64,000 nt of DNA, taken from contig JACNJL010000038.1 in assembly GCA_014382585.1 (NCBI GenBank), positions 83,726 to 147,725 of the forward strand, given 5' to 3'. This document shows, in pieces, positions 1 to 64,000 of this stretch. This stretch comes from Limisphaerales bacterium. Lineage in GTDB: Bacteria; Verrucomicrobiota; Verrucomicrobiia; Limisphaerales; UBA1100. Positions within the stretch are counted from its first letter, which is position 1, and every line of letters begins with the position of its first letter. Below the pieces are notes generated by a model. That model did no database searches. It was given only the letters and a program-made list of their open reading frames with translations, and was not told the DNA's origin. A program made the translations under genes and the position numbers.

Positions 1-1188
1 TCCGCTCGTAAATGGAAACGCCACCAACGCCGCCGTGCCGCACAAATAAGCGATGGAGGTGATGCGCATCGATTTCCACACGCCACCCATTTTGCGGATG
101 TCCTGTTCCTCGTGGCAACCGTGGATGATACTGCCCGCGCCAAGAAAAAGCAGTGCCTTGAAAAACGCGTGCGTCAGCAAATGGAACATCCCAATCGCCA
201 CGCCGCCCACGCCGAGCCCCACCATCATTAGGCCGAGTTGGCTCACGGTGGAGTACGCAAGAATGCGTTTGATGTCGTATTGCCCAAGCGCAATGAACGC
301 CGCCACCAACGCGGTGAGTGCGCCCACCCAAGCGACCACCGGCAACGTGCCGCCATCGACGAACAGCGGCATCGCGCGCGCCACAAGGAACACGCCCGCC
401 GCCACCATCGTGGCCGCGTGGATGAGCGCGCTCACGGGCGTGGGGCCTTCCATCGCGTCCGGCAACCACACGTGCAGCGGCAACTGGCCGGACTTGCCCG
501 CCGCGCCGCAAAATAAAAGCAAGCTCACCACGGCGGCAGTTTTGAAGCCCAACACTGTGCCGGCCATTCCGGTTTCCAACAGGCCCGCGCCGCCATCGTA
601 GAGCATCAATGTGCCGGTGGATTTGAAGGCCAACAAAATGCCGATGAGAAAACCCATGTCCCCAATCCGCGTGACGATGAATGCTTTTTTGCCGGCGGCG
701 GCGGCTTCGGGTTTATGATTCCAAAAACTGATGAGCAGGTACGACGCCACGCCGACAATTTCCCAGCACATAAACAACAGCAACAAACTGTTGGCCAACA
801 CGAGGCCGAGCATTCCGGCGGCGAACAGCGAAAGGTAACAAAAGAATCGTGCCATCCGTTTGTCGTCCTTCATATAGCCGAAGGAGAAAATGAAAATGAG
901 CAGCCCGACGAACGTGACCATCGCGGCCATCGCACCGGTGAGGGGATCGAGCACGAAACCAAAATTGATCGCGGTACCGCCAACGGCGAGCCATTCGATG
1001 TCGAACGTTTTGTGCGTGTCCGCCGCCATTCCCCACGACTCGTGGCACGCCATCAGCGCGAGCACGCACGAGCCGAGCATCGCCGCGATGGCAATGCCCG
1101 CCGAGCGGCGTCCGCATTGCACGCCGCTCGTGATGGCAGCAGCCACCAACGGCAACAACGGAATCAATGCTAGTGTTTCGAGGGTCAC
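1..1188 (-). CDS. nuoL: NADH-quinone oxidoreductase subunit L, 3' end outside window
   Basis: Proton-pumping antiporter-like membrane subunit of respiratory complex I. 396 codons are visible, open to the window edge. The frame starts with GTG, overlapping the nuoK stop by four bases (GTGA), which is typical of translational coupling. The translation shows repeated membrane helices and the hallmark stretches WEIVGVASYLLI, KKAFIVTRIGDMGF and EGPTPVSALIHAATMV of the proton-antiporter domain, followed by HAFFKALLFLGAGSIIH. It is the last visible gene of the nuo operon; nuoM and nuoN probably follow outside the window. Identification is secure; the GTG start is inferred from overlap and family N-terminus. 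Confidence 0.95.
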   Translation of the reverse strand, partial: MTLETLALIPLLPLVAAAITSGVQCGRRSAGIAIAAMLGSCVLALMACHESWGMAADTHKTFDIEWLAVGGTAINFGFVLDPLTGAMAAMVTFVGLLIFIFSFGYMKDDKRMARFFCYLSLFAAGMLGLVLANSLLLLFMCWEIVGVASYLLISFWNHKPEAAAAGKKAFIVTRIGDMGFLIGILLAFKSTGTLMLYDGGAGLLETGMAGTVLGFKTAAVVSLLLFCGAAGKSGQLPLHVWLPDAMEGPTPVSALIHAATMVAAGVFLVARAMPLFVDGGTLPVVAWVGALTALVAAFIALGQYDIKRILAYSTVSQLGLMMVGLGVGGVAIGMFHLLTHAFFKALLFLGAGSIIHGCHEEQDIRKMGGVWKSMRITSIAYLCGTAALVAFPFTSG

Positions 1189-1496
1189 TCTTCTTTGAGG
1201 GTATCAAGTTGTTCGAGATCCACGGTTTTGAAATGACGGTAAACGGCGATCACCAACGCAAGGCCGACGGCGACTTCAGCGGCGGCGACGGCGATGGTAA
1301 ACAGAGTAAACAGTGGCCCGTGCAGTTCGGCTGGGTTGGGGCTAAATCGCCAAAAGGCGATGAAATTCAGGTTGGCGGCGTTGAGCATAATTTCGATCGA
1401 GAACAGTACCACCACCGCATTGCGCCGCGTAAACGCGCCGAGCAATCCGATGCAAAAAAGCACCGCGCCGAGGATGAGGCAATGCTCAAGCGTCAT
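1185..1496 (-). CDS. nuoK: NADH-quinone oxidoreductase subunit K
   Basis: Small membrane subunit of complex I, 103 residues with three hydrophobic helices, as usual for the family. The conserved glutamate needed for proton translocation lies in SIEIMLNAANLNF. Two ATG codons lie six bases apart (1502 and 1496). An AAGGAGG ribosome-binding site sits six bases before the one at 1496 but directly abuts the other, so 1496 is chosen. The gene start overlaps the end of nuoJ and its stop overlaps nuoL, which indicates one transcript. Confidence 0.94.
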   Translation of the reverse strand: MTLEHCLILGAVLFCIGLLGAFTRRNAVVVLFSIEIMLNAANLNFIAFWRFSPNPAELHGPLFTLFTIAVAAAEVAVGLALVIAVYRHFKTVDLEQLDTLKEE

Positions 1497-2007
1497 CGGC
1501 ATCCTCCTTCTTTTTTTCGCCACCCTGCGAAGCGGCCACCGCGCCGACCAGCGCGGCGGTGAGCAGCAGTGCCAACACTTCAAGCGTGACGACGTACGGA
1601 TTCATCATTTTAAACCCGAGCGCTTTGACCGATGGATTAATCGGTTGGGCGGTTTGCGATAAATCCGCACCCTGAATGGCCGGCAATAAAAGGAACACCA
1701 ACACTGCCAGCGCCGCAGCCCAGCCCCAAAAGCTGCCGCGTGAACTGATGTCGCGCGCGTCGTCGCCCGTGACACGTTCGGTGAGCATAATGGCGAACAA
1801 CAACAGAATGCCCACCGCGCCGATGTAAACGAGAATTTGCACCGCGGCGATGAACTCCGCCATCAACAACAGGAAGAGTCCCGCCAGTGCCGCGAAGAAA
1901 ACCATCAGCGCGAACACGCCGTGGATGAGATTACGCCGCCGTACCGCCATCAGCGCGCCGAGTACGGCAATCACCGCCAACACCCAAAATGTAATTTCCT
2001 GCGTCAT
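1486..2007 (-). CDS. nuoJ: NADH-quinone oxidoreductase subunit J
   Basis: Membrane subunit of complex I, 173 residues. Several membrane helices are visible, including HGVFALMVFFAALAGLFLLL and QILVYIGAVGILLLFAIML, the conserved TM3 region of NuoJ. The C-terminus is charged (KKKEDADDA). The gene overlaps nuoH by four bases upstream and nuoK downstream, so translation is probably coupled throughout this part of the operon. Confidence 0.94.
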   Translation of the reverse strand: MTQEITFWVLAVIAVLGALMAVRRRNLIHGVFALMVFFAALAGLFLLLMAEFIAAVQILVYIGAVGILLLFAIMLTERVTGDDARDISSRGSFWGWAAALAVLVFLLLPAIQGADLSQTAQPINPSVKALGFKMMNPYVVTLEVLALLLTAALVGAVAASQGGEKKKEDADDA

Positions 2008-3161
2008 TCAGCGTATAAATATTCGCGCGGTTTGGCGGTGGAACGGCTGACGTTATTCAACCCCCAGGCCATCACATACAGCAGCACTAAACTCGCCGTC
2101 CATGCGCCAACCTTTGCGACAGGCCCAGAGTAAGCATCCATCACATGATGCGACAGACCGGCAAGCAGGATGTTTGCAATGGATAGTGGTAGCAAAAATT
2201 TCCACGCGAATGCCATTAGCTGATCCACGCGCAAACGCGGAAGTGTGCCGCGCAGCCAAATCATCACGGCGATCAACCCGAAGATTTTAGCAATAAACCA
2301 CACCACGGAAAGCCACGGCGCGGCCGCCAAGAATGGCCCGTCGCCTGCACCAAGGAAGAGCGTCACGGCCAAGCCGCTGATGGCGAACATCGCGATGTAT
2401 TCGCCAAGGAAAAAGAGCGCGAACTTGAAGCCGCTGTACTCGGTGAAATAGCCGGCGATGATCTCGCTTTCAGCTTCAGGAAGATCAAAGGGCGAGCGAT
2501 TAGTTTCCGCCAGTGCGGCGATGAAGAAAACAATGAAGGCCGCAAGCCCCCACGGGCTGAAGACAAACCAGTTGAACCCGGCTTGCGCGGTGGCAATTTC
2601 TTTGGCGTTCAAGCTGCCAACCATCATCACCACGATCACGGCAGACAAGACGAGCGGGATTTCGTAGCTGACCATTTGCGCCACGGCACGCATTCCGCCG
2701 AGCAGGGAGTATTTGTTGCGCGAGGCCCAGCCGGCCATAAAAATAGCGAGCGTGTTGAGGCCGGTGATGGCAAAGAAAAAGATGATCGCGCTATCGAGCA
2801 AGAATGCCTGAACATTGCCGGACATAAGTTTACCCCACGGAAACTCAAGCGGCAGAAAACAAAGAATGAGCATCGCGGGAATGAGCGCGAGGATGGGGGC
2901 GAGCAAGTGGAACAAGCGATCCGCGCCGCGCGGCACGATGTCTTCCTTGAAAATCATTTTGATGCCGTCGGCCGCGGGTTGGCCAAGGCCAAAGAGACTG
3001 ACGCGCGTGCAGGGCACGCCGATTTTGTTGGGGCCAATGCGGTTTTGAATTCGCGCGAGGGCTTTGCGTTCCATCCACGTGGTAAAGGCAAAGAGCGACG
3101 GGAAAATCACCAGCAACGGCACGGTGGCGATGAGGATGTCGATGATGAGCTGAAAACTCAT
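2004..3161 (-). CDS. nuoH: NADH-quinone oxidoreductase subunit H
   Basis: Membrane subunit of complex I at the junction with the peripheral arm, forming part of the quinone chamber. 385 residues, with the family motifs RIQNRIGPNKIG, GLGQPAADGIKMIFKED and SPFDLPEAESEIIAGY in the expected order and about eight membrane helices. It follows nuoI with a four-base overlap. In most bacteria nuoH precedes nuoI; here the order is reversed. Confidence 0.95.
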   Translation of the reverse strand: MSFQLIIDILIATVPLLVIFPSLFAFTTWMERKALARIQNRIGPNKIGVPCTRVSLFGLGQPAADGIKMIFKEDIVPRGADRLFHLLAPILALIPAMLILCFLPLEFPWGKLMSGNVQAFLLDSAIIFFFAITGLNTLAIFMAGWASRNKYSLLGGMRAVAQMVSYEIPLVLSAVIVVMMVGSLNAKEIATAQAGFNWFVFSPWGLAAFIVFFIAALAETNRSPFDLPEAESEIIAGYFTEYSGFKFALFFLGEYIAMFAISGLAVTLFLGAGDGPFLAAAPWLSVVWFIAKIFGLIAVMIWLRGTLPRLRVDQLMAFAWKFLLPLSIANILLAGLSHHVMDAYSGPVAKVGAWTASLVLLYVMAWGLNNVSRSTAKPREYLYAE

Positions 3162-3853
3162 TCGGCGTCCTCCTTAGCTTTTGCTTCGGCGGCGGCTTTT
3201 GCCTTGGCTTCCGCAGCCGCTTTAGCTTTTTCGGCGGCGGCTTTTTTCTTGGCTTCTTTGGCGGCTTTATCGGCGGCCATTTTTTGGTCTCGCGTGGCGG
3301 CTTCTTGCGGGTGAATTTTGTGGTAGTAATCGTTGCTCTTCAGCAAATCATCGCGGCGCACAAGCAACCCGCCAAACCGATTGGGCGTGCTTAGCTCGAA
3401 CTGGCTGTTCATCACGATGGCGTCGAACGGGCAAACCTCCACGCAAATCTGGCAGCTCATACAAACGGAAACATCAATGTCAAACTTGGCGGGATAAAAC
3501 TGCGCCTTGTTGTCGGACCGCTCCGTTTTGTCTTCGCTCTTCTCGATGTAAATGCATTGCGGCGGACACTCGCGCTCGCAGATTTGGCAGGCCACGCAGC
3601 GGATGGTGTCCATCGGCTCGCCGGTATCGTGCAGCAGCATTGGGAAGTTGCGGCTGTAATGATTGACCGTGGTGGTATCGCGCAGTTGCTCGCCTTCTTC
3701 CTTGGGATACTCGCCGATGCTTTGGGGCAATTTATCCTCGGGGCGCCAATCGTAATCATTGGTGATGAGGCGTTCCTTGTAAAAATAGGAACCCACAAAA
3801 TTCCGCAAGGTTACCGCCATTCCCTTGAAAATTCCGCCGCCGAGTATGCTCAT
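3158..3853 (-). CDS. nuoI: NADH-quinone oxidoreductase subunit I with Ala/Lys-rich tail
   Basis: Peripheral-arm iron-sulfur subunit of complex I. 231 residues. Two ferredoxin-type 4Fe-4S motifs are visible: C86, C89, C92, C96 ([12 protein letters not shown]) and C131, C134, C137, C141 ([12 protein letters not shown]). These would carry clusters N6a and N6b. Beyond about residue 185 there is a long tail built almost only of Ala, Lys and Glu, probably a charged helix, which ordinary NuoI proteins lack. Overlaps nuoD and nuoH by four bases each. Confidence 0.94.
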
Positions 3854-5001
3854 CGATCCACCTCCCCGAGCACGATGTCGATGCTGCCGAGAATGACGAC
3901 GGCGTCAGCAATTTTGCCGCCGAGACACATCTCGCGCAGCACCGTGAGATTGATGAGTGACGGCGGCCGCACGCGGTAGCGGTAGGGCTTGGTGGTACCG
4001 TCGGCGATGAGATAAAATCCAAGCTCGCCTTTGGGGCCTTCGATGCGGCCGTAGGTTTCGGCGGGTTTGGGCTTAAACACTTTGGACACTTTGCCGATGA
4101 TATCGCCTTCGGGAATGTCGGCGAGGGCTTGTTTCAAAATCGCGATGCTCTCGCGCATCTCGAGCATTCGAATCATAAATCGATCGTAGCAATCGCCGGT
4201 GTCGCCATCGGTGTAAGGCACGCGAAATTTGAACCGATCGTAAATGCCATAAGCGTCCACTTTGCGGAGGTCATAATTCACGCCGCTGGCGCGCAACATC
4301 GGGCCGGTGATGCCGGCATTGATGGCCAGTTCGCGTGATAAATTCCCGACACCCTGCGTGCGACTGAGGATGATTTCGTTTTCGCAAAGGAGCTGTTCGT
4401 ACTCGTCGAGGAACGCAGGGAAGCGATCGACCAATTCCCGCGTGCGGTTGAGCCAACCTTCGGGCACATCATTGCGGAGGCCGCCAAAGCGGAAGTAATT
4501 GCACATCATCCGCGCGCCGCTGGCTTGCTCGAAGAGATCGAGAATTTTTTCTCGCTCGCGGAAGGCGTACATCAACGGCGTGCCCAGTGCGCCGAGGTCG
4601 TTCACAAAAAAACCGACGAGCGTCACGTGATTCACCAAGCGCGTGAGTTCGGCCATGATGACGCGCAGATATTCCGCGCGCTCGGGCACCTCGACATCCA
4701 CGAGCTTTTCTGCCGCCAACGCGTAGGCCCAATTGTTGGTCATGCTGTTAAAATAATCGAGCCGATCGGTGAAGGGCATGCTCGAAAGGTAGCTCATATT
4801 TTCCGCGAGCTTTTCGTGATTGCGATGCAGGTAGCCAAACACCGGTTTCAGGTCCACCACCGTTTCGCCGTCGAGCTTCACGTCCATCCGAAACACGCCG
4901 TGCGTGCTCGGATGATGCGGCCCCATCGAGATTTCCAGCAGACTGGTTTCCAAACCTTCCTGCTGCAGCAGCTCGTAATTGGGCGCGGTGGCGGTGCTCA
5001 A
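3850..5001 (-). CDS. nuoD: NADH-quinone oxidoreductase subunit D
   Basis: 49-kDa-type subunit that lines the quinone site of complex I. Family motifs [22 protein letters not shown] and the C-terminal [12 protein letters not shown] are all present. The start is placed at TTG 5001, overlapping the nuoC stop (TTGA), with a GGGGGAAGG ribosome-binding site upstream; this gives 383 residues beginning (M)[15 protein letters not shown]. An in-frame ATG at 5061 would extend it by 20 residues into nuoC and is less likely. nuoC and nuoD are separate genes here, not fused. Confidence 0.94.
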
Positions 5002-5561
5002 ATGATGACCTTCCCCCGTTGGTGTTTCTCCAAAATTTCGGCATGCGGCGTGGGCTCCCATTCGTAATCGAAAGGCTCGGCGTAATCGCGCCGCATCGGG
5101 TGGCCTTCAAATTCGTCCCACATCAAAATGCGGCGTTGATCCGGATGGCCTTTGAAATTCACGCCGAACAAATCGTACACCTCGCGCTCCTGCAAATCGC
5201 AACTGCGCCAAACCGGCGTGAGCGATTCCGCCACCGCACCCTCGCGACCGGTGCGTTGTTTGATGACCAGCGGACCGGTTTTGTTAGCGATGGAATAAAG
5301 ATGATAGACCACATCAATGCGGCCGGCCTCGGTGCGTGTCACGGTTTCGGTTTCGCCGGCGTCGTTGGTGATTTTTTCTTTCACTTCGCGCTCGAGGTAA
5401 TCTACGCCGGTGACGTTGCTGCAATAATCCCAGCCACTGGCGAGCAGCCACTCGGCGATGGTACGCGCATTTGCGGCGGGCAAAATCACCGCGCCCGCAG
5501 CTTCATCCCATCGCGCCTCGGGGAATTCTTTCAGCAATGATTCGCGGCAAACTTCGCTCAT
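4998..5561 (-). CDS. nuoC: NADH-quinone oxidoreductase subunit C
   Basis: 30-kDa subunit of the complex I peripheral arm, 187 residues. The signature [17 protein letters not shown] is followed by [18 protein letters not shown], the standard C-terminal motif of the family. Near residues 60-75 there is a short charged insertion ([16 protein letters not shown]) between core strands. Start overlaps the nuoB stop by four bases. Confidence 0.94.
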
Positions 5562-6223
5562 GCGGTGACTTCTTTCTCCTCCGGGGCATCAGGTGCATTT
5601 GGATTTTCCGGCGGCGACCATACTTCGGGATTGAACGGCGGCTCGAGATCCGTGCCTGTAAAACGCGGCACGGGATATTGCCGGCGACCCTCAGTGAAGG
5701 CGGGATCATCCTCAATTTTCATCCCGCGAATTTTTTCCTGCAAATAATTAAGCGACTGCAAAACCGCCTCCGGCCGTGGCGGACAACCCGGCAAATAAAC
5801 GTCCACGGGGATGTAACGGTCGATGCCCTTCAGCACGTTGTAGCCTTGCTTGAATGGCCCGCCGGAAATCGCACACGCGCCCATCGCAATCACCCATTTG
5901 GGCTCGGGCATTTGATTGTAAATCCGCACCACTTGCGGCGCCATTTTTTTGGTGACCGTGCCGGAGACAATCATCAAATCCGCCTGCCGCGGCGTGGGGC
6001 GAAACACCTCCGAACCAAACCGCGAGATGTCAAAACGCGAAGTCGCCGAGGCAATCATCTCGATCGCGCAACACGCCAGCCCAAACGTCAGCGGCCACAC
6101 CGAACCGCCGCGCGCCCAGTTGTAAAGAAAATCCACCTTCGATACGATCACCCCCGCCCGCTCCAACTCCGAGCGCGTGGTGTCGTCGAGGTCCATTCCG
6201 ACGTTTATGTTTTCGGTCGTCAT
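5558..6223 (-). CDS. nuoB: NADH-quinone oxidoreductase subunit B
   Basis: PSST-type subunit of complex I that holds cluster N2, the electron donor to quinone. 221 residues. The four cluster ligands are visible: the tandem pair C51-C52 ([10 protein letters not shown]), C117 (GACAISGG) and C147 (PGCPPRPEA). The C-terminus extends beyond the core family with a Pro/Glu-rich stretch of about 50 residues. Four bases separate it from nuoA upstream. Confidence 0.95.
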
Positions 6224-6227
6224 GAGT

Positions 6228-6626
6228 TTATTTCCAAGTCAGCACACCTTTGATCCACAAATAAATCAAACTCTCCGCCAGCAACAAAATGAAAACCCCC
6301 ATCGCCAGAAACGCCCCGAAGGACAGCCCCGTGAACGCCACCGCCCACGGATAAATAAACACCGCCTCAATATCAAAAATCACAAACGCCAGCGCGTACA
6401 AATAATACTGCACGTTGAACTGCACCCAAGGATCGCCTTTTGATTCCAACCCGCACTCAAAGGTGGATTGCTTGATATCGTTCGGTTTGCGCGGCGCGAG
6501 AATGGCCGAGAGAATCAACGGCCCGCACGCAAAGCCCACCGCCATAACAGCCATCACGCCCAGCAAAAGATATTGGGCATACGGCGTCGGCGCTGTCGCG
6601 TCGGCGATTAGCAAAATGGTTTGCAC
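6228..6626 (-). CDS. nuoA: NADH-quinone oxidoreductase subunit A
   Basis: First gene of the complex I operon. 132 residues with three membrane helices and the conserved loop [12 protein letters not shown], which lies near the quinone entrance. The N-terminus [20 protein letters not shown] is hydrophobic. The gene is divergent from trpS, with about 140 bases between the two starts that should hold the operon promoter. Confidence 0.94.
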
Positions 6627-6764
6627 CCCTCAGGTCGTGTCCGCCCTTGCAGACGCGCGGTTTGTAGCACGCCGCTCCGAAATGAAAAGCCCGATTTGTT
6701 CCCAACTCATCCGAACGAATCGAACCGCTTGAACCCCCCGCCCCGCCCTGCTACCGTCCGCGCT
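6627..6764. other. Divergent nuoA/trpS intergenic region
   Basis: 138 bases between the divergent starts of nuoA and trpS. Both promoters must lie here or just inside the genes. No T-box, attenuator or other structured leader for trpS was recognised by eye, and no convincing -35/-10 pair could be assigned. Confidence 0.4.
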
Positions 6765-7730
6765 ATGCGAATTTTATCGGGCATCCAACCCTCCGGCGCA
6801 CTACACATCGGCAACTATTTCGGTATGATGCAGCCCGCCATAGAATTGCAAAACGAAGGCGAGGCCTATTATTTCATCGCCGACTACCACTCGATGACCT
6901 CGCTCTTTGACGCCGAGCAACGGCGCCAGAATACGCAGGATGTGGCGCTGGATTTCCTCGCGTGCGGACTGGACCCGGCCAAGGCGGTGTTCTTCCGCCA
7001 GAGCGATGTGCCCGAAGTCACTGAGCTGACCTGGCTGCTCACCACGCTCACGCCCATGCCGATGCTGGAGAATTGCCACAGCTATAAGGACAAGCTCGCC
7101 AAAGGTCTCAAGCCCAACCACGGCCTGTTCGCCTATCCCGTGCTGATGGCGGCGGATATTTTGATCTACGACAGCAACCTCGTGCCCGTGGGCCGCGATC
7201 AGAAACAACACGTGGAGGTCACGCGCGATATTGCCGGGAAATTTAATCAGACTTACGGCGAAACTTTTGTGATTCCTGAACCGCGCATCCGCGCCGATGT
7301 CGCCGCTGTGCCCGGCTCCGATGGCCAAAAGATGAGCAAAAGCTATGACAACACCATCGAGATTTTTGGAAATGAAAAGCCGCTGCGCAAAAAAATAATG
7401 CGCCTGGTCATGGACAGTCGGCCGCCCGAAGAACCCAAGCCCGATGCGGACCAAAACATCGCCATCCAGTTACTCAAGCTATTTGCCTCCGACGACGTCG
7501 CCCAAACCACCGAGGATCAACTCCGCGCCGGCGGTTACGGCTACGGCGATCTCAAGAAAACGCTCTTCGAGCACTACTGGGAACATTTCGCTGCTGCCCG
7601 CGCCCAACGCGCCGAGCTGGAAAACAACCTCGATTACGTGAATCAGGTCCTCCGCGAAAGCGCCGAAAAAGCCCGCGCACTGGCTACAACAGTGGTAGAC
7701 CGCGCCAAGAAAAATTGTGGGTTGAGTTAG
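6765..7730 (+). CDS. trpS: Tryptophan--tRNA ligase
   Basis: Charges tRNA-Trp with tryptophan; cytoplasmic class I aminoacyl-tRNA synthetase. 321 residues, the usual length for bacterial TrpRS. The ATP-binding motif HIGN is at residues 14-17 (GIQPSGALHIGNYFG) and the KMSKS loop at 189-193 (GQKMSKSYDN). The start is set at the ATG that gives MRILSGIQPSG, the canonical N-terminus; upstream in-frame codons would add an unrelated leader. It ends four bases before the convergent lipoprotein gene. Confidence 0.97.
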   Translation: MRILSGIQPSGALHIGNYFGMMQPAIELQNEGEAYYFIADYHSMTSLFDAEQRRQNTQDVALDFLACGLDPAKAVFFRQSDVPEVTELTWLLTTLTPMPMLENCHSYKDKLAKGLKPNHGLFAYPVLMAADILIYDSNLVPVGRDQKQHVEVTRDIAGKFNQTYGETFVIPEPRIRADVAAVPGSDGQKMSKSYDNTIEIFGNEKPLRKKIMRLVMDSRPPEEPKPDADQNIAIQLLKLFASDDVAQTTEDQLRAGGYGYGDLKKTLFEHYWEHFAAARAQRAELENNLDYVNQVLRESAEKARALATTVVDRAKKNCGLS

Positions 7731-7734
7731 GCGG

Positions 7735-8277
7735 TTACTTCGTGGGGTTGCTGTGGATGAAGCACTTCGGCAATGCCTTTTGGAGCTGGTCAATCTGAGC
7801 CTTTGTGAGGTCCGGGTTGCCTGTAATCCAAAGATGTTTTAACTGCGTAAGCTTCTCCAAACCCTTCAGTTCGGTCAGTTTACACATTGAGAGGTCCAAA
7901 TCTTCCAGTTTTTGGAGCTCCCCCAAACCTGTCGGCAATTTGGTCAGGTTTTTATCGTTTATTACTAGTGACTTTAATGCCGGAAGCTTCTCCAGATCTT
8001 TCACATCGGTCAGTTTACTTTCAGCGATGGTTAGCTTAGTCACTTTCCCTAAATCGGCCGAGGTGAGGTCGCCCGTGGATTTTTCGAGTTCATACCGAAT
8101 CGCCGCCTCAATCATGGAGTTGTCGATGGTAACTATAAAAACTGGAGCTAGTTCTGGATTCTTAGTCTCTCTCTCCAGGGCCTTCTTTTCTGGATTCTTA
8201 ACCTCTCCCTCTGGGGCTTCCTTTTTCCCACACCCCACCAACGTCACTGCCGCAATGATCAATAGAATCTCCCTCAT
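7735..8277 (-). CDS. Leucine-rich-repeat lipoprotein
   Basis: 180-residue predicted lipoprotein. A short signal peptide ends in the lipobox LVGC (Cys16), followed by a Lys/Glu-rich linker. From about residue 70 the sequence carries leucine-rich repeats of about 22 residues (for example LEKLPALKSLVINDKNLTKL, LQKLEDLDLSMCKLTELKGL). Such repeats mediate protein binding; no enzymatic domain is seen. The start was chosen for the signal peptide and an upstream AAAGGT. It lies 10 bases after the 8288-9154 gene on the same strand, so the two are probably cotranscribed. Partner and role are unknown. Confidence 0.8.
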   Translation of the reverse strand: MREILLIIAAVTLVGCGKKEAPEGEVKNPEKKALERETKNPELAPVFIVTIDNSMIEAAIRYELEKSTGDLTSADLGKVTKLTIAESKLTDVKDLEKLPALKSLVINDKNLTKLPTGLGELQKLEDLDLSMCKLTELKGLEKLTQLKHLWITGNPDLTKAQIDQLQKALPKCFIHSNPTK

Positions 8278-8287
8278 GTCTTTACCT

Positions 8288-9154
8288 TTATTTCCACCTC
8301 TCAACTTCCTTTAAAATTTCTTCCCGCGAACATTTCGGACGCAATACTGCGCGCGCGCGGTATTTATATTCTTTATTCACCTCATACTTGGGCACAATAA
8401 ACTGCCAATCCCACGCGGGGTTGGTGGTGTTGAATTCCTTGTTAAATCCTCCGCCACTGGGTGAATGGGTGAGGCGAATGCCTTCAGGCTTTTCAAAGAT
8501 CAGGATATACACCAGGTCCTCAAAGTTGCCGTAGTAAAAGGGCCGTGAATAGCGCATGCGGGAGTAGTTCTTAAAGAGCGCATCCCGGCTACCTTCCTTC
8601 CAGCTCAGCTTAAAGTCATCGCCTTGGGCCAGCACGGTGCTTTCATCATCATGCTCTTGGGTGCAGAGCTGCATCCACATATCTTCCGTGGGTCGCCAAC
8701 CGCCTTTAAAATAAATGCTCTTATCGATCGGCGCATTGATGTAGCTGGCCCAAAAGAGGCCGAACCAACCCCGCTCGTGTACGTGCTGGCGCGGGATGCA
8801 ACGGAATTCGATATCGATATAGTGCGGCGCGCGCAGGCTAAAAGTCGTCCAGCTCTCCATATGAAAAGTCGGCGTGGGCGGCTGATGCAGCTCGGCGGTG
8901 TGGTCGTTGAGCTTGCGGAAGGTCATCGGCGCCCGGCGCGGTTCAAAGAACACATCCCGCCCGCCAAACTCCGTCTCGCCATTGAACACATGCTCCAGAT
9001 TCAGCCCGGCAATCCCGGGCACAAACACGCTGCGGGTGCTGTTTTTGTGCCGCAGACTCCAGAGGCCGTTGTACCCGGCGCGATGGCCCTCATGCGCGGC
9101 GTTGTCGCCGATCACGGCAGTGAGATCCCCCACGGAAAAGGTGTCATGCGCCAT
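8288..9154 (-). CDS. Conserved hypothetical protein, probable beta-sandwich
   Basis: 288 residues without signal peptide or membrane helix. The sequence is rich in aromatic residues and short strand-like segments (YNGLWSLRHKN, VFVPGIAGLNLEHVF, RAPHYIDIEFRCIP), which suggests a beta-rich fold. I do not recognise a defined family. Coding is supported by its length, codon usage like its neighbours and a close operon-like position before the leucine-rich-repeat lipoprotein. The gene is divergent from the rhodanese. Confidence 0.75.
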   Translation of the reverse strand: MAHDTFSVGDLTAVIGDNAAHEGHRAGYNGLWSLRHKNSTRSVFVPGIAGLNLEHVFNGETEFGGRDVFFEPRRAPMTFRKLNDHTAELHQPPTPTFHMESWTTFSLRAPHYIDIEFRCIPRQHVHERGWFGLFWASYINAPIDKSIYFKGGWRPTEDMWMQLCTQEHDDESTVLAQGDDFKLSWKEGSRDALFKNYSRMRYSRPFYYGNFEDLVYILIFEKPEGIRLTHSPSGGGFNKEFNTTNPAWDWQFIVPKYEVNKEYKYRARAVLRPKCSREEILKEVERWK

Positions 9155-9299
9155 GGCCTGATTCTGTCAGCAGGTCCATCCGATGCGAGTAAAAAAGGTT
9201 GCGCATTTGACGTGAATGATTAGGCTCCCACGCAAGTCCAACGTGACAATCCCGCTGCCTCTGGCGTCCGGGGAACAACTGAAAACCCAAAAAAAAGAT

Positions 9300-9686
9300 A
9301 TGAAAAAACTGTTATCTCTCATTGCAATCGCGGTTCTCGCGATTAACGTGCAGGCCGGCGAATACCCGGACATCAGCATCGGCGACCTCGAAAAAGCCAT
9401 CAAGGCCGGCAAGGTAGTCGTCATCGACGTGAACGGCGCGAAGTCTTTCACCAAACGCGGGCACATCCCCGGCGCGGTAGCCTTCAAAGACGCGAAAAAC
9501 CTGGCCAAGCAATTGGAAAAATCCGATAAAGACACCCTCGTGGTGGCTTACTGCGGCGGCCCCAAGTGCAATGCTTACAAGCGTGGCGCATCGGTGGCAG
9601 CGGATCTCGGCTTCAAAAACGTGAAGCACCTTTCCGCGGGCATCTCCGGCTGGATCAAAGCCGGCAAAAAGCTCGAGAAGAACTAA
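9300..9686 (+). CDS. Exported rhodanese-like protein
   Basis: 128-residue single-domain rhodanese with a signal peptide (MKKLLSLIAIAVLAINVQAG). The rhodanese pattern is clear: VVVIDVNGAKSFTKRGHIPGA, then the active-site loop YCGGPKCNA with the candidate catalytic Cys85 and a second Cys90. Rhodaneses move sulfane sulfur or sense oxyanions; the substrate here cannot be read from sequence. The start was chosen for the signal peptide. A strong terminator follows 26 bases after the stop, so the gene is probably monocistronic. Confidence 0.88.
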   Translation: MKKLLSLIAIAVLAINVQAGEYPDISIGDLEKAIKAGKVVVIDVNGAKSFTKRGHIPGAVAFKDAKNLAKQLEKSDKDTLVVAYCGGPKCNAYKRGASVAADLGFKNVKHLSAGISGWIKAGKKLEKN

Positions 9687-9712
9687 AACTTTTTCGACAA
9701 CAAAAAATCACA

Positions 9713-9735
9713 AGGCGCCTTCGGGCGCCTTTTTT
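9713..9735 (+). terminator. Intrinsic terminator after the rhodanese gene
   Basis: Perfect 7-bp GC-rich stem AGGCGCC/GGCGCCT closed by a TTCG tetraloop and followed by a run of six T residues. This is a textbook Rho-independent terminator on the plus strand. Confidence 0.93.
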
Positions 9736-9813
9736 ATTGGGAACATTTGCGACGGAATGAGCGAAGCCTCCTCGCCCCATTTTTTCCACCAGTGATCCAC
9801 AGAGGTACAGAGA

Positions 9814-9879
9814 GGTAGGGCGTGCTCTCCGAGCGCGCCAAGGCAGTTTCGGGGAAACCGCCGGGGAAACCGCCCTACC
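9814..9879. repeat. Intergenic inverted repeat (family C)
   Basis: Nine-base arms GGTAGGGCG and CGCCCTACC enclose an internal segment with two copies of GGGGAAACCGCC-like sequence. The right arm supplies the TAG stop codon of the 9875-11086 gene on the minus strand. A half copy (GGTAGGGCGTGCCTCCGA) recurs at 50333-50350, next to another repeat family. Confidence 0.65.
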
Positions 9880-11086
9880 AAACCTTCGTCGCCGAAAGTA
9901 TTCCCGCGATGGCACGCTTCTCGGCCGCGGGCAAATGCGCAGAGGCGGGATGCGGTTTGGCCGGATTCAATGCCTCGCGAAGACTGGCGAAGACTTGCTG
10001 CTTCAATGGCGCAGGCAATCCAGTAAAGGCGGCGCTGTGGATCATGTAGCTGCAGCGGTGTTTGAACATTCGTGTGCGCAGTTCGAAATCACGCAGGGAC
10101 AAGCCGGCATTCGTCCGGCGCGCTCGTTTGGCAAAATCCATTTTCAACAACGCATTGCCCTCGATGCCACCGGTTGGGAATTTCGCTTCGTTTGCGAATA
10201 ATAAATAGCGCGTGAGCAGCGTCGCGTGTTTGGCAATCACCGCCTTGGCATCGCCCGCGACCAAGGCGGCGCGGGTGTCGTAGGTTGCCTTGATGGCGCG
10301 GTTGACGAAGCCGATTTGGTGCTCGTGCAGCAAATGCGCGAGCACATCGCTGGTGGGCACGGGATAGGTTTCCCAACGGAATTGTTTGCCCGGCGGATTG
10401 GCGTATTTTTTAAGGCCCTCGGGCGAGAGCGTCCCGACCAAGTTTCCCCAATGTTGAGCGATGCCGTGTTTGCCGGTGAGATGCCAACCGCCGAAACGAT
10501 CCTTGAGCGGAATGCTGTGGCCGGTAAGATCCCCGTGAAATGATTCGAGACTGCCACCGCCGGGCCCGGGCACGACGGATTTTAACAGCAAGCCCGGCAC
10601 GCGTCCGTTTTCGGATTCCGCGTGGCAATTGAAACAACGCGCGCTGCGTTCAATGCGAATCGGCGCGGGGCCTCGCGGGATGTCGAAGATATAAAAGATG
10701 CCTCCAAGCGCGGGATCGATGGACGCAATCTCAATTTGCCCGCGCGGCACCCAGCCGACGTAAACGTCCTCATTAAAATAAAGCGCGCGCGGATTGCGCG
10801 GCGAGATGCGGCTAAGCTGCAAACTGGTGGTGGAATACACGAGCGTCTGCGTGGCAGGCGAAATCTCCAGCGCTTTCAATAGGCTGACGACAAACGCCTT
10901 TTCGCTGGAACGATCCAGCGGCACTTTGCCAGTTTCCAGAGCGGCTTTGATCTTGGTGAACCGATCCTGCGGCGCGCGCTGCCAATAATTGTGCGGCGGC
11001 TTCTCAAAATCACGCAGGCGCTTAGCCGCTTCGGCCACGGGAACGGCCAGCATCAGAGCAAACAACATCAAACATCCGCGATTCAT
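9875..11086 (-). CDS. Exported protein with one CxxCH motif
   Basis: 403 residues with a signal peptide (MNRGCLMLFALMLAVPVAEA). One c-type-heme-like motif, CFNCH, is at C151-H155 (ARCFNCHAESENGR). The region before it (FYIFDIPRGPAPIRIERS) and after it (LLLKSVVPGPGGGSLESF) resembles secreted cytochrome-like proteins of Verrucomicrobiota and Planctomycetota, but I cannot name a family. If heme is attached, the protein acts outside the cytoplasm in electron transfer. The stop codon lies in an inverted repeat. Divergent from the lipoprotein gene at 11161. Confidence 0.78.
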   Translation of the reverse strand: MNRGCLMLFALMLAVPVAEAAKRLRDFEKPPHNYWQRAPQDRFTKIKAALETGKVPLDRSSEKAFVVSLLKALEISPATQTLVYSTTSLQLSRISPRNPRALYFNEDVYVGWVPRGQIEIASIDPALGGIFYIFDIPRGPAPIRIERSARCFNCHAESENGRVPGLLLKSVVPGPGGGSLESFHGDLTGHSIPLKDRFGGWHLTGKHGIAQHWGNLVGTLSPEGLKKYANPPGKQFRWETYPVPTSDVLAHLLHEHQIGFVNRAIKATYDTRAALVAGDAKAVIAKHATLLTRYLLFANEAKFPTGGIEGNALLKMDFAKRARRTNAGLSLRDFELRTRMFKHRCSYMIHSAAFTGLPAPLKQQVFASLREALNPAKPHPASAHLPAAEKRAIAGILSATKVW

Positions 11087-11160
11087 TGTTTTTTGGACGC
11101 CAAACAGTGCTGGCGATTCGCGGGGATTGTGCCAGACTTCCCCGCACGTTCACAAGCGCC

Positions 11161-12969
11161 ATGAAAAACTTTCTACTAATTCTTCCGCTCCTCGCCCTCG
11201 GCTGCCAAAGCGCCCCGCAACGGCCACTCGAGTTTACCACCATGATCGCTCATTGGGCGAACTACGCGCACGCGGATTATCTCCCCTTCGTGAAGGAAGC
11301 GCAGCCTGAACTTGCGCAGGTTGGATTTTATGGCGGCCATTACTGGAGCCTTGCGCACACAAAACACGGTGGCGGCTATCCCGCGCATTTCCCGAAAGTG
11401 GGCCTCGCGGAAAACCGCTCATGGCTCGCCCAGCGCAACCGCGATTTACACAAACTAGATGTGCTGGTCATCGGCCATTTCAATATTGAATTTCTCGTGG
11501 GCGAACCGAAAGGCAAAGACGGCCCGCGCGGGTTTTTCAAATTTTACAACGAGCTATGGGACGAAAAAATCCTTGGCCCCAAGCCGGTGAAGGATCCGAT
11601 GGACTTGTTAGAAAAAAACGCCGACGGCTCACCGCGCATCAACAACAGCTACTCCATCGGCGGTATGAAAGAATACTGGGCGTGCCTGAACAACCCGCAC
11701 TGGCGCACGGTCCTTAAGGCCTGGGCGCGGCACGGCATTCGCGCGGGCCTGGATGGTTTTATGATCAATTATTTTTATCGCCACAACTGCTTGTGCAAAC
11801 ATTGCCAGCACGAATTTCGCGAATACCTCGGCAACCGCTTCACGGCGACGGAGTTAAAAACAAAATTCAATATTCAAAAACTCGCCACCCACAAGTTTAC
11901 CGAAATCGGCGCGTGGCACGACCCCGCCAAGAGCACGCTCTTCAAACGCGAGCAACTGCGCTTTTCGCAAATCGCCACCAAGGAATGTTTCGACGAAGTG
12001 TTTGTGAATTACGGACGCTCAATCAAGCCCGGGCTGATTGTCGGCCAATGGAATCACCTCGGCCGCTTCGGGCAAATCAATGGCGACGAGCGCTGCCTCT
12101 TACCCAAGGAATTATGGGCGAAAGACGAAGATTACCTTTGGTACAGCACCGGCGGCTCCTCATTTTATACCGACCTCAAAAACGGCTTTCTCGGTGAAGG
12201 CACATTGCAAGCACGATACATTCGCGGTGCGACCGGCGGCAAACCCTTTACCCTCGGCAAATACGAAAGCACCCGCACCCGCGCGGCCATCGCCGAACTC
12301 ATCGCCAACGGCGGCGCGCCGATGGGTTTTTACACCCGATTCACCAACGCGGACGCGCGCAAGATTATCACGCAATATTACCAATTCATCCGTCGTAACG
12401 CCGATATTTATAAAGGCAACCAAACCGCCGCCGCAAGCGTGCTGCTCTTCCCGCGCAAAGCCGTCCACGCGGGCAACGTGGCCGATGTGCAAAAATTCCT
12501 GAAGCTCGGCGATTCATTGCTGAACCGACACATCCTTTTCGACGTGCTACCCGACGACCTCGCCTCCACCGAGCGCCTCGCGGATTATCAAACAGTTTAT
12601 CGCGTCAGCGGCAAAACGCCGACCGCATCGAGCCGATTCAAAATCACCGCGCCCACCACCGTTCGCGCCTCGCTCAGCCGACCCGCAAAAGGCGACAAAT
12701 TGCATATGCATTTTGTGAATTACAATCGCACCGAGCCCGCCAAACCGAAAAGCGCTGGAAGCGGCATCCACGACGAAAAACCCATCGTCGTCGAAGGAGT
12801 ACGATGTTCCATTCAAATGCCGGAAGGAAAGAAGCTAAAACGCATTCGCTTTCTCACGCCGGAAAACAACAAAGCGATTGAACTTCGTGGCACTTCCTCG
12901 GGAAACCAAATACAAATAAACGTCCCCAAATTTCTCGTGTACGGCGTGGTGGAACTGGATTTTGAATAA
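11161..12969 (+). CDS. Glycoside-hydrolase-like lipoprotein
   Basis: 602 residues. A lipoprotein signal ends at LALGC (Cys15). The body looks like a TIM-barrel glycosidase of the beta-galactosidase/fucosidase type: an aromatic-rich N-terminal half, then ARHGIRAGLDGFMINYFYR followed by the Cys-rich CLCKHCQHEFREYLG, a pattern common in GH42-like putative glycosidases. A beta-rich C-terminal region follows from about residue 510. Substrate is unknown; a surface-anchored sugar hydrolase fits the polysaccharide theme of the window. The start was chosen for the signal peptide; an earlier in-frame ATG at 11086 would add an implausible leader. Confidence 0.72.
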   Translation: MKNFLLILPLLALGCQSAPQRPLEFTTMIAHWANYAHADYLPFVKEAQPELAQVGFYGGHYWSLAHTKHGGGYPAHFPKVGLAENRSWLAQRNRDLHKLDVLVIGHFNIEFLVGEPKGKDGPRGFFKFYNELWDEKILGPKPVKDPMDLLEKNADGSPRINNSYSIGGMKEYWACLNNPHWRTVLKAWARHGIRAGLDGFMINYFYRHNCLCKHCQHEFREYLGNRFTATELKTKFNIQKLATHKFTEIGAWHDPAKSTLFKREQLRFSQIATKECFDEVFVNYGRSIKPGLIVGQWNHLGRFGQINGDERCLLPKELWAKDEDYLWYSTGGSSFYTDLKNGFLGEGTLQARYIRGATGGKPFTLGKYESTRTRAAIAELIANGGAPMGFYTRFTNADARKIITQYYQFIRRNADIYKGNQTAAASVLLFPRKAVHAGNVADVQKFLKLGDSLLNRHILFDVLPDDLASTERLADYQTVYRVSGKTPTASSRFKITAPTTVRASLSRPAKGDKLHMHFVNYNRTEPAKPKSAGSGIHDEKPIVVEGVRCSIQMPEGKKLKRIRFLTPENNKAIELRGTSSGNQIQINVPKFLVYGVVELDFE

Positions 12970-12989
12970 TGGGTGGGACGAGCCTCCCC

Positions 12990-15002
12990 CTATTTCAGCG
13001 CCTCGATTTGTGGCAAATCAAAATGCTCAAGCAGTCCGTGGCACATCATTTCAGGGAAATGATTGGCGCCTTTGTTGGCGGTGATCATTTCTTTGAGGCT
13101 CTTCATCGGATTATCCAATTCAAGGGAGGCGATGGCTTCAGTTTGCACTGCCGCCAACCGCGCGGCCACGCTGAGCCGAGGGCCGATTGAATTGAGATTC
13201 ACTTCACCGTCGAATTCGTTTTTAGCCCAGTTGGCAAGAGCAACGATCTGGCCGGATTGAACGCCGAGGGCGCGCTCGCCGACGGCGTGCATCAAAATCA
13301 CGTGGAGGAAATCGCGGCTTTTGATTTTGGATTCGCCGAAGAAAAACGGGTCGAAAGCAACGACGCGTTGGCCGGTGGCGAGCAGTTCCTTCACGCGGGC
13401 GGTTTGGGTTTTGCGGCCGGTGTCGGAAATCAATAGCGTGGTGCCTTTGGGATTGGCCGGCGCGAAGACGGTTCCGGGAATTGTCCAGTCATTGGCGATT
13501 TGGAATTGGTAGTGCGCTACCCCGTCGAGGGCGTTTTCGCCATCGATTTTCATGGCCTTGGTTTTGTAGTTTTTGGCGTGAACGATTGTTAACAGCTTGG
13601 CGCGGCGGGCTTTTTTGCTGCCCTCTTGGGGTCGAGGCAGGTTTTTGATTAAGCCCAGCGCGAGGGTGTTAAAGGTGTGGTTGTCCTTCGGCAAAGGGAC
13701 GATGAGTTCGTCGTAGGTTTTGATTTCTTTTTCACTGGGGATTTCGTTGCGGGGATATTGTTTGTCACCGGGATAAAACACGTCGCCGATGAAGCGATAA
13801 AGTTGCTGGCGATTGTCCACGCCGAAGTTGTGGGTGCCGGGTTTGAAGTTGATGTGCGTGCGCAGGAAATCGCGGCGGCCATGCAGGCTAAAGATGGGCG
13901 CGGCGGCATCGACGAGCGGCGGCAACGCGTGGCCGGCGGTGAAACAGCAGGCGTCGTAAGCGTTGTTGGTGAGCAGCACGGCGCGGTTGCCGAGCATCGC
14001 GGTGAAGTGCGTGTAGTCGGCGTAGAGGGCGAGATCGTTGGGGGTTTGCTCGGAATCACCGAGGTCCTTGCCGTGGCGCGCGCGGGTTTTGAAGCTGGAA
14101 TAGCCGGCCACAGGATTGGCAAGCGTGACGCGTTCATCGAGTGAACTGATAAAAATCGTCTGCCAACCGCCACCCGAAAGGCCCGCCACCGCCACGCGTT
14201 TGGGGTCGGCACTGGGATGGGCGAGCAACACGTCGAGGCCCTTGCTCATATTGAGATAAAACGGCGCGATACCCGATGAGCCGCAGAGGTCGAGCTGGTT
14301 CATTTGATAATGCCCCATCCGATTGGCGAATTGGCCCATGCCGATCCATTCCACATTTAGCACAATCATCCCGCGCTTCACGAGGTTGATGCAGCGGAGT
14401 TGTTTGTAGTCCGTCGCCTTGCCGGTGCGCGCGTGGCCGTTGACATTCATCACCACGGGCACTTTGCCCTTGAGCTCGAACGGCTCGTAAAGAAGCGCTG
14501 GAATCCACCAGCCGGGCAATGCCTCAAATTTCAGTTTTCTGATGCGATAGCCGGGAAAATTTTCAATGGTTTCGCCCCATTCCACTTTCAGCGGCGTTTG
14601 GCGCCAAGCCGCCGCGCTGCCGCGGAAGATAACTTTGTCGAGGACGTCCTTGCGCATTTGAGCGGCCTTGGTTTTCCATTCGGCGGCGGTGCGAACGCGG
14701 GGCATTTCGGGCACGCGGGTTTCGTTGAAGACACGGACTTCTTCCAACGCAAGGTCGGGGCCAATGATTTTTTCACTGAGCGCGGCGGCGATTTGTTTTT
14801 CGTCAAGCGGAGCGGGATTGGCAATCAAAGCAGGCTGCGCCATCAAGAGCGAGGCGCGGCTGCCGGGGGAGACGCAGAGTTCGCACAGCGGCTCGGCGGT
14901 TTTGGATTGCACCGGTTCCACGTGTTTAATTTGAGTGGCTTTCCAGCCCCAACCGCCCAGCGCGACCAAGGCTGCGATGCCAAAAATAAGTACTGCTTTC
15001 AT
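12990..15002 (-). CDS. Exported alpha/beta hydrolase, acetyl-xylan-esterase-like
   Basis: 670 residues with an N-terminal signal or anchor helix (MKAVLIFGIAALVALGGW). The central region is an alpha/beta hydrolase: VPVVMNVNGHARTGKATDY, then the nucleophile elbow VAVAGLSGGGWQT. HGRRDFLRTHINFKPGTHNF may hold later catalytic residues. A C-terminal part after about residue 480 looks like a second hydrolase-related domain (GTTLLISDTGRKTQTARVKE). Similar large proteins in Planctomycetota and Verrucomicrobiota are labelled acetylxylan esterases, so ester cleavage on polysaccharides is a reasonable but unproven role. Start chosen at the ATG before the hydrophobic segment. Confidence 0.75.
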   Translation of the reverse strand: MKAVLIFGIAALVALGGWGWKATQIKHVEPVQSKTAEPLCELCVSPGSRASLLMAQPALIANPAPLDEKQIAAALSEKIIGPDLALEEVRVFNETRVPEMPRVRTAAEWKTKAAQMRKDVLDKVIFRGSAAAWRQTPLKVEWGETIENFPGYRIRKLKFEALPGWWIPALLYEPFELKGKVPVVMNVNGHARTGKATDYKQLRCINLVKRGMIVLNVEWIGMGQFANRMGHYQMNQLDLCGSSGIAPFYLNMSKGLDVLLAHPSADPKRVAVAGLSGGGWQTIFISSLDERVTLANPVAGYSSFKTRARHGKDLGDSEQTPNDLALYADYTHFTAMLGNRAVLLTNNAYDACCFTAGHALPPLVDAAAPIFSLHGRRDFLRTHINFKPGTHNFGVDNRQQLYRFIGDVFYPGDKQYPRNEIPSEKEIKTYDELIVPLPKDNHTFNTLALGLIKNLPRPQEGSKKARRAKLLTIVHAKNYKTKAMKIDGENALDGVAHYQFQIANDWTIPGTVFAPANPKGTTLLISDTGRKTQTARVKELLATGQRVVAFDPFFFGESKIKSRDFLHVILMHAVGERALGVQSGQIVALANWAKNEFDGEVNLNSIGPRLSVAARLAAVQTEAIASLELDNPMKSLKEMITANKGANHFPEMMCHGLLEHFDLPQIEALK

Positions 15003-15132
15003 CCCAATGTGTGCTGTTGAATTGGCTGCCAATTTACCGCCAGCAGTGTGGCTTCACAAGAAAAAGCTTTGATTTTAGTGTCGAAAAGCTGTTTAACTCG
15101 CCGTTCCCCCGCGCTGTGTTGCGGCTGTATCC

Positions 15133-16323
15133 ATGAGCGAAGAGCCAGTTTATTATTTCGATAACAACGCCACCACGCGTGTCGCGCCGGAGGTGTTGGA
15201 GACGATGCTGCCGTTTCTCACGGAGCAATGGGGTAACCCTTCCAGCGCGTATACGTTTGGCAATCGCCTCGTGGGGGCGGTGGAGGCCGCGCGCGAACAG
15301 GTGGCGGCGCTGATCAATGCCGATCCGCACGAAATCATTTTCACCAGTTGCGGCACCGAGAGTAGCAATGCCGCGCTCAATAGCGCGTTGCTCACGCGAC
15401 CGGGCAAGCGACACCTTGTCACCACGGCGGTGGAGCATTCGGCCAATATTAAATTTTGCCAGGCCTTTGAAAAACGCGGCGGCGAAGTCACGTGGCTGCC
15501 GGTGGATCGCGCGGGCCAACTGGATGTGCACGAACTGCACGAAGCCATTCGCGAAGACACGGCAGCCGTCACGGTGATGCTGGCTAACAACGAGACAGGC
15601 GTGATTTTTCCGATCGAAGAAATCGCCGCGATGTGTCGTGCCAAGAATGTGCTGTTCCATACCGACGCCGTGCAGACGCCCGGCAAATTGAAGCTCGATG
15701 TGAAATCGATGGGCGTGGATTTCCTTTCGCTCTCGGCCCATAAACTCCACGCGCCCAAAGGCATCGGATTATTGTACGTGCGGCGAGGCACGCCGTGGCA
15801 ACCGTACGTGATGGGTGGCGGTCAGGAAAGCGGCCGACGCGGCGGCACAGAAAACGTCGCGCAAATCGCCGCCTTCGGTCGCGCAGCTGAGTTGGCGATG
15901 GCAGGCTTGGAAAAGGACGCCGCGCGCATCCGCGCACTGCGCGATCGGATGGAGGAAGGCATTATGAGCAGCATCGAAGGGGTCACGCGCAATGGCGCGC
16001 GGGAACCGCGTTTGCTGAACACCAGCAACTTGAGTTTTGCTAATTGCGAAGCGGAGGCAATTTTGTTGCTGCTCGATCGCGAAGGCATTTGCGCCAGCAG
16101 CGGCTCGGCGTGCACCACCGGTTCGCTGGCGCCGAGCCACGTTTTGACGGCGATGGGCGTTTCGCCCGAACACGCGCTCGGCTCGGTGCGACTGAGCCTC
16201 AGCCATTACTCCACCGATGCGGAAGTCGATTTTCTGCTAGAAAAACTACCCGGAATGATTGCCAAACTACGCGGCGCTTCCCCGCGCTCGATGGAGCCCA
16301 CCGCGCAATCCGCCCGATCTTAG
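15133..16323 (+). CDS. nifS: NifS-type cysteine desulfurase
   Basis: Pyridoxal-phosphate enzyme that removes sulfur from cysteine for Fe-S cluster or thiocofactor assembly. 396 residues. The PLP-binding lysine is K204 in SAHKLHAPKG, the cofactor-contact stretch FHTDAVQTPGK precedes it, and the catalytic Cys327 lies in the loop ASSGSACTTG. The N-terminus (VYYFDNNATTRVAPEV) is characteristic of the NifS/IscS group. No iscU, nifU or suf genes are adjacent, so its specific pathway is not shown. Enzymes of this type can also act on selenocysteine; a link with the candidate selenoprotein at 39.3 kb would be speculation. Confidence 0.93.
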   Translation: MSEEPVYYFDNNATTRVAPEVLETMLPFLTEQWGNPSSAYTFGNRLVGAVEAAREQVAALINADPHEIIFTSCGTESSNAALNSALLTRPGKRHLVTTAVEHSANIKFCQAFEKRGGEVTWLPVDRAGQLDVHELHEAIREDTAAVTVMLANNETGVIFPIEEIAAMCRAKNVLFHTDAVQTPGKLKLDVKSMGVDFLSLSAHKLHAPKGIGLLYVRRGTPWQPYVMGGGQESGRRGGTENVAQIAAFGRAAELAMAGLEKDAARIRALRDRMEEGIMSSIEGVTRNGAREPRLLNTSNLSFANCEAEAILLLLDREGICASSGSACTTGSLAPSHVLTAMGVSPEHALGSVRLSLSHYSTDAEVDFLLEKLPGMIAKLRGASPRSMEPTAQSARS

Positions 16324-16394
16324 CCCGAACAAAAACCTGGTTTTTCTTTGTAACGCTTCGCAACATAAAACGTCATAAAGACGGAAATAATTTT

Positions 16395-17162
16395 ATGAAA
16401 ACAGTTGTAGCCATCATTGCAGCCATGCTCGTGAGTTCAGCGATTACTTTCGTTGTCACCAGCTCATCCAAACAATCCAATGTCCAAGAGCGAAAGGACT
16501 CGGAGAAAAACGCCCACGGAGAAGAATTGGTTAAACTCCGCAAAAAAGTGCAGGAATTGGAGACCGCAGCCAAATCGCAGGCCGCTATTGTACTCAAGGA
16601 ATCCAACATTCAAGTGCCCGGCGTGGTTACTGATCCGGCGGATCTCATCGACCAACTTTCAGCCGATGGCACCACCGGAGCAGACGTGGAATCACAGAAG
16701 CGAGTGATCCATTATTTTGAAAGCCTCGTGGATGCCGGAGAAACCTCGTTGCCCGCCATCTCTGATTTTATGAATCAACGATTGGACAGAGAATTTGGCC
16801 GCCCCAGCTTCCGCCAACAGCTCAATATCACCAACGCACAAATGGAGGAAATGAAAGCCTTCGGGGAAAAACAAAGGGATGAAATTCGCGCCAAGATGGG
16901 TGAAATAATGGGCAATCAGGAACTGACCCGCGACGAACGCCGCGATAAAATTCGGGAAATCTTCACCGGCGGTGCCGAAAAATTTATGGGACTGATGACC
17001 GACGAACAAAAAGCTCAACTGGAACAAATGGGAGGAGATCAAGGCGACCGTATCCGGATGATGATGCGCGGCTTCGGCGGTGACCGAGGAGGCTGGGGCG
17101 GTGGCGGTGGCGGAGGTGATCGCGGCGGACGAACATTCGGTGGCGACCGCGGGGGGCGTTAG
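16395..17162 (+). CDS. Membrane-anchored LTxxQ-like protein, split N-terminal half of local family
   Basis: 255 residues: N-terminal membrane helix (MKTVVAIIAAMLVSSAITFV), coiled coil at about 30-62, then the family motif RVIHYFESLVDAGE from residue 103. The following segment resembles Spy/CpxP-type LTxxQ proteins (LTRDERRDKIREIF, LMTDEQKAQLEQM). The last 30 residues are Gly/Arg-rich. The first 120 residues match the N-termini of the proteins at 23160 and 24437, which also carry the repeat domain that is a separate gene here (17213). Function unknown; a periplasm-facing scaffold or stress protein is one guess. Confidence 0.8.
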   Translation: MKTVVAIIAAMLVSSAITFVVTSSSKQSNVQERKDSEKNAHGEELVKLRKKVQELETAAKSQAAIVLKESNIQVPGVVTDPADLIDQLSADGTTGADVESQKRVIHYFESLVDAGETSLPAISDFMNQRLDREFGRPSFRQQLNITNAQMEEMKAFGEKQRDEIRAKMGEIMGNQELTRDERRDKIREIFTGGAEKFMGLMTDEQKAQLEQMGGDQGDRIRMMMRGFGGDRGGWGGGGGGGDRGGRTFGGDRGGR

Positions 17163-17212
17163 GCCAACGACCAAGCCAATCAATCTGAAACTCAAATCAC
17201 GAATCCAATACA

Positions 17213-18367
17213 ATGAAACATACGCTTAATATCCTAATTATCCTGATGCTCACCGGAGTTGTCTCCGCTCAACCCGGCGGCGGCCGCCCAGGCGGTGGAC
17301 GCCCCGGCGGCGAACGGCCCGGAGGCGAGCGCCCCAGTCGTCCCGGCGAACCCCAACGCGTGATGCCCATTTCCCTGCGCATCGGCCTCATCGAAACCCT
17401 GGGCCGCATTGGCGGTGCGGATGCCGAAGCGATCCTCGTGAGAACCCTCAAGCAAACACAGGTTGGCGTTGAAGTATCGCTCATCGACCGCCAGCTCACC
17501 AAGCTGGCCGACGGCGCAGAACATCCGTACAAAGACAAAGTACTCAGCGCGGCCAAATACATACTCCGAAATCCGCCTGACGCGGCCAACGATATCCCCG
17601 GCCAACTCGATATGCGCGCCGTGGGTGCTCTGTGGGATATTTTAGTGCGCTACAAAGACACCACCTTCAAGGATGATGCCGAGAAAATGCTTGTCACCGA
17701 AGAAGGCCTCAACCGCCGCGCGCTTGACTACCTCACCCGCGTGCTCGAAGCGCAGTCGGTACCCATCCTTGCCACCGCTTATTATGATGCCAATATTAAG
17801 GATAGCACCAAGAATGATCTGTGGGGACGCATCAACGATTACCTCGACGAATCCCCCGCAGCCGGCACGGTGATGGTGGATCGCTTCAAGGACGGCCTGC
17901 AAAAAATGGCCACCGAAGCGGCCGAAAAAGCCAAACGCGATGCCGAGCGCGCCGCAGGCGGCAACACCCAAGGCGGCGGAAACCGCGGCGGATTTGATTT
18001 CCGTAGCATGATGGGTGGCGGCAGAGGCGGGGGCGCACGCAATGAACTGGTGCGCGACCTCACCCGGCTAGGCGAAGGCAAAGACCTTACCGCCGAAGCC
18101 ATTAACAACCGCCGCGGCATTCTCACGAGCATCAAGGCCACCACCAATGATGAGAACTTTCAAACCATGTTTGTCTCCGTTGAAAAACGCCTCGATGAAC
18201 TCGCCAACCCCACCGAGGAAACCAGCAGCCGATTCCGCATCAGCGACCCGCAGGAAGCCGCCCGCCGCGAAGAAATGCGCAAGCGCCTCGAAACCTTACG
18301 CAATGGCGGAGGCGGTGGTGGCGAAGGCAGACCCACTGCACCGCGCACACCCGGCGGAGGAAACTAA
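17213..18367 (+). CDS. Exported HEAT-like repeat protein, split C-terminal half of local family
   Basis: 384 residues. A signal peptide (MKHTLNILIILMLTGVVSAQ) is followed by Gly-Arg-Pro repeats of the type GGGRPGGERP up to about residue 48. From residue 55 the helical repeat domain begins (LRIGLIETLGRIGGADAEAI) and continues to about 230; it aligns with the C-terminal halves of the 23160 and 24437 proteins (LRLGLLETIAHIGG). A second Gly-rich stretch lies near 260-275 and another at the C-terminus. It is 50 bases behind the 16395 gene and ends at a strong terminator, so the two form an operon. Confidence 0.8.
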   Translation: MKHTLNILIILMLTGVVSAQPGGGRPGGGRPGGERPGGERPSRPGEPQRVMPISLRIGLIETLGRIGGADAEAILVRTLKQTQVGVEVSLIDRQLTKLADGAEHPYKDKVLSAAKYILRNPPDAANDIPGQLDMRAVGALWDILVRYKDTTFKDDAEKMLVTEEGLNRRALDYLTRVLEAQSVPILATAYYDANIKDSTKNDLWGRINDYLDESPAAGTVMVDRFKDGLQKMATEAAEKAKRDAERAAGGNTQGGGNRGGFDFRSMMGGGRGGGARNELVRDLTRLGEGKDLTAEAINNRRGILTSIKATTNDENFQTMFVSVEKRLDELANPTEETSSRFRISDPQEAARREEMRKRLETLRNGGGGGGEGRPTAPRTPGGGN

Positions 18368-18397
18368 GCCAGCTCAAACCCCACATTCATTTCACAG

Positions 18398-18426
18398 CGC
18401 CCCACAGAAACGTGGGGCGTTTTTTT
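18398..18426 (+). terminator. Intrinsic terminator after the split gene pair
   Basis: Perfect 8-bp stem CGCCCCAC/GTGGGGCG with loop AGAAAC, followed by seven T residues. It lies 30 bases past the 17213-18367 stop. Confidence 0.93.
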
Positions 18427-18438
18427 GTGGCCAAACCG

Positions 18439-18957
18439 TTAGGGCATCGGCCGATCGTCCAGCCGCCGCTGCAGGCAAACCACATCCCGCCATTCGCCAA
18501 ACTTGCAGCCCGCCTCTGGAAACACCCCCGCCTGTGTGAAGCCGTGTTGCGCGTGCAGTTGCAGGCTCGGTTCATTGCCCGCATCAATCGTCGCCAGCAC
18601 CACGTGCAGCTGCCGCGCGCGCCCCGCCTCCATCAACTTACCCAATAACCGGCCGCCGATGCCCTGCCGCCGATGCCGCTCCGCCACGTACACCGCCACC
18701 GCGCCGGTGAAGCGAAATCCCATCCGCTCCTGATGCGGCCCCAGCGAGCCCCAGCCCACAATCACTCCGTTTGATTCCGCCACCAAAACGGGAAAATTGC
18801 GCCCCGAAAAATGATCAAACCATTCCTCCCGTTGCGCCAGCGTGTGCGGCACGTCTTCATACGCCGACGCCGGCTCGCGCACGGCGGCATTATAAATCAC
18901 CAAAATCCCCGGCACATCCTCGCGCAACGCCGGCCGAATTTTTACAGCATCGCTCAC
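18439..18957 (-). CDS. GNAT N-acetyltransferase, phosphinothricin-acetyltransferase-like
   Basis: 172 residues from the GTG at 18957, giving (M)SDAVKIRPALREDVPGILV, the usual N-terminus of this GNAT subfamily. The acetyl-CoA pyrophosphate loop is RRQGIGGRLLGKL, preceded by the strand GAVAVYVAERH. The C-terminal LQLHAQHGFTQAGVFPEAG is typical of Pat/Bar-like proteins, which acetylate small amines or methionine derivatives. An ATG at 19038 would add 27 residues partly encoded by a palindromic repeat and is rejected. No neighbours indicate a substrate. Confidence 0.86.
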   Translation of the reverse strand: MSDAVKIRPALREDVPGILVIYNAAVREPASAYEDVPHTLAQREEWFDHFSGRNFPVLVAESNGVIVGWGSLGPHQERMGFRFTGAVAVYVAERHRRQGIGGRLLGKLMEAGRARQLHVVLATIDAGNEPSLQLHAQHGFTQAGVFPEAGCKFGEWRDVVCLQRRLDDRPMP

Positions 18958-19003
18958 CCACGCAAGAAACCACACGGCCCCAATCGGCACGAGCCTTTTT
19001 GCT

Positions 19004-19051
19004 GTAGCCCGTGCCGGTGGCACGGGCCCCCGGCCCACCGGGCCGGGCTAC
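19004..19051. repeat. REP-like palindromic element (family A, copy 1)
   Basis: GTAG, hairpin 1 CCCGTGCC-GGT-GGCACGGG, one C, hairpin 2 CCCGGCCC-ACC-GGGCCGGG, then CTAC. Both stems are perfect 8-bp. The outer tetranucleotides pair with each other and the loops GGT and ACC are complementary. The same plan recurs at 43099-43146 and 50361-50407. Confidence 0.85.
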
Positions 19052-19146
19052 AAAAAACCAAAGCGCCAGAACCTCGGGAGGGCGATGGTTTTTGCCAGTT
19101 TGACTCCCTGCACTTTTCCGCTATCCTCCGCGCCCCAATTCAATCA

Positions 19147-20151
19147 ATGAGCAAACGCAAATACAATGTAGCCGTCGTGGGCGTGACCGGTGCCGTGGGG
19201 CAGGCGATGCTGCGCGTACTGGAGGCGCGACGCTTCCCCGTGGACCAACTCGTACCGCTCGCTTCCAAGCGCAGTGCCGGCAAGCGCGTGCGTTTCAACG
19301 GCAAACAAATTACCGTGCGCGAACTCACGCACAATTCGTTTGATGGCGTGGACATCGCACTCTTCAGTGCCGGCGGCGACATCAGCAACAAGTTTGCGCC
19401 CGCGGCCGTAAAAGCCGGCGCGGTGGTGGTGGATAATTCCAGCGCCTTCCGAATGGAAAAAAATGTGCCGCTCGTGGTGCCGGAAATCAATGGCGCGGAT
19501 GTGCCCAAACATCACGGCATCATCGCCAATCCCAACTGCAGCACCATTGTCACGCTGATGGCGTTGCATCCGTTGCACGCGGCGTTTGGCGTGAAGCGGA
19601 TTTTTGCGGCCACCTATCAGGCCGTGTCGGGCAGCGGTGCGCAGGGGATTGTGGAATTGGAATCGCAGGTGAAAGACCTCGCGCGCGGACGCAAAATTTC
19701 AAAATCAGTTTACCCTCACCAAATTGCCTTCAACGCCCTGCCCCACGTGGATGCCTTTCTCCCAAACGGCTACACAAAGGAAGAAATGAAACTCGAAAAT
19801 GAAGGCCGTAAAATTTTGCATCACGCACGGTTCAAAGCCAGCACCACCTGCGTGCGCGTGCCGGTGTACCGCGCGCATTCCATTGCGGTGAACGCGGAGT
19901 TCGACAAACCCGTCACTGTAGCCGCAGCGCGCCGGGTTTTAACCAAAGCCCCGGGACTGGAACTGATCGATGACGTATCCAAAAACATTTACCCGCTGGC
20001 GCTGGAATGTGCTGAAAAAGACAACTGCGCCGTGGGCCGCATCCGCAAAGATTGCGCCATGAAAAACGGCCTGAGTTTTTGGGTCGTTGGGGATCAAATC
20101 CTCAAAGGCGCCGCGCTCAACGCGGTGCAAATTGCGGAGGAACTCGTTTAA
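19147..20151 (+). CDS. asd: Aspartate-semialdehyde dehydrogenase
   Basis: NADPH-dependent conversion of aspartyl phosphate to aspartate semialdehyde, the branch point to lysine, threonine, methionine and diaminopimelate. 334 residues. The nucleotide-binding GVTGAVGQAML is at the N-terminus; the catalytic Cys131 lies in NPNCSTIV; substrate-binding RVPVYRAHSIAV is present. The start gives MSKRKYNVAVVGVTG, the standard N-terminus. Its stop codon overlaps the stop of the convergent 20148 gene. Confidence 0.96.
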   Translation: MSKRKYNVAVVGVTGAVGQAMLRVLEARRFPVDQLVPLASKRSAGKRVRFNGKQITVRELTHNSFDGVDIALFSAGGDISNKFAPAAVKAGAVVVDNSSAFRMEKNVPLVVPEINGADVPKHHGIIANPNCSTIVTLMALHPLHAAFGVKRIFAATYQAVSGSGAQGIVELESQVKDLARGRKISKSVYPHQIAFNALPHVDAFLPNGYTKEEMKLENEGRKILHHARFKASTTCVRVPVYRAHSIAVNAEFDKPVTVAAARRVLTKAPGLELIDDVSKNIYPLALECAEKDNCAVGRIRKDCAMKNGLSFWVVGDQILKGAALNAVQIAEELV

Positions 20152-20912
20152 CGCACCTGCGCTATTGAAGCGGCCCCACCGGATTGGGCTTCCGCTCCAC
20201 CCTTGGAGGAGGATTCAGCGGAACTGCTGGAACTTGAGTTCCCTTTTGAACCCCCTTTAAAACTCCCTTCATTGCCTGTTCCTTCTTTGGCCTTTTTTGT
20301 GCCACGCTCAAAACGCTTATGCGCGTGTGTATTGATGGCCGGGGCTCTGCTGCCCGATGTAAAACGTGCCACGGGTTGGCGCATCCTCAGAGAATAACGC
20401 ATGCTTTGGCCCACGGTGCGGGCGGCGCGAGTGCCAACTATGGCTCCGCGGCGAGCACTGGATACAGCCACTCTTGACTGCCTGCCACGCACGACCGCAT
20501 TGATCGCGCTGCGCGGTTGGGTGTTCACGACCACCTTGGTATTGGTTTTCTGCTGTTGCTTTTTCTGAGTGGTTTGCTGGGTTTGAGTTATCACTTTGGA
20601 TTGAGTCGCGTTACTGGATTTGCCTTGGGTTTTACCCAGACCCGCTTCGCTGGCCCCCACTGAAGTTTTCACAGGATCGTTTTTGGATTTACTGCTCGAC
20701 TGCTGCTTTGAAACCAACGAGCCTGACGTGCCGTTCATCTGGGTGGCGCTCCCACCGGAGGTCACCATTTTGCCACCGGAACTCGAACTGCCGCCCGAAG
20801 ACACCGCTGCGCGGCCCAACTCCACGATGCCAAATACCAACATCGAAAAAACAACGATGCCAATCATCATCGGAGGAAATCTTTCTTCAATAAGCTTTCT
20901 CACTGCGTTCAA
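20148..20912 (-). CDS. Single-helix membrane protein with low-complexity tail
   Basis: 254 residues. One membrane helix near the N-terminus (PMMIGIVVFSMLVFGIVEL) is followed by a long Ser/Gly/Thr/Lys/Gln-rich region that looks disordered (SGGSSSSGGKM, QTQQTTQKKQQQK) and a Ser-rich end. No domain is recognised. Codon usage is like the surroundings and the hydrophobic segment is well formed, so I accept it as coding, but its low complexity makes homology-based naming impossible. Convergent with asd, with overlapping stop codons. Confidence 0.62.
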   Translation of the reverse strand: MNAVRKLIEERFPPMMIGIVVFSMLVFGIVELGRAAVSSGGSSSSGGKMVTSGGSATQMNGTSGSLVSKQQSSSKSKNDPVKTSVGASEAGLGKTQGKSSNATQSKVITQTQQTTQKKQQQKTNTKVVVNTQPRSAINAVVRGRQSRVAVSSARRGAIVGTRAARTVGQSMRYSLRMRQPVARFTSGSRAPAINTHAHKRFERGTKKAKEGTGNEGSFKGGSKGNSSSSSSAESSSKGGAEAQSGGAASIAQVR

Positions 20913-21059
20913 ACTACCTGAATTGGACGGTTTGTAAAGCTTCTGTCCCTATAAAAAGAAGAGATTTTTTGCCAACACACAATTCCAAGGAAAAACACCT
21001 TTTTTTCGACTCATGTAACCTCACCGGCCCGTTATCCGTATTAAAAGCTGGGACACCCT

Positions 21060-21641
21060 ATGAATTTCAGCCTAACCATTTTGCTGCTGCTAATCACCCC
21101 CGCGCCCGCAAAGGTGGCGGATACCGGCTTGGCGCTGCCGGATTTACGCGGGCGCGAGATCACGCCATTGCGTGCGCCGGGCAAAAAAAACAAGCAGCCC
21201 GCCGTGCTTGTGTTCACCACCCCCGATTGTCCGGTGGCCAATAAAATGGTGCCGGAGATTCGGCGCATCGCAAAAGATTTTAATGGGCGCGCACAATTCA
21301 CGCTGGTGTATGTGGATCCTGAGTCCACTCCCAAAACACTCGAGCAACATCAAACTGATTTTGCGTTGGGCAACATCGCCGGCGTGCACGATCGCCAACA
21401 CCGGCTCGTGCGCACGGTAGGTGCCACGGTAACGCCCGAGGTGGTGGTGGTGCTGCCCGATGGCGCCATTGCCTATCGCGGGCGCATCAATAATTTTTAT
21501 GAGGACTTCGGCAAACCACGCCGGGTGATCACCCAACACGACCTGCGCGATGCCCTCACCGCCGTGCTCGCCGGACGGCCCGCACCCAAGCCGCGCGGCG
21601 AATGCATCGGCTGTTTCATTCCCAAACTAAAGCGCCAATAA
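21060..21641 (+). CDS. Exported redoxin (thioredoxin-like) protein
   Basis: 193 residues with a short signal peptide (MNFSLTILLLLITPAPAKVA). The thioredoxin-like core has VLVFTTPDCPVANKMVPE with Cys57 in the first active-site position, but no second CxxC cysteine; then TLVYVDPE and TPEVVVVLPDG, the cis-Pro region. The C-terminus has a CxxC (C182, C185 in GECIGCFIP). Proteins of this type often sit beside cytochrome/PHM-like proteins, as here: the next gene starts one base after this stop. Probable role in extracytoplasmic thiol or copper chemistry. Confidence 0.84.
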   Translation: MNFSLTILLLLITPAPAKVADTGLALPDLRGREITPLRAPGKKNKQPAVLVFTTPDCPVANKMVPEIRRIAKDFNGRAQFTLVYVDPESTPKTLEQHQTDFALGNIAGVHDRQHRLVRTVGATVTPEVVVVLPDGAIAYRGRINNFYEDFGKPRRVITQHDLRDALTAVLAGRPAPKPRGECIGCFIPKLKRQ

Positions 21642-21642
21642 A

Positions 21643-23163
21643 ATGAAAACCACCTTGTTCAAATTGATTGCACTCACCAGCCTCGCCGCATTGCCGGCGC
21701 GGGCGGAAGTGACTTTCACCCAAGACGTCGCGCCGATTATTTTTAATAATTGCACTTCCTGCCATCGGGCCGGCGAGGCGGCGCCGTTTGAGTTGATCAA
21801 CTTCAACGACGTACGCAAACGCGGGCGGTTGATTGCGCGCGTCACCGAAGACCGCGTGATGCCGCCTTGGCACGCGAAGAAAAGTTCATTTGCCTTTCAC
21901 GGCGACCGACGGCTTTCGGACAAACAAATCAAAACCATCAGCCAATGGGTGGAGGCGGGGATGCCCGAAGGCGATGCGGCGCAGTTGCCACCCTTGCCCA
22001 AGTTCACCGCCGGTTGGCAGCTGGGCAAGCCGGATCTCATTGTGAAAATGACCGAACCCTTTTCCGTGCCGGCCGAGGGCCGCGATATTTATCGCAGCTT
22101 CGTCGTGCCGCTGAATTTGCCGAATGATAAATGGCTTAAGGCCGTGGAGTTCCGGCCCGGCGCGCGGGCGGTGGTGCATCACTGTTTGTTTTCGTATGAC
22201 ACCACCGGCGAGGCGCGCCAACTGGATGCCGCGGACCGTCAACCGGGTTTTCGCCGCATGCGCAGGCAGGGGCGCGGTGTGGGCTCGCTGGGCGGCTGGG
22301 CGGTGGGCGGGCAGCCGCGTCCGTTGCCGGCGGATCTTGCGTGGCATCTGCCCAAAACCGCAGACTTGGTTTTGAATATGCACTACCATCCCAGCGGTAA
22401 ACCCGAGATGGACCAATCCACGATCGGATTTTATTTTACGGACAAGCCGCCACGCACGGCGTTCACAGGCGTGCAATTGCCACCGGCATTTGGCGCGCTC
22501 TCGGGCGTCGATATTCCACCCGGCGATAAGGCGTACAAGGTGACCGACAGCTTCACGCTGCCCATCGCGGTGGAGGCCTTTGCCATCAGCGCACACGCGC
22601 ATTATCTCGGCAAACATCTTCAGATGACCGCCACCTTGCCGACCGGTAAACAATTGGATTTGCTGAACATCCCCGACTGGGATTTTTCGTGGCAGGAACA
22701 ATATCAATTTAAAGAATTCATTCAGCTCCCCAAAGGCACGCGATTGGATTCCACGGTGATTTGGGATAATTCCGCCGCCAACCCGAACAATCCCAGCGTG
22801 CCACCGTCGCGCGTGCGATGGGGCGTGGAGAGCGACGACGAAATGGGCTGCCTCACCCTCCTCTGCCGCCCCGCACCGGGCGAGCGTTATGCGACCTTGA
22901 CCTCCGCGTACTTCCGGCACTTCGCCGAGGTGCGCACCCGCACAGCGCGCGAAATGGCCGCACGCGCACAGGGGCCCAACGGCGATCGTATACTCGATGC
23001 GTTCCTGCGCCGCAATGATCGCAACCGCAACGGCAAAATCGATTTGAACGAAGCCCCGCGCTGGTTACAACCGGCGTTTGACCGGGCTGACAAAAATAAA
23101 GATAAAGCGCTCGATGCCGCTGAATTAAAAGCGGCCCGCGATCGTTTAAGAATAAATCAATGA
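21643..23163 (+). CDS. Cytochrome c / PHM-like copper oxygenase / EF-hand fusion
   Basis: 506 residues, exported (MKTTLFKLIALTSLAALPARA). Domains in order: a cytochrome-c-like segment with C37-TSC-H41 (NNCTSCHRAGEAAPFE) and PPWHAKK; a region like copper type II ascorbate-dependent monooxygenases with candidate copper ligands in VVHHCLFSYD, NMHYHPSGK and SAHAHYLGKHL; and C-terminal EF-hand-like loops DRNRNGKIDLNE and DKNKDKALDAAE. The reaction is unknown; family logic suggests oxygen-dependent oxidation with external electrons. It overlaps the next gene by four bases (ATGA). Confidence 0.85.
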   Translation: MKTTLFKLIALTSLAALPARAEVTFTQDVAPIIFNNCTSCHRAGEAAPFELINFNDVRKRGRLIARVTEDRVMPPWHAKKSSFAFHGDRRLSDKQIKTISQWVEAGMPEGDAAQLPPLPKFTAGWQLGKPDLIVKMTEPFSVPAEGRDIYRSFVVPLNLPNDKWLKAVEFRPGARAVVHHCLFSYDTTGEARQLDAADRQPGFRRMRRQGRGVGSLGGWAVGGQPRPLPADLAWHLPKTADLVLNMHYHPSGKPEMDQSTIGFYFTDKPPRTAFTGVQLPPAFGALSGVDIPPGDKAYKVTDSFTLPIAVEAFAISAHAHYLGKHLQMTATLPTGKQLDLLNIPDWDFSWQEQYQFKEFIQLPKGTRLDSTVIWDNSAANPNNPSVPPSRVRWGVESDDEMGCLTLLCRPAPGERYATLTSAYFRHFAEVRTRTAREMAARAQGPNGDRILDAFLRRNDRNRNGKIDLNEAPRWLQPAFDRADKNKDKALDAAELKAARDRLRINQ

Positions 23164-24437
23164 AACAACTCATCGCCATCTTCGCCGCCGCATTGGTGGG
23201 CGGCGCCGCCACGTTTGTCATTACCTCGGGCAACGACACACCCGCGCGTGCCGACCACGAAAACTTCGCGATCCACGACGAAAAACTCGCCGAACTGCGC
23301 CGCGAAAATCAAGCTCTCAAAGCGCGCCGCAACATCCCGGAGATCATCGAAATTGAAGCGCCCCCCGTAACGCCGGAAGCGCCCATAACGGATGCCACGT
23401 TTTATTTGGACAAACTCAAGGAACTCAAACCCGACGACGGCCGCACCAAACGCCGCGCAGTACATTACTTTGAATCGTTGGTGGATTTGGACGACACCGC
23501 GCTGCCGCCCATCGGGGAGTTCCTCGCCGCCAGTCAGGATTTGGAATTTCTAATGCCAGCGGAGCCGCGCCCCGAACCGCGCAATGAAGACGAAGCCCGC
23601 CGCCGCAAATGGCGCGAAGGTGAGGCCGGCCGTTACTTCCGCCCCTTTCCGAAACCGGATAATTCCTTCCCGCCCACGCTAAGGCTTGGCCTTTTGGAAA
23701 CCATCGCCCACATCGGCGGCAACTCCGCCGAGACGTTGCTGCTTAAGGTGCTGGAAAAAACCCTGCGAGGCGTGGAGGTCGCTTACCTCGAAATTGCCCT
23801 GCAGGAAATCGCCCCGGATCAATACCTCGACCGCATCCTCGCCGTCACCCGCGCCATCCTCGCCAATCCGCCCGCGGTGGCCGAGGACGCCGGCGAATTG
23901 GACCGCCGCACCAAGGGTTATCTTTATTCCATTCTCGTGAAACACAACGACCGCATTTTTGTGGATACCGCTAAAGGGTTGCTCATTACCGAGGATGGCT
24001 CGCTCGATGGCTACGCGCTTTCGTACCTGCGCCAAGTGCTCGGCGTGGACGCCATGCCCATTTTGCTTGCGGCCTACAAAGATCCGCGCATCACCAATGA
24101 ATTTCACAAAGCCGCCCTGCGCGATGCCGCCCTGCGCTTCATCGGCACCAGCGCCGAGGCCGATGCCATTTTTCACGAGAGCGTGAAGGAAGGCCTCGCC
24201 AAAGTGAAGAAGGGCGATATGTTTGACTTCAAACGCTACGAGCACATCGCCCAACCACTCGGCGCGTTGATGCGCGATGTGCACGAGCAACCCGTGCACG
24301 TCATCACCGCCCGCCGCAAACTGCTCGGCGATGTGCGCAAACAATCCAGTGACATCCTCCTGCAATTCGGTTTCTCCGCTATGGACAAACGACTCGGCGA
24401 AGAACAAAAACGCAGGCAATCCGGAGACCCCAAATAA
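23160..24437 (+). CDS. Membrane-anchored HEAT-like repeat protein (local family, fused form A)
   Basis: 425 residues: membrane helix (MKQLIAIFAAALVGGAATFV), coiled coil to about residue 56, then RRAVHYFESLVD at 98-109 and a helical repeat domain starting at LRLGLLETIAHIGG (from 174). It is 1 base from the next gene and overlaps the cytochrome/PHM gene, so the three are translationally coupled. Sequence blocks match 24437-25768 over the whole length and match 16395 (N-terminal half) plus 17213 (C-terminal half). The protein probably acts at the outer face of the inner membrane as a binding scaffold; no catalytic motif is seen. Confidence 0.82.
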   Translation: MKQLIAIFAAALVGGAATFVITSGNDTPARADHENFAIHDEKLAELRRENQALKARRNIPEIIEIEAPPVTPEAPITDATFYLDKLKELKPDDGRTKRRAVHYFESLVDLDDTALPPIGEFLAASQDLEFLMPAEPRPEPRNEDEARRRKWREGEAGRYFRPFPKPDNSFPPTLRLGLLETIAHIGGNSAETLLLKVLEKTLRGVEVAYLEIALQEIAPDQYLDRILAVTRAILANPPAVAEDAGELDRRTKGYLYSILVKHNDRIFVDTAKGLLITEDGSLDGYALSYLRQVLGVDAMPILLAAYKDPRITNEFHKAALRDAALRFIGTSAEADAIFHESVKEGLAKVKKGDMFDFKRYEHIAQPLGALMRDVHEQPVHVITARRKLLGDVRKQSSDILLQFGFSAMDKRLGEEQKRRQSGDPK

Positions 24438-25768
24438 TGAAACAAATCATCGCCATCCTCGTCGCCACCTTCGTGGGCGCCGCCGCCACATTCATCCTCA
24501 AATCCCCTGCCGCCACCTCAGCCGGATTTGACGCGGAAAAGGAAAAACTAAAAGAACAAATCGCCCGGCTACGCGGTGAACTCAAAAATACCGATGCCCA
24601 AGGCAACCGCATCACCACGGTTGAAACAGAAAAAGTCATCACCGTCACGGCCCGAATCCAGCCGGAGGAAATTTTGGAGGAACTCAAAACCATGCGCCCC
24701 GGCGATGAGAACCGCCAACAAACGATGCGCCGCGTCATCCATTATATGGTGGGCCTCACCGATGCCGGCGAAGCCGCCTTTCCGGCGATCAAAGCATTTT
24801 TGTTGCAGGAAAATCCCGTGGACATCGAATACGAATCCAACGCCATCGCCTTCGACCGCGAACAAGCCGCCGCCGCCGCTGCCAAGGCCAAAGGCGAGGA
24901 CGCCACGCAAGGCCGCATCAGCGGCTTTGTACGATCGGGCTTTGGCACCTATTTCATGTCTCGCGAACTCCTCAAACAAACCCGCCAACTCGCTCCGCGA
25001 TCATTGCGCCTCGGCCTGTTGGACGTCGTGGCCGACATCGGCGGCAACCCAGCCGAGGCCATTCTCGCCAATGTACTCGCCAAAACCGGCCGAGGCCTTG
25101 AGGTGGCTTACCTCGACGGCTTGCTCGAAAAAATCGCCGGCGATGCCTATCGCGATCAAGTGCTCGAGACCGCCCATTTGCTCCTCAAACATTCCCCCAG
25201 CGGCGATGCCGCCAGCCTTTTCGACGAAACCTCACGCGCCTATCTCTTTGCCCTGTTGGTAAAATACCGCGACGCCACCTTCGTCGACATCGCTAAAACC
25301 CAAATCATCACCGCCGATGGCCGCGTCGATGGCGCCGTCGTCCACTACCTCACCTCCGTCCTCGGCGAAAAAGCCGTTCCGCTTTTGTACGCAAAAATAA
25401 ACGACAAAAGCCTCACCGATAACGGCGACAAAATGGCCCTCGGCGATGCCATCCTCAAACACGTCGGCACCAACGCCGACAGCGACAAATTTTTCGCCGA
25501 AGTCATCACCGACGAAAAACTAGGCACCATTCGTTTCATGGCACTGGGCCACCTTATGGGTGGCGACAACTCCGAGCAAACCCTCCGCAACCGCCAAAAA
25601 CTCATCCAATCCATCCAAGCCGATTCCAAAGACGAAGGCCTCAACCGAATGCTCGAAGGCACAAACAACCGCATCGAAGTCATGCTAGACCCCACCAAAG
25701 CCGGCACCCTAAACACCGGCGGCGGCCCCGCCGGTTTGCTCGAACTCTTCAACCCCGGCAACAAATAA
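24437..25768 (+). CDS. Membrane-anchored HEAT-like repeat protein (local family, fused form B)
   Basis: 443 residues. Its N-terminal helix MKQIIAILVATFVGAAATFI is almost the same as that of the preceding gene. It then has a coiled coil, RRVIHYMVGLTDAGE from about residue 98 and the repeat domain from LRLGLLDVVADIGG (about 190), with GRGLEVAYLDGLLEKIAG aligning to GVEVAYLEIALQEIAP of the neighbour. Start and stop codons of the two genes overlap by one base (TAATG). The pair is a tandem duplication within the operon. Function unknown. Confidence 0.82.
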   Translation: MKQIIAILVATFVGAAATFILKSPAATSAGFDAEKEKLKEQIARLRGELKNTDAQGNRITTVETEKVITVTARIQPEEILEELKTMRPGDENRQQTMRRVIHYMVGLTDAGEAAFPAIKAFLLQENPVDIEYESNAIAFDREQAAAAAAKAKGEDATQGRISGFVRSGFGTYFMSRELLKQTRQLAPRSLRLGLLDVVADIGGNPAEAILANVLAKTGRGLEVAYLDGLLEKIAGDAYRDQVLETAHLLLKHSPSGDAASLFDETSRAYLFALLVKYRDATFVDIAKTQIITADGRVDGAVVHYLTSVLGEKAVPLLYAKINDKSLTDNGDKMALGDAILKHVGTNADSDKFFAEVITDEKLGTIRFMALGHLMGGDNSEQTLRNRQKLIQSIQADSKDEGLNRMLEGTNNRIEVMLDPTKAGTLNTGGGPAGLLELFNPGNK

Positions 25769-25872
25769 CTCGACCAGTAACGCAGATCAAAATCTGCACC
25801 AATTTCGTTTTTGTGATTTGCAGTCGGCAGCGGAATAGCTAAAATATCGGCGTTCACAACATCCTTCATCCA

Positions 25873-26877
25873 ATGAAAAATCTATTTGCACTTCTTTTCG
25901 CATCCACACTGATCGCCTTCCAAATTCAAGCCCAGCTGGATCACATTGTATACGAAGCCAAATCCGGCCCCGGCAACGGGAAACACTTGGTTTTCCTGAC
26001 TGGCGACGAGGAATACCGGGGCGAGGAAGGCCTGCCGATGATGGCTAAGATTCTCAGTCAGCGTCACGGATTCAAGTGTACCGTGCTCTTTTCATTGAAT
26101 GACAAAGGCGAAATTGATCCCAATAATCAGAAAAGCCTTTCTCACCCGGAAGCGTTGGATTCCGCTGATGCCATCATCATGCTGTTGCGTTTCCGCACGT
26201 GGGATGAGGCAACCTACAAGCATTTTGACAATGCCTGCAATCGGGGCGTGCCGATCATCGGCCTACGCACCAGCACCCACGCGTTCCGGGGCAAACTCGG
26301 CGGCTTTGGCAAACGTGTCCTGGGCGAAGGCTGGGTGAGTCACTGGGGCGGTCACAAACGTGAGGCCTGCCGCGGTGTGATTGAACCCTCCGAGAAGAAC
26401 AACCCCATCTTCAATGGCGTCACCGACGTATTTGCTGACTCCGATGTTTACGAAGCCTACCCGGCTCAGGACGCGAAAATCCTCATGCGAGGCTTGGTGC
26501 TGGAAAACATGAAACCCGATTCAAAGCCGTCCACCCGCACGAAGAAGAACCGTAAGCTCAAACAAGAATCCGGCATCAACGATCCCGCCATGCCCGTGGC
26601 TTGGACGCGCAACTATCAGTGGCCGTCGGGTAAAATCAGCAAAATTTTCTGCTCCACCATGGGTGCGGCCACAGATCTGCAAAGCGAAGGGCTGCGCCGG
26701 TTAATCGTCAATGCCGTTTACGCCGGCCTGGAAATAGACGTGCCAAAAAAGGCCAATGTGGACTACGTAGACCCCTATAAGCCACTCTTCTATGGGTTCA
26801 ATAGTTTCCGCCGCGGCATCAAGCCCGCCGATCACGCGCTTGGAAAAATGCTTCCTGCCGGACAACAGAAGAAATAG
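25873..26877 (+). CDS. Exported ThuA-like protein
   Basis: 334 residues with a signal peptide (MKNLFALLFASTLIAFQIQAQ). The body matches the ThuA (trehalose-utilisation) fold, related to class I glutamine amidotransferases: LVFLTGDEEYRGEEGLPMMA, DAIIMLLRFRTWDEA and VPIIGLRTSTHAFRG. A later VAWTRNYQWPSGKISKIFCS and AATDLQSEGLRRLIVNAVY complete it. ThuA proteins are common in Planctomycetota/Verrucomicrobiota secretomes and are linked with sugar utilisation; no substrate can be stated. Monocistronic by position, followed by a bidirectional terminator. Confidence 0.87.
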   Translation: MKNLFALLFASTLIAFQIQAQLDHIVYEAKSGPGNGKHLVFLTGDEEYRGEEGLPMMAKILSQRHGFKCTVLFSLNDKGEIDPNNQKSLSHPEALDSADAIIMLLRFRTWDEATYKHFDNACNRGVPIIGLRTSTHAFRGKLGGFGKRVLGEGWVSHWGGHKREACRGVIEPSEKNNPIFNGVTDVFADSDVYEAYPAQDAKILMRGLVLENMKPDSKPSTRTKKNRKLKQESGINDPAMPVAWTRNYQWPSGKISKIFCSTMGAATDLQSEGLRRLIVNAVYAGLEIDVPKKANVDYVDPYKPLFYGFNSFRRGIKPADHALGKMLPAGQQKK

Positions 26878-26888
26878 TTGAATCTAAA

Positions 26889-26925
26889 AAATAAAACAGG
26901 TTGCCCAGAGCAGCCTTGTTTATTT
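26889..26925. terminator. Bidirectional terminator between ThuA and WD40 genes
   Basis: Imperfect 16-bp stem (AAATAAAACAGGTTGC against GCAGCCTTGTTTATTT) with a short loop. A-rich on the left and T-rich on the right, it can end transcription from both convergent genes. Confidence 0.75.
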
Positions 26926-26930
26926 CTTCT

Positions 26931-27935
26931 TCATTTCTTCTTCGAATCAGCCTTCTTTTCAAGTCTGCAAAGGGACACTTTCTTGTTCCAATGCACCGCT
27001 GCAACTTGGATGCCGTCAGGATGCAGATCCATCCCGCGGGCGGTGTCCTGCATTTTGAATTTGTGAAACGCCTTGTCCTCACCCGCGTTCCAAAATAGCA
27101 AATACCCGCCACTGCTGCCACCGGAGCAGCCCATCATAAATCCATCCGGATGAATTACGTTACGCCAGATGACGCCTTTCACACCGGTGGTGATGTGCTT
27201 CTTCACCACCTTTTGGCTGTCCCAATCAAAGCGCAAAACAATCGGTTCGTGCACTGCGCCCAGCGGATTGCTGCCTTTGTACAGCCCACCGGCAAGCAAC
27301 TGCTTCTGATCCGCCGTGAGCGCGAGGCTGCGCACGCCGCCAAAGTGCACCTGCTGGCCGCTGTTGTAGGTGTGTAAATCTTTGGCATCGAATTTACGTA
27401 CTTCCTTCGCACCGGCCACATCCCACTGGCGGATGTGGCCCATTAAATCCCCGCTGAGCAACTGCTTGCCATCGGGATGAAACATCACCGAATACACATC
27501 CAGCTCGTGCCCCGCCAATTCGGCCACAGGTTTGCCGTCGGCCATGTTCCAGATTTTCACCACCCGATCATTGCCGCCGCTGGCGAGCAACGCGCCGTCC
27601 GGGCTCACGGCGAGAGTGCGAATCCAACCTTTATGCGCGGTGACCTTGCGGATGGGTTCGGGCTTGTCCGTTGCCACCGGCCACCAGATGAGCGTGTCGT
27701 CAAATCCGCTGCTCACCAGCGCATTGCCGTCTTCAGAAAACTCCAACCCGCGCACCCACGAATCGTGCCCCTTGAAAATAGTTTTGCTGCCATCGGCAAG
27801 CTTCCAGCGAATGATGGCGCGATCCTCTGCGGTGGCAAAGAGAAATTGGCCGGAGGGATCGAATCGGCAATTGATCAACGGCGCGGTATGCGCCAGTGAC
27901 TTGGCGAGGTGAACCTGTTTCGCGTCCGCCGCCAT
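26931..27935 (-). CDS. WD40-repeat protein
   Basis: 334 residues made of WD40 repeats forming a probable beta-propeller. Repeat signatures include FKGHDSWVRGLEFSEDG, TAHKGWIRTLAVSPDGALLA, KIWNMADG, LAGHELDVYSVMFHPDG and IRQWDVAG. No signal peptide is seen. It is the last gene of the DUF1549-DUF1501-WD40 operon, five bases behind the DUF1501 gene. This gene set is widespread in Planctomycetota and Verrucomicrobiota; WD40 partners are thought to bind the secreted or membrane members, but the function is not established. Confidence 0.9.
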   Translation of the reverse strand: MAADAKQVHLAKSLAHTAPLINCRFDPSGQFLFATAEDRAIIRWKLADGSKTIFKGHDSWVRGLEFSEDGNALVSSGFDDTLIWWPVATDKPEPIRKVTAHKGWIRTLAVSPDGALLASGGNDRVVKIWNMADGKPVAELAGHELDVYSVMFHPDGKQLLSGDLMGHIRQWDVAGAKEVRKFDAKDLHTYNSGQQVHFGGVRSLALTADQKQLLAGGLYKGSNPLGAVHEPIVLRFDWDSQKVVKKHITTGVKGVIWRNVIHPDGFMMGCSGGSSGGYLLFWNAGEDKAFHKFKMQDTARGMDLHPDGIQVAAVHWNKKVSLCRLEKKADSKKK

Positions 27936-27940
27936 GGCCG

Positions 27941-29230
27941 CTATGCCAACAGTTCCTTGATCGGCTCGAAGGCGGGATCCGCCAGCGGGATTTTTTGGCC
28001 GCCGATTTTGAAATTCCGGCGCGGGTTGAGGCCTAATGCGCGCAGGTAGGTGTGGAATAAATGCCCCGCGTCCACCTGCCCGTCACTGACCGCCGTACCG
28101 TTTTTGTTGGTAGCACCGTGCACCGCGCCGCGAGCAATGCCCGCGCCGCCCATGCACACACTCCACGCATTGCCCCAGTGATCGCGCCCGTAGTATTTGT
28201 TGATACGCGGCGTGCGGCCAAATTCGCTGAGCACCACGATGAGGGTGTGTTCCAGCAACCCGCGCGCGGCGAGGTCGGCCACGAGCGTGGCAAAGGGCGC
28301 ATCAAATTCACCGAGCTGTTCAAAATGAAAACTAAAATTCTCATTGTGCGTGTCGTAGTTGCTGTGCGTCACCTGTACGTAGGTGATGCCATTTTCCACC
28401 AACCGCCGCGCCAACAGGCAGTGCTCGCCGAATTGCGTTTTTCCGTAGCGCTCACGGTCCTTGTCTGATTCCTTGCTCAGATCAAACACATCGCGCTGGC
28501 GCATCAATTCCTGCGCCTGCTCGAAGCTTTGTACATACGCGTCCGTCTCCGCGGTGCGACGGCGTTGGGCAAATCGATCGTTGGCTTGCTTGCGAAATTG
28601 ATTCTGATTTTTTGCCGCCGCCTCAGTCACGTCCTTCGGGCGCTCGGTATAGGCCGGCGGTTTGCCGCCTCCCAGTGAAATGCTCGCGTACTTGGGGCCG
28701 AGATATGCTGCGTCATTGTTGCGGCCGCCACTCCCGCCGCTGGTCACTTTGATGTGGCCGGGCAAAGTGATCGATTCATTATCCAACCCACGCGCCACCA
28801 CCGCACCCAGCTCGGGATGTGTTTGGCCGGGAGCCCGGTGACGGCCAGTGAGCATCATATAAGTGCCCTTGCCGTGATCGCCATTGCGGGTGTTGATGCC
28901 GCGCGCCAGCGCGAGATGATGCATCACCTTCGCCGTATGCGGCAGGAGTTCGCTGATTCGGATGCCCGGCACGCTGGTGGGAATGGAACGGAACGGCCCG
29001 CCGGTGTCAGTGCCCGGTTTAGGATCCCAACTCTCAAGCTGACTCAAGCCGCCGGCCATGCGCACGACGATGACTCGCTTTTGATCCTTCGTCATCTTGG
29101 CCACCGCTTCGGGCGTAGCAAACGCGCCGAGCCCGCCCAACACGGCCCCGGCCCCGGTTGCCACCCCGCCGATAAATTGTCGACGGGCAATCAAGTGCTC
29201 CTCCGAGCCACACGCATAATTACAGTTCAT
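27941..29230 (-). CDS. DUF1501 protein with Tat signal
   Basis: 429 residues. A twin-arginine export signal is visible at about residues 16-37 (ARRQFIGGVATGAGAVLGG). The body matches DUF1501, a family with an alkaline-phosphatase/sulfatase-like fold: VIVVRMAGGLSQLESWDPKP, RGINTRNGDHGKGTYMMLTG and VVLSEFGRTPRI. The enzymatic activity of DUF1501 is unknown. Middle gene of the operon, 99 bases after the DUF1549/DUF1553 gene. Confidence 0.93.
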   Translation of the reverse strand: MNCNYACGSEEHLIARRQFIGGVATGAGAVLGGLGAFATPEAVAKMTKDQKRVIVVRMAGGLSQLESWDPKPGTDTGGPFRSIPTSVPGIRISELLPHTAKVMHHLALARGINTRNGDHGKGTYMMLTGRHRAPGQTHPELGAVVARGLDNESITLPGHIKVTSGGSGGRNNDAAYLGPKYASISLGGGKPPAYTERPKDVTEAAAKNQNQFRKQANDRFAQRRRTAETDAYVQSFEQAQELMRQRDVFDLSKESDKDRERYGKTQFGEHCLLARRLVENGITYVQVTHSNYDTHNENFSFHFEQLGEFDAPFATLVADLAARGLLEHTLIVVLSEFGRTPRINKYYGRDHWGNAWSVCMGGAGIARGAVHGATNKNGTAVSDGQVDAGHLFHTYLRALGLNPRRNFKIGGQKIPLADPAFEPIKELLA

Positions 29231-29329
29231 CGCTGATTCCTTTCCAAAAAACTAAAAGACGGGCGGCTCGTTGACGACAAACCACTGCCTCTTGGACGCC
29301 TCTGAATGCGGGCGCATTCGATGCCCCAT

Positions 29330-32233
29330 TCAATGCCGAAACCGAAACTCCGTTGAGGTCATCAACCCCCAGGCCATCTCGCGGATGGCATCGGAGCGGT
29401 TTTTGTTTTGAGCGGTGAGGTGTTGTGCCACGGCCGCAACTTCGGCGGATGTCGGGCGGCGGGTAAGTATGGAAAGATACAATTCCTCCGCCAGCATCTT
29501 GGGGTCCGTCAATTGATTGAGCCGCCCCGCCAGCGTGCCTGTCCAACTTCGCACCGTGCCCCCGTTGGCAAAGTAAAGAGCCTGGTCGGCCGTCGCATAA
29601 AAATCCGTCTGGACCTCGCCCGCCGCACCGCCGAAGAGTTTGATGAAAATTGCCGTGTTGCCTTTCAGCTTATCATAGATAAATTTTTCCACGTGCGTTG
29701 CTCGCACCAACCCCCGCGCGGGGTCTTCCTTTGCTCCCTCCTTCAACGGATTCTTTTTGTCAAAATCCGCGAGCGCCGCCGCGCGTTGGGTAGCCACCTG
29801 GCCGCTGGCGCGCAACATACTCCAGCACAGTTGTTCAGGCGTAAGATGCGCAAAACCGCCGACCCCAAAATTATTCGCCCACCGACGGCCCAATGTTTCC
29901 GTTGCCGCAGCCACCGCCGCACCGGCTTCGTTGGCGATCGCTTGCACATCAACCAATTCCGCGGCTAATTTCCCTGTGCGCTTTTGCGCCTCTGCCAACT
30001 TCGCTTCAGCGACTGCCACGGCGCGAGTAGCCGAATCGAGTTTCCCTTGGGCGGATTGTTCAGTTGCGACGCGCCCATTGACTTCCTGCTGCGCGCGGAC
30101 CACATCCCGATCCACCAGCTTCTGTAACGCCTGCAACGTGGCAATGGCATCCCGCGAGCGGGCGACGGCATTTGTCACGGGAGCCTGCAATTCGGTGACG
30201 GTGGCGAGAAAGGGTTGAGTAACCAACGCGGCAGCTTCAGCGGCGAGCTTGGCACTCGAGATGGCATTGACCACGGCGGCGGCGGCGGTTTTGGCGTGGG
30301 CTTGTTTTTCGGAAAGTGTTTTTTGTGAGGCAGCCAAAACTTGAGCCGAGGCGGCGTGTTCCTTTTGCGCGGCAACGCGGGGAAATTGCAGTTGAGCTAA
30401 AACGATGCTGAGCGGTTCCTCCTCGGCTTTGGCAGCGGCTAATTGTTTCGCGGCATCATTTACTTTGGCGATTGCAGCGACTTGAACGTTTTGCGATCGG
30501 GCCAACTCGACCATGGCTTGCGCGTCCTCCAACCGACGAATGGCGCGAGCCTCAAGGTGCATTGCGCGTTCGCGACCGCGGGCGGCGGCCTGCCATGCAC
30601 GGTCGAGTGACTGCACTTGCTTGTCGATCACTGCCCAATTGGCGCGGGAGGCATCACTGATTGTTTGGGCGGCATCCAATTTTTCGGCGGCCGTCTTGGC
30701 GGTGGCCGTTTTGGTGATAGTGTCTTTTTGCGCGGCAGCAACTTCGGCGGCCAGTTTATCGACCTTGGCTTTGAGTTTGGCGGCGGGGTCAGCCAATTCC
30801 TTGTCATCCTTGAATTCATCCGCCACGGCTTTGGCCTGTGCGGCAAGGGCAGCCACTTTTTTATGCGCGGCTTGTTTGTCGGTTAATTTTTTCTGTGCAG
30901 CTGCTAATGCTTTACCAGCTGCATCGCTGGATTTTTTGGCCGTGCTGACAGGGTTAAGGGTTTTGTCCAACACACCCTGCGCGGCATATCGTTTGCCTCG
31001 GGCGACGGCCAAGGCCTCGTATGCCTTGTCGAATGCGGCCTGCGCGATTTCGGTTCCGGCATTTAATTTTTTCTGTTCAGTTTCCAGCGTGGGAATCAGG
31101 GCTGTCGGTTTTATCTGCGCAGGCAAATCGAATTGGCGCTGATAAGTTTGCGACAAGGCCAATTCGCGCAGGAAAACGCGCACATCATAGTTATGGGCGG
31201 CAAATTCATCGGCCAATAATCCGAGCAATTCTGGGTGAGCCGAGGGGTTGCCGGTATGCAGTCCGTCACGCGGCTCCACCAGCGCGCGGCCCATCATATG
31301 GCCCCACAGGCGGTTGGCGATGTTACGGCCGAAGTACGGGCTTGCGGCGGCGTGTTTGGCGAGTTGGGCGCGGCGGCTGTATTTGGGAATGCCGCGGAGG
31401 TTTTTGTTCTTTGGATTAGGTGCCACCTGCCATTCGTCGCCGAGGGAAAAGACGGGTTCGGTAATTTCAAAATCTCCGGGGACGCGCGGACGCATGCCTC
31501 CGGAGATTTCGGTGAAGACGCTCTTGAATTTGGCTTCACCGGTGGCACGCTCGGCCAGCACGGCGGGTTTTTGGGCGTCGGGCCTAAACACAAAACTGCG
31601 GCTCACGAAGGCGTAGATTCCGAAGTAGTCGCGTTGATAATAATCGTCAATGTTCGGGTGGTCGTGGCATTGGGCGCACTGGAGGTCCATGCCGAAAAAT
31701 TTGCGGGCGAGGTCGCGAGTCACGAGATTGGGTTCGGCTTCGCGATCAAGGATGAATTTGGCGGCGGCGTGCGGGATGCCCGTGCGATTTCCGTCGGTGC
31801 CGATGATTTCGCCGGCCATCGCATCCCAAGGTTTATTGGCAGCAAACGCGTCTCGCAAATAACCGCGCCATGCGGGGGTTTTCACATATTTATCCGCGCG
31901 GCGCTCCATGAGCATCACGTCGAACACCGTGGCCATATGACGGGCATATTCCGGCGAAGCCAGCAATGCATCAATGGCGGCGCGGCGTTTGGTGGCCGAC
32001 GTGTCATCAATGAAATCGCGGGCCTCGGCGCTGGAGGGAATGCGGCCAGTGAGATCGAGGTGCAGTCGGCGGATGAATTCTCCATCACTCGCCTGCCCGG
32101 CCAGCGGGCCCACCTGCCCCGCCGCCACGTGGCGATCGATGCGCACGTGGAAGGGCAACCCATCCGCCGCCGTCGCGCCCCATACAGGCAGCAGGGTTAC
32201 AATCAAAAATAATCGGGCTTTGTGCACGTTCAT
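29330..32233 (-). CDS. DUF1549/DUF1553 cytochrome-like protein with long coiled-coil insert
   Basis: 967 residues from the ATG before MNVHKARLFLIVTLLPVWG (signal peptide). DUF1549 (PSCyt2) covers about 25-230, with FIRRLHLDLTGRIPSSAEA and the heme-like motif C186-AQC-H190. The DUF1553 (PSD1) domain starts near 280 (RNIANRLWGHMMGRALVEP) but is interrupted at about 375. From there to about 770 the chain is an Ala/Lys/Glu/Gln-rich coiled coil. DUF1553 then resumes (HLTPEQLCWSMLRASGQ, EELYLSILTRRPTSAEV) to the end. First gene of the operon with DUF1501 and WD40. Function of the family is unknown. Confidence 0.9.
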   Translation of the reverse strand: MNVHKARLFLIVTLLPVWGATAADGLPFHVRIDRHVAAGQVGPLAGQASDGEFIRRLHLDLTGRIPSSAEARDFIDDTSATKRRAAIDALLASPEYARHMATVFDVMLMERRADKYVKTPAWRGYLRDAFAANKPWDAMAGEIIGTDGNRTGIPHAAAKFILDREAEPNLVTRDLARKFFGMDLQCAQCHDHPNIDDYYQRDYFGIYAFVSRSFVFRPDAQKPAVLAERATGEAKFKSVFTEISGGMRPRVPGDFEITEPVFSLGDEWQVAPNPKNKNLRGIPKYSRRAQLAKHAAASPYFGRNIANRLWGHMMGRALVEPRDGLHTGNPSAHPELLGLLADEFAAHNYDVRVFLRELALSQTYQRQFDLPAQIKPTALIPTLETEQKKLNAGTEIAQAAFDKAYEALAVARGKRYAAQGVLDKTLNPVSTAKKSSDAAGKALAAAQKKLTDKQAAHKKVAALAAQAKAVADEFKDDKELADPAAKLKAKVDKLAAEVAAAQKDTITKTATAKTAAEKLDAAQTISDASRANWAVIDKQVQSLDRAWQAAARGRERAMHLEARAIRRLEDAQAMVELARSQNVQVAAIAKVNDAAKQLAAAKAEEEPLSIVLAQLQFPRVAAQKEHAASAQVLAASQKTLSEKQAHAKTAAAAVVNAISSAKLAAEAAALVTQPFLATVTELQAPVTNAVARSRDAIATLQALQKLVDRDVVRAQQEVNGRVATEQSAQGKLDSATRAVAVAEAKLAEAQKRTGKLAAELVDVQAIANEAGAAVAAATETLGRRWANNFGVGGFAHLTPEQLCWSMLRASGQVATQRAAALADFDKKNPLKEGAKEDPARGLVRATHVEKFIYDKLKGNTAIFIKLFGGAAGEVQTDFYATADQALYFANGGTVRSWTGTLAGRLNQLTDPKMLAEELYLSILTRRPTSAEVAAVAQHLTAQNKNRSDAIREMAWGLMTSTEFRFRH

Positions 32234-32275
32234 TGGATTGCCGTGCGGCACAGATATTCACTGAGGTTTGGGCGA

Positions 32276-33265
32276 TTATACGGTGCGATTGAAAATCCAG
32301 CTGAATTCCCGCGACTCCGTCTTCGGCGCGCGGCGCAGACTTCGCTCGGCCAATTTTGCATAACGCGCGCCCAATCGGCATAAATAATCCTGCGCCTCGG
32401 CGGACTCACCGGTGAGGTCGGTTAAGTGTTCCACATTCCAACGGCGGACGAGGTGCTTCACAATCTCCGCGTAATGGTTTGCCGTGTACACCCCGAGTTG
32501 CTGGGCGACGGTTGAGAAACTTTCGAACAAGCCGGGGCCCTCGCCGTCTTCCATCAGATGCGAGGGCATTACGATTTGGTCGCGCATTAAATCACGAAAC
32601 GCCAGCACGGCGCCATTGGGATCCTGCTCGAAAATGTGGCCCATGAAATTGGTGTACGCCTTTTCGTGGCGCGCTTCATCGGTGGCGATGGCGCTGCAGA
32701 TGGCCTGCAATCCGTCATCGCCTTCCGCGCGCGCGAGTTGGGCGACGTTTTTGTGCGAAATCTTGGTGGCCCGTTCCTGAAACGAGGTGTAAACAAATCC
32801 CTTGTACGGATCCTGCGCCGTGCCGGGATCAAATCCGTTGCGCAATAAATTTTGGATCGTCAGCTCCACCGCGCGCATATCCACCCGGCCGGTGAGGTAC
32901 AGATATTTATTAAGCAAATCGCCGTGCCGGTTTTCTTCCGCGGTCCAGCCGCGCGTCCATTGCGCCCACGGGCTTTCGTCCGTGCCGGTTTTGTCACCGA
33001 TTCCCTCGAATCCATTCAGCAATGATTGGTAAGTGGGCAGCGCTTCTTCCGTCACCATATCGCCCACCAAAACCACCAGCACGGCATCGGACAAGCCCTT
33101 TGCGGGTTCACGGAATTCCCCGACTTGATCCGCCCAATCTTCGGCGGTCAAGTTTGGCAGCAAATCCTGCGGCTGCCAGCATTCCTCCAGTGAATCCAGC
33201 AACCCCAGCTGGCCGGAGACAAAGCCCTCCATATCGGCGATGACCTCTCGCTGTTGTGGATTCAA
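32276..33265 (-). CDS. Acyl-[acyl-carrier-protein] desaturase (plant-type soluble)
   Basis: Soluble di-iron enzyme that inserts a cis double bond into acyl-ACP for membrane lipid synthesis. 329 residues. The metal ligands can be traced: E73/E74 (VTEEALPTY), E111-x-x-H114 (EENRHGD), E164 (SFQERATKIS) and E197-x-x-H200 (DEARHEKAY). The two E/DExxH motifs are the signature of the stearoyl-ACP desaturase family. No membrane segments, unlike DesA/DesC lipid desaturases. Stands alone, upstream of the DUF1549 gene on the same strand with 42 bases between, but function gives no reason for an operon. An electron donor ferredoxin is not nearby. Confidence 0.9.
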   Translation of the reverse strand: MNPQQREVIADMEGFVSGQLGLLDSLEECWQPQDLLPNLTAEDWADQVGEFREPAKGLSDAVLVVLVGDMVTEEALPTYQSLLNGFEGIGDKTGTDESPWAQWTRGWTAEENRHGDLLNKYLYLTGRVDMRAVELTIQNLLRNGFDPGTAQDPYKGFVYTSFQERATKISHKNVAQLARAEGDDGLQAICSAIATDEARHEKAYTNFMGHIFEQDPNGAVLAFRDLMRDQIVMPSHLMEDGEGPGLFESFSTVAQQLGVYTANHYAEIVKHLVRRWNVEHLTDLTGESAEAQDYLCRLGARYAKLAERSLRRAPKTESREFSWIFNRTV

Positions 33266-33392
33266 GATTGGGTCTTTCGCTTGAAGCTCAAAAAATTATT
33301 CATCTTCAAATTGGAAGCCGGAGCCTCCGCTCCTGACCATACACGCAGCCTCTCCAACAACCAACGCAATACGCATTCAAATTGTTTGGAGT

Positions 33393-33464
33393 TGAACACA
33401 GATGACACAAATGACACTGATGAACTGGATATTCAGGATTCTTTATCCTGAATATCTGTGTTCA
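33393..33464. repeat. Nested inverted repeats downstream of NIPSNAP gene
   Basis: Inner perfect 12-bp hairpin GATATTCAGGAT/ATCCTGAATATC with loop TCTTT (33428-33456). An outer 11-bp pair TGAACACAGAT (33393-33403) and ATCTGTGTTCA (33454-33464) overlaps the end of the inner stem by three bases. Lies at the 3' end of the 33462-34211 gene; no T-run follows in either direction, so it is not a standard terminator. Confidence 0.7.
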
Positions 33465-34211
33465 TTTGATGGGCGAAAAATCCGTGGCGTTGAGATAAAT
33501 GCGCTCTGGCCGTCTGGAGAGAATTTTGCCATCGGCCTCGGAGGCAGCTCGGGCTTTTTTCCAAGCCGGATCGCCACCAAAGCCGCTCCAATTCTTTTTG
33601 GCCTGATCCGTATTGCCGAAATGGGAAATGATGTAGATCAGCGTATTGGATTTACCCTGGTTGGCATCCATTGGCGTCCAGTAGGCGACATTCGTCATGT
33701 CATGATTCTCGAAGATCTTACAAGTATGGTCGCGGAATCGTGCATGTAGATTCTTCAACCGCTCAGGGGCCGTGGTGTAGGTGCGCAGCTCGAACGTACG
33801 GATTTTTTTGGTTATGACGGGCTTTACGAAGGGTGAGTAATCGGTGGCACTCATAAAAATACTATCGACCTTGGCGACCAACGCACCATCTTGGGTTGAG
33901 GCCTTATACGCCTTTTTCCAGTCTGGATTATTCAGAAAGGCCTGCCATGATTTCTTGTGTGCCTCCCGACTGGGCGAGCTAATTACATAAATCAACCGGT
34001 TATCGGATTGATCAACCGGCACCCAGTATCCCACGTTGGTGAGCCCGTGCTTTTCAAATAATTTGCAGGTGTGGTCGCGAAATCGCGCATTGAGTGCCTC
34101 GAGCTTACCCTCGGCCGCCGTGTAAATACGCAGCTCATAACAGCGCGTGTCCTCCGCCAAAACCCCAGCGGCCAACAGCAAAAATGCAAAGAAAGGAAGA
34201 ATGCGTTTCAT
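33462..34211 (-). CDS. Exported tandem NIPSNAP-domain protein
   Basis: 249 residues with signal peptide (MKRILPFFAFLLLAAGVLAE). Two NIPSNAP domains in tandem: first CYELRIYTAAEGKLEALNAR with DHTCKLFEKHGLTNVGYWVP, second FELRTYTTAPERLKNLHAR with DHTCKIFENHDMTNVAYWTP. NIPSNAP domains have a dimeric alpha/beta-barrel fold; their role in bacteria is unclear. The partial protein at the right end of the window carries the same domain at its C-terminus. Start chosen for the signal peptide. Confidence 0.9.
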   Translation of the reverse strand: MKRILPFFAFLLLAAGVLAEDTRCYELRIYTAAEGKLEALNARFRDHTCKLFEKHGLTNVGYWVPVDQSDNRLIYVISSPSREAHKKSWQAFLNNPDWKKAYKASTQDGALVAKVDSIFMSATDYSPFVKPVITKKIRTFELRTYTTAPERLKNLHARFRDHTCKIFENHDMTNVAYWTPMDANQGKSNTLIYIISHFGNTDQAKKNWSGFGGDPAWKKARAASEADGKILSRRPERIYLNATDFSPIK

Positions 34212-34316
34212 GTGTGCGGAAATGTTAGGGCCCGCCGTCTGAAAGGCAACTGAAAAGAGATGTCCGTTGGGTTCGATTTTGCAAATCGGCAATGCCTTGC
34301 GTTATTCAGCCAACTC

Positions 34317-35153
34317 CTACTTTACCCTCCGTGGTGAAGCTGCGTTTCGTGAATTGGTAATTTCGGACGGGATTAGATCGTAGCCTTGTTTGCGCCCTCC
34401 CATTAGGCGGTTGAAAACTCGTTGAGTTGTTTTGCTTGGATGCCTCAGCCCTAAATTGTGTCCCAACTCATGAGCACAAGTCCGCCCAATAGATCCAATT
34501 TTGAATGGCCGTTGTTCGAAAACAGGAAACCGGATGGGAGGCCTAGTCCCTCCCGAAGGTTTATCGGTCCAAACCCCGACCACTGCACGGTTGTTTCCTG
34601 TGCCGGAAGCATTGCCTTGAGAGGTTTGTCCGATATAGGGGAAAAGGTATAAATTAAACATATCCGGCCGGAAATTACGCTTCGGAAAAAAACTATAAAT
34701 ATGCGGAATGCGCGATGGGTCTGATCGCCCGTTCGCATCTCGCTTGGCGTTAAGAATAACGTTTACACTTGAATGAGTGTCGATAGTCCTTTGCAAAGGT
34801 GTGCTAATGATTTTTTCGAGTTCCCAGCTAATGTTCGCCTGTTTCCAAATCCTGTTAATTTCCGGGAGTAGATACTGTGAAATGTGTTGAGGATTGACCC
34901 ACATGTCCATTTTCACGCCGCGCTTTTCCATGACTAGATCGGTTAGTATATGAACTCTCAACGGCAATACCATCAATTCATCTGGTCGAGGCGTTGGAGT
35001 CCGTGTTTGAGCTAATTCCGGGCCGGGCTCAGCATTGGAAGGCGTTGCATCTAGTAGTTGAATTGAATCGGTTTCCTTGTCGCATCCAGCGAGCATCAGC
35101 AAGGCCGATATCATCCAAGTTGTGAAACTAAAACTAGTGAATCGTAATTTCAT
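34317..35153 (-). CDS. Metzincin-like zinc protease lipoprotein
   Basis: 278 residues. A lipoprotein signal ends at LAGC (Cys24). The extended zinc motif HELGHNLGLRH is at 228-238, with H228, H232 and H238 as ligands and E229 catalytic, the pattern of metzincins. The upstream NLYLFPYIGQTSQGNASG and VVGVWTDKPSGG fit the active-site strand region. Probably a surface endopeptidase. The gene belongs to an AT-richer block unlike the surrounding chromosome, so recent acquisition is possible. Confidence 0.82.
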   Translation of the reverse strand: MKLRFTSFSFTTWMISALLMLAGCDKETDSIQLLDATPSNAEPGPELAQTRTPTPRPDELMVLPLRVHILTDLVMEKRGVKMDMWVNPQHISQYLLPEINRIWKQANISWELEKIISTPLQRTIDTHSSVNVILNAKRDANGRSDPSRIPHIYSFFPKRNFRPDMFNLYLFPYIGQTSQGNASGTGNNRAVVGVWTDKPSGGTRPPIRFPVFEQRPFKIGSIGRTCAHELGHNLGLRHPSKTTQRVFNRLMGGRKQGYDLIPSEITNSRNAASPRRVK

Positions 35154-35174
35154 GTTACTTCATTGCGTTGTGAC

Positions 35175-35426
35175 TCATCTTGCTCTTCGGCAATGTTCTT
35201 CCAGCTCGTTAATCTGAGTCTCGGTGAGTGCAGATCCCCTGCCGGGGCTCAAAAATGTTTTAAAGAAATGGACTTCTTTCCCATCAATCTTCCAAGGCCC
35301 ATCATCAACCTGCTTGCCATTCTTGTAAATCTCAACTACTGCATTTTCAACGCAAGACATATTTGTATTGCCCGTCTTCATAGCTGCCAGCAATTTTTTC
35401 TTCAGGGCTTTTCTATACCCCACCAT
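35175..35426 (-). CDS. Small hypothetical protein
   Basis: 83 residues. The sequence MVGYRKALKKKLLAAMKTGN is followed by a strand-like stretch (VVEIYKNGKQVDDGPWKIDG) and a basic end. It ends 21 bases before the metzincin-like gene on the same strand. I do not recognise a family. Coding is plausible from the strand pattern and position but not certain; it could be the remnant of a longer gene. Confidence 0.42.
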   Translation of the reverse strand: MVGYRKALKKKLLAAMKTGNTNMSCVENAVVEIYKNGKQVDDGPWKIDGKEVHFFKTFLSPGRGSALTETQINELEEHCRRAR

Positions 35427-35587
35427 CCTGACTCAGAGAAGTTTTGAGGACCATCATCAATGAGGCATTGAGAGAACGGGGCTCTGAATGACGTTCGCTG
35501 CGTTGAAACTAACCTAAGGACAGGAAACACTCTGGGCCAAAATAAATTTATGTTGAATCAAAAATCATATTTATTTATGATTCTGCC

Positions 35588-36223
35588 ATGAGGATTGCTT
35601 TGTTCATTGCTCCACTGTTCTTCTTGATGCTCACAGAAAAAGCAGACGCGTTTGTATGGTCATTTGGGGGTGAAAAATTCGAGAAAGTTGAAGATTTACC
35701 CGACACTGATGACTACCGTAATGAGAATGGAGTATATCAAGATGCTTATGTAATATATAAACACGGTTGGATTTTATGGATACCATTATGGAATTGGGAT
35801 GCACGTTATGTGCTATCGAGCGGCGGAGGAATGTATTATGAATTTGCTAATAAATCCGACGTAGCCCTGCTGGCCTTAACATATGGCCCACCCGACAAGG
35901 CTATACCGTTTTGGGAGAGTGTCGGCGGTAAAATTTTGTGGGGTGTTGTTTTGTTAATATGGGCATTTGTTAAGTTTGGTGGCGGTATGATCGCATCTTT
36001 CAGAAATACTAGTCAACAAACAGCATACGTTCAGCACCCTCCACCTTCGATAGGTTTCCCAAAAGAAATCCTAATCTCGAGAAATGGCCAACAATACGGG
36101 CCATATTCACATGAACAAGCCAAAGCGATGCTCTCATCTGGGGACCTTATTGACTCTGACAATGCTTGGTTTCAGGGCGCCGAAGGTTGGATGCCCCTTC
36201 ATCAAGTTCCAGGAATCAGATAA
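35588..36223 (+). CDS. Exported membrane protein with C-terminal GYF_2 domain
   Basis: 211 residues. A signal peptide (MRIALFIAPLFFLMLTEKADA) is followed by an aromatic-rich extracytoplasmic segment, a membrane helix near 115-135 (ILWGVVLLIWAFVKFGGGM) and a C-terminal GYF_2 (DUF4339) domain from about 160: NGQQYGPYSHEQAKAMLSSG and AWFQGAEGWMPLHQV. GYF-type domains bind proline-rich peptides. The gene is AT-rich compared with the flanks. No neighbour suggests a partner. Confidence 0.8.
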   Translation: MRIALFIAPLFFLMLTEKADAFVWSFGGEKFEKVEDLPDTDDYRNENGVYQDAYVIYKHGWILWIPLWNWDARYVLSSGGGMYYEFANKSDVALLALTYGPPDKAIPFWESVGGKILWGVVLLIWAFVKFGGGMIASFRNTSQQTAYVQHPPPSIGFPKEILISRNGQQYGPYSHEQAKAMLSSGDLIDSDNAWFQGAEGWMPLHQVPGIR

Positions 36224-36364
36224 ATTCATAACTCAAACCGGCACACTCATTTTCTGAGAATGAGGTCTCTCAGGGTTTTCTGAGTGATCAGTGTGATCGC
36301 TGTATTTCCCCTGAAAACGGAGGATTTGATGTTCGTTGGGTTCGATTCCCAATCAACATTCAGT

Positions 36365-37807
36365 TCACTTCAACTCCACGCGTGTGTAGGGGCTGGAGAT
36401 GTAGGTGGGATACACACGCGGGCCGCGGCGGATGAGCTTGCGGTGGTTGGTGAAAAAATCCACGCGCTGCGCGTCGGGCGGCAGGGGCACGGTGACGTTC
36501 CACGTGTTGCTTGGCCGATGGGCGGTCATGTTGGCCCATTGTTTGGGCTGGAAAAGTTCGCGAATGTACGCGGCGCTGCCGTCTGGGCCACGATCGAACA
36601 TCCAAAAGATCCGGCCGTTATCCGCCCGCGCGCCTGAGGGGAAGGTCACCGCCACGTCGAGGCGCTGGCCCTTGCGGGTGGTTTTTACCGTGGGCGGCGG
36701 TAGCATTTTTTCGCCGCCGAAAAAATGGCTGAGCAGGAAGGCCGCCTTGTTTTGTTCATCCCGTTCCACAGCCGGATGCCGGTCGCGCACGCCGTGCCCG
36801 GAATTGGCGCGCAAATACACGGGCACTTCGGGATACTCTTTGCCGCCCCAAGCCAGATCGAACGCCACGAAATCATGGGTACCCGGATGGAACAGTACCT
36901 CCGCCCCGCGCCGGCGCAGGGCGGCGAGTTTCGGCGCTACAAAGACCTCCTCGCCCATGGCTTTCGAGAGCCGTTGCAGATCGGCCCATTTGTGCCCCAC
37001 CTCCAGCGCGTCGCCGTTGTAAATGGGCCCAAAGGTGCCGCCGAGAAAGGGGTGATGCAGCAGGCGCCCCTCGACCACGCGCTCTCCGCGTTCGCGCAGT
37101 CGCGCGGCGTAGCGTGTGTTGGCTTTCCGCAGATCAGTCCACGCCGGTTCATCGCAAAGTCGCAGAGGCGACGGCCAGATGGGCGACACCGCCGCGTGCA
37201 AGGCGGTGAGGCGGTCATCCTGCAACAACGCCACCGACGGCGAGGCGCCGTTCTTCGAGCCGCCGGACATGGCCACTTTGCCTTGTTCGAAATGAGCCTT
37301 CTCCGCATAAGCCGCCGTGGTGGCCCGCATCAACGCCGCCGGCCAGCCCCAGTATTGGATGGAGTGTTTCGGATTGAGGGTCTCAATAAACTTCCGTTCC
37401 GCCAGCCGCCCCAGTTCGGGCTGCCCCGAGGCCGGCAACACCTGCACGACGGTAAAGACCAGCCCCACCCCGCCCCGCAGCAATTCGGCATCCAGCCCGC
37501 GCGGCGTGAAATTGTTCTGCATGTTTTGAAAATTATGACCGCCAGTCAGGTGGAACCCCTTTGCCTTGCGATCATGCGGCACGATAAACCGCACGGGCAA
37601 CCGGTATTCATGCCCCGGCACCAATTCGCCCACGCGAATGCTGATCAGCTTCTGCCGCGTCACCACCTCCCCGCGCACGGCGTGCCAATCCTTCAACACC
37701 TTCACCTCCAGCGTGGAGGCATCGCGCATGGCGGCCATGTCGAAGAGTTCGGCCGCCAGCGAGGTCAGCGCGCCCAAACAGATACCGAGGTAAAGCCAGA
37801 TTCTCAT
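36365..37807 (-). CDS. Exported alpha/beta hydrolase-like protein
   Basis: 480 residues with a signal peptide (MRIWLYLGICLGALTSLAAE). The nucleophile elbow appears to be KVAMSGGSKNGASPSVAL, with the serine inside GGSKNG; a later GAEVLFHPGTHDFVAFDLAW may hold the acid/histidine. The layout resembles PhoPQ-regulated and other secreted alpha/beta hydrolases. The C-terminal quarter is a beta-rich domain. It overlaps the upstream esterase gene by four bases, so both act in one operon, possibly on acetylated sugars. Confidence 0.72.
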   Translation of the reverse strand: MRIWLYLGICLGALTSLAAELFDMAAMRDASTLEVKVLKDWHAVRGEVVTRQKLISIRVGELVPGHEYRLPVRFIVPHDRKAKGFHLTGGHNFQNMQNNFTPRGLDAELLRGGVGLVFTVVQVLPASGQPELGRLAERKFIETLNPKHSIQYWGWPAALMRATTAAYAEKAHFEQGKVAMSGGSKNGASPSVALLQDDRLTALHAAVSPIWPSPLRLCDEPAWTDLRKANTRYAARLRERGERVVEGRLLHHPFLGGTFGPIYNGDALEVGHKWADLQRLSKAMGEEVFVAPKLAALRRRGAEVLFHPGTHDFVAFDLAWGGKEYPEVPVYLRANSGHGVRDRHPAVERDEQNKAAFLLSHFFGGEKMLPPPTVKTTRKGQRLDVAVTFPSGARADNGRIFWMFDRGPDGSAAYIRELFQPKQWANMTAHRPSNTWNVTVPLPPDAQRVDFFTNHRKLIRRGPRVYPTYISSPYTRVELK

Positions 37808-38517
37808 TTCTGGATGATCTTTAGCGCGGCTTCGGCGAAGCGTTTGCCCAGGGTCTTGTAGCCTTCGGCCGAGTAATGAAGGTCGTTTTTGATCTCCCTG
37901 CCGGCGCGATTTTTGCCGTCGTTCAGATCGTCCGTATCGACCCAGGCATAATTCTTCGCGCGATTGGCGATTTTCACCTGCGCTTCACGCACCATCGTCC
38001 AGTGCGGGTACCGAGTGTTTTTCAGATCAAAATCGCTGAGCCGACCGATGATGAAATTCACGTCCGTCCGCTCAAACTCCCGGCACACCTGCAGGTGCAA
38101 GCCCACCAGGCTCTCGGCATACACCGGCCCCCATTTCATTTTCGCGTCGCGCTCGCCCTGCATCCAAATAAAGGTCACTGACTTGAGTTGGTGCCCCTTC
38201 ACCGCCGGACGCACCTTGGCCATCAACCGATCATACAGATCACCGGTCTTGGCCGGCTTCACGTCCTCCGGCGAGGTCCAATTTTTGTACCAACGCTGAA
38301 TCGGCTGCCCGCCCAGTGCGTCCTGCACCACGATCACGTTGTCTTTGCCCAAGGCCTTTTCCACCGCGGGCGTAAAGGCCTCCTGCGGCCGGTGCCCTTG
38401 CATGTTCGATTGGCCGGACAGGATGAAGACATGCTTCGCCTCCTCGGCTTTCAAATTCCCCGCCACCAGCAGCAACGCCAGTGCGGCCATTCCGTTCATT
38501 AGATATTTCATGTTCAT
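37804..38517 (-). CDS. SGNH/SASA-type carbohydrate esterase
   Basis: 237 residues with signal peptide (MKYLMNGMAALALLLVAGNLKAE). The block-I motif is FILSGQSNMQG with Ser37 as nucleophile, typical of the SASA (sialate O-acetylesterase-like, CE6-related) family; the WMQGERDAKMKWG and LHYSAEGYKTLGKRFAE segments provide the later blocks with the catalytic Asp/His region. Likely removes acetyl groups from a glycan outside the cytoplasm. Coupled to the hydrolase gene downstream. A decayed M24 peptidase gene lies four bases upstream. Confidence 0.87.
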   Translation of the reverse strand: MNMKYLMNGMAALALLLVAGNLKAEEAKHVFILSGQSNMQGHRPQEAFTPAVEKALGKDNVIVVQDALGGQPIQRWYKNWTSPEDVKPAKTGDLYDRLMAKVRPAVKGHQLKSVTFIWMQGERDAKMKWGPVYAESLVGLHLQVCREFERTDVNFIIGRLSDFDLKNTRYPHWTMVREAQVKIANRAKNYAWVDTDDLNDGKNRAGREIKNDLHYSAEGYKTLGKRFAEAALKIIQK

Positions 38518-38521
38518 AAAC

Positions 38522-38722
38522 TCACTTCCAATCCAGTCCTGAATGGAGCTGGTTAAAATTCTCGTGCCCGTCGGCGGTCACCGCCACCATGTCCTCCACG
38601 CGCACACCGCCGTGGATGGCCGAGTACAGGCCGGGCTCCACGGTGAACACTTCACGCTCCAGAATCTCGCCGCCGCCCGTGGCAAACCGTTTGCCCGGCT
38701 CTTGTATTCTCTGGCCGGATGG
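38522..38722 (-). pseudogene. C-terminal remnant of an M24 (Xaa-Pro) peptidase
   Basis: 67 codons without a start, ending at TGA four bases before the esterase gene. The translation GGGEILEREVFTVEPGLYS then HGGVRVEDMVAVTADG is the C-terminal metal-binding end of M24 aminopeptidases (EPGLY and VRxEDxxxVT). Upstream the frame hits a stop and the neighbouring frames carry only short peptide-like pieces, so the N-terminal three quarters of the gene are gone or frameshifted. Confidence 0.8.
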
Positions 38723-38960
38723 TTGGGGTCATCGAAAATATCTTTGTTTCGTGGGCTTCATTGAGCAAATCTTTAGTAAAACAAGATCTACGGCCATGCT
38801 CATCGCGTGTTCGAACCAAACTCTCTGCATTCGAAAAAGTCAATGTTGCGATCGATATCGCGCCCGTTGTTCGACAGTTTTTCTTGAATTCGCTTGCTAT
38901 CTCGTCTCATTCGGGCACTCTCCGCACATCGCCAACAAGGCGACTTAACAAAATAAGATT
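38723..38960. other. Gene-free stretch before the cold-shock gene
   Basis: 238 bases between the M24 remnant and the cold-shock gene. No gene is recognised. It must contain the cold-shock promoter and leader; a long 5' leader would be usual for that family. Part of it may be further decayed M24 sequence. Confidence 0.4.
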
Positions 38961-39155
38961 ATGCCAACAGGAAAAGTAGCTCGGTTCTTCGACCAAAAAG
39001 GTTTCGGTTTCATCCAACCCGATGACGGCGGCAAAGATTTGTTCGTCCACATCAACGAGGTGGATGGCGGCCAACTTCAGGAAGGTGATGCCGTTGAGTT
39101 TGAGGAAACCGAAGGCCGTAAAGGCCCGCAGGCTTCCAGCGTGAAGGTTATCTAA
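38961..39155 (+). CDS. Cold-shock domain protein
   Basis: 64-residue CspA-family protein, a single five-stranded OB fold that binds single-stranded RNA and acts as RNA chaperone. RNP-1 motif KGFGFIQ and RNP-2 motif DLFVHI are both present ([20 protein letters not shown]). The gene stands alone and converges with the selenoprotein candidate, 105 bases downstream. Confidence 0.95.
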
Positions 39156-39260
39156 CCTCCACCCGCTGACAGCTCAACAACTCCAACCCCGCATTAGGGC
39201 GCTCTCGATTTGAGAACATCCCCTTGTCGGCGGAGCGTTGCCTATACATCCCAAAGTATT

Positions 39261-39656
39261 TCAACGCACCATCCCCGCTTCGCGCAGGGCGTTGAGAATC
39301 ATTTCTTTGGGGGGGACGCCGCCGGCGCCCGGGTAGCGACGTCAGCCGAGGCCGTAGTCTTCGAAGCCACGCGCTTCGGGATCGATGTCCAGCCCATGAA
39401 TCTGAATGGAAGGGCTGCCCAGATAACGATGCCGCACCGCCTCTTCTTCGGTGGTGACATCCTGAATACGAATCGATAGCGAAATCTTGTGCTCCGCCAA
39501 AACCTCCCGCAAGCGTACGACCGCACGCGCGCCGTTGGATCAGCTGCCGGATTTGAGCACCACGATGGCGTCCGTTCCCACCGGCCCCTGCTCCGTGGTA
39601 CACGCACCCAACCCAAGGGCCAAGGTGCAGACAGCGATGTACTTGAAAGCGTTCAT
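39261..39656 (-). CDS. Candidate selenoprotein: thioredoxin-like lipoprotein with two in-frame UGA codons
   Basis: 131 codons from ATG 39656 to TGA 39261, if TGA at 39540-39542 (codon 39) and 39342-39344 (codon 105) are read as selenocysteine. The N-terminus is a lipoprotein signal ending LGLGAC (Cys19). Reading on gives VVLKSGS-U-SNGARAVVRL, then VTTEEEAVRHRYLGSPSIQI, FEDYGLG-U-RRYPGAG and GVPPKEMILNALREAG. This is the pattern of small thioredoxin-like proteins that contain GSPxIxxxGxD, YGLxCRxY and GVPP. As I recall that family, its conserved cysteines fall where both UGAs lie. No frameshift is needed. Predicted periplasmic redox protein; the partner is unknown. A pseudogene is the alternative, but two independent Cys-to-TGA changes at both redox positions in an otherwise clean frame is unlikely. 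Confidence 0.75.
39316..39342 (-). promoter_or_regulatory. Candidate SECIS hairpin at second UGA
   Basis: The segment from the A of UGA 39342-39344 pairs as ACGUCG/CGGCGU (one G-U), with a four-base bulge and an inner stem CCGG/CCGG closing a GCG loop. The loop begins 14 bases after the UGA, slightly closer than the usual model, so this element is weaker evidence than the first. Confidence 0.4.
39513..39528 (-). promoter_or_regulatory. Candidate bacterial SECIS hairpin after first UGA
   Basis: Starting 12 bases after UGA 39540-39542, the minus strand forms GCGUGC-GGUC-GUACGC, six pairs (one G-U) with apical loop GGUC beginning at base 18. A further three pairs can form below a single mismatch. 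A G at the first loop positions and a spacing of 16 or more bases fit the general bacterial SECIS model; the E. coli fdhF element also has GGUC in its loop. Confidence 0.6.
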
Positions 39657-39683
39657 CTCAAAAATTCGTAGTGGACTCGTATC

Positions 39684-39753
39684 GGACTCGCAGGCTCGTC
39701 CCTCCATTGCGAGTGCCGCTAGAGTAGCATTGGTGGGACGAGCCTGCGAGTCC
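39684..39753. repeat. 19-bp inverted repeat (family B, copy 1)
   Basis: Perfect arms GGACTCGCAGGCTCGTCCC (39684-39702) and its reverse complement (39735-39753), 32 bases apart. Lies in the 109-base gap between the 39766 hydrolase and the selenoprotein candidate. The same arm recurs at 45581-45688 and 46699-46717. Confidence 0.88.
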
Positions 39754-39765
39754 GAATATCCATGA

Positions 39766-40899
39766 TCACCCCAGCAAAAACCGCTCGAAGAAATTGTAAA
39801 TCACCGCGTTGCTTTTTTCGTTGGGCGAATGATCGGGGCGATTGGTCATCGCGACGCGGTTTTTGACGCCGAGCAAATCATTGACGGCAATGGTGTGGTT
39901 GAGCGCTTCCCAGCGGTGCGGGCCATCCTCGGAACCGCCACTGACGAGAAATGGACGCGGGGCCATTAGCGCGTGCAGCTCGTGGAGATCGCGCTTGGCG
40001 ACGAGGAGTTTGGGGTACAACCCGCGGGCGGGATTGTCCGCCGTCGGCACCCCGCGTTTGCGCCACGGCTTGGGGTGATAACCCATATACCACGGTTCCC
40101 AATAATTCACGCTCGGGCGCGTGTCGAAAACAATGCCGGGATCCGACCACGCGGCGCAGGCGAATTTCTCGAACAAGCACGACGCGAACATCGCCCACTT
40201 GCCGCCATACGAATGGCCGACGATGCCGATGCGTTTGCTGTCCACTTCCGGTCGTTGCGCGAGGACGTGCCACGCATTGGCCGCCGCGCAGCCTAGCATC
40301 GAGAGCGGCTGCACGGTGGCGTTTTTTATCGAGGGATAATACGTGGCGTAAGTGCGATTGTTCGTCGTCTCTGTACTGCCGAGCGAGAGCGCCACAAACC
40401 CGCGCCGCGCTAGTTGCAGCGCGAAATCCCGATGCGGATTTTTGCCGAGCCCAATCGCCGTTTCCGGTTCATAAAAAACCGTCACCACCGCCGGCCGTTT
40501 ACCTTTGCCATCGGGAATGAGCAAATACCCCGTAGTGAATTCAACCGGCGTCCAATTAAACCGCACCTTGAGTTGCCGAAAATTTTCCCGTCGTTTCGTT
40601 TCCAAAACCTCCACCTTTGGCTCCGTAATCAACTCCGGCCACGGCCCCAACAGTCGTATCCAATCCTCGCGAAGCTCCAACCGCCGCCGCGCCCAATCCG
40701 CCGCCGTTTTCGCTTTCGATCCATCCTTAAAAACCAACGGCGACCGAAACGCCCCCAACTTCCCCCGCCACTTCGCCGGCGCCGTGAAGTACGGATCAAT
40801 CGCCCCAATCACATTCGGCCGCGCCAACAACGACGGTCCCGCAAGCGCTCCCGCCGTCAGCCCCTTCAAAAACATCCGCCGATCAGTTTGAATCCGCAT
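39766..40899 (-). CDS. Exported alpha/beta hydrolase (acetyl-xylan-esterase-like) with Tat signal
   Basis: 377 residues. Twin-arginine signal TDRRMFLKGLTAGALAGP near the N-terminus. The catalytic core has AVVTVFYEPETAIGLGKNPH, ALSLGSTETTNN and the nucleophile elbow GIVGHSYGGKWAMF; SGGSEDGPHRWEALNH and NRPDHSPNEKSNAVIYN near the end provide the acid and histidine regions. The fold matches esterases labelled acetylxylan esterase in this phylum. The start was moved to the ATG before the Tat motif; an upstream ATG at 40992 would add 31 unlikely residues. Confidence 0.78.
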   Translation of the reverse strand: MRIQTDRRMFLKGLTAGALAGPSLLARPNVIGAIDPYFTAPAKWRGKLGAFRSPLVFKDGSKAKTAADWARRRLELREDWIRLLGPWPELITEPKVEVLETKRRENFRQLKVRFNWTPVEFTTGYLLIPDGKGKRPAVVTVFYEPETAIGLGKNPHRDFALQLARRGFVALSLGSTETTNNRTYATYYPSIKNATVQPLSMLGCAAANAWHVLAQRPEVDSKRIGIVGHSYGGKWAMFASCLFEKFACAAWSDPGIVFDTRPSVNYWEPWYMGYHPKPWRKRGVPTADNPARGLYPKLLVAKRDLHELHALMAPRPFLVSGGSEDGPHRWEALNHTIAVNDLLGVKNRVAMTNRPDHSPNEKSNAVIYNFFERFLLG

Positions 40900-41026
40900 C
40901 GGCGAATTATAGAATCCCATTAGCCTATGTCGCGAAAATACCGCCTTTGTTTTATTGCCCGCGCTTGACAATTCACTTCCCATACGAGTCAATCAAACCG
41001 TGGACTTTGACAGAGCAAATTTGGTT

Positions 41027-41331
41027 ATGGCCCTTGAGGTTTCTTTTGGCGTGAAGCTGTTGCTGGATGAAAACTTGAGCCACCGGCTGGTTGCGAAGTG
41101 GGCCGACAAATTTCCGGGCTCTGTGCACGTCGATGAAATTGGTCTGCGCGGCCAGCCGATTTCCGCCAGCTCAGCCTACATCACGGCCAGCCTCCCAAAG
41201 TTATTTTGCTGGGCGTTGGCAATACGGGGACCGAGCGCATCGCTGAATTAGTGATGCAAAGCTACTCACGTATTTCGGATTTTGTGAATCACCCCGAGGA
41301 CTCGCTCTTGACTCTTGGAAAATTGGATTAG
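41027..41331 (+). pseudogene. Broken DUF5615 (PIN-like) toxin gene
   Basis: The first part encodes VKLLLDENLSHRLVAKWADK and VDEIGLRGQPIS, the N-terminus of DUF5615 PIN-like proteins. After about 130 bases the homologous reading moves to another frame that gives HHGQPPKVILLGVGNTGTER and ends LTLGKLD, the C-terminus of the same family. The middle of the domain is missing. A small deletion with frameshift explains this. No DUF433 antitoxin partner is visible nearby. Confidence 0.7.
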
Positions 41332-41457
41332 TGCCGCCACCGCAAATTTTCTTAAATTTGTGCTTGTATTTGCCTTTAGCCTCCTGTAGACACCGCCGCT
41401 CACGAGGTTTTCGCGCAGGCGGTTCTGTCTGTAGATTGCGAATACATTCCGATTCGG

Positions 41458-41491
41458 GTTAAAGGCCTGCTGTTCGGTTTGGCCTTTTAAC
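41458..41491 (+). promoter_or_regulatory. Hairpin in the helicase leader
   Basis: GTTAAAGGCC and GGCCTTTTAAC pair over 10 bases with one bulged T and a 13-base loop, about 85 bases before the helicase start. No T-run follows directly. It may be a leader structure; a regulatory role is only a guess. Confidence 0.3.
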
Positions 41492-41576
41492 TGAGTTAGT
41501 CGCCGAAACATTCGGCTCGTTCTTTTCCACGCGTCCGGCGGGTAGAGAGTTTATAACACGCCGGACCAGGAAAATA

Positions 41577-43091
41577 ATGAAAGTAAACGAATACGCGCCT
41601 CGCGCGCGCAGGGGACGTAGTGTCTCCAAATCCTCCAATGGTAAATCGCGGAATTCCCGGAATCACCGGAATTCCAACTCGCGGTTTGAATCCCCCGAAT
41701 CCCGTTTTGAATCCGAAGCGCGTTCTCAATCGCATTCCGAGCCGCAAAGGAAACGTCCGGAGTACAATGGCCGCCCGCGAGGCGCATTTGGCACTTTGAT
41801 GCCGGAGCTGCAAAAGGCGGTCGCCGCGCAGGGTTATTCTGATCCCACTCCGATTCAGGCGGAGTGCATTCCGCATTTGCTCGATGGGCGCGACTTACTC
41901 GGCAGCGCGCAAACGGGTACCGGCAAAACGGCGGCCTTCACGCTGCCGCTCTTGCAACAGCTCGCCAGCGAACCACGCCGACCCAACAAGGGTTGCCCAC
42001 GCGCGCTTATCCTTGCGCCCACCCGCGAACTTGCCGCGCAGATTGGTGACAGCCTAAAAACGTACGGTCGTTTTTTGCGTCTCGATCACACGGTCATCTT
42101 TGGCGGTGTAAACCAATTCCGCCAAGTGAACGCGCTCAAGCGCGGAGTCGATGTGCTCGTCGCCACGCCGGGCCGCTTGCTCGACTTGATGCAGCAAGGC
42201 CACATCAACTTGAACGAGGTAGAATTTTTTGTGCTCGATGAGGTGGACCGGATGCTCGATATGGGCTTCATCCCCGACATTCAGCGCGTGATCGGCAAAC
42301 TACCGGCCGAACGGCAGACGTTGTTTTTCTCCGCCACCATGACGCCCAAGATGGTGCAGCTCGCCCACACGATGGTGACCGATCCGGTGCGCGTGGCCAT
42401 CGCGCCCGAACAACCGGCAGTGGAACGCATCGAGCAACAGGTTTTGTTTGTCGGCCAAAAAGACAAAGACGCGCTCTTGGTCGCGTTGTTTGAAAAATTC
42501 TCCGTCGGCAAGGCACTGGTGTTCACGCAAATGAAGCATCAAGCCAATCGCGTGGTGAAATCTTTGGAAGACGCGGGCATTCGTTGCACCGCCATTCACG
42601 GCAACAAAACGCAGGCCGCACGCACACGCGCGCTGGATGGCTTCAAGCGCGGGCGCTTTCAAGTGCTCGTAGCCACGGACGTCGCCGCTCGCGGATTGGA
42701 CGTCGACGACATCACGCACGTGATTAACTACGATCTGCCGATGGAAGCGGAAACCTACGTGCACCGCATCGGCCGCACCGCGCGCGCAGGAACGGACGGC
42801 AACGCCATTTCATTCTGCAGCGCGGAAGACCGCGCCTTGCTCCGCAGCATCGAGCGTCTGCTTGATCAACCCGTGCCGGCCATTATGGAACATCCCTTCC
42901 ACTGCGAGCGCGCCTTCCACTCCAGCCAACCCGCCCCGAAAAACTTCGGCCGAGGCCGTGGCAACAGTGGCGGTGGTGGCGGTGGACGCCGCAATGGTGG
43001 CGGAGGAGGCAATCACCGTGGCGGACGCCCCCAATCACGCGGACGCAACAGCCCTCAAAACAGCCGAGGCCGAAGCCGGTTTAAGCGTTAA
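41577..43091 (+). CDS. rhlE: DEAD-box RNA helicase, RhlE-like
   Basis: ATP-dependent RNA helicase, 504 residues. A basic low-complexity N-terminus of about 65 residues precedes the helicase core. Q motif region [10 protein letters not shown], motif I AQTGTGKT, motif [12 protein letters not shown] (DEVD rather than DEAD), SAT, then [14 protein letters not shown] and [10 protein letters not shown] in the second RecA domain. The C-terminus is Gly/Arg-rich ([13 protein letters not shown]), a common RNA-binding tail. RhlE-type helicases act in ribosome assembly, RNA decay and cold adaptation; a cold-shock gene lies 2.4 kb upstream but not in the same unit. Confidence 0.93.
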
Positions 43092-43098
43092 CGAAAAT

Positions 43099-43146
43099 GT
43101 AGCCCGGCCCGTTGGGCCGGGAACCCGGGCCACCGGCCCGGGCTAC
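43099..43146. repeat. REP-like palindromic element (family A, copy 2)
   Basis: GTAG, CCCGGCCC-GTT-GGGCCGGG, AA, CCCGGGCC-ACC-GGCCCGGG, CTAC. Two perfect 8-bp hairpins in the same plan as 19004-19051. Begins seven bases after the helicase stop. Confidence 0.88.
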
Positions 43147-43194
43147 ATTGTGCAGCTTGCCAAACTCGCATCGATGCCCGACACTTCTGGCGTT

Positions 43195-43644
43195 ATGAAA
43201 TCTTCCGGTAGCGTTGAAATCGACAAGCCCATCGAGGCGGTTTTTGAATACACCAACAACAACGTTGCCGATTGGAGCAGCATCGTGGTTGAGGACGAAG
43301 TCATTGAGGAGAAAAATGGCGGAGGCGTCGGCACGACGTTTCGCTCGGTGACGGAGGATCGCGGGCGGCGGATGGAATTCGCGGGCACGGTAACAGAGTA
43401 CGAGCGCCCGACGCTGTGCACCGTGGTGTTGGTCGGCGACGCGTTTGACATCGAGGCGGCGTATCACTACGAGGCGCTGGACGAGGGCCGCACACGGGTG
43501 ACGCAAAAGTCAAACGTTACGCCCAAGGGGTTCATAAAGGTTTTCTTTTTCCTGTTCGGTTGGCTGATGAAAAAAGGCGGCTGCGACGCGCAACAGCGCG
43601 AGCTGGAAAACCTCAAGCAAAAGTGCGAGGCGCTGGAGGGATGA
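43195..43644 (+). CDS. SRPBCC-family protein
   Basis: 149 residues (MKSSGSVEIDKPIEAVFEYT). The opening strand and helix with VEIDKPIEAVFEY and the later EYERPTLCTVVLVG, AYHYEALDEGRTRVTQKS match START/SRPBCC ligand-binding proteins. A hydrophobic patch (GFIKVFFFLFGWLMKKGG) near the C-terminus suggests membrane contact. The start could also be the ATG at 43174. Follows the helicase and a palindromic repeat, so probably has its own promoter or reads through. Confidence 0.75.
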   Translation: MKSSGSVEIDKPIEAVFEYTNNNVADWSSIVVEDEVIEEKNGGGVGTTFRSVTEDRGRRMEFAGTVTEYERPTLCTVVLVGDAFDIEAAYHYEALDEGRTRVTQKSNVTPKGFIKVFFFLFGWLMKKGGCDAQQRELENLKQKCEALEG

Positions 43645-43707
43645 CACGATGGAATCAGCAGCAGCTTTACGCGCGGCCCGCGACGGGTTAGCTTCCCCGC
43701 CGAACAG

Positions 43708-44337
43708 ATGATTACCGCCAACGAAGCGCTTCAGCAACTCAAGGAAGGCAACCGACGATTCGTCAATGGCGGACGCGTGGTGAAAGATCTCACCAACCGC
43801 GAGCGCCTCACCGAAGTGATGAAAGGCCAAGAGCCCTTCGCCATCGTCCTCGGCTGCTCCGATGCCCGCGTGCCGCTGGAAATCGTTTTCGACCATGGCC
43901 TCGGCGATCTCTTTGTCATTCGTGTGGCCGGCAACATCGTGGCGCCCTCGCAAGTGGGCAGCATCGAGTTTGCCGCCGAACGCTTTGGCACGCGGCTGGT
44001 CGTCGTGCTGGGCCACTCCAACTGCGGCGCCATCGCCGCCACCGTCGAGGAACTCGAAACCCCCGACGCAATCCACTCGCCCAACCTCGCCTCCATCATC
44101 AACCGCATCCGCCCCTCCGTGGAGCCTCTCTTCAATAACGGCAGCAACCGCGACCACGACGAGCTGCTGCACGACGCGATGCTCGCCAACGTCCGCGCCT
44201 CCGTCGACCAACTCCGCCACGGCTCCGCCATCCTCGAAAACCTCGTGCAAAACGACAGCCTCCAAATCGTGGGCGCCGAATATTCTGTCGAGACGGGCCA
44301 AGTAGATTTTCTTGAAAACCAGCACGAAGCCGGTTAA
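43708..44337 (+). CDS. Beta-class carbonic anhydrase
   Basis: Reversible hydration of CO2. 209 residues, the standard beta-CA length. Zinc ligands C50 (LGCSDARVP), H103 and C106 (LGHSNCGAIA) are visible, with the catalytic Asp52/Arg54 pair in CSDAR. Cytoplasmic, no signal. Followed within 15 bases by the 44352 gene, so probably cotranscribed with the two small genes downstream. Confidence 0.94.
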   Translation: MITANEALQQLKEGNRRFVNGGRVVKDLTNRERLTEVMKGQEPFAIVLGCSDARVPLEIVFDHGLGDLFVIRVAGNIVAPSQVGSIEFAAERFGTRLVVVLGHSNCGAIAATVEELETPDAIHSPNLASIINRIRPSVEPLFNNGSNRDHDELLHDAMLANVRASVDQLRHGSAILENLVQNDSLQIVGAEYSVETGQVDFLENQHEAG

Positions 44338-44351
44338 TCCACGGGCAATCC

Positions 44352-44813
44352 ATGCCCGACTTCGACCCCACGCCCGCCCACAAATTTTTCTCCGCCCACT
44401 GTTTCAACCGCGCGTGGGAATTCATCGACCAACCCAAACGCACGCCCGCCGAAAACGAGCAAATGATCCAGCGCACGATGACCTCGCTGTGGCACTGGAC
44501 GCAACGCGAGGATTGCACCGACCAAAATCGCTCCATCGGCTACTGGCAAGCCGCCCGTGTATTTGCCTTGGCCGGCGAACCGGATAACGCCCGCAAGTAC
44601 GCGAAGCTCTGCCTCGACATCACGCCCACCGACGATCCCTTCTGCCTCGGCTACGCCCACGAAGCGATGGCCCGCGCGGAGGCTTTGGCTGGCAATGCTG
44701 AGTTGGCCGATCAACATTTGGAAACCGCCACACAACTGGCCCCAAAAATCACCGAACCGGAGAATCGCAAATTGCTGGAAATCGATTTGAAGTCTCTCGC
44801 CCAATCCACTTAA
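44352..44813 (+). CDS. TPR-like hypothetical protein
   Basis: 153 residues without signal. Helical, with TPR-like pattern in the second half (QAARVFALAGEPDNARKYAK, YAHEAMARAEALAGNAELAD). Aromatic N-terminal part (FFSAHCFNRAWEFID). A conserved small helical protein found next to varied genes; function unknown. Three bases separate it from the next gene. Confidence 0.75.
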   Translation: MPDFDPTPAHKFFSAHCFNRAWEFIDQPKRTPAENEQMIQRTMTSLWHWTQREDCTDQNRSIGYWQAARVFALAGEPDNARKYAKLCLDITPTDDPFCLGYAHEAMARAEALAGNAELADQHLETATQLAPKITEPENRKLLEIDLKSLAQST

Positions 44814-44816
44814 ACA

Positions 44817-45248
44817 ATGAACGACACGCCCTTTACCAAAAACAAAACGTTCGCCACCCCGCGCGCGGAAGTTTGGGAAGCCATCACCGATCCCGCTCAA
44901 ATGCGGCAGTGGTATTTTGAGCAAATGCCGAACTTCAAACCCGAAGTCGGTTTTGAAATTGAATTCAACGTGCGCTGCGAAGATCGTGATTTTCTACACT
45001 GCTGGAAAGTCACCGAAGTCATCACAGAAAAAAAGATCGCCTACCGCTGGCGCTACGGCGGCTACGCGGGAGATTCACTCGTCACGTGGGAACTCTCCGA
45101 TGCGGGCGAAAACACACGCCTCACTTTCACCCACGCCATCCTCGCCCCCTTCCCGCCCGACGACCCCATCTTCGCCCGCGAAGGCTACGAAGCCGGCTGG
45201 AACTATTTCCTCAACGACCGCCTGCCGCCGTTTCTTGAAACGGATTAA
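44817..45248 (+). CDS. AHSA1/SRPBCC-domain protein
   Basis: 143 residues. FATPRAEVWEAITDPAQMRQ and YFEQMPNFKPEVGFEIEF open the fold; TFTHAILAPFPPDDPIFARE and GWNYFLNDRLPPFLE close it. This matches Aha1-homologous (AHSA1) proteins, which bind hydrophobic ligands or act as small chaperone-like proteins. Last gene of the carbonic-anhydrase group; convergent with the 45251 gene with two bases between the stops. Confidence 0.85.
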   Translation: MNDTPFTKNKTFATPRAEVWEAITDPAQMRQWYFEQMPNFKPEVGFEIEFNVRCEDRDFLHCWKVTEVITEKKIAYRWRYGGYAGDSLVTWELSDAGENTRLTFTHAILAPFPPDDPIFAREGYEAGWNYFLNDRLPPFLETD

Positions 45249-45250
45249 AC

Positions 45251-45538
45251 TCAAGCCGACGTCGACTCGGCTTTCGGCAATCGCTGCAGAGCGCGACAAA
45301 ACTCATCCCCCGCCGCATCCCATTGATACAGAATACTCGGATCAATATCCGCACCATTCGGCCAAGTGATGACGCCCACTTCCGCATCCACCGCCGCCTG
45401 CCGAAACAGCGCCAAGTCCCGCAGCGGCCCGAACAAGTCGCCGTGCAGTGCGGCGTAGAATTCGCAGGCCCGCTCAAGGTCGGCCACGGGAATGTCCAGC
45501 CACACGGCGCGGTTTTTTTCGGAATTATAATCGCTCAT
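45251..45538 (-). CDS. VOC-DUF2442 chimeric small protein
   Basis: 95 residues. The first 33 (AVWLDIPVADLERACEFYAA) are the start of a VOC/glyoxalase domain. The rest (GDLFGPLRDLALFRQ, VITWPNGADIDPSILYQW) is the C-terminal part of DUF2442, a family often encoded next to toxin-antitoxin-like genes. The two parts join in frame at about LHGD. Neither domain is complete, so the protein is either a recombinational fusion of two remnants or a new small protein. Flanked by inverted repeats on its upstream side. Confidence 0.65.
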   Translation of the reverse strand: MSDYNSEKNRAVWLDIPVADLERACEFYAALHGDLFGPLRDLALFRQAAVDAEVGVITWPNGADIDPSILYQWDAAGDEFCRALQRLPKAESTSA

Positions 45539-45580
45539 GGGTCGCCTTTCTGGTGGGCGGGATTGTTGATGATTTCAGGC

Positions 45581-45688
45581 GGACTCGCAAGCTCGTCCCA
45601 CCACAAAAACCACCGGCCCCCGCAATGGAGGGACGAGCCTGCGAGTCCGTGGCTGTCCCTGGCGCAAGCGGACTCGCAGGCTCGTCCC
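45581..45688. repeat. Triple inverted-repeat cluster (family B, copies 2-4)
   Basis: Three 19-base arms of the GGACTCGCAGGCTCGTCCC type at 45581-45599 (plus, one mismatch), 45630-45648 (minus) and 45670-45688 (plus). Lies between the 45251 gene and the FGE-like gene. Confidence 0.85.
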
Positions 45689-45739
45689 TCCATCGCGAAG
45701 CTGCCCCAAGGTAAGCGATAAGGTAACAGAAGCCAATCC

Positions 45740-46651
45740 TCACCGACCGGAACGCCCCGTCAACACACACCGGAAGCCGGCGCGGACGTCGCGACCACCG
45801 GGGACGGCGTCGAATCGGCGGGACGACATAAGGTTGACGGGATCGCTGCTGCCCCCAGATGCACCGCGCAACACACGGTATTCTTGAGCTGCCGGATCAT
45901 ACCAGTCTTCGCACCATTCCAACACGTTGCCGCCCAAGTCATGCAGCCCAAACTGGTTGGCCCCAAAGCTCCCAGCCGGTGAGGTGAAGGCAAATCCGTC
46001 GGTGTATCCTTTTATCACCGGTAATTCTTCTCCAACAGCCGCTTTGTATTTCGGCCCAAGTTTCAATTTGCACGCCGTATCTGCATAATTACCCGCCCCC
46101 TTCGGCGGCGGCCACTCTTTGCCCCATGGGTACACGCCCTTGATTCCCCTGCTCTTCGCTTTCGGCGTGTTCCCTTGCTCCTTGCCCAAGCCCACCGCCG
46201 CACTCCATTCCGCATCGGTCGGTAGCCGGTAGCGCTGATTGGCCGTTATCTTCCCCGCCGCTCGTTCCTTCCGCGTCAGCCACACGCAAAACGCATTCGC
46301 GTCGTTCCAACTCACATTCACTACCGGGTGGGACTCTTTCTGGGCAAGGCTTATCCCAAATGCCGAGGGCTCCTTCCAGCGCCCATCCCCCCCCGCATTC
46401 GCCGCCGCGTACGCCGCATAATCCTTCACCCGCGTTTCCCATATGCAAAACGAAACGTCCGTCCCAGGCACCGGAACAAACTTCATGCCCAAGGTGTTGG
46501 TAAAGGCGTTAACAAGGGCTGGCTTCTCCTCAGCCTTCTTCAGCCCGCCCGCCTTGGGTTCGCTCTTCACTTCCGGTTCCGCCGGAGTGGTTTTCTTCCC
46601 GCACCCCGCCAACACCATCGCCAATATCAAAACCAAAGAGAATTGCTTCAT
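45740..46651 (-). CDS. FGE-like (SUMF1-fold) lipoprotein lacking the catalytic cysteines
   Basis: 303 residues. Lipoprotein signal ending LAGC (Cys17), then a Lys/Pro-rich linker. The FGE-sulfatase domain runs from about 50: MKFVPVPGTDVSFCIWETR, HPVVNVSWNDANAFCVWLTR, YRLPTDAEWSAAVGLG and GNVLEWCEDWYDPA. The terminal VLRGASGGSSDPVNLMSSRR has no cysteine where formylglycine-generating enzymes keep their catalytic pair. It is therefore probably a binding or structural member, not the sulfatase activator. Family B repeats lie on both sides of the gene. Confidence 0.85.
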   Translation of the reverse strand: MKQFSLVLILAMVLAGCGKKTTPAEPEVKSEPKAGGLKKAEEKPALVNAFTNTLGMKFVPVPGTDVSFCIWETRVKDYAAYAAANAGGDGRWKEPSAFGISLAQKESHPVVNVSWNDANAFCVWLTRKERAAGKITANQRYRLPTDAEWSAAVGLGKEQGNTPKAKSRGIKGVYPWGKEWPPPKGAGNYADTACKLKLGPKYKAAVGEELPVIKGYTDGFAFTSPAGSFGANQFGLHDLGGNVLEWCEDWYDPAAQEYRVLRGASGGSSDPVNLMSSRRFDAVPGGRDVRAGFRCVLTGRSGR

Positions 46652-46698
46652 CCACAGAATCTACAGAAATCCAGCCTTTTGACAAGGGGTGTATTGGA

Positions 46699-46717
46699 GG
46701 GACGAGCCTGCGAGTCC
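46699..46717. repeat. Family B repeat arm (copy 5)
   Basis: Single arm GGGACGAGCCTGCGAGTCC, nine bases before the end of the DapA-like gene and upstream of the FGE-like gene. Together with 45581-45688 it brackets that gene. Confidence 0.85.
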
Positions 46718-46726
46718 GGTTGACAC

Positions 46727-47665
46727 TCAACGCTTGCCGTCCCAATTGGCCCACCAGTTTTGGAAGAGCTTCAACTGATCCTCGGCGTAGCGGCGTTGGC
46801 TTTCGCTGAGGCGATCGGTGGGGTTGAAGTGATGCGTGAAATCGGTGTCGCCCTGTAACACGAGGAGGTATTTGTAATAGAGCACGAGATCCGGGCCTTC
46901 GTCGAAGACGGATAGGACGTGCAGTGCCTGCTCGAGTTCTTTGGCGTGACGCCGGGCAGTGGCGCAGCCTTCGGCCGCTTGGCCGCAGAGCTTGAGGTAA
47001 TGCAGCACCTCGGCGGGCAGGCAATTGCCAATGCCGGTGATGGCGCCGCGCGCGCCGCAGTTGACGAAGCCGTGGAAGACCTGCGTGTCCACGCCAGCCA
47101 TTAGCACGAGGTTGTCGTCAGTGCTGGTGATGTGTTCGGCGGCGTAACTGAGGGCATCGGCCCCGCCGAATTCCTTGAAGCCGACGAGGTTTGGAAAATC
47201 ACTGCGCAGATTGAAAAATAAATCTGCCTTGGTCTCGAAGCCGTAGTAGGGGCTGTTGTAAATCACCGCGGGCAGTTCCGGCGCTGCCTCAAGGATGGCG
47301 GCGAAATGATCGCGTTGCGCGGCCGGCGAAGTGCCTCGGGAAAGGAGCCGCGGAATGACCATCAGGCCTTTGGCACCCACTGCCTGCGCGTGCGCGGCGT
47401 GGGCCACGGCCGTGCGGGTATTGACCGCGCCGGTGCCGACGATGATCGGTACCCCGGCTTCGGTCAGGGCGGTCACGCCGGCTTGGCGTTGATCATCGGT
47501 GAGCAGCGGCCAATCACCCATGGAACCGCAGTAGACGGCGGCGTTCATGCCGGCGGCGATGAGTTCGTTACCCTTGCGCACGAGGGCGTTGGTATTCGGC
47601 GTGCCCGCCTCGTCGCAGGGCGTCATGAGAGCGGGAATGCCGCCACAAAAAATCGAGCTATCCAT
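46727..47665 (-). CDS. Dihydrodipicolinate-synthase-family aldolase
   Basis: 312-residue TIM-barrel class I aldolase of the DapA/NAL family. The Schiff-base lysine is K164 (VGFKEFGGAD) and the phenolic partner Y136 (VIYNSPYYG). The substrate-binding GxxGE loop is replaced by CGSMGDWPLL, so it is not a standard DapA; a keto-acid sugar aldolase or lyase is more likely. It stands alone between repeats and the DUF1080 genes, which face away. Confidence 0.87.
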   Translation of the reverse strand: MDSSIFCGGIPALMTPCDEAGTPNTNALVRKGNELIAAGMNAAVYCGSMGDWPLLTDDQRQAGVTALTEAGVPIIVGTGAVNTRTAVAHAAHAQAVGAKGLMVIPRLLSRGTSPAAQRDHFAAILEAAPELPAVIYNSPYYGFETKADLFFNLRSDFPNLVGFKEFGGADALSYAAEHITSTDDNLVLMAGVDTQVFHGFVNCGARGAITGIGNCLPAEVLHYLKLCGQAAEGCATARRHAKELEQALHVLSVFDEGPDLVLYYKYLLVLQGDTDFTHHFNPTDRLSESQRRYAEDQLKLFQNWWANWDGKR

Positions 47666-47735
47666 GATTTCGGTCGCAAGGTTTTAGGGGGAGCGAGCCG
47701 TTTTGTCGATAGTTGGAGTTCGCAGCTGCATTTTT

Positions 47736-47807
47736 TACCACAGAGACACTGAGAACACAGTGGAATGCATGGGGTTCGATCTCTGTGCACTTTGTGTCTT
47801 AGTGGTA
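47736..47807. repeat. Intergenic inverted repeat (ACCACAGAGACAC type)
   Basis: TACCACAGAGACACTGAGAA on the left and CTCTGTGCACTTTGTGTCTT-AGTGGTA on the right are imperfect inverted repeats. The type is familiar from Planctomycetota and Verrucomicrobiota intergenic regions. Lies in the gap between the divergent DapA-like and DUF1080 genes. Confidence 0.6.
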
Positions 47808-47858
47808 AATCTGGTTTCCGGCATTGACGGTTGGCGCTGACGCGGCAAGAGTTTGCCC

Positions 47859-48506
47859 ATGACCAAGTATTTGCTCACTCCGATTCTATTGCTGGCCTTC
47901 TCCGTCAACGTTTTGGCGAAGGACAAGTATACGCCGATTTTTGACGGCAAAACGCTGAAGGGCTGGACACAGCGCAATGGGACGGCGACGTACCGCGTGG
48001 AGAATGGCGCGATTGTCGGCAAGACCAAGGAAGGCAGTCCAAATTCATTCCTCTGCTCAGACAAGCTCTACGGCGATTTTGATCTGAAGTTTGAGGTGAA
48101 GGTGGACAACGGCCTGAACAGCGGCGTGCAGATCCGCTCGCAGACCAAGGACGGCCCCAAAGGTCGCGTGAACGGGCCGCAGGTGGAGATCGAAATGAGC
48201 GGCAAAAACGGCGCGGAATCCGGATACATTTATGGCGAGGCAGCCGGTGGCTGGATGACGCCCGCTGACAAGCGCAAGCCGCACAAGCATTTCAAGGACG
48301 GCCAATGGAACGCCTACCGCGTAGTGGCCAAGGGCGCGCACATTCAGGTGTGGATTAACGGCGCGCAGATTTCCGACCTCGTGCATGAGGAGAAATTCAA
48401 GAGCCATCCCAAGGGGTTCATTGGCCTGCAAGTGCACGGCATTCGCAAAGGCAGCGGGCCCTTCGAGGTGAGCTGGCGTAACTTGGGCATCATCGAACTG
48501 AAGTAA
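47859..48506 (+). CDS. Exported DUF1080 protein (3-keto-disaccharide hydrolase-like), copy 1
   Basis: 215 residues with signal peptide (MTKYLLTPILLLAFSVNVLA). The DUF1080 lectin-like beta sandwich shows YTPIFDGKTLKGWTQRNGTA, YGDFDLKFEVKV, NSGVQIRSQ and GFIGLQVHG. This family includes 3-keto-disaccharide hydrolases acting on oxidised sugars and glycosides, but many members are uncharacterised. Start at ATG 47859; a TTG two codons earlier is possible. The next gene starts 17 bases downstream and encodes a second DUF1080 protein. Confidence 0.9.
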   Translation: MTKYLLTPILLLAFSVNVLAKDKYTPIFDGKTLKGWTQRNGTATYRVENGAIVGKTKEGSPNSFLCSDKLYGDFDLKFEVKVDNGLNSGVQIRSQTKDGPKGRVNGPQVEIEMSGKNGAESGYIYGEAAGGWMTPADKRKPHKHFKDGQWNAYRVVAKGAHIQVWINGAQISDLVHEEKFKSHPKGFIGLQVHGIRKGSGPFEVSWRNLGIIELK

Positions 48507-48523
48507 CCTTTAAGACCTCGACC

Positions 48524-49147
48524 ATGAAAAAGTTTTTCCTCATCGCATTCCTCGGGCTTGCCACGCTGGTGCAGGCGGACGACCAGGGCTGGGTCACGCT
48601 CTACAACGGCAAAGACCTCACCGGCTGGCAGACCACCGGCAATTGGCTCCCGCAACAGGACGGTTCCCTGCTCATCAAACCGCGCAAAGGGGAACGTGGC
48701 TGGCAACGCTACAGCGCCTACCTCTGGAGCGAGAAAAAGTACAAGGACTTCGTCCTGCACGTGGAATACAAGTACCCGCCCAAGGGCAATAGCGGCATTC
48801 ACTTCCGCGTAGGCGACCTGAAAAACCCGGTGCACACGGGCATCGAGGCGCAGGTGCTTGATTCGTACGGCAAAAAGAAAGTGGGCCCGCACGATCACGG
48901 CGGCATCATCCGCACGGTGGGCGCGTCCAAAAACATGTCCAAGAAACCCGGCGAATGGAACACCATGATCGTCACCTGCAAAGGGTCCCACCTGAAAGTA
49001 ACCCTGAACGGCGAACAGATCGTGGATGTGCAACTCGACAAAACCCCGATGAAAGATCGCCCGCTCGAGGGCTACATCGGCCTGCAGGATCACGGCGAGC
49101 CGAACAACCTCCACTTCCGCAACATCAAGATCAAAGAACTGAAATGA
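48524..49147 (+). CDS. Exported DUF1080 protein, copy 2
   Basis: 207 residues with signal peptide (MKKFFLIAFLGLATLVQADD). Same fold as its neighbour: WVTLYNGKDLTGWQTTGNWL, KDFVLHVEYKYPPKGNSGIH, GIEAQVLDSYG and GYIGLQDHGEPNNLHFRNIK. The ending GEPNNLHFRNIKIKEL is the canonical DUF1080 C-terminus. The pair is probably a tandem duplication that has diverged strongly. Overlaps the VOC gene by four bases (ATGA). Confidence 0.91.
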   Translation: MKKFFLIAFLGLATLVQADDQGWVTLYNGKDLTGWQTTGNWLPQQDGSLLIKPRKGERGWQRYSAYLWSEKKYKDFVLHVEYKYPPKGNSGIHFRVGDLKNPVHTGIEAQVLDSYGKKKVGPHDHGGIIRTVGASKNMSKKPGEWNTMIVTCKGSHLKVTLNGEQIVDVQLDKTPMKDRPLEGYIGLQDHGEPNNLHFRNIKIKELK

Positions 49148-49614
49148 GCGATCCGGTTCAAAACCCGCCCGCCAACATGCCCCGCATCATCGCCGGGGTG
49201 TACTACAACGATTCCAAGACCGGGCTGGAGTTTCTGGAAAACGCATTTGGTTTCAAAGCCCGCTGCAAATACCCCGGCCCGGATGGCCAGATCATGCACT
49301 CCGAGCTGGAGCTGGAAGACGGCCTCATCTTCGTCGGCCAAGCCTGCCAGGAAAATCTCTGCAGCCCCGCCGCCGTGGACGGCAACAACACCATCAGCCT
49401 CTACGTGTATGTGAAGGACGTAGACGCCCACTGCGAACACGCCCGAGCTAACGGCGCGGAGATTGTGGCTGAACCCACCGACCAATTTTACGGCGACCGG
49501 CACTACACCGCCAAGGACCCCGAAGGCCGACTCTGGACCTTCGGCCAGCACGTCCGCGACGTCTCCGAAGAAGAATGCCTCGAAGCCATGAAGCAAATGG
49601 GCGGCGGAGAGTGA
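49144..49614 (+). CDS. VOC-family (glyoxalase-like) protein
   Basis: 156 residues. The beta-alpha-beta modules of the VOC fold are seen: RIIAGVYYNDSKTGLEFLEN-AF, LELEDGLIFVGQA, then SLYVYVKDVDAHCEHARANG and YTAKDPEGRLWTFGQH. The FG(x)R-YTAKDPEG pattern resembles PhnB/bleomycin-resistance-like members. It is translationally coupled to the second DUF1080 gene. Substrate unknown; ends four bases before the convergent toxin gene. Confidence 0.87.
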   Translation: MSDPVQNPPANMPRIIAGVYYNDSKTGLEFLENAFGFKARCKYPGPDGQIMHSELELEDGLIFVGQACQENLCSPAAVDGNNTISLYVYVKDVDAHCEHARANGAEIVAEPTDQFYGDRHYTAKDPEGRLWTFGQHVRDVSEEECLEAMKQMGGGE

Positions 49615-49617
49615 GCC

Positions 49618-50028
49618 TCACCCTGCGAAGGGATCCAAAAATCGCACCCCGGTCTCAGCCAAGTCCTTGGTGTTGCGCGTCACGAAAATCAATCCGTGCA
49701 CATTAGCTGTGGCGGCCATAAGACTATCGGCCACGGGTAAGGGACGCATGGCGTTGAGGCGGCCCCACTCCACGGCAATCATCGAAGTAACGGGGAGGAT
49801 GCGGTTTTCATATCGCTGGTGGATATTTTGCAGCCATATTTCTAAATGTTTGGCGGTAGCCGGATCGCGCGGCTTCAAGCGGTCAATGCCGTTGCGGATT
49901 TCAACCAAAGCCAAGACGCTTATCCAAAGGTTTGCCGCATCCACAGGTTCAACCCACCGCGCCACTGCTGAATCGCAGCGACGGCCTTTGCGCATTTCGG
50001 ACAGGACGTTTGTATCGAGCAGATACAC
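49618..50028 (-). CDS. PIN-domain toxin, VapC/FitB-like
   Basis: 136 residues. PIN-domain RNase with the N-terminal MYLLDTNVLSE (first acidic residue), LWISVLALVEIRNGIDRL, and LPVADSLMAATANVHGLIFV with VTRNTKDLAETGVRFLDPF at the end. These hold the acidic metal site of the VapC/FitB family, which cleaves RNA. It follows its antitoxin gene by three bases, the standard order antitoxin-toxin. Confidence 0.92.
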   Translation of the reverse strand: MYLLDTNVLSEMRKGRRCDSAVARWVEPVDAANLWISVLALVEIRNGIDRLKPRDPATAKHLEIWLQNIHQRYENRILPVTSMIAVEWGRLNAMRPLPVADSLMAATANVHGLIFVTRNTKDLAETGVRFLDPFAG

Positions 50029-50031
50029 AAC

Positions 50032-50277
50032 CTAATCGGAAAAGTCTATCTCCCTCATTTTGTCCTTTGCTCTAGGAAATTCCACATCCACGTCAGTGGC
50101 GCAGCCAAACATCAGGAATTCTTTGAAATTCTCCTCGGGCTTAGGGGCGTTCTCGTTCTCGGCATTCCGCAAAATTCGTCGATGCTCTTCCTCGGCGGAA
50201 ACACCGTTTTTGGCGGCGCGTTCGCGGAGTTTTTGCGCGACTTCATCCTCGAGGTTTCTAACGATTAACTGGGCCAT
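50032..50277 (-). CDS. Antitoxin, FitA/RHH-type
   Basis: 81 residues. MAQLIVRNLEDEVAQKLRER with the following AAKNGVSAEEEHRRIL is the ribbon-helix-helix start of FitA-like antitoxins. The C-terminal FKEFLMFGCATDVDVEFPRA is the toxin-binding part. Such antitoxins bind operator DNA with the toxin and repress their own operon. First gene of the pair. Confidence 0.88.
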   Translation of the reverse strand: MAQLIVRNLEDEVAQKLRERAAKNGVSAEEEHRRILRNAENENAPKPEENFKEFLMFGCATDVDVEFPRAKDKMREIDFSD

Positions 50278-50287
50278 GGGGATAATA

Positions 50288-50295
50288 TGATATCA
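50288..50295. promoter_or_regulatory. Possible operator of the toxin-antitoxin pair
   Basis: Palindrome TGATATCA, 11 bases upstream of the antitoxin start, in an AT-rich stretch that contrasts with the flanks. RHH antitoxins bind short palindromes at this position. Only suggestive. Confidence 0.3.
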
Positions 50296-50332
50296 CTTGT
50301 CAAGGGGGAGAATGGCGGAAAACTTGGGTTTT

Positions 50333-50466
50333 GGTAGGGCGTGCCTCCGATCAAGTCGCCGTAACCCGGATCGGTGATCCGGGGCCTGGGCCACCGGCCC
50401 GGGCTACATTGGGGTGTTTCAGAGAAACCGCTCAACCCTCACCCCCGGGCCAGCGGCCCGGGCTAC
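50333..50466. repeat. Compound repeat: family C half copy and two family A copies
   Basis: 50333-50350 holds GGTAGGGCGTGCCTCCGA (half of the 9814-9879 repeat). 50361-50407 is a family A element: GTAA, CCCGGATC-GGT-GATCCGGG, G, CCTGGGCC-ACC-GGCCCGGG, CTAC. 50444-50466 is a half copy, CCCGGGCC-AGC-GGCCCGGG-CTAC. The CTA of the last copy is the reverse complement of the TAG stop codon of the ABC-F gene. Confidence 0.85.
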
Positions 50467-52388
50467 ATTGCTTCTAGTTTTTCTGATGCTTGTTCCCACT
50501 CGGGCGTTAGGCTGTCGAGGGTGGTTTGGGCTTGGGTTAACTCACGGTTGATGGTCATGGCGAGGCCGGGGTTTTCGTAGGTTTCGGGGTCTTCCAAATC
50601 GGCGGTGAGTTTTGTGATTTTGGATTCGGCGGTTTGGATTTCTTTTTCGAGGCGTTGGACTTCTTTTTCGATGGTGCGGCGGCCCCGGCTCTTGGCGTTG
50701 CGGGCTTCGGCTTCGGCGCGTTTGCGGGCGCGTTGGTCGCCTTTGCTGACTGCGGCGACGGGGGCGTTGGCGGGATTTTTGGCCACAGCTTGGGCGCCGC
50801 CGGTGAGGCCGGCGCGGGCGGTTTCGGCGTGGGTCTTTTGCAAATAATAATCGTACCCGCCGGGGAAGTTGCGCAGGCGACCGGCGTTGACGTGGACGGT
50901 TTGCTCGGAAATCAATCGGATAAAATGGACGTCGTGGCTGATAAACACAAGCGTACCTTCGTATTGTTTGAGCGCGGCGATGAGGGCATCGATGCTGGCG
51001 ATGTCGAGGTGGGTGGTGGGTTCGTCCATCAACAATAGATTGGGCGGATCGAGCAAGAGTTTCACCAACGCGAGCCGGCTTTTTTCACCGCCACTGAGGA
51101 CGCCGACGCGCTTGAATACGTCATCGCCACGAAAGAGGAATGAGCCGAGCACGGTGCGGGCGTGTTCTTCGGTGAGGCGTTCGGGCGTGTCGAGCGCTTC
51201 CTCGAGGACGGTGGCGCTGGCGTTGAGTACGTCCACGCGGTTTTGCGAAAAGTAACCGCTCTTGCAATTGTGCCCGGGGAGGTGCTGACCGGCTTGGGGC
51301 GTGAGCACACCGGCAAGGAGTTTTAACAGCGTCGATTTGCCCGCGCCGTTGGGGCCCACGAGGACGGTGCGTTGGCCGCGCTCGATTTCGATTTCCATTC
51401 CGCGGTACACCTCGTTGTCGCCGTAAGCGAAGTCGATGCCTTTGAGCGTGAGCACGCGTTGACCGCTGCGCTCGGGTTGCGGAAAGCGGAAGCCCTTCAT
51501 CCGGCGCTCCTCGCCTTGCGGCGCGTCCACCATCGCGGCCTTCATTCGGTCGATTTGCTTTTGCTTACTCTTGGCTTGGGTAGCCTTGGTGTTCTTCGCG
51601 CCAAAACGATCAACGAATGTTTGAAGATGATCAATCTGCCGCTGCTGATTTTTGTGCGCGGCGAGTTGTTGGTTTTCGTGCGCGTCGCGTTGTTGCAAAA
51701 ATGAATCGTAATTTCCCGTCCACCGAAACAACCGCTCGCGGCGAATCTCCAGGATGCCGTGTACGAGTTGGTTGATAAATTCGCGGTCGTGAGAAATCAT
51801 CAAAATCGCGCCGGGATAATTTTTCAAATACTCCTGCACCCAAATCAACGCCTCGAGATCGAGATGGTTCGTCGGCTCATCGAGCATGAGCAAGTCTGGC
51901 TCCTGCACCAGCAACCGGCCGAGATGCGCGCGCATCACCCAGCCACCACTCATCTCACGCGCGGGGCGATCGTGATCGCTGTCGCGAAAGCTCAATCCCG
52001 CAAGAATGCGCTTCGCCTTGGCCTCGATCTGTGCGCCGCCCTTTTCGTTGTACAGCTCGTACTCCTCCGGCTCCACGTGTTCGCCGCGCAACATTTTACC
52101 GCGAGCAGCCAGAAATTCCGGTGAGAAGGACAGCGCCAATTCCAACACCGTGCCATCCCCCACTGGCAAACTTTCCTGCGGCAAAAAACCGAGATCCAAA
52201 TCGCGAAGGCGTTCCACCTTGCCTTTGTCCACTGATTCCTCGCCGAGAATGAGATTGAAGAGCGTGGATTTCCCCGCGCCATTGGGCCCCACAAGCCCGA
52301 GGCGATCGCCACGATTCAGCTGCAACGAAGCCTCGCTAAACAGCGTGCGCCCGCCAAATGATTTTTCCACTCCCGCCAACGTCAACAT
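50463..52388 (-). CDS. ABC-F family ATP-binding protein
   Basis: 641 residues. Two ABC cassettes in one chain without membrane domain. Walker A sequences GPNGAGKSTLF and GPNGAGKSTLL; signature motifs REMSGGWVMRAHLGRLL and VLSGGEKSRLALVKL; Walker B LLMLDEPTNHLDLEAL and LLLMDEPTTHLDI. The C-terminal 100 residues are a charged coiled coil (EKEVQRLEKEIQTAESKI), as in Uup/YheS-like members. ABC-F proteins act on the ribosome during translation. Start at MLTLAGVEKSFGG, the family N-terminus. The stop codon lies in a palindromic repeat. Confidence 0.93.
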   Translation of the reverse strand: MLTLAGVEKSFGGRTLFSEASLQLNRGDRLGLVGPNGAGKSTLFNLILGEESVDKGKVERLRDLDLGFLPQESLPVGDGTVLELALSFSPEFLAARGKMLRGEHVEPEEYELYNEKGGAQIEAKAKRILAGLSFRDSDHDRPAREMSGGWVMRAHLGRLLVQEPDLLMLDEPTNHLDLEALIWVQEYLKNYPGAILMISHDREFINQLVHGILEIRRERLFRWTGNYDSFLQQRDAHENQQLAAHKNQQRQIDHLQTFVDRFGAKNTKATQAKSKQKQIDRMKAAMVDAPQGEERRMKGFRFPQPERSGQRVLTLKGIDFAYGDNEVYRGMEIEIERGQRTVLVGPNGAGKSTLLKLLAGVLTPQAGQHLPGHNCKSGYFSQNRVDVLNASATVLEEALDTPERLTEEHARTVLGSFLFRGDDVFKRVGVLSGGEKSRLALVKLLLDPPNLLLMDEPTTHLDIASIDALIAALKQYEGTLVFISHDVHFIRLISEQTVHVNAGRLRNFPGGYDYYLQKTHAETARAGLTGGAQAVAKNPANAPVAAVSKGDQRARKRAEAEARNAKSRGRRTIEKEVQRLEKEIQTAESKITKLTADLEDPETYENPGLAMTINRELTQAQTTLDSLTPEWEQASEKLEAM

Positions 52389-52484
52389 AAAGCCGCGCAA
52401 GATGCGCAAATCAGAGCTTCACGGCAAGGTAAAGTTGACGGAAACAAGTTGTCCCGCCGGGAGAGTGTGAAAAATGCGCGTAAA

Positions 52485-53300
52485 TTATTTTGGGGTTCTT
52501 ACAATATCTATGACACTATTTCGATATGTCACCTCGTCAATCACCTTTCCGTTGGCATCGACTGATATAAAACAAAGAGCCTCTTCATCCCCAGATAATT
52601 GTGCTAAACTTATAAATTTTATGTTTATCCATCCAGGCTCATTCATTTTAAGGTTTGCAATAGTTGCACGTTTTTTTCCGTCAACAGTTAATACCCATAC
52701 TGCTACAGAACTCTTAACTTTACCCAAATCATCAATTGACTCAAGGCTTCCGGCTGAGTTTAACTCAAGAGATAGAACCTCCCCTGTGCGCGTGTGGTTA
52801 ATTTCCGAATAGGAGCGCCCAATAAAGTCGGGCTTGCCCACTCTCTTCAACACTTCACCGAATACTTCCCGTTTCTTGATTGTCTTAATTTTTACCAAGT
52901 CATTCGTACACACAAGATATTGAGGACGCAGTAATCTATTAGCATTATATCGCCCCCCTTCAAATCCACCAGAAACTGCAATCGGGAATTTTTTTGATAA
53001 CGGTAAAAGTTTTTTTTGTTTTTTTAATATCTCAATAGTATACAGATGCGTTAGAACCGGAAACGCCACATCAAAACTTTCTAATTGTTTTGCTGTGTCA
53101 AAATGTGTTTTTTCAGCAAGCGAGCCAAAATCAAATGCTCCATTTGGCTTCGCCAACTCAGGAAAAGCTTGCAAAAAGTTTGCCTTAAAATGAGAACATT
53201 GCTTATGTTGTTCTTTTGTAAACAGTTGATCTTCAGCATAAATCGTAAATATGCCAGAAGCAAGCAGCGTAATTAGTTGCGCGCATATTTTCAAAATCAT
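52485..53300 (-). CDS. Hypothetical exported protein, AT-rich
   Basis: 271 residues with a signal peptide (MILKICAQLITLLASGIFTI). Ser/Lys-rich, with strand-like segments (EVLSLELNSAGSLESIDDLG, SVAVWVLTVDGKKRATIANL). No family is recognised. AT-rich codon use compared with its flanks, shared with the gene upstream, which it overlaps by four bases; the two are a cotranscribed pair. Possibly imported by lateral transfer. Confidence 0.72.
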   Translation of the reverse strand: MILKICAQLITLLASGIFTIYAEDQLFTKEQHKQCSHFKANFLQAFPELAKPNGAFDFGSLAEKTHFDTAKQLESFDVAFPVLTHLYTIEILKKQKKLLPLSKKFPIAVSGGFEGGRYNANRLLRPQYLVCTNDLVKIKTIKKREVFGEVLKRVGKPDFIGRSYSEINHTRTGEVLSLELNSAGSLESIDDLGKVKSSVAVWVLTVDGKKRATIANLKMNEPGWINIKFISLAQLSGDEEALCFISVDANGKVIDEVTYRNSVIDIVRTPK

Positions 53301-54412
53301 TTCCTTCTGGTTAACTTATCCTTGACCCCCTTTACAACCCTATCCCTCAAAAGCGAGACGTTGAAATTTTCGAAGTACTGACCCGAAAATATTGATAAAT
53401 CTCCTTCAAGTGGTGTAATATATTTTTTTTCGCAATCCGATACAACCGCCCCAATGCACGTCCATGTCACATCCTTATCATTGCCCCATTCGACCGTACT
53501 CGTATTTAGAGCCTTTCGCAAATCAAACAAGATGTGCGTGTTTGCCATCTCCATTGCAGTTTTCAATTTTAATCCTCTATGCTTAAATAATTTTCCTAAA
53601 ACCCTCAAACCGCTCTCATATTCACCAAATCCTTCAGCCAAGTTTACTGCATCATAAAAAGCCTGATTATTGGCAATTACTTTTTTTGTGTTCTCCCATT
53701 CTAACCCCTTTATATTTCCTTCGTTCAGGTAAAGAAACATTGGATCCATGAATTCCATTACCAGTTCATTCAGCCACTGAATAAGTTCCGGCTTTCCGCC
53801 ACCACACTCACCCTTGCATAAATCTTCTAGGATGCAAAGCTGGGTCTTGAGAAATAGTTCTCGAACATCATCTTCAAGGCCCTTATCAACAAAAACTTTG
53901 AGCTTCTTAGCTGCATCACAAATTGGCTCGAAAGTGATTTTGCCTTTTTCATCTTGGAATATGAAGAAAAGTGCCTCACCTGGAATTTCAGGGTCGATCC
54001 ACACTGTTTCAAGTCGTTCGTATAAATCATTTGTCTGATTCCACAACATATGGCTTTTTTCTTGACTGTACATCAAACTAAGCCATCCATGAAAGGCAAC
54101 CAAATCCACATCAGACAGCCATGAATAACTCTCCGGCAAGCTGTCGGCAAATGAGAATGCGGCTTCATCAGTTGATGAAATTTGAAAATTATTGACGTCA
54201 CCTAGTGCTCCCCCCTCAAACAAAGCTACAAACATTTCGAACTCAATAATCACTTCTTCCATTTCATCCATAGTGTCTTCATCCGCCCAAAAAAAGTATC
54301 CCTGAGTGAAGTTTTCTCGATCAGTATTGCTCGCATAGCAGGAAGGTGTCGATTGAACCTGAGAACTGCTTACAGTCCATACGAACAAGCATAGATAAAT
54401 GATGTTTTTCAT
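53297..54412 (-). CDS. Hypothetical exported protein, AT-rich
   Basis: 371 residues from the ATG before MKNIIYLCLFVWTVSSSQVQ (signal peptide). Mostly helical, acidic, with aromatic-rich stretches (DLVAFHGWLSLMYSQEKSHM) and a conserved-looking CILEDLCKGECGGGKPELIQ with several cysteines. I do not recognise it. First gene of an AT-rich pair with 52485; its promoter is likely in the 54413-54514 gap, which is strongly AT-rich. Confidence 0.72.
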   Translation of the reverse strand: MKNIIYLCLFVWTVSSSQVQSTPSCYASNTDRENFTQGYFFWADEDTMDEMEEVIIEFEMFVALFEGGALGDVNNFQISSTDEAAFSFADSLPESYSWLSDVDLVAFHGWLSLMYSQEKSHMLWNQTNDLYERLETVWIDPEIPGEALFFIFQDEKGKITFEPICDAAKKLKVFVDKGLEDDVRELFLKTQLCILEDLCKGECGGGKPELIQWLNELVMEFMDPMFLYLNEGNIKGLEWENTKKVIANNQAFYDAVNLAEGFGEYESGLRVLGKLFKHRGLKLKTAMEMANTHILFDLRKALNTSTVEWGNDKDVTWTCIGAVVSDCEKKYITPLEGDLSIFSGQYFENFNVSLLRDRVVKGVKDKLTRRK

Positions 54413-54514
54413 AGTATTGGTGACACGCAAAATTCAACTACGACTCACCCACACTGTAAATATATATCTTATTTTCCTTTAATCAAAATTATGGAAACAG
54501 ATTTGCCGCGCCGG

Positions 54515-55891
54515 TTATTCTCGCGGCTTCACCGGCACGTGGGCTTCATTCATTAGGGCGGATATTTGGGCGGCGCGGTCGGGGTTGGATTTGGCGAGGT
54601 CGTTTTTTTCGTAGGGATCGGTGGCGAGGTTGAAGAGTTCGAGTGGTTTGCCTACGGGACGGTAGGCTTTCCAGTTGCCGGTGCGGAGGGCTTGGGAGCG
54701 GATCTTGCTCGCGCCGGTGCAGAATTCAAAATACAGATAATCGTGCTTGGCTTGTTTCTTCGATGCACCGCGCAGCGTGGGCACAAATGAAATGCCGTCG
54801 TTTTGTTTGGGGACGGGTTGACCAATGAGCTCGCACATCGTGGGCAGGATATCCTGAAACCCGCTGAGGTGCGTGGTGGTGCCGGGGGTAATGACGCCGG
54901 GCCAGCGGGCGAGCATCGGGGTGCGAATGCCGCCCTCGTGCATGTCGCGTTTGTGCCCGCGCAGGTTGCCGGTGGAGTTCCAGAATTTCGGGTCGTGCCC
55001 GCCTTCCAAGTGCGCGCCGTTGTCGCTGGCGAACATCACCAGCGTGTTGTCGTCGATGCCCAGTTCCGCAAGCAACGCGAGTACCGCGCCCACTTCGTTA
55101 TCAAGGTGCTCCATCATCGCGGCAAAGCCCGCGATCGGGTTCACCACATCCGGACACGGCTCCCCGCCCGCGCCGTACTTGCCGATCTTCTTATCGAATT
55201 GCGGAAACACTTTGCGCCATTTTTCATGCAGCTCCTTCGGCGCATGCATTGCCGCGTGCGGGATGGCGGTGGGGATGTAACAAAAAAACGGTTCCTTTGC
55301 CGCCGCGCTGCGCCGAATAAAATCGCGCGCGTGCTCCATGAGTGGCGTGTGAATGTACGTGCCCTTTTTCAGCGAAACCTCTTTGCCATTGTGCACCGCG
55401 GTGGTGGGATAATACGTGTGGGCGATCACCTGACTTTTCCAGCCATAATATTCATCAAACCCGTGGCTCAATGGATTGCTCGCGCCCGGAATATGCGTGT
55501 GGCCGAGGCCCCATTTGCCAAAGGCCCCTGTGCGATAACCTGCCGCCTTGAACACCTCCGGCAGCACCGTCATCTTCGCATCCAACGCCGCTTCGTTTTC
55601 GTTGCCAACATTGCCGCGCACATAACAATGGCCCGAGTGCTGGCCGGTCATCAACACCGCGCGGCTCGGCGTGCAAACGGTGTTGCCCGAATAATGCGCC
55701 GTAAACTTCAAGCCCTCCTTCGCGAGCCGATCGATGTGCGGCGTCTTAAATTTCTTCTGCCCGTAACACGACAAATCCCCGTAACCCAAATCATCAGCAA
55801 GAATGTAAATGACATTGGGCTTCCCCGCCGCGTGAGCAGAAGGCGTGACACATTGCGAAATCAAAAAGAGCGCAGCAAATAGAGTTTTCAT
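54515..55891 (-). CDS. Exported sulfatase (S1), CTPSR type
   Basis: 458 residues with signal peptide (MKTLFAALFLISQCVTPSAHA). Sulfatase N-terminus KPNVIYILADDLGYGDL; Cys73 in CTPSRAVLMTGQ is the residue converted to formylglycine in active enzymes. LPEVFKAAGYRTGAFGKWGL, CYIPTAIPHAAMHAPKELH and VMFASDNGAHLEGGHD carry metal and substrate residues. Arylsulfatase A-like. Cleaves sulfate esters of polysaccharides outside the cytoplasm; substrate unknown. Last of a run of sulfatase genes on this strand. Confidence 0.94.
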   Translation of the reverse strand: MKTLFAALFLISQCVTPSAHAAGKPNVIYILADDLGYGDLSCYGQKKFKTPHIDRLAKEGLKFTAHYSGNTVCTPSRAVLMTGQHSGHCYVRGNVGNENEAALDAKMTVLPEVFKAAGYRTGAFGKWGLGHTHIPGASNPLSHGFDEYYGWKSQVIAHTYYPTTAVHNGKEVSLKKGTYIHTPLMEHARDFIRRSAAAKEPFFCYIPTAIPHAAMHAPKELHEKWRKVFPQFDKKIGKYGAGGEPCPDVVNPIAGFAAMMEHLDNEVGAVLALLAELGIDDNTLVMFASDNGAHLEGGHDPKFWNSTGNLRGHKRDMHEGGIRTPMLARWPGVITPGTTTHLSGFQDILPTMCELIGQPVPKQNDGISFVPTLRGASKKQAKHDYLYFEFCTGASKIRSQALRTGNWKAYRPVGKPLELFNLATDPYEKNDLAKSNPDRAAQISALMNEAHVPVKPRE

Positions 55892-55935
55892 CGGCGGAAG
55901 TGTACCGCCAGCCTTTCATTCACACACGCAAAAAC

Positions 55936-56189
55936 TCACTTCACCGGCCAATCCCTCAGGGGAAATGGATCGTCGAGCCGTACCATTTCTTTGTGCAGTA
56001 GCGCTTCCATTTCTTTGCGTTTGGCGGCGCACTTCGGATTGCGGGCGCGGATGTGCACCCCGTACTGACCACCTACGGTTTTTCTGGTAACCGGTCGCCA
56101 TTGGCATCGTGAAACCAGATTACATCCGGCCCCAACTCCGCCGCCCAGACGCCGATGGCGCTCGCGAATAGTGCAACACAAAGTCTCAT
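55936..56189 (-). pseudogene. Decayed sulfatase copy
   Basis: A signal-peptide start (MRLCVALFASAIGVWAAELG) runs into a TAG after 38 codons. In another frame the C-terminal end of a sulfatase follows: NPKCAAKRKEMEALLHKEMV and then LDDPFPLRDWPVK, nearly identical in pattern to the end of the upstream sulfatase (NPKFAAKRKEMEALLLQEMK). The central catalytic domain is missing. This is what remains of a tandem duplicate of the 56242-57741 gene or a near relative. Confidence 0.8.
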
Positions 56190-56241
56190 CACGCACCGAG
56201 TGTGAATGGCAACGCCCCCACAGGCGAGCCGGAATCCGCGC

Positions 56242-57741
56242 TCACGGCTTGGGCTGATCCCACAGACGGTAGGGGTCGTGCAGGCGCTTCATTTCCTGGA
56301 GCAGCAGCGCCTCCATCTCCTTGCGTTTGGCGGCGAATTTCGGATTATCCGCCAGATTAAACGCCGCCGGATTCGGCTCGGAAAACGGGCGCAGGGCATG
56401 GTGTTCCCGAATGAGCTCATGCGGGTTTTCTTTGAGATTAAACAGCTGCGTCTGGCGCACCGTACCGTCCATCACGTCGTACTTGATCAGCTTCCAATCG
56501 CCGCGCCGCACGCTGCGCATGCCCGGCTTGGTGCCGCCGCTATACACGCCGAAGAGTGTCTCGCGAATCGTCTGCGCGCGCCCCATCAGCACCGGCTCCA
56601 GGCTGATGCCTTCGTTGGTGGCCGGTGGCTGGATGCCCGCAAGGCTGCACAGCGTGGCCAACGTATCGAGCAGGTACACATTCCCTTGCGCGCGGCTGCC
56701 CGGCTTGATGCCCGGTCCTTTCACGACCAACGGCACGCGCCAGGTGTGCTCGTACAAATTCTGTTTCCCCTGCAAACCGTGCCGGCCAATGGCCATGCCG
56801 TGATCGGCGGTGTACACGATGTAGGTGTTGTCCAGCTCGCCCACCGCCTTGAGCTTGGCGAGGACGCGGCCGATTTGTTGGTCGATGTATTCGCTGCAGG
56901 CAAACTGCCGGCCAATCTCGTTGCGGAGGGTGCGTTCATCGCGGCGTTCCCACACGCCGGGCACTTTGACCTCATCGCGCAGGCCGGGATGGCCATCGGG
57001 GAATGGATGCTTGGGCAGATAATTGATGGGCAACTGCGGTTGCTTCGCATTGGCCGGCGGCACGGTGTCGCGGTCGCGGTGATTGACCGCGCCGTATTTT
57101 TTCAACAACTCCGGAGTGCCGTCGCGCACATCGTGCGGATGCGAAAAGCCGAAGTAGATCAGAAACGGATCGGCATCCTTGGCCTGTTCGCGGGTGTTCA
57201 AATAATCCAGCACCCGTTCGGCGTGCCATGCGCTGCCGGTCTCCGCTGTGCCGCCGCGCTTGGTGGCATCGTGCACCACGGTGAATTGTTTATTGGCACC
57301 ATCAAAGCTGTTACCGCGTTTGCAGGTGCGCATGGTGGCGTAGCCGGCCCGATTAAACACGGCGGCCAAGGTGTGTTGCACGAGATTGGGCGGCACCCGC
57401 GTGGGATCGAGCGCATTCGGATTGGCGGGCGGCTTGCGAAAGGGGCGATCGGGAATATGCCAAACCGTGCGGCCGCTCATGATCATATGCCGCGACGCGG
57501 TGCACACCGCGCCCACCCAAGCGCCCATTTGATACGCGCCATCGATCACCATGCCTTCGGCGGCCAGCTGTTCAATGACCGGCGCATCCAGCTGGCTTTG
57601 TCGGTTGTAGAATTTGAAATCAAACGGCGACTGATCGTCGACAATGATGTAGAGGATATTCGGCCGCTTCAGTTTTTGATCAGCGCCGGCCGCGAAGGCC
57701 AGGCCCAATGCGGCCACCAGCAGGAGGGGGAGTTGTTTCAT
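56242..57741 (-). CDS. Exported sulfatase (S1), CTASR type
   Basis: 499 residues with signal peptide (MKQLPLLLVAALGLAFAAGA). Cys80 in VCTASRHMIMSGRT is the formylglycine site (CxASR). RPNILYIIVDDQSPFDF opens the metal site; FGFSHPHDVRDGTPELLKKY and YIVYTADHGMAIGRHGLQGK provide further metal ligands. The C-terminus (NPKFAAKRKEMEALLLQEMK) recurs in the decayed copy downstream. Seven bases behind the next sulfatase gene upstream, so cotranscribed. Confidence 0.94.
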   Translation of the reverse strand: MKQLPLLLVAALGLAFAAGADQKLKRPNILYIIVDDQSPFDFKFYNRQSQLDAPVIEQLAAEGMVIDGAYQMGAWVGAVCTASRHMIMSGRTVWHIPDRPFRKPPANPNALDPTRVPPNLVQHTLAAVFNRAGYATMRTCKRGNSFDGANKQFTVVHDATKRGGTAETGSAWHAERVLDYLNTREQAKDADPFLIYFGFSHPHDVRDGTPELLKKYGAVNHRDRDTVPPANAKQPQLPINYLPKHPFPDGHPGLRDEVKVPGVWERRDERTLRNEIGRQFACSEYIDQQIGRVLAKLKAVGELDNTYIVYTADHGMAIGRHGLQGKQNLYEHTWRVPLVVKGPGIKPGSRAQGNVYLLDTLATLCSLAGIQPPATNEGISLEPVLMGRAQTIRETLFGVYSGGTKPGMRSVRRGDWKLIKYDVMDGTVRQTQLFNLKENPHELIREHHALRPFSEPNPAAFNLADNPKFAAKRKEMEALLLQEMKRLHDPYRLWDQPKP

Positions 57742-57747
57742 GGGTGA

Positions 57748-59142
57748 TTATTGGGGTAACCGCGCACGCAATTGCTTGAGCAATGCCGCGGCTTGTTCGG
57801 GTTGAGTCTTGGCTCGGTTCTGCGTTTCCCCGGCGGGCGTGGTGTGATCGTACAGTTCAAGGGAGCCATCCCGATGCGCGATCAGCCGATGCGAATCCGT
57901 GCGGATGGTTTGCGCGTTGCCTTTGTATGCAAAAGCCGGATGCCCTTGGGCGGCGGGATCGGCCAAGATGGGCATGAGCGATTGGCCGTTGAGACCGGCG
58001 GGCGGCTTGAGACCGGTGAGTTCGCAGAGGGTCGGGAAAATATCAAGGGTCTCCACCATCGCTTGGGTGGACTTGCCGGCGGCGGCCATTTTGGGAACGG
58101 AGATGATGAGCGGCGAATGCAGAGATTCCTCGAAGAGCGCGTGCTTGCCCCAAATGGCGTGTTCGCCCAAGTGCCAGCCGTGATCGCCCCAAAGCACGAT
58201 GATGGTGTTGTCGCGCAGTTTCAAGTGATCCAAGCGTTCCAGTAACCGGCCCACCAACGCATCGGCGTAAGTCACACATCCGGCGTAATGTTTGCGCACT
58301 TCAAGGGCAAACTCCGCGTCGGTGTTGGGGTTGCGCTTCCAGCGGTTGTATTTCATGAACTCGCCGGAGCCGTGCCACGTGGTCTTGCCCTCGGGCTTGG
58401 CCGGATGCGGCGTGGCGGGGAGCGTGGCGTTGGCATACGGTTTCATGTATTGGGCCGGCGTACCAAAGGGCAGGTGCGGACGGATGATGCCCACCGCCAA
58501 GAAGAAGGGTTTGCTGTCCTTGGCCAACACGTCCATTTGCTTCAAAGCCTCATCGGTGATCAGGCCATCGGGGTAGGCGGAGTCCGGTCCATCGAATGCT
58601 TGAAACAAATCCATGTCCTTGGCGTTCTTGCGAATCTCGCCATTGGCCAACCCGTGCATGGCGCCGCGCGGATGTTGCCAGGGCCCGGCCGGCAACAGAT
58701 GGCGCGTCCAGGCGCCGGGCATTTCCGGTTTGGCCTCCTCATCCCAATCGCGTCCACCGCGGCCGCCGGGATGATGGCTCACTTTGCCGACCGACACGGT
58801 GGTGTAGCCGTGTTGGCGAAACCAACCGGGAAAACTCGTGCCCTTGATTTTGTCAAAATTCTGGAAGAGCGCGCCATTATGCGTCGGCCCGTAACGTCCC
58901 GTGAGCAGCGTGTAGCGCGAGGCTCCGCAGGTGGGCGCCTGCACATAGTGCCGATGAAACGCCCGACCGCGGCCGGCCAAGCCATCAATGTTCGGGGAGT
59001 GAATGTAATTCGCACCAAAGCACTTGAGCTCCGGCCGCAAGTCATCCACGCAGATCAAGAGGACGTTTGGCCGACGCTCAATGGACTTGGCCGACACCCA
59101 AAGCGGACACACCGCCACCAGAAAGAAAAGAAGCCTACACAT
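57748..59142 (-). CDS. Exported sulfatase (S1), iduronate-2-sulfatase-like, CGASR type
   Basis: 464 residues from [40 protein letters not shown] opens the domain, as in iduronate-2-sulfatases; Cys72 in [12 protein letters not shown] is the formylglycine site. [20 protein letters not shown] and [20 protein letters not shown] complete the metal site. The latter is characteristic of the iduronate-sulfatase group. An upstream ATG at 59205 exists but lacks a signal peptide, so 59142 is preferred. Substrate is probably a sulfated uronic acid polymer, by family analogy only. Confidence 0.92.
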
Positions 59143-59232
59143 CGTGAGCCCGGAGGGTGACAGATGCGGGCGATGAATTCCAGACACGGATTTCACGAAT
59201 AACACGGATCAAGAAAACCCGCGCCGGGAGGG

Positions 59233-59289
59233 GCGAGTTCCACCTCGTCCGTGTTTTGAACCAAAATGGGACGACGTGGAAGTCGTCCC
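59233..59289. repeat. Palindromic stretch in the sulfatase gap (GTTCCACCTCGTC type)
   Basis: GGGCGAGTTCCACCTCGTCC is followed by the perfect hairpin GGGACGAC-GTGGAA-GTCGTCCC (59268-59289). A related CCAGTTCCACCTCGTC occurs near 62354. Lies in the gap between the flavodoxin stop and the next sulfatase start; may act as a transcript boundary. Confidence 0.55.
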
Positions 59290-59292
59290 TCC

Positions 59293-59859
59293 CTACTCCA
59301 CATCGGCCGGGGTGAGGCGCGGGATGTCTTTGGCGTCGGGGTGCTGATCTTTTCGGCCATGAACGTAAAGGGCGGTCCATTCAGCGAGACGCCGGCCGAG
59401 GAGTTTGCAGGATTCCTGAACCTCCGGTTCGCGCGGGGCTTTGCAGCCCACGGCACCGTAATGGCCGGTCATTTTCTTGCCGGCATATTCGGTGACGCCG
59501 AAGACGAGGAACCCAAAATTCATCAGCACGGTGTGGATGGATTGACAGGCCAGCTCCATCCCGCCGCCCCATCCGCCGGCACTGGAAAAGGCGCAGGCGA
59601 TCTTGCCGTCGACCTTCATCCAGGACCCGATCATTTCCTCATCCCAAAAGCGTTTCATCTTCCACGAAAGCACGCCCATGTTGGTCGGGCTGCCCACAGC
59701 GAGGCCATCGCACCACTCGACATCCGCGGCGGAAGCCTCCTCCACACCGCGCACGCGCACCTCCGTATCCGGCACCAGCGCGGCCCCTTCGCCGACGAGC
59801 TCAGCCATTTGCTGAACATTGCCGGTGGCTGAATCGAAGAGGACGAGAATTTTGTTCAT
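59293..59859 (-). CDS. Flavodoxin-like / WrbA-type NAD(P)H:quinone oxidoreductase
   Basis: 188 residues. MNKILVLFDSATGNVQQMAE is the flavodoxin FMN-binding loop; VGSPTNMGVLSWKMKRFWDE and FSSAGGWGGGMELACQSIHT match the WrbA-type quinone reductase family. FMN-dependent reduction is likely. It overlaps the sialidase-like gene by four bases (ATGA), so it is coupled to an exported-enzyme operon although it is cytoplasmic. Confidence 0.88.
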   Translation of the reverse strand: MNKILVLFDSATGNVQQMAELVGEGAALVPDTEVRVRGVEEASAADVEWCDGLAVGSPTNMGVLSWKMKRFWDEEMIGSWMKVDGKIACAFSSAGGWGGGMELACQSIHTVLMNFGFLVFGVTEYAGKKMTGHYGAVGCKAPREPEVQESCKLLGRRLAEWTALYVHGRKDQHPDAKDIPRLTPADVE

Positions 59860-60920
59860 TGCAGCTTCGCCGGATCGAGCACGGCGTGCTTGATGGTTTT
59901 GCGTTGCCACGTGTAACTGACGTGTACCTGGCCGTCGCGGGATTGGATGACTGCGGGATAGGAATATTCGCCGGGCGCACGCTCAAGTGTAAGGACGGGC
60001 TTCCAGCTCTTGCCGTCGGCAGACACAGCCACGTTGAGCATGGTGCGGTTGGCGGGAAAAATGATGCCGCGTACGGTGTGGTTGTAGACGATCAACTGCC
60101 GGCCATCGGCAAGCGTCACGGCGTCGGTGCCGGCGTTGGGGTTGGGCAATGGCGAGGCAGCCATGGGGCCCCACGTCTTGCCGCCATCGGCCGAGCGACT
60201 GGTGGTGACGACGCGTTGTCGGCTGCGACACATGACCTGCAACTCGCCGTCCCGATGAAACAACACGCTCGGCTGGATGGCGCCAAATGTTTTGCCGTCG
60301 TGAATCGGGCCAATCACCTGCCACGTCTTGCCGAGGTCGCGCGTGATTTCAAAATGCACGCGCCAACCGTCGAACTCCGTGCTGCTCGGGCAAAGGATCG
60401 CGCCATCCGCCAGCTGCACGGGCTTGTTCTTCACCGGGCCAACCAAATGCCCCAACGGCCCTTTGCCGAGCTTGCGGCGGTTGCCCCAGGTTTTGCCGCC
60501 GTCTTTGGAGGTCATCATCACGCCCCACCATGTGCTGGGGGTGGGGCCGACTTTGTAAAACAACAGCAGCGGCCCGGTCTTCGGCTGAAAGAGCACCGGA
60601 TTCCAGCAGGGATAATCCTTGTCCTCGCCCTCGGCGCCGGTGGCCACTTCCACGGGCGCGGTCCATTGACCAGCGACCAATCGCGACACGCGAATGCCCA
60701 CATCCTGATGCTTCTCCCGCGTGCCCGCAAACCAGGCGGCGACGAGGCCGGTTTTGGTTTCCGCCAGTGTCGAGGCGTGGCACTGCGGCGTGGCCCGGTT
60801 TTCCAGTGGGTAAATATAGCCGGCGGACAACAGGCTGCCCTGCCCCGGTTGCGCCTTGGGCGGGAGTTCGGCCGCGGCGCACAGGCCAGCGGCAGTGAGG
60901 AAGAGGAGGAGCGGTTTCAT
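59856..60920 (-). CDS. Exported sialidase-like BNR-repeat protein
   Basis: 354 residues with signal peptide (MKPLLLFLTAAGLCAAAE). Six-bladed propeller pattern with Asp boxes: SKDGGKTWGN, SADGGKTWGP and SADGKSWKP. CHASTLAETKTGLVAAWFAG, WNPVLFQPKTGPLLLFYKVG and YSYPAVIQSRDGQVHVSYTW fit the exo-alpha-sialidase-like group common in Planctomycetota and Verrucomicrobiota. Whether it cleaves sialic acid or another glycoside is not shown. Coupled by overlaps to a sulfatase before it and a flavodoxin after it. Confidence 0.9.
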   Translation of the reverse strand: MKPLLLFLTAAGLCAAAELPPKAQPGQGSLLSAGYIYPLENRATPQCHASTLAETKTGLVAAWFAGTREKHQDVGIRVSRLVAGQWTAPVEVATGAEGEDKDYPCWNPVLFQPKTGPLLLFYKVGPTPSTWWGVMMTSKDGGKTWGNRRKLGKGPLGHLVGPVKNKPVQLADGAILCPSSTEFDGWRVHFEITRDLGKTWQVIGPIHDGKTFGAIQPSVLFHRDGELQVMCRSRQRVVTTSRSADGGKTWGPMAASPLPNPNAGTDAVTLADGRQLIVYNHTVRGIIFPANRTMLNVAVSADGKSWKPVLTLERAPGEYSYPAVIQSRDGQVHVSYTWQRKTIKHAVLDPAKLQ

Positions 60921-62323
60921 TTTAAACGTCTTTGGAGCCAGCTGGAATACTCGGGCCGCTTGATCCATTCGGGGAAGAACGGTTTGTAGGCATCGACGGT
61001 GTTCCAGAAAATACGCGGTGGTTGAGGGCCGACTTTGCCTTCGGGATAATCCTTGCCCGCCACACTGTCGGCGATGGACGTGCGCGCGGCCTCCAACTGT
61101 TGGCGCAGGCGCGCGACTGTTTTCGGTTCGGCGTCGACCAAATTCGTTTCCTCCGCGTGATCCTTGGCGAGATTGTAGAGCTCGTAGCGCGGGCCGTTTT
61201 TGCCCGGCAACGAGAGCAGCTTGTAATCATTATCAATCACCACCACACGGTCGCGGCTCCGGAACGGCAGCGGCTTGGTGCGTGGGCCCGTTTCCTTGGC
61301 GAACAACGGCTGCAGGCTCAAGCCGTCCTGCGGCTGCAGCATCGCGGACTTCGGAAGATCGCATATCTCGGCAATGGTCGGGAAAATATCCACCGCCCCA
61401 GCCGGATGCTTGGTGATGCGCGCCTTGGCAATGCCAGCGGGCCATTCAATCACACACGGCACCCGCAGCCCGCCCTCGTACATGCTGCTCTTATAACCGC
61501 GCAGACCGCCGGTGGTGTCCGGCTCAAACCCCGGCAGGCCGCCGTTGTCGCTGGTGAACCATACCAGCGTGTCGTCTGCCACGCCGAGCTTGCGCAAGCC
61601 TTTCCGCAAGGCGCCGATGCTGCGGTCCATGGCCACCAATTCACCATAGTGATCCTGCGCCTTGGGTGTGAGCTGGGCAAACGGTCCCTTGTCCTCGGCG
61701 GATGCAATCCACGGACTATGCGGCGTGCCGTACCAGATCACCGTGAAGAATGGTTGCTTGGCTTGCACCTGTTCGCCAATGAACTTCAGCGCCTCATCCA
61801 CCACCACCTCGGACGAGTCGCCCTGATGTTCTTCAAACTTGCCCATTCGGCTCAGGAGCGGGTCGCGTTCGAAAAAGTTGGTCACCGAAAGCCACACATC
61901 AAAGCCCACCTTGCCGGGGCTGTGCGTATCATCTTTCAGGATCGGCACACCCGGTCCGCGCAAGCCGTTAAGGTGCCATTTCCCAAAATGACCGGTAGCA
62001 TACCCGGCACGTTGCAGGGCTCGCGCGAGCGTCTTTTCCTGACTGCGCAAGGCGAAGCCATGATCGAACACCCCCGTGCGATCGTGCGATCGGCCGGTGA
62101 GCACCGTTGCCCGTGTGGGCGAGCAAACCGGTCCACCGGCGTAAAAGCGATCAAACCGCAACCCGGCCGCGGCCATGGCATCCAGGTGCGGGGTCTTGAG
62201 CACGGGATGATTGTAATACCCCGTCTGCCCCCAGCCCTGATCATCGGCCATCACCAGAACCACATTGGGCACCGCCCCCGCCACCCAAGTCGCTAAGGTA
62301 AACTGCAGAAAAATGAATCGCAT
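60917..62323 (-). CDS. Exported sulfatase (S1), arylsulfatase A-like, CSPTR type
   Basis: 468 residues from MRFIFLQFTLATWVAGAVPN (signal peptide). VVLVMADDQGWGQTGYYNHP opens the metal site; Cys67 in CSPTRATVLTG is the formylglycine site. Other family stretches are QRAGYATGHFGKWHLNG, VIWYGTPHSPWIAS and VWFTSDNGGLPGFEPD. First gene of the operon sulfatase-sialidase-flavodoxin. An ATG at 62419 would add 32 residues without a signal and is less likely. Divergent from the 62402 gene. Confidence 0.93.
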   Translation of the reverse strand: MRFIFLQFTLATWVAGAVPNVVLVMADDQGWGQTGYYNHPVLKTPHLDAMAAAGLRFDRFYAGGPVCSPTRATVLTGRSHDRTGVFDHGFALRSQEKTLARALQRAGYATGHFGKWHLNGLRGPGVPILKDDTHSPGKVGFDVWLSVTNFFERDPLLSRMGKFEEHQGDSSEVVVDEALKFIGEQVQAKQPFFTVIWYGTPHSPWIASAEDKGPFAQLTPKAQDHYGELVAMDRSIGALRKGLRKLGVADDTLVWFTSDNGGLPGFEPDTTGGLRGYKSSMYEGGLRVPCVIEWPAGIAKARITKHPAGAVDIFPTIAEICDLPKSAMLQPQDGLSLQPLFAKETGPRTKPLPFRSRDRVVVIDNDYKLLSLPGKNGPRYELYNLAKDHAEETNLVDAEPKTVARLRQQLEAARTSIADSVAGKDYPEGKVGPQPPRIFWNTVDAYKPFFPEWIKRPEYSSWLQRRLK

Positions 62324-62401
62324 GGCCGGAGGATAGCGGATTTTTTCGGGAGAAACCAGTTCCACCTCGTCACTTGCTGCCAACGAAATCCGCTTGCCGC
62401 G

Positions 62402-64000
62402 ATGGCCCGCCCCCGCCACCCTTGGTCCGTGATCATTCGCACGTTTCTCCTGTTAAGCCTCGCCACCCTCGCCGTCGCCGCGCCGGCTAAGTGGCGGCAG
62501 AGCTTTGATGCGGGCTATTTTGATGCGCAGGGAAAATGGGCCGGCGGCTCGGAGATCATGCATCTCGCCGCCCACGCCGGGAGTCTGTACGCCGCCAATG
62601 GCTACTGGCTCGACGCGCGCTGGGTGATTCCGCCCGAGGGCCAGAAACAATCCGCGCAAGTGCTGCGGCTGGACAAGGCCGATGGCAAATGGCAGGTGGA
62701 TCTTGATCTCGGCCAGGCCAATGACCTTGGGCTGGAGTACATGAAGGGCAACATTCTGAAGTCCGTTTCCTTTTCCACCTCCGGCGAAGGCCGCGTGCTC
62801 AATGCGTCCAAGCACTTGCTGGTCATGGCGGCCGGGGCGAATTTTGAACGCGGCGGCGCGGTGTCCGTCTGGGTACGCGACGATGTCGCCGGCACATGGC
62901 ACCACACCCTTGTGCGACACGGCTCCAATGCCGGCGGCATCCGCTGGGTACCGCGCGATCTGCAAGTGTATCGCGACCGCGTGACGGGCGTGGACCGCAT
63001 CTTCCTGCTGCTCGGCAATCCCGGCATTATCAGTGGCGTGTACGATCCGCGCGAACCTTCGCGTATCCGCTGGGATCGGCACGTGGAATTTCCCTTTCTC
63101 ACCAAGGGCAGTTTCTTCACGCGCCCGCTGGGCATCGCCGAGGCCAATGACGCGCTGCACTTTTCCGAAGGGCCCTCCATCTTCCGCCGCATTGATGGCA
63201 AACGCCCGCGGTGGGAGGAGATTCTCAATCTGGCCGAAGATACGGACACTGATGTCGGCGGCATCCGCGGGTTGACCGCCATCCAAAACCCCAACGGCAA
63301 GGGTCAATCGCTGCTCTTCGTGTGGGCGCCGGGCGAACGCGCACAGAGTCAGGTGAAGCGGCTCGATCCCGACGGCAAGGGCGGCTACACGTTGCACGAC
63401 GAGGCCAATCTTGGCCAACTCATGAGCCGTCATCTCGGCGTGAAGGTTCCCTACACGCTTGGCGGCCATAACATGATGTACCCCGTCCCGCATCCCACCA
63501 CCGGCGAGCCCGTCCATATCATCGGCTTCTACGGCAGCATGGCGGGCAAACCGGAGCTCGCGTGGAAAGGTAGCCGGTTTTACGGCGGCGGCCTCTACGC
63601 CGTGCGCACCGCCGCGGGCAAGTATTCCGTGCACGAAGTCAACGGCCCGTACACCGCGGACAAGACGCTGCTTGTTTCGCCGCGCGCCTTTTGCCGGTCG
63701 CCGTTTGATCCGAAGGAAATCTTCATTGGCGGCCATGACTCGAGCAATAAAATCTCCGACAACCTTGCGTGGATTTTCCGCGCGCCCCTGTCTGTCGCCG
63801 TCGGCACCGAGGCCGGCAAATCCTCGCCCACCCTGCCCGACACCGCTCCGCGCATGCCCCGCGTGGATGCCGGGCCCGTGTACGAGCTGCGCATTTACGC
63901 TGCCGCTGAAGATCGGCTCGGCCACTTGATCAAGCGCTTCCGCGAACATACCGATCGCCTTTTCCGCAAACACAAGATGGAACCCGTCGCCTACTGGCTG
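62402..64000 (+). CDS. Exported large protein with C-terminal NIPSNAP domain, 3' end outside window
   Basis: 533 codons visible, open to the window edge. Signal peptide VIIRTFLLLSLATLAVAAPA. The first 480 residues look like repeated beta-strand modules (RIFLLLGNPGIISGVYDP, FSEGPSIFRRIDG, KPELAWKGSRFYGGGLYAVR), probably a beta-propeller. From residue 493 a NIPSNAP domain begins: VYELRIYAAAEDRLGHLIKR, then REHTDRLFRKHKMEPVAYW, very like the exported tandem NIPSNAP protein at 33462. GTG at 62429 is an alternative start. Function unknown. Confidence 0.82.
   Translation, partial: MARPRHPWSVIIRTFLLLSLATLAVAAPAKWRQSFDAGYFDAQGKWAGGSEIMHLAAHAGSLYAANGYWLDARWVIPPEGQKQSAQVLRLDKADGKWQVDLDLGQANDLGLEYMKGNILKSVSFSTSGEGRVLNASKHLLVMAAGANFERGGAVSVWVRDDVAGTWHHTLVRHGSNAGGIRWVPRDLQVYRDRVTGVDRIFLLLGNPGIISGVYDPREPSRIRWDRHVEFPFLTKGSFFTRPLGIAEANDALHFSEGPSIFRRIDGKRPRWEEILNLAEDTDTDVGGIRGLTAIQNPNGKGQSLLFVWAPGERAQSQVKRLDPDGKGGYTLHDEANLGQLMSRHLGVKVPYTLGGHNMMYPVPHPTTGEPVHIIGFYGSMAGKPELAWKGSRFYGGGLYAVRTAAGKYSVHEVNGPYTADKTLLVSPRAFCRSPFDPKEIFIGGHDSSNKISDNLAWIFRAPLSVAVGTEAGKSSPTLPDTAPRMPRVDAGPVYELRIYAAAEDRLGHLIKRFREHTDRLFRKHKMEPVAYWL

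Follow-up and report, generated by a model that had tools for sequence, protein, structure and literature searches.

A two-gene variant of a family of predicted periplasmic solenoid proteins in an uncultured verrucomicrobial order

The window analyzed here, a stretch of 64,000 nucleotides from the genome of a Limisphaerales bacterium, carries at 16395-18367 two open reading frames, P0001 (the N-half, 255 aa) and P0002 (the C-half, 384 aa), which are separated by 50 bases with a frame offset of 2. An earlier note on this DNA had listed both, together with two related frames further downstream, and all four were found at the places it gave (Table 1). Its description of the second gene was also confirmed: the Gly-Arg-Pro repeats are encoded by a 15-base tandem repeat, and a signal-peptide-like N-terminus comparable to that of P0002 was seen, by eye from the alignment, in 12 of 12 aligned C-halves. 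Across 11 genomes the two halves lie 6-53 bases apart. This spacing, the absence of a terminator-like site from the gap in the window and the presence of one just after the C-half fit a single transcript, and the halves are probably co-transcribed; terminator-like sites in the region numbered 6, where shuffles led us to expect 4.9.

Table 1. Features of the split locus and of its surroundings, in window coordinates
Feature	Position	Strand	Remarks
NifS-type cysteine desulfurase (Pfam Aminotran_5)	15133..16323	+	upstream synteny anchor
N-half gene (P0001, 255 aa)	16395..17162	+	membrane helix, coiled coil, VIHYFESLVDAGE helices, LTXXQ-like unit, Gly/Arg tail
Part of N-half homologous to first third of one-gene members	16395..16793	+	residues 1-133
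LTXXQ (Spy/CpxP-type) helical unit of N-half	16803..17033	+	residues 137-213; none seen in one-gene linkers; hhalign 98.6%
Gly/Arg/Asp-rich C-terminal tail of N-half	17034..17159	+	residues 214-255
Gap between halves, 50 bases	17163..17212	.	no terminator-like site inside
C-half gene (P0002, 384 aa)	17213..18367	+	signal peptide, GRP repeats, remaining solenoid
Signal-peptide-like N-terminus of C-half	17213..17269	+	ends ...VSAQ; read from alignment
15-base tandem repeat, 4.2 copies	17273..17335	+	encodes Gly-Arg/Glu-Pro repeats of C-half
Helical-repeat block of C-half homologous to one-gene members	17357..17917	+	residues 49-235
Terminator-like hairpin and T run	18396..18421	+	directly 3' of C-half; 10 pairs, 7 G-C
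GNAT acetyltransferase	18439..19038	-	between split pair and Asd-like gene
Aspartate-semialdehyde-dehydrogenase-like (Asd-like) gene	19141..20151	+	start approximate; downstream synteny anchor
One-gene paralogue A (P0003)	23160..24437	+
One-gene paralogue B (P0004)	24437..25768	+

The minus strand carries a Ser/Lys/Gln/Gly-rich low-complexity frame (20148-20912) that has no Pfam match and, close to its start, a single membrane-helix-like stretch. At 21060-25768 the two one-gene paralogues follow a thioredoxin-like gene and a 506-aa gene whose only Pfam match is to EF-hand near its end; all of them run head to tail, with overlaps of 4 bases and 1 base. Homologues of the thioredoxin-like and 506-aa genes also adjoin one-gene pairs in two other genomes (G001, G007), and these shared neighbors, with the overlaps, suggest an operon. 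Elsewhere in the window, 29330-32251 encodes a DUF1549/DUF1553 protein in which the DUF1553 match falls in two stretches and which has a long, Ala/Lys-rich segment of coiled-coil appearance. Two stretches are AT-rich (34001-36000, GC 0.457; 52001-54000, GC 0.431; about 0.57 elsewhere), the second containing two frames with no Pfam matches.

One-gene members of the family consist of an N-terminal membrane helix, a coiled coil, "HYFESLVD" helices and a predicted HEAT/ARM-like solenoid. Aligned with P0003, residues 1-138 of the N-half matched at 37% identity (E 1.3e-15) and residues 43-232 of the C-half at 39% identity (E 4.1e-30), bearing out the claim that the two blocks recur in the split as in the one-gene version; the N-half also matched further paralogues of the window's genome. 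Thus the N-half holds a block (membrane helix, coil and HYFESLVD helices) and the C-half another (the LRxGL... helical repeats) that are each homologous to the P0003-like family. At 16395-18367 these blocks do not share one polypeptide, and the pair is a split variant of the family, not a typical member. The genome-wide paralogue count that the earlier note had proposed gave nine family loci, eight of them one-gene members and one this two-gene member.

The earlier note had raised the objection that such similarity might be of a generic HEAT-like kind. Pfam HEAT_2 was found in only one of 12 C-halves (E 0.086), and near-invariant positions are common to the whole family, split and one-gene members alike. 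Both observations indicate that the similarity of the halves to the one-gene paralogues, which is far above chance, is specific rather than generic. Weak matches of C-halves to Luciferase_N and Activator-TraM (6/12 each; best E 6.5e-6 and 1.2e-4, respectively) fell on helical or charged stretches, with P0002 itself below cut-off, and were taken as chance. The family has no name in the collections used, as the earlier note had supposed: neither half, nor P0003 or P0004, scored above any Pfam or NCBIfam cut-off. A PHROGs search returned nothing useful, and no description of the family was found in the titles and abstract openings of open-licence literature, which was the literature searched.

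Family members were detected in 17 of 20 relatives, the window's genome included, and in 55/146 genomes of the order. In a phylum-wide set of 288 genomes only three matched, one being the window's genome. The other two matches (L149 and L150, in G164 and G270, from one other family) covered only the last ~100 profile positions and were not recovered with another profile. The difference between 55/146 and 3/288 points to a protein family confined largely to one order.

A structural model of P0003, of high confidence, was all-helical (pLDDT 91, from 51 sequences). A Foldseek search with it gave no match at E<=0.001 (best E 7e-3). HEAT/ARM alpha-solenoids, among them E. coli YibA (1oyz), PP2A B56 subunits and importin alpha, aligned with its residues 73-425 at VIA-align Z values of up to 11.4, a level that a common arrangement may suffice to explain. 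The earlier note had confined the helical repeat domain to the second half; since the solenoid match begins at about residue 73, that is not supported, and the break would separate the first solenoid helices from the rest. The model of the N-half was poor (pLDDT 56) and found no structural match at E<=0.001 in the fold search. The best reading of the one-gene protein is a predicted inner-membrane-anchored periplasmic solenoid, which may have a scaffold or client-binding role.

The N-half is homologous to one-gene members up to about residue 133, and the C-half from about residue 49 (PISLRIGL) onwards; the replaced segment is therefore the linker, which in P0003 covers residues 131-170. One-gene copies that occupy this syntenic slot in the nearest other families, f8 and f50, have linkers that are 23-31% glycine with GDRGG-type stretches, and the linker of a one-gene copy that stands beside the split pair in one genome (G008) is 25% glycine. 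The break falls in a variable linker, one that in the nearest one-gene relatives is glycine-rich already. Other one-gene linkers are mostly poorer in glycine, f32 and f12 being glycine-rich too, and f32 illustrates that Gly-rich stretches can arise repeatedly, a caveat on inheritance of the linker.

The earlier note had spoken of new low-complexity tails on the split version. The tails are present, but their newness was not upheld, as the linkers of the f8, f50 and G008 one-gene copies are already Gly/Arg/Asp-rich at the position of the break. On these grounds the N-half's Gly/Arg tail and the C-half's GRP head probably derive, in part, from the two flanks of a Gly-rich linker present in the ancestor. 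What is new at the break is the LTXXQ unit on the N-half and the signal peptide on the C-half. The earlier note had pointed out the LTxxQ-like segment, and profile-profile comparison substantiated it: hhalign aligned the unit with LTXXQ units of the window's genome (PF07813, related to Spy/CpxP) at a probability of 98.6% (E 1.1e-15), whilst 30 column-shuffled controls all stayed at or below 0.4% and reversed controls were clean as well. One EF-hand-like member, described below, was left out of this comparison. Pfam LTXXQ itself gave weak matches to seven of the 12 split N-halves (E<=0.1; best 5.1e-4); P0001 lies below its gathering cut-off (15.8 vs 24.3 bits), and the G006 orthologue reached 25 for LTXXQ only if summed with its neighbors in frame.

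In the G008 N-half (genus g3, L058:2298-2975) an EF-hand-like Gly-rich tail, DKDGDGKIDDNE, replaces the LTXXQ unit and gave one EF-hand_1 match (E 0.014). Weak matches to this tail were seen on G000:C53 and G000:C26; on the former, a single frame (L146) has EF-hand-like motifs and Gly-rich stretches as well as a weak match to LTXXQ, the same modules that are seen on split N-halves. The string AQPGGG was considered as a marker of LTXXQ genes and dropped, as it occurs at only two places in the window's genome, in the C-half and once on C22.

The distribution of the two forms was compared across genomes. In the host family, f1 (n = 20; 13 genomes in a first set and 7 added later), both halves were present as separate frames in 15 genomes, including one (G007) in which they lie at the ends of two contigs, and their order was constant wherever both share a contig. 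Two genomes (G002, G443) showed a C-half alone, truncated by the start of its contig, and in three (G440, G441, G445), whose assemblies are 61-81% complete, neither half was seen. An assembly or sequencing artefact could be entertained because the genomes used all appear to be drafts, but it is barely credible given that the two-gene form recurs in 15 f1 genomes and has gained sequence on either side of the break. A recent frameshift, programmed recoding or readthrough joining the frames was ruled out, since the offset between the halves is 0, 1 or 2 depending on the genome (11 genomes). Rough dN/dS values within genus were 0.04-0.34 per block, with dS near saturation for many pairs; values this low in all blocks indicate that neither half is decaying and that both are under purifying selection.

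Of 49 matching genomes outside f1, 39 were read, and the cleanly readable copies in them were all one gene. Exceptions to clean reading were G013, where one copy runs across two contig ends with a shared overlap, and G085, where the N and C parts lie in overlapping frames in a frameshift-like arrangement. The weak-match genomes left unread were G015, G031, G036, G056, G067, G073, G113, G116, G136 and G146.

Gene order around the pair gave a direction to the change. Split pairs in f1 stand between a NifS-type gene on one side and GNAT/Asd genes on the other; among 12 such loci, the NifS gene adjoins the N-half in 11 (not in G009) and the Asd gene lies beyond the C-half in 11 (the contig of G006 ends earlier). 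A one-gene copy stands directly downstream of a NifS homologue at 13/54 loci outside f1, in nine families (f8, f14, f22, f23, f24, f38, f48, f50 and f52), and is followed immediately by Asd at 4 of these 13; outgroups therefore carry a single gene at the orthologous position, the mark of gene fission. G008 preserves both forms in one row: NifS, N-half, C-half, one-gene copy, Asd.

Trees were built with 12 split rows, the contig-edge C-half of G002 being excluded and the later g5 genomes being absent; five frames, of G025, G085 (two), G098 and G065, were removed beforehand, and a further set of 52-row trees had eight divergent or second-paralogue rows removed. In the C-block tree the split rows lie inside an f1 expansion that is in turn enclosed by one-gene relatives from families f8 and f50, and the 52-row trees agree that split rows are nested among one-gene forms. 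The earlier note had recognized that fission or fusion had occurred and left the direction open. With one gene everywhere readable outside f1, a one-gene copy in the same slot and split rows nested in the trees, the pair is read as a product of fission, not fusion. An ancestral pair of separate genes, fused on many occasions, is very improbable: the existence of both forms is all that favors it, whilst among the genomes read f1 alone has split forms, which nest within one-gene forms, and the same slot is filled by one-gene copies in nine other families.

The number of events is less certain. In maximum likelihood trees a one-gene clade from seven genomes, around G000:C38:27214, falls within the split rows and groups beside those of g2/g4 (96/88; 98/88 in the joined tree), a placement expected if the slot had undergone fission twice independently, or if a single fission had been followed by re-fusion in this clade. 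A single split origin was, narrowly, not rejected (AU p 0.114 for the C block, 0.096 joined). The linkers of the clade are also short and non-glycine (24-25 aa in 6/7; 20 aa in G009), with no remnants of an LTXXQ unit or signal peptide, so that a second fission or a re-fusion, though possible, seems to us rather less probable than one event. A separate topology, uniting the G008 one-gene copy and the split rows in one clade, was rejected (AU p 1.2e-5), which means that this copy and the split pair are not immediate sisters.

Taken together, we consider it likely that a duplication was followed by fission of the NifS-adjacent copy in the f1 ancestor, giving two exported chains that probably reassemble in trans. 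The ancestral single gene would have encoded an inner-membrane-anchored periplasmic solenoid protein and lain between nifS-like and asd-like genes. After it was duplicated, the nifS-adjacent copy would have been broken inside the glycine-rich linker in the ancestor of f1, within an uncultured verrucomicrobial order. The N-half would have retained the membrane helix, coiled coil and first solenoid helices, with the LTXXQ unit replacing the linker, and the C-half, otherwise cytoplasmic, would have gained a signal peptide. Probably transcribed together, both products should be exported and meet in the periplasm, given the membrane helix on one and the signal peptide on the other. There the anchored N-half would cap the secreted C-half and rebuild the solenoid, probably with the LTXXQ module near the joint as an extra chaperone-like or adaptor module.

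The same fission may instead have been followed by a loss of cooperation, leaving a membrane-tethered LTXXQ protein and an independent secreted solenoid. Each half does have new material and its own export signal, and the N-half tail is exchangeable, as its EF-hand-like form in G008 illustrates. However, wherever contigs permit, the halves remain neighbors in an unchanged order, and the N-half retains the helices that start the solenoid in the one-gene model, which makes such independence unlikely in our view.

Splitting an exported protein requires a second export signal at once, and such fissions are hard to achieve. As a tentative and rather doubtful route to the favored fission, we suggest capture of a junction between two genes: a cassette reaching from the end of one LTXXQ gene (LTXXQ unit, Gly-rich tail, stop) over the intergenic gap and into the next gene (start codon, signal peptide, AQPG...GQRPGGG head) would have recombined into the Gly-rich linker via Gly-rich repeats. 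If so, one event would have supplied the stop, start, tail and export signal needed for a viable fission. The window's genome contains tandem LTXXQ genes, one beginning with a signal-AQPGEGKGQRPG stretch, and relatives in f1 have further genes of this type.

Preserved among these genomes are the state before fission, a single gene that has a Gly-rich linker and occupies the same slot; the state after it, two apparently exported halves; and, in G008, both side by side, which makes the route of fission testable. All aligned C-halves, moreover, carry a conserved signal peptide, an argument for the repeat domain acting outside the cytoplasm and a first functional hint for a family with no Pfam or NCBIfam name.

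Among known systems, the predicted solenoid may share the overall fold of HEAT/ARM proteins; P0003 differs in having a membrane anchor and coiled coil, and showed no sequence match to solved structures. The added unit of the N-half is homologous to the LTXXQ family, yet here it occurs once, at the end of a protein that is membrane-anchored and, at full length, is not a member of that family. The nearest published case found is the fission of the type IV pilin PilA in Geobacter (GSU1496/GSU1497), in which an exported protein with an N-terminal membrane helix is split into two usually adjacent genes, with the break in the loop after the helix and duplication then separation proposed (PMC5174107). 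That protein is unrelated to ours, and the portion of the report drawn on here describes no added chaperone-type unit (PMC5174107). Fission of exported proteins is already known; what is different here is the added chaperone-type unit, a Gly-rich break site pre-existing in one-gene relatives, and the preservation of synteny before and after the split.

Follow-up and report, generated by a model that had tools for sequence, protein, structure and literature searches.

The closest described system is the DF family of selenoproteins. In its account of new selenoproteins, the deep-Sep study named a "hypothetical protein DF" from a single species, Desulfosediminicola flagellatus, for which Cys-containing homologues were described as numerous and TGA-containing homologues elsewhere as none (PMC12013277). 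Table 1 of a 2026 review lists DF as NF049942 with one Sec residue; this number is the count in that table and is not demanded by the NF049942 model (PMC13188914). According to the bSECIS model given in the same review, the hairpin that directs Sec insertion in bacteria has G at the first two loop positions, a loop of 3–9 nt and a stem of 4–16 bp, and lies 16–37 nt after the UGA (PMC13188914). Cys-containing DF proteins also occur in actinobacteria, where they are encoded on plasmids and chromosomes as "thioredoxin family" or hypothetical proteins.

The gene analysed here lies on the minus strand of a window of 64,000 nucleotides from a Limisphaerales bacterium and occupies positions 39261–39656. 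It starts with ATG at 39656, ends with a TGA stop at 39263–39261 and comprises 131 codons plus the stop if two in-frame TGA codons are decoded, namely codon 39 (39540–39542, minus strand) and codon 105 (39342–39344, minus strand). No TAA or TAG occurs in this frame between 39656 and 39261. Re-reading the sequence confirmed the preliminary description, which had proposed a single minus-strand frame through both codons and had pointed out the segments GSPSIQI, FEDYGLG-U-RRY and GVPPKEMI as well as a lipobox, LGAC; all four are present as given. Since the standard code splits the frame into three pieces, ordinary annotation conceals genes of this kind.

Across both TGAs, the read-through protein matched the NCBIfam model NF049942, "DF family (seleno)protein", with 92.4 bits (cutoff 70), the match extending over residues 31–123 and the full profile (1–96). 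In searches with the read-through protein, no Pfam family, the thioredoxin families included, scored above cutoff, and no match was obtained in a sequence search of the PDB; a search of viral contigs yielded no relative of the gene. The window gene and DF as described in the cited accounts have in common the domain family, the exchange of Sec and Cys and a SECIS-like structure 3' of the UGA. They differ in that DF is given there as having one Sec in one species, while the form found here would have two Sec residues and a lipoprotein signal and occurs in four genomes of Verrucomicrobiota (PMC12013277, PMC13188914). The single Sec listed for DF is thus exceeded in the window gene and in three relatives, all of which have two TGAs (PMC13188914). 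The suggestion that the protein might be a new type holds in part: the family had already been named, as the NF049942 match indicates, and it is the double-Sec lipoprotein form that appears to be a new variant relative to these two accounts (PMC12013277, PMC13188914).

A five-row profile, run against public genomes, returned 25 loci, consisting of 24 Cys forms and one further double-TGA gene, L031. Both TGA columns were occupied by Cys in all 24 Cys-form DF proteins aligned; codon 39 corresponds to the N-terminal active-site Cys position of the thioredoxin fold and codon 105 to the Cys of GLxCRxY. L031 belongs to an uncultured Verrucomicrobiae assembly labelled FRAM_RAS of the same genus as the window genome; it is located at a syntenic site, is 83% identical to the window protein and retains both TGAs. 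Whole-genome searches identified two more double-TGA members, L062, from a different family within the order (39% identity to the window protein over the domain), and L066, from another family of the same class and a one-contig assembly. Identity of these two to the window protein is about 33–39%, and all four double-TGA proteins matched the NF049942 profile. The expectation that the two UGAs would align with Cys of homologues was therefore borne out, the aligned residue being Cys in 24/24 Cys forms or an aligned TGA in the three relatives. Among the relatives found, no mixed member with one TGA and one Cys occurred: both positions are TGA in four genomes, most of which are apparently draft or metagenome assemblies, and both are Cys in all others. 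In a phylogenetic tree, the double-TGA proteins formed two well supported pairs, window/L031 and L062/L066, a topology compatible with one shared origin as well as with two independent origins, so that the double-TGA form has possibly arisen twice. A second, distant DF-like protein is encoded elsewhere in the window's genome (L010, 1501–1734; G000:C40). It scored 31.9 bits, below the cutoff, and grouped with a sequence from genome G279 in the tree. Its residue at the first aligned position is Cys, and a CC pair lies close to the second.

Comparison of the window gene with L031 over codons 19–131 revealed 7, 9, and 25 differences at first, second, and third codon positions, respectively, with a dN of about 0.085 and a dS of about 0.30, indicating purifying selection. 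The third-position bias was observed before UGA39 and between the two UGAs and was weaker after UGA105, a stretch in which the divergence between the two genes is higher, with nonsynonymous changes in 9 codons and synonymous changes in 5. L031 carries one extra base in the signal-peptide region upstream of the domain; the frame is restored by an overlapping ATG. As selA of the same assembly (L083) contains a similar, double frameshift, visible as an out-of-frame stretch of about 15 residues that includes a stop, the pattern expected of two indels that compensate each other, both are likely assembly errors.

The N-terminus carries a predicted lipoprotein signal peptide, MNAFKYIAVCTLALGLGA, and the putative lipid-anchor residue Cys19 of the lipobox LGAC (39600–39656, minus strand). 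By a simple lipobox rule, a hydrophobic stretch followed by a lipobox (LGAC, LVAC, LTSC or AFGC) was present in all four double-TGA proteins compared to none of the 24 Cys forms, which extends the lipobox of the preliminary description to every double-TGA member. The product might nevertheless be a cytosolic selenoprotein that is initiated at an internal start, GTG codon 26, and resembles the Cys homologues, many of which have about 8 residues ahead of their first Cys. The conservation of GTG codon 26 in L031, an internal ATG in L062 (MKKIITILQSKDU) and the indel in the signal region of L031 would fit such a start. However, the strict association of lipobox and hydrophobic stretch with the double-TGA proteins, the clear signal peptides of L062 and L066 and, although the data are few, the location of 4 of the 7 differences between window and L031 within the first 11 codons at third positions argue for a translated signal peptide, and we regard a cytosolic product as unlikely. 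A literature search for lipoprotein selenoproteins returned none, a result that does not imply their absence. The [NiFeSe] hydrogenase of Desulfovibrio is a lipid-anchored selenoprotein, and an envelope location would therefore not be unprecedented.

The genome was also searched for Sec machinery, on which the selenoprotein interpretation depends, and all four components were present: selB, selA, selD and the gene for tRNA-Sec (selC) are clustered on contig C36, and the encoded SelB has the beta-barrel and the C-terminal winged-helix domains. selB was found in the L031 and L062 genomes as well. selA was present in 4/4 double-TGA genomes compared to 0/6 of the Cys-form genomes tested, of which four belong to one genus, so that by shared descent the contrast amounts to fewer than ten independent points. 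In three congeners (G559, G562, G563), selA was present and no DF gene was found; the Sec system is presumably maintained there by other selenoproteins. The Sec cluster of the window genome (L056, G000:C36:48000-67000) is located among sulfatase genes and genes for a glucuronate isomerase (UxaC) and an IlvD/Edd dehydratase; among the genes inspected around selC–selB, no clear selenoprotein was recognised.

Each TGA of the window gene is followed by a sequence that can form a hairpin according to the bSECIS model, and at the first site this hairpin is conserved with covariation (PMC13188914). Predicted hairpin 1 (39513–39528, minus strand) has 6 bp and a GGUC loop (39522–39519), the loop lying 17 nt after UGA39. 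The stem length, the loop and the spacing of exactly 17 nt are identical in 4/4 double-TGA genes; in the ungapped alignment, 24/24 cells pair, two pairs display two-sided (compensatory) changes, and shifted pairings score far worse. The SECIS of Escherichia coli fdhF, which like hairpin 1 falls within the bSECIS model (PMC13188914), also has GGUC in its apical loop, positioned 18 nt after its UGA as compared to 17 nt here; its stem sequence differs, and the DF gene has a second hairpin for a second UGA. This predicted hairpin 2 (39314–39330, minus strand) has 7 bp and a GGC loop at 39323–39321, 18 nt after UGA105. The second-site hairpins of the four genes have GGC or GGG in the loop and lie 18–20 nt 3' of the UGA; pairing holds in 26/28 cells, with two-sided changes in two of the pairs. 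In the window itself SECIS 2 is weak, since the minimum-energy fold at this site is a different, competing hairpin and resampling yields a hairpin in about half of the cases. When codons were resampled for the same protein, the chance of obtaining a hairpin ranged from 1% to 58% per site, being highest at the second site of window and L031. The SECIS argument consequently rests on conservation and covariation instead of on the folding of single sequences, for which z-scores at the hairpins were unremarkable. By a strict hairpin definition, only 53 of the 1951 TGA triplets in the window are followed by such a hairpin, and Rfam returned nothing at gathering score within 34–45 kb of the window.

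These data also bear on whether the gene is a decaying pseudogene in which both TGAs are nonsense mutations of a former Cys gene. A single substitution converts TGC or TGT to TGA, and the lack of other stops in the frame would be in accordance with a young pseudogene. In contrast, both TGAs are common to four genomes, two of which encode proteins as distant from the window protein as about 33–39% identity, the frame is under purifying selection between congeners, the hairpins are conserved with compensatory changes, and double-TGA forms occur only where selA exists. The comparative data contradict decay, which we consider very improbable and have rejected, in agreement with the initial argument that two nonsense mutations would hardly strike just the two redox positions. 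A reading of UGA as Trp, Cys or Gly by readthrough or a lineage-specific code change, although the frame stays open whichever residue TGA encodes, was rejected as scarcely credible because a normal TGA ends the domain in the window gene and its relatives, the Sec system of the genome is complete, fdhF-like hairpins follow the UGA, the homologues have Cys and not Trp or Gly at both sites, and double-TGA forms occur only together with selA.

The gene is best explained as encoding a DF-family protein with two Sec residues, a reading that we hold with high confidence on comparative grounds. The Cys residues of the homologues, the sel genes, the conservation of both TGAs and the purifying selection strongly support the initial designation as a probable selenoprotein, and TGA39 and TGA105 very probably encode Sec where relatives have conserved Cys; from these observations we infer the insertion of Sec itself. 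According to this double-Sec reading, both conserved Cys residues of a small lipoprotein with a thioredoxin fold would have been replaced by Sec, and SelB and Sec-tRNA would read the two UGAs, aided by the hairpin just 3' of each. After export, the protein would probably receive a lipid at Cys19 that anchors it in the cell envelope, and the two selenols might work there as a pair, either by cycling between selenol and diselenide as a redox couple or by providing the two ligands of a trap for thiophilic metals or metalloids, for example Hg(II) or As(III).

An AlphaFold2 model based on a 26-row alignment (pLDDT 88.8, pTM 0.82) displayed a thioredoxin-like fold for residues 31–122 (39291–39566, minus strand); a model from the single sequence was poor (pLDDT 39.7) and was set aside. 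The best structural matches among solved proteins were thioredoxins and KaiB, which has a thioredoxin fold, at moderate Z scores of 8–9. In the model, codon 39 directly follows strand 1, the usual place of the active site in thioredoxins, and codon 105 falls beyond the GSP loop, in the C-terminal portion. The protein thus has in common with thioredoxin the fold, the placement of the N-terminal active-site residue behind strand 1, and the GSP loop. Unlike thioredoxin, it does not match the Pfam thioredoxin families above cutoff and has no classical CxxC motif: the first site reads U-S-N-G in the window protein, with no second Cys or Sec within the motif, and the second conserved Cys/Sec is located near the C-terminus.

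A hydrolase gene lies upstream of the window gene, and a cold-shock gene is oriented convergently to it; none of the adjacent genes was recognised as a metal or redox gene, and no neighbours common to the window/L031, L062 and L066 loci were found. Just upstream, at 39684–39753, there is a long palindrome (z −8.8) whose arms contain the 19-mer GGACTCGCAGGCTCGTCCC. Six copies of this 19-mer are present in the window, spread over this site and two others (45581–45688 and 46699–46717), suggesting a dispersed palindromic repeat, and a close copy of the palindrome is found at the same site in L031. The actinobacterial Cys forms have the same domain with Cys at both TGA sites and no lipoprotein signal, and the plasmid-encoded ones, unlike the window gene, lie beside mercury, arsenic or cation genes: one adjoins genes for MerR and an alkylmercury lyase, another a heavy-metal regulator, and others adjoin arsenic genes or genes for a winged-helix regulator, a cation transporter and CcdA. 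Because the plasmid homologues are accompanied by genes for MerR/ArsR regulators, an alkylmercury lyase and a cation transporter and by arsenic genes, a role in the chemistry of thiophilic metals or metalloids, for example Hg(II) and As(III), can be proposed, but extrapolated from such distant homologues it is doubtful. That the two selenols act as a pair, as suggested by their joint replacement without any mixed case, has in our estimation about an even chance. An envelope-anchored selenol pair could serve redox or thiophilic-metal chemistry. We tentatively picture a lineage-specific, envelope-anchored selenoprotein with a thioredoxin fold, in which the selenols would be linked to each other as a diselenide within the molecule or would bind Hg or As together outside the cytoplasm and in which the paired Cys residues would have been exchanged together, possibly twice independently.

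DF, a selenoprotein so far reported from one species in the accounts cited, would thereby gain independent comparative support in a second phylum (PMC12013277, PMC13188914). With both conserved Cys residues predicted to be Sec, the two positions of the family would probably constitute a pair, and an envelope-anchored double selenol would represent a testable candidate for extracytoplasmic chemistry involving redox reactions or heavy metals.
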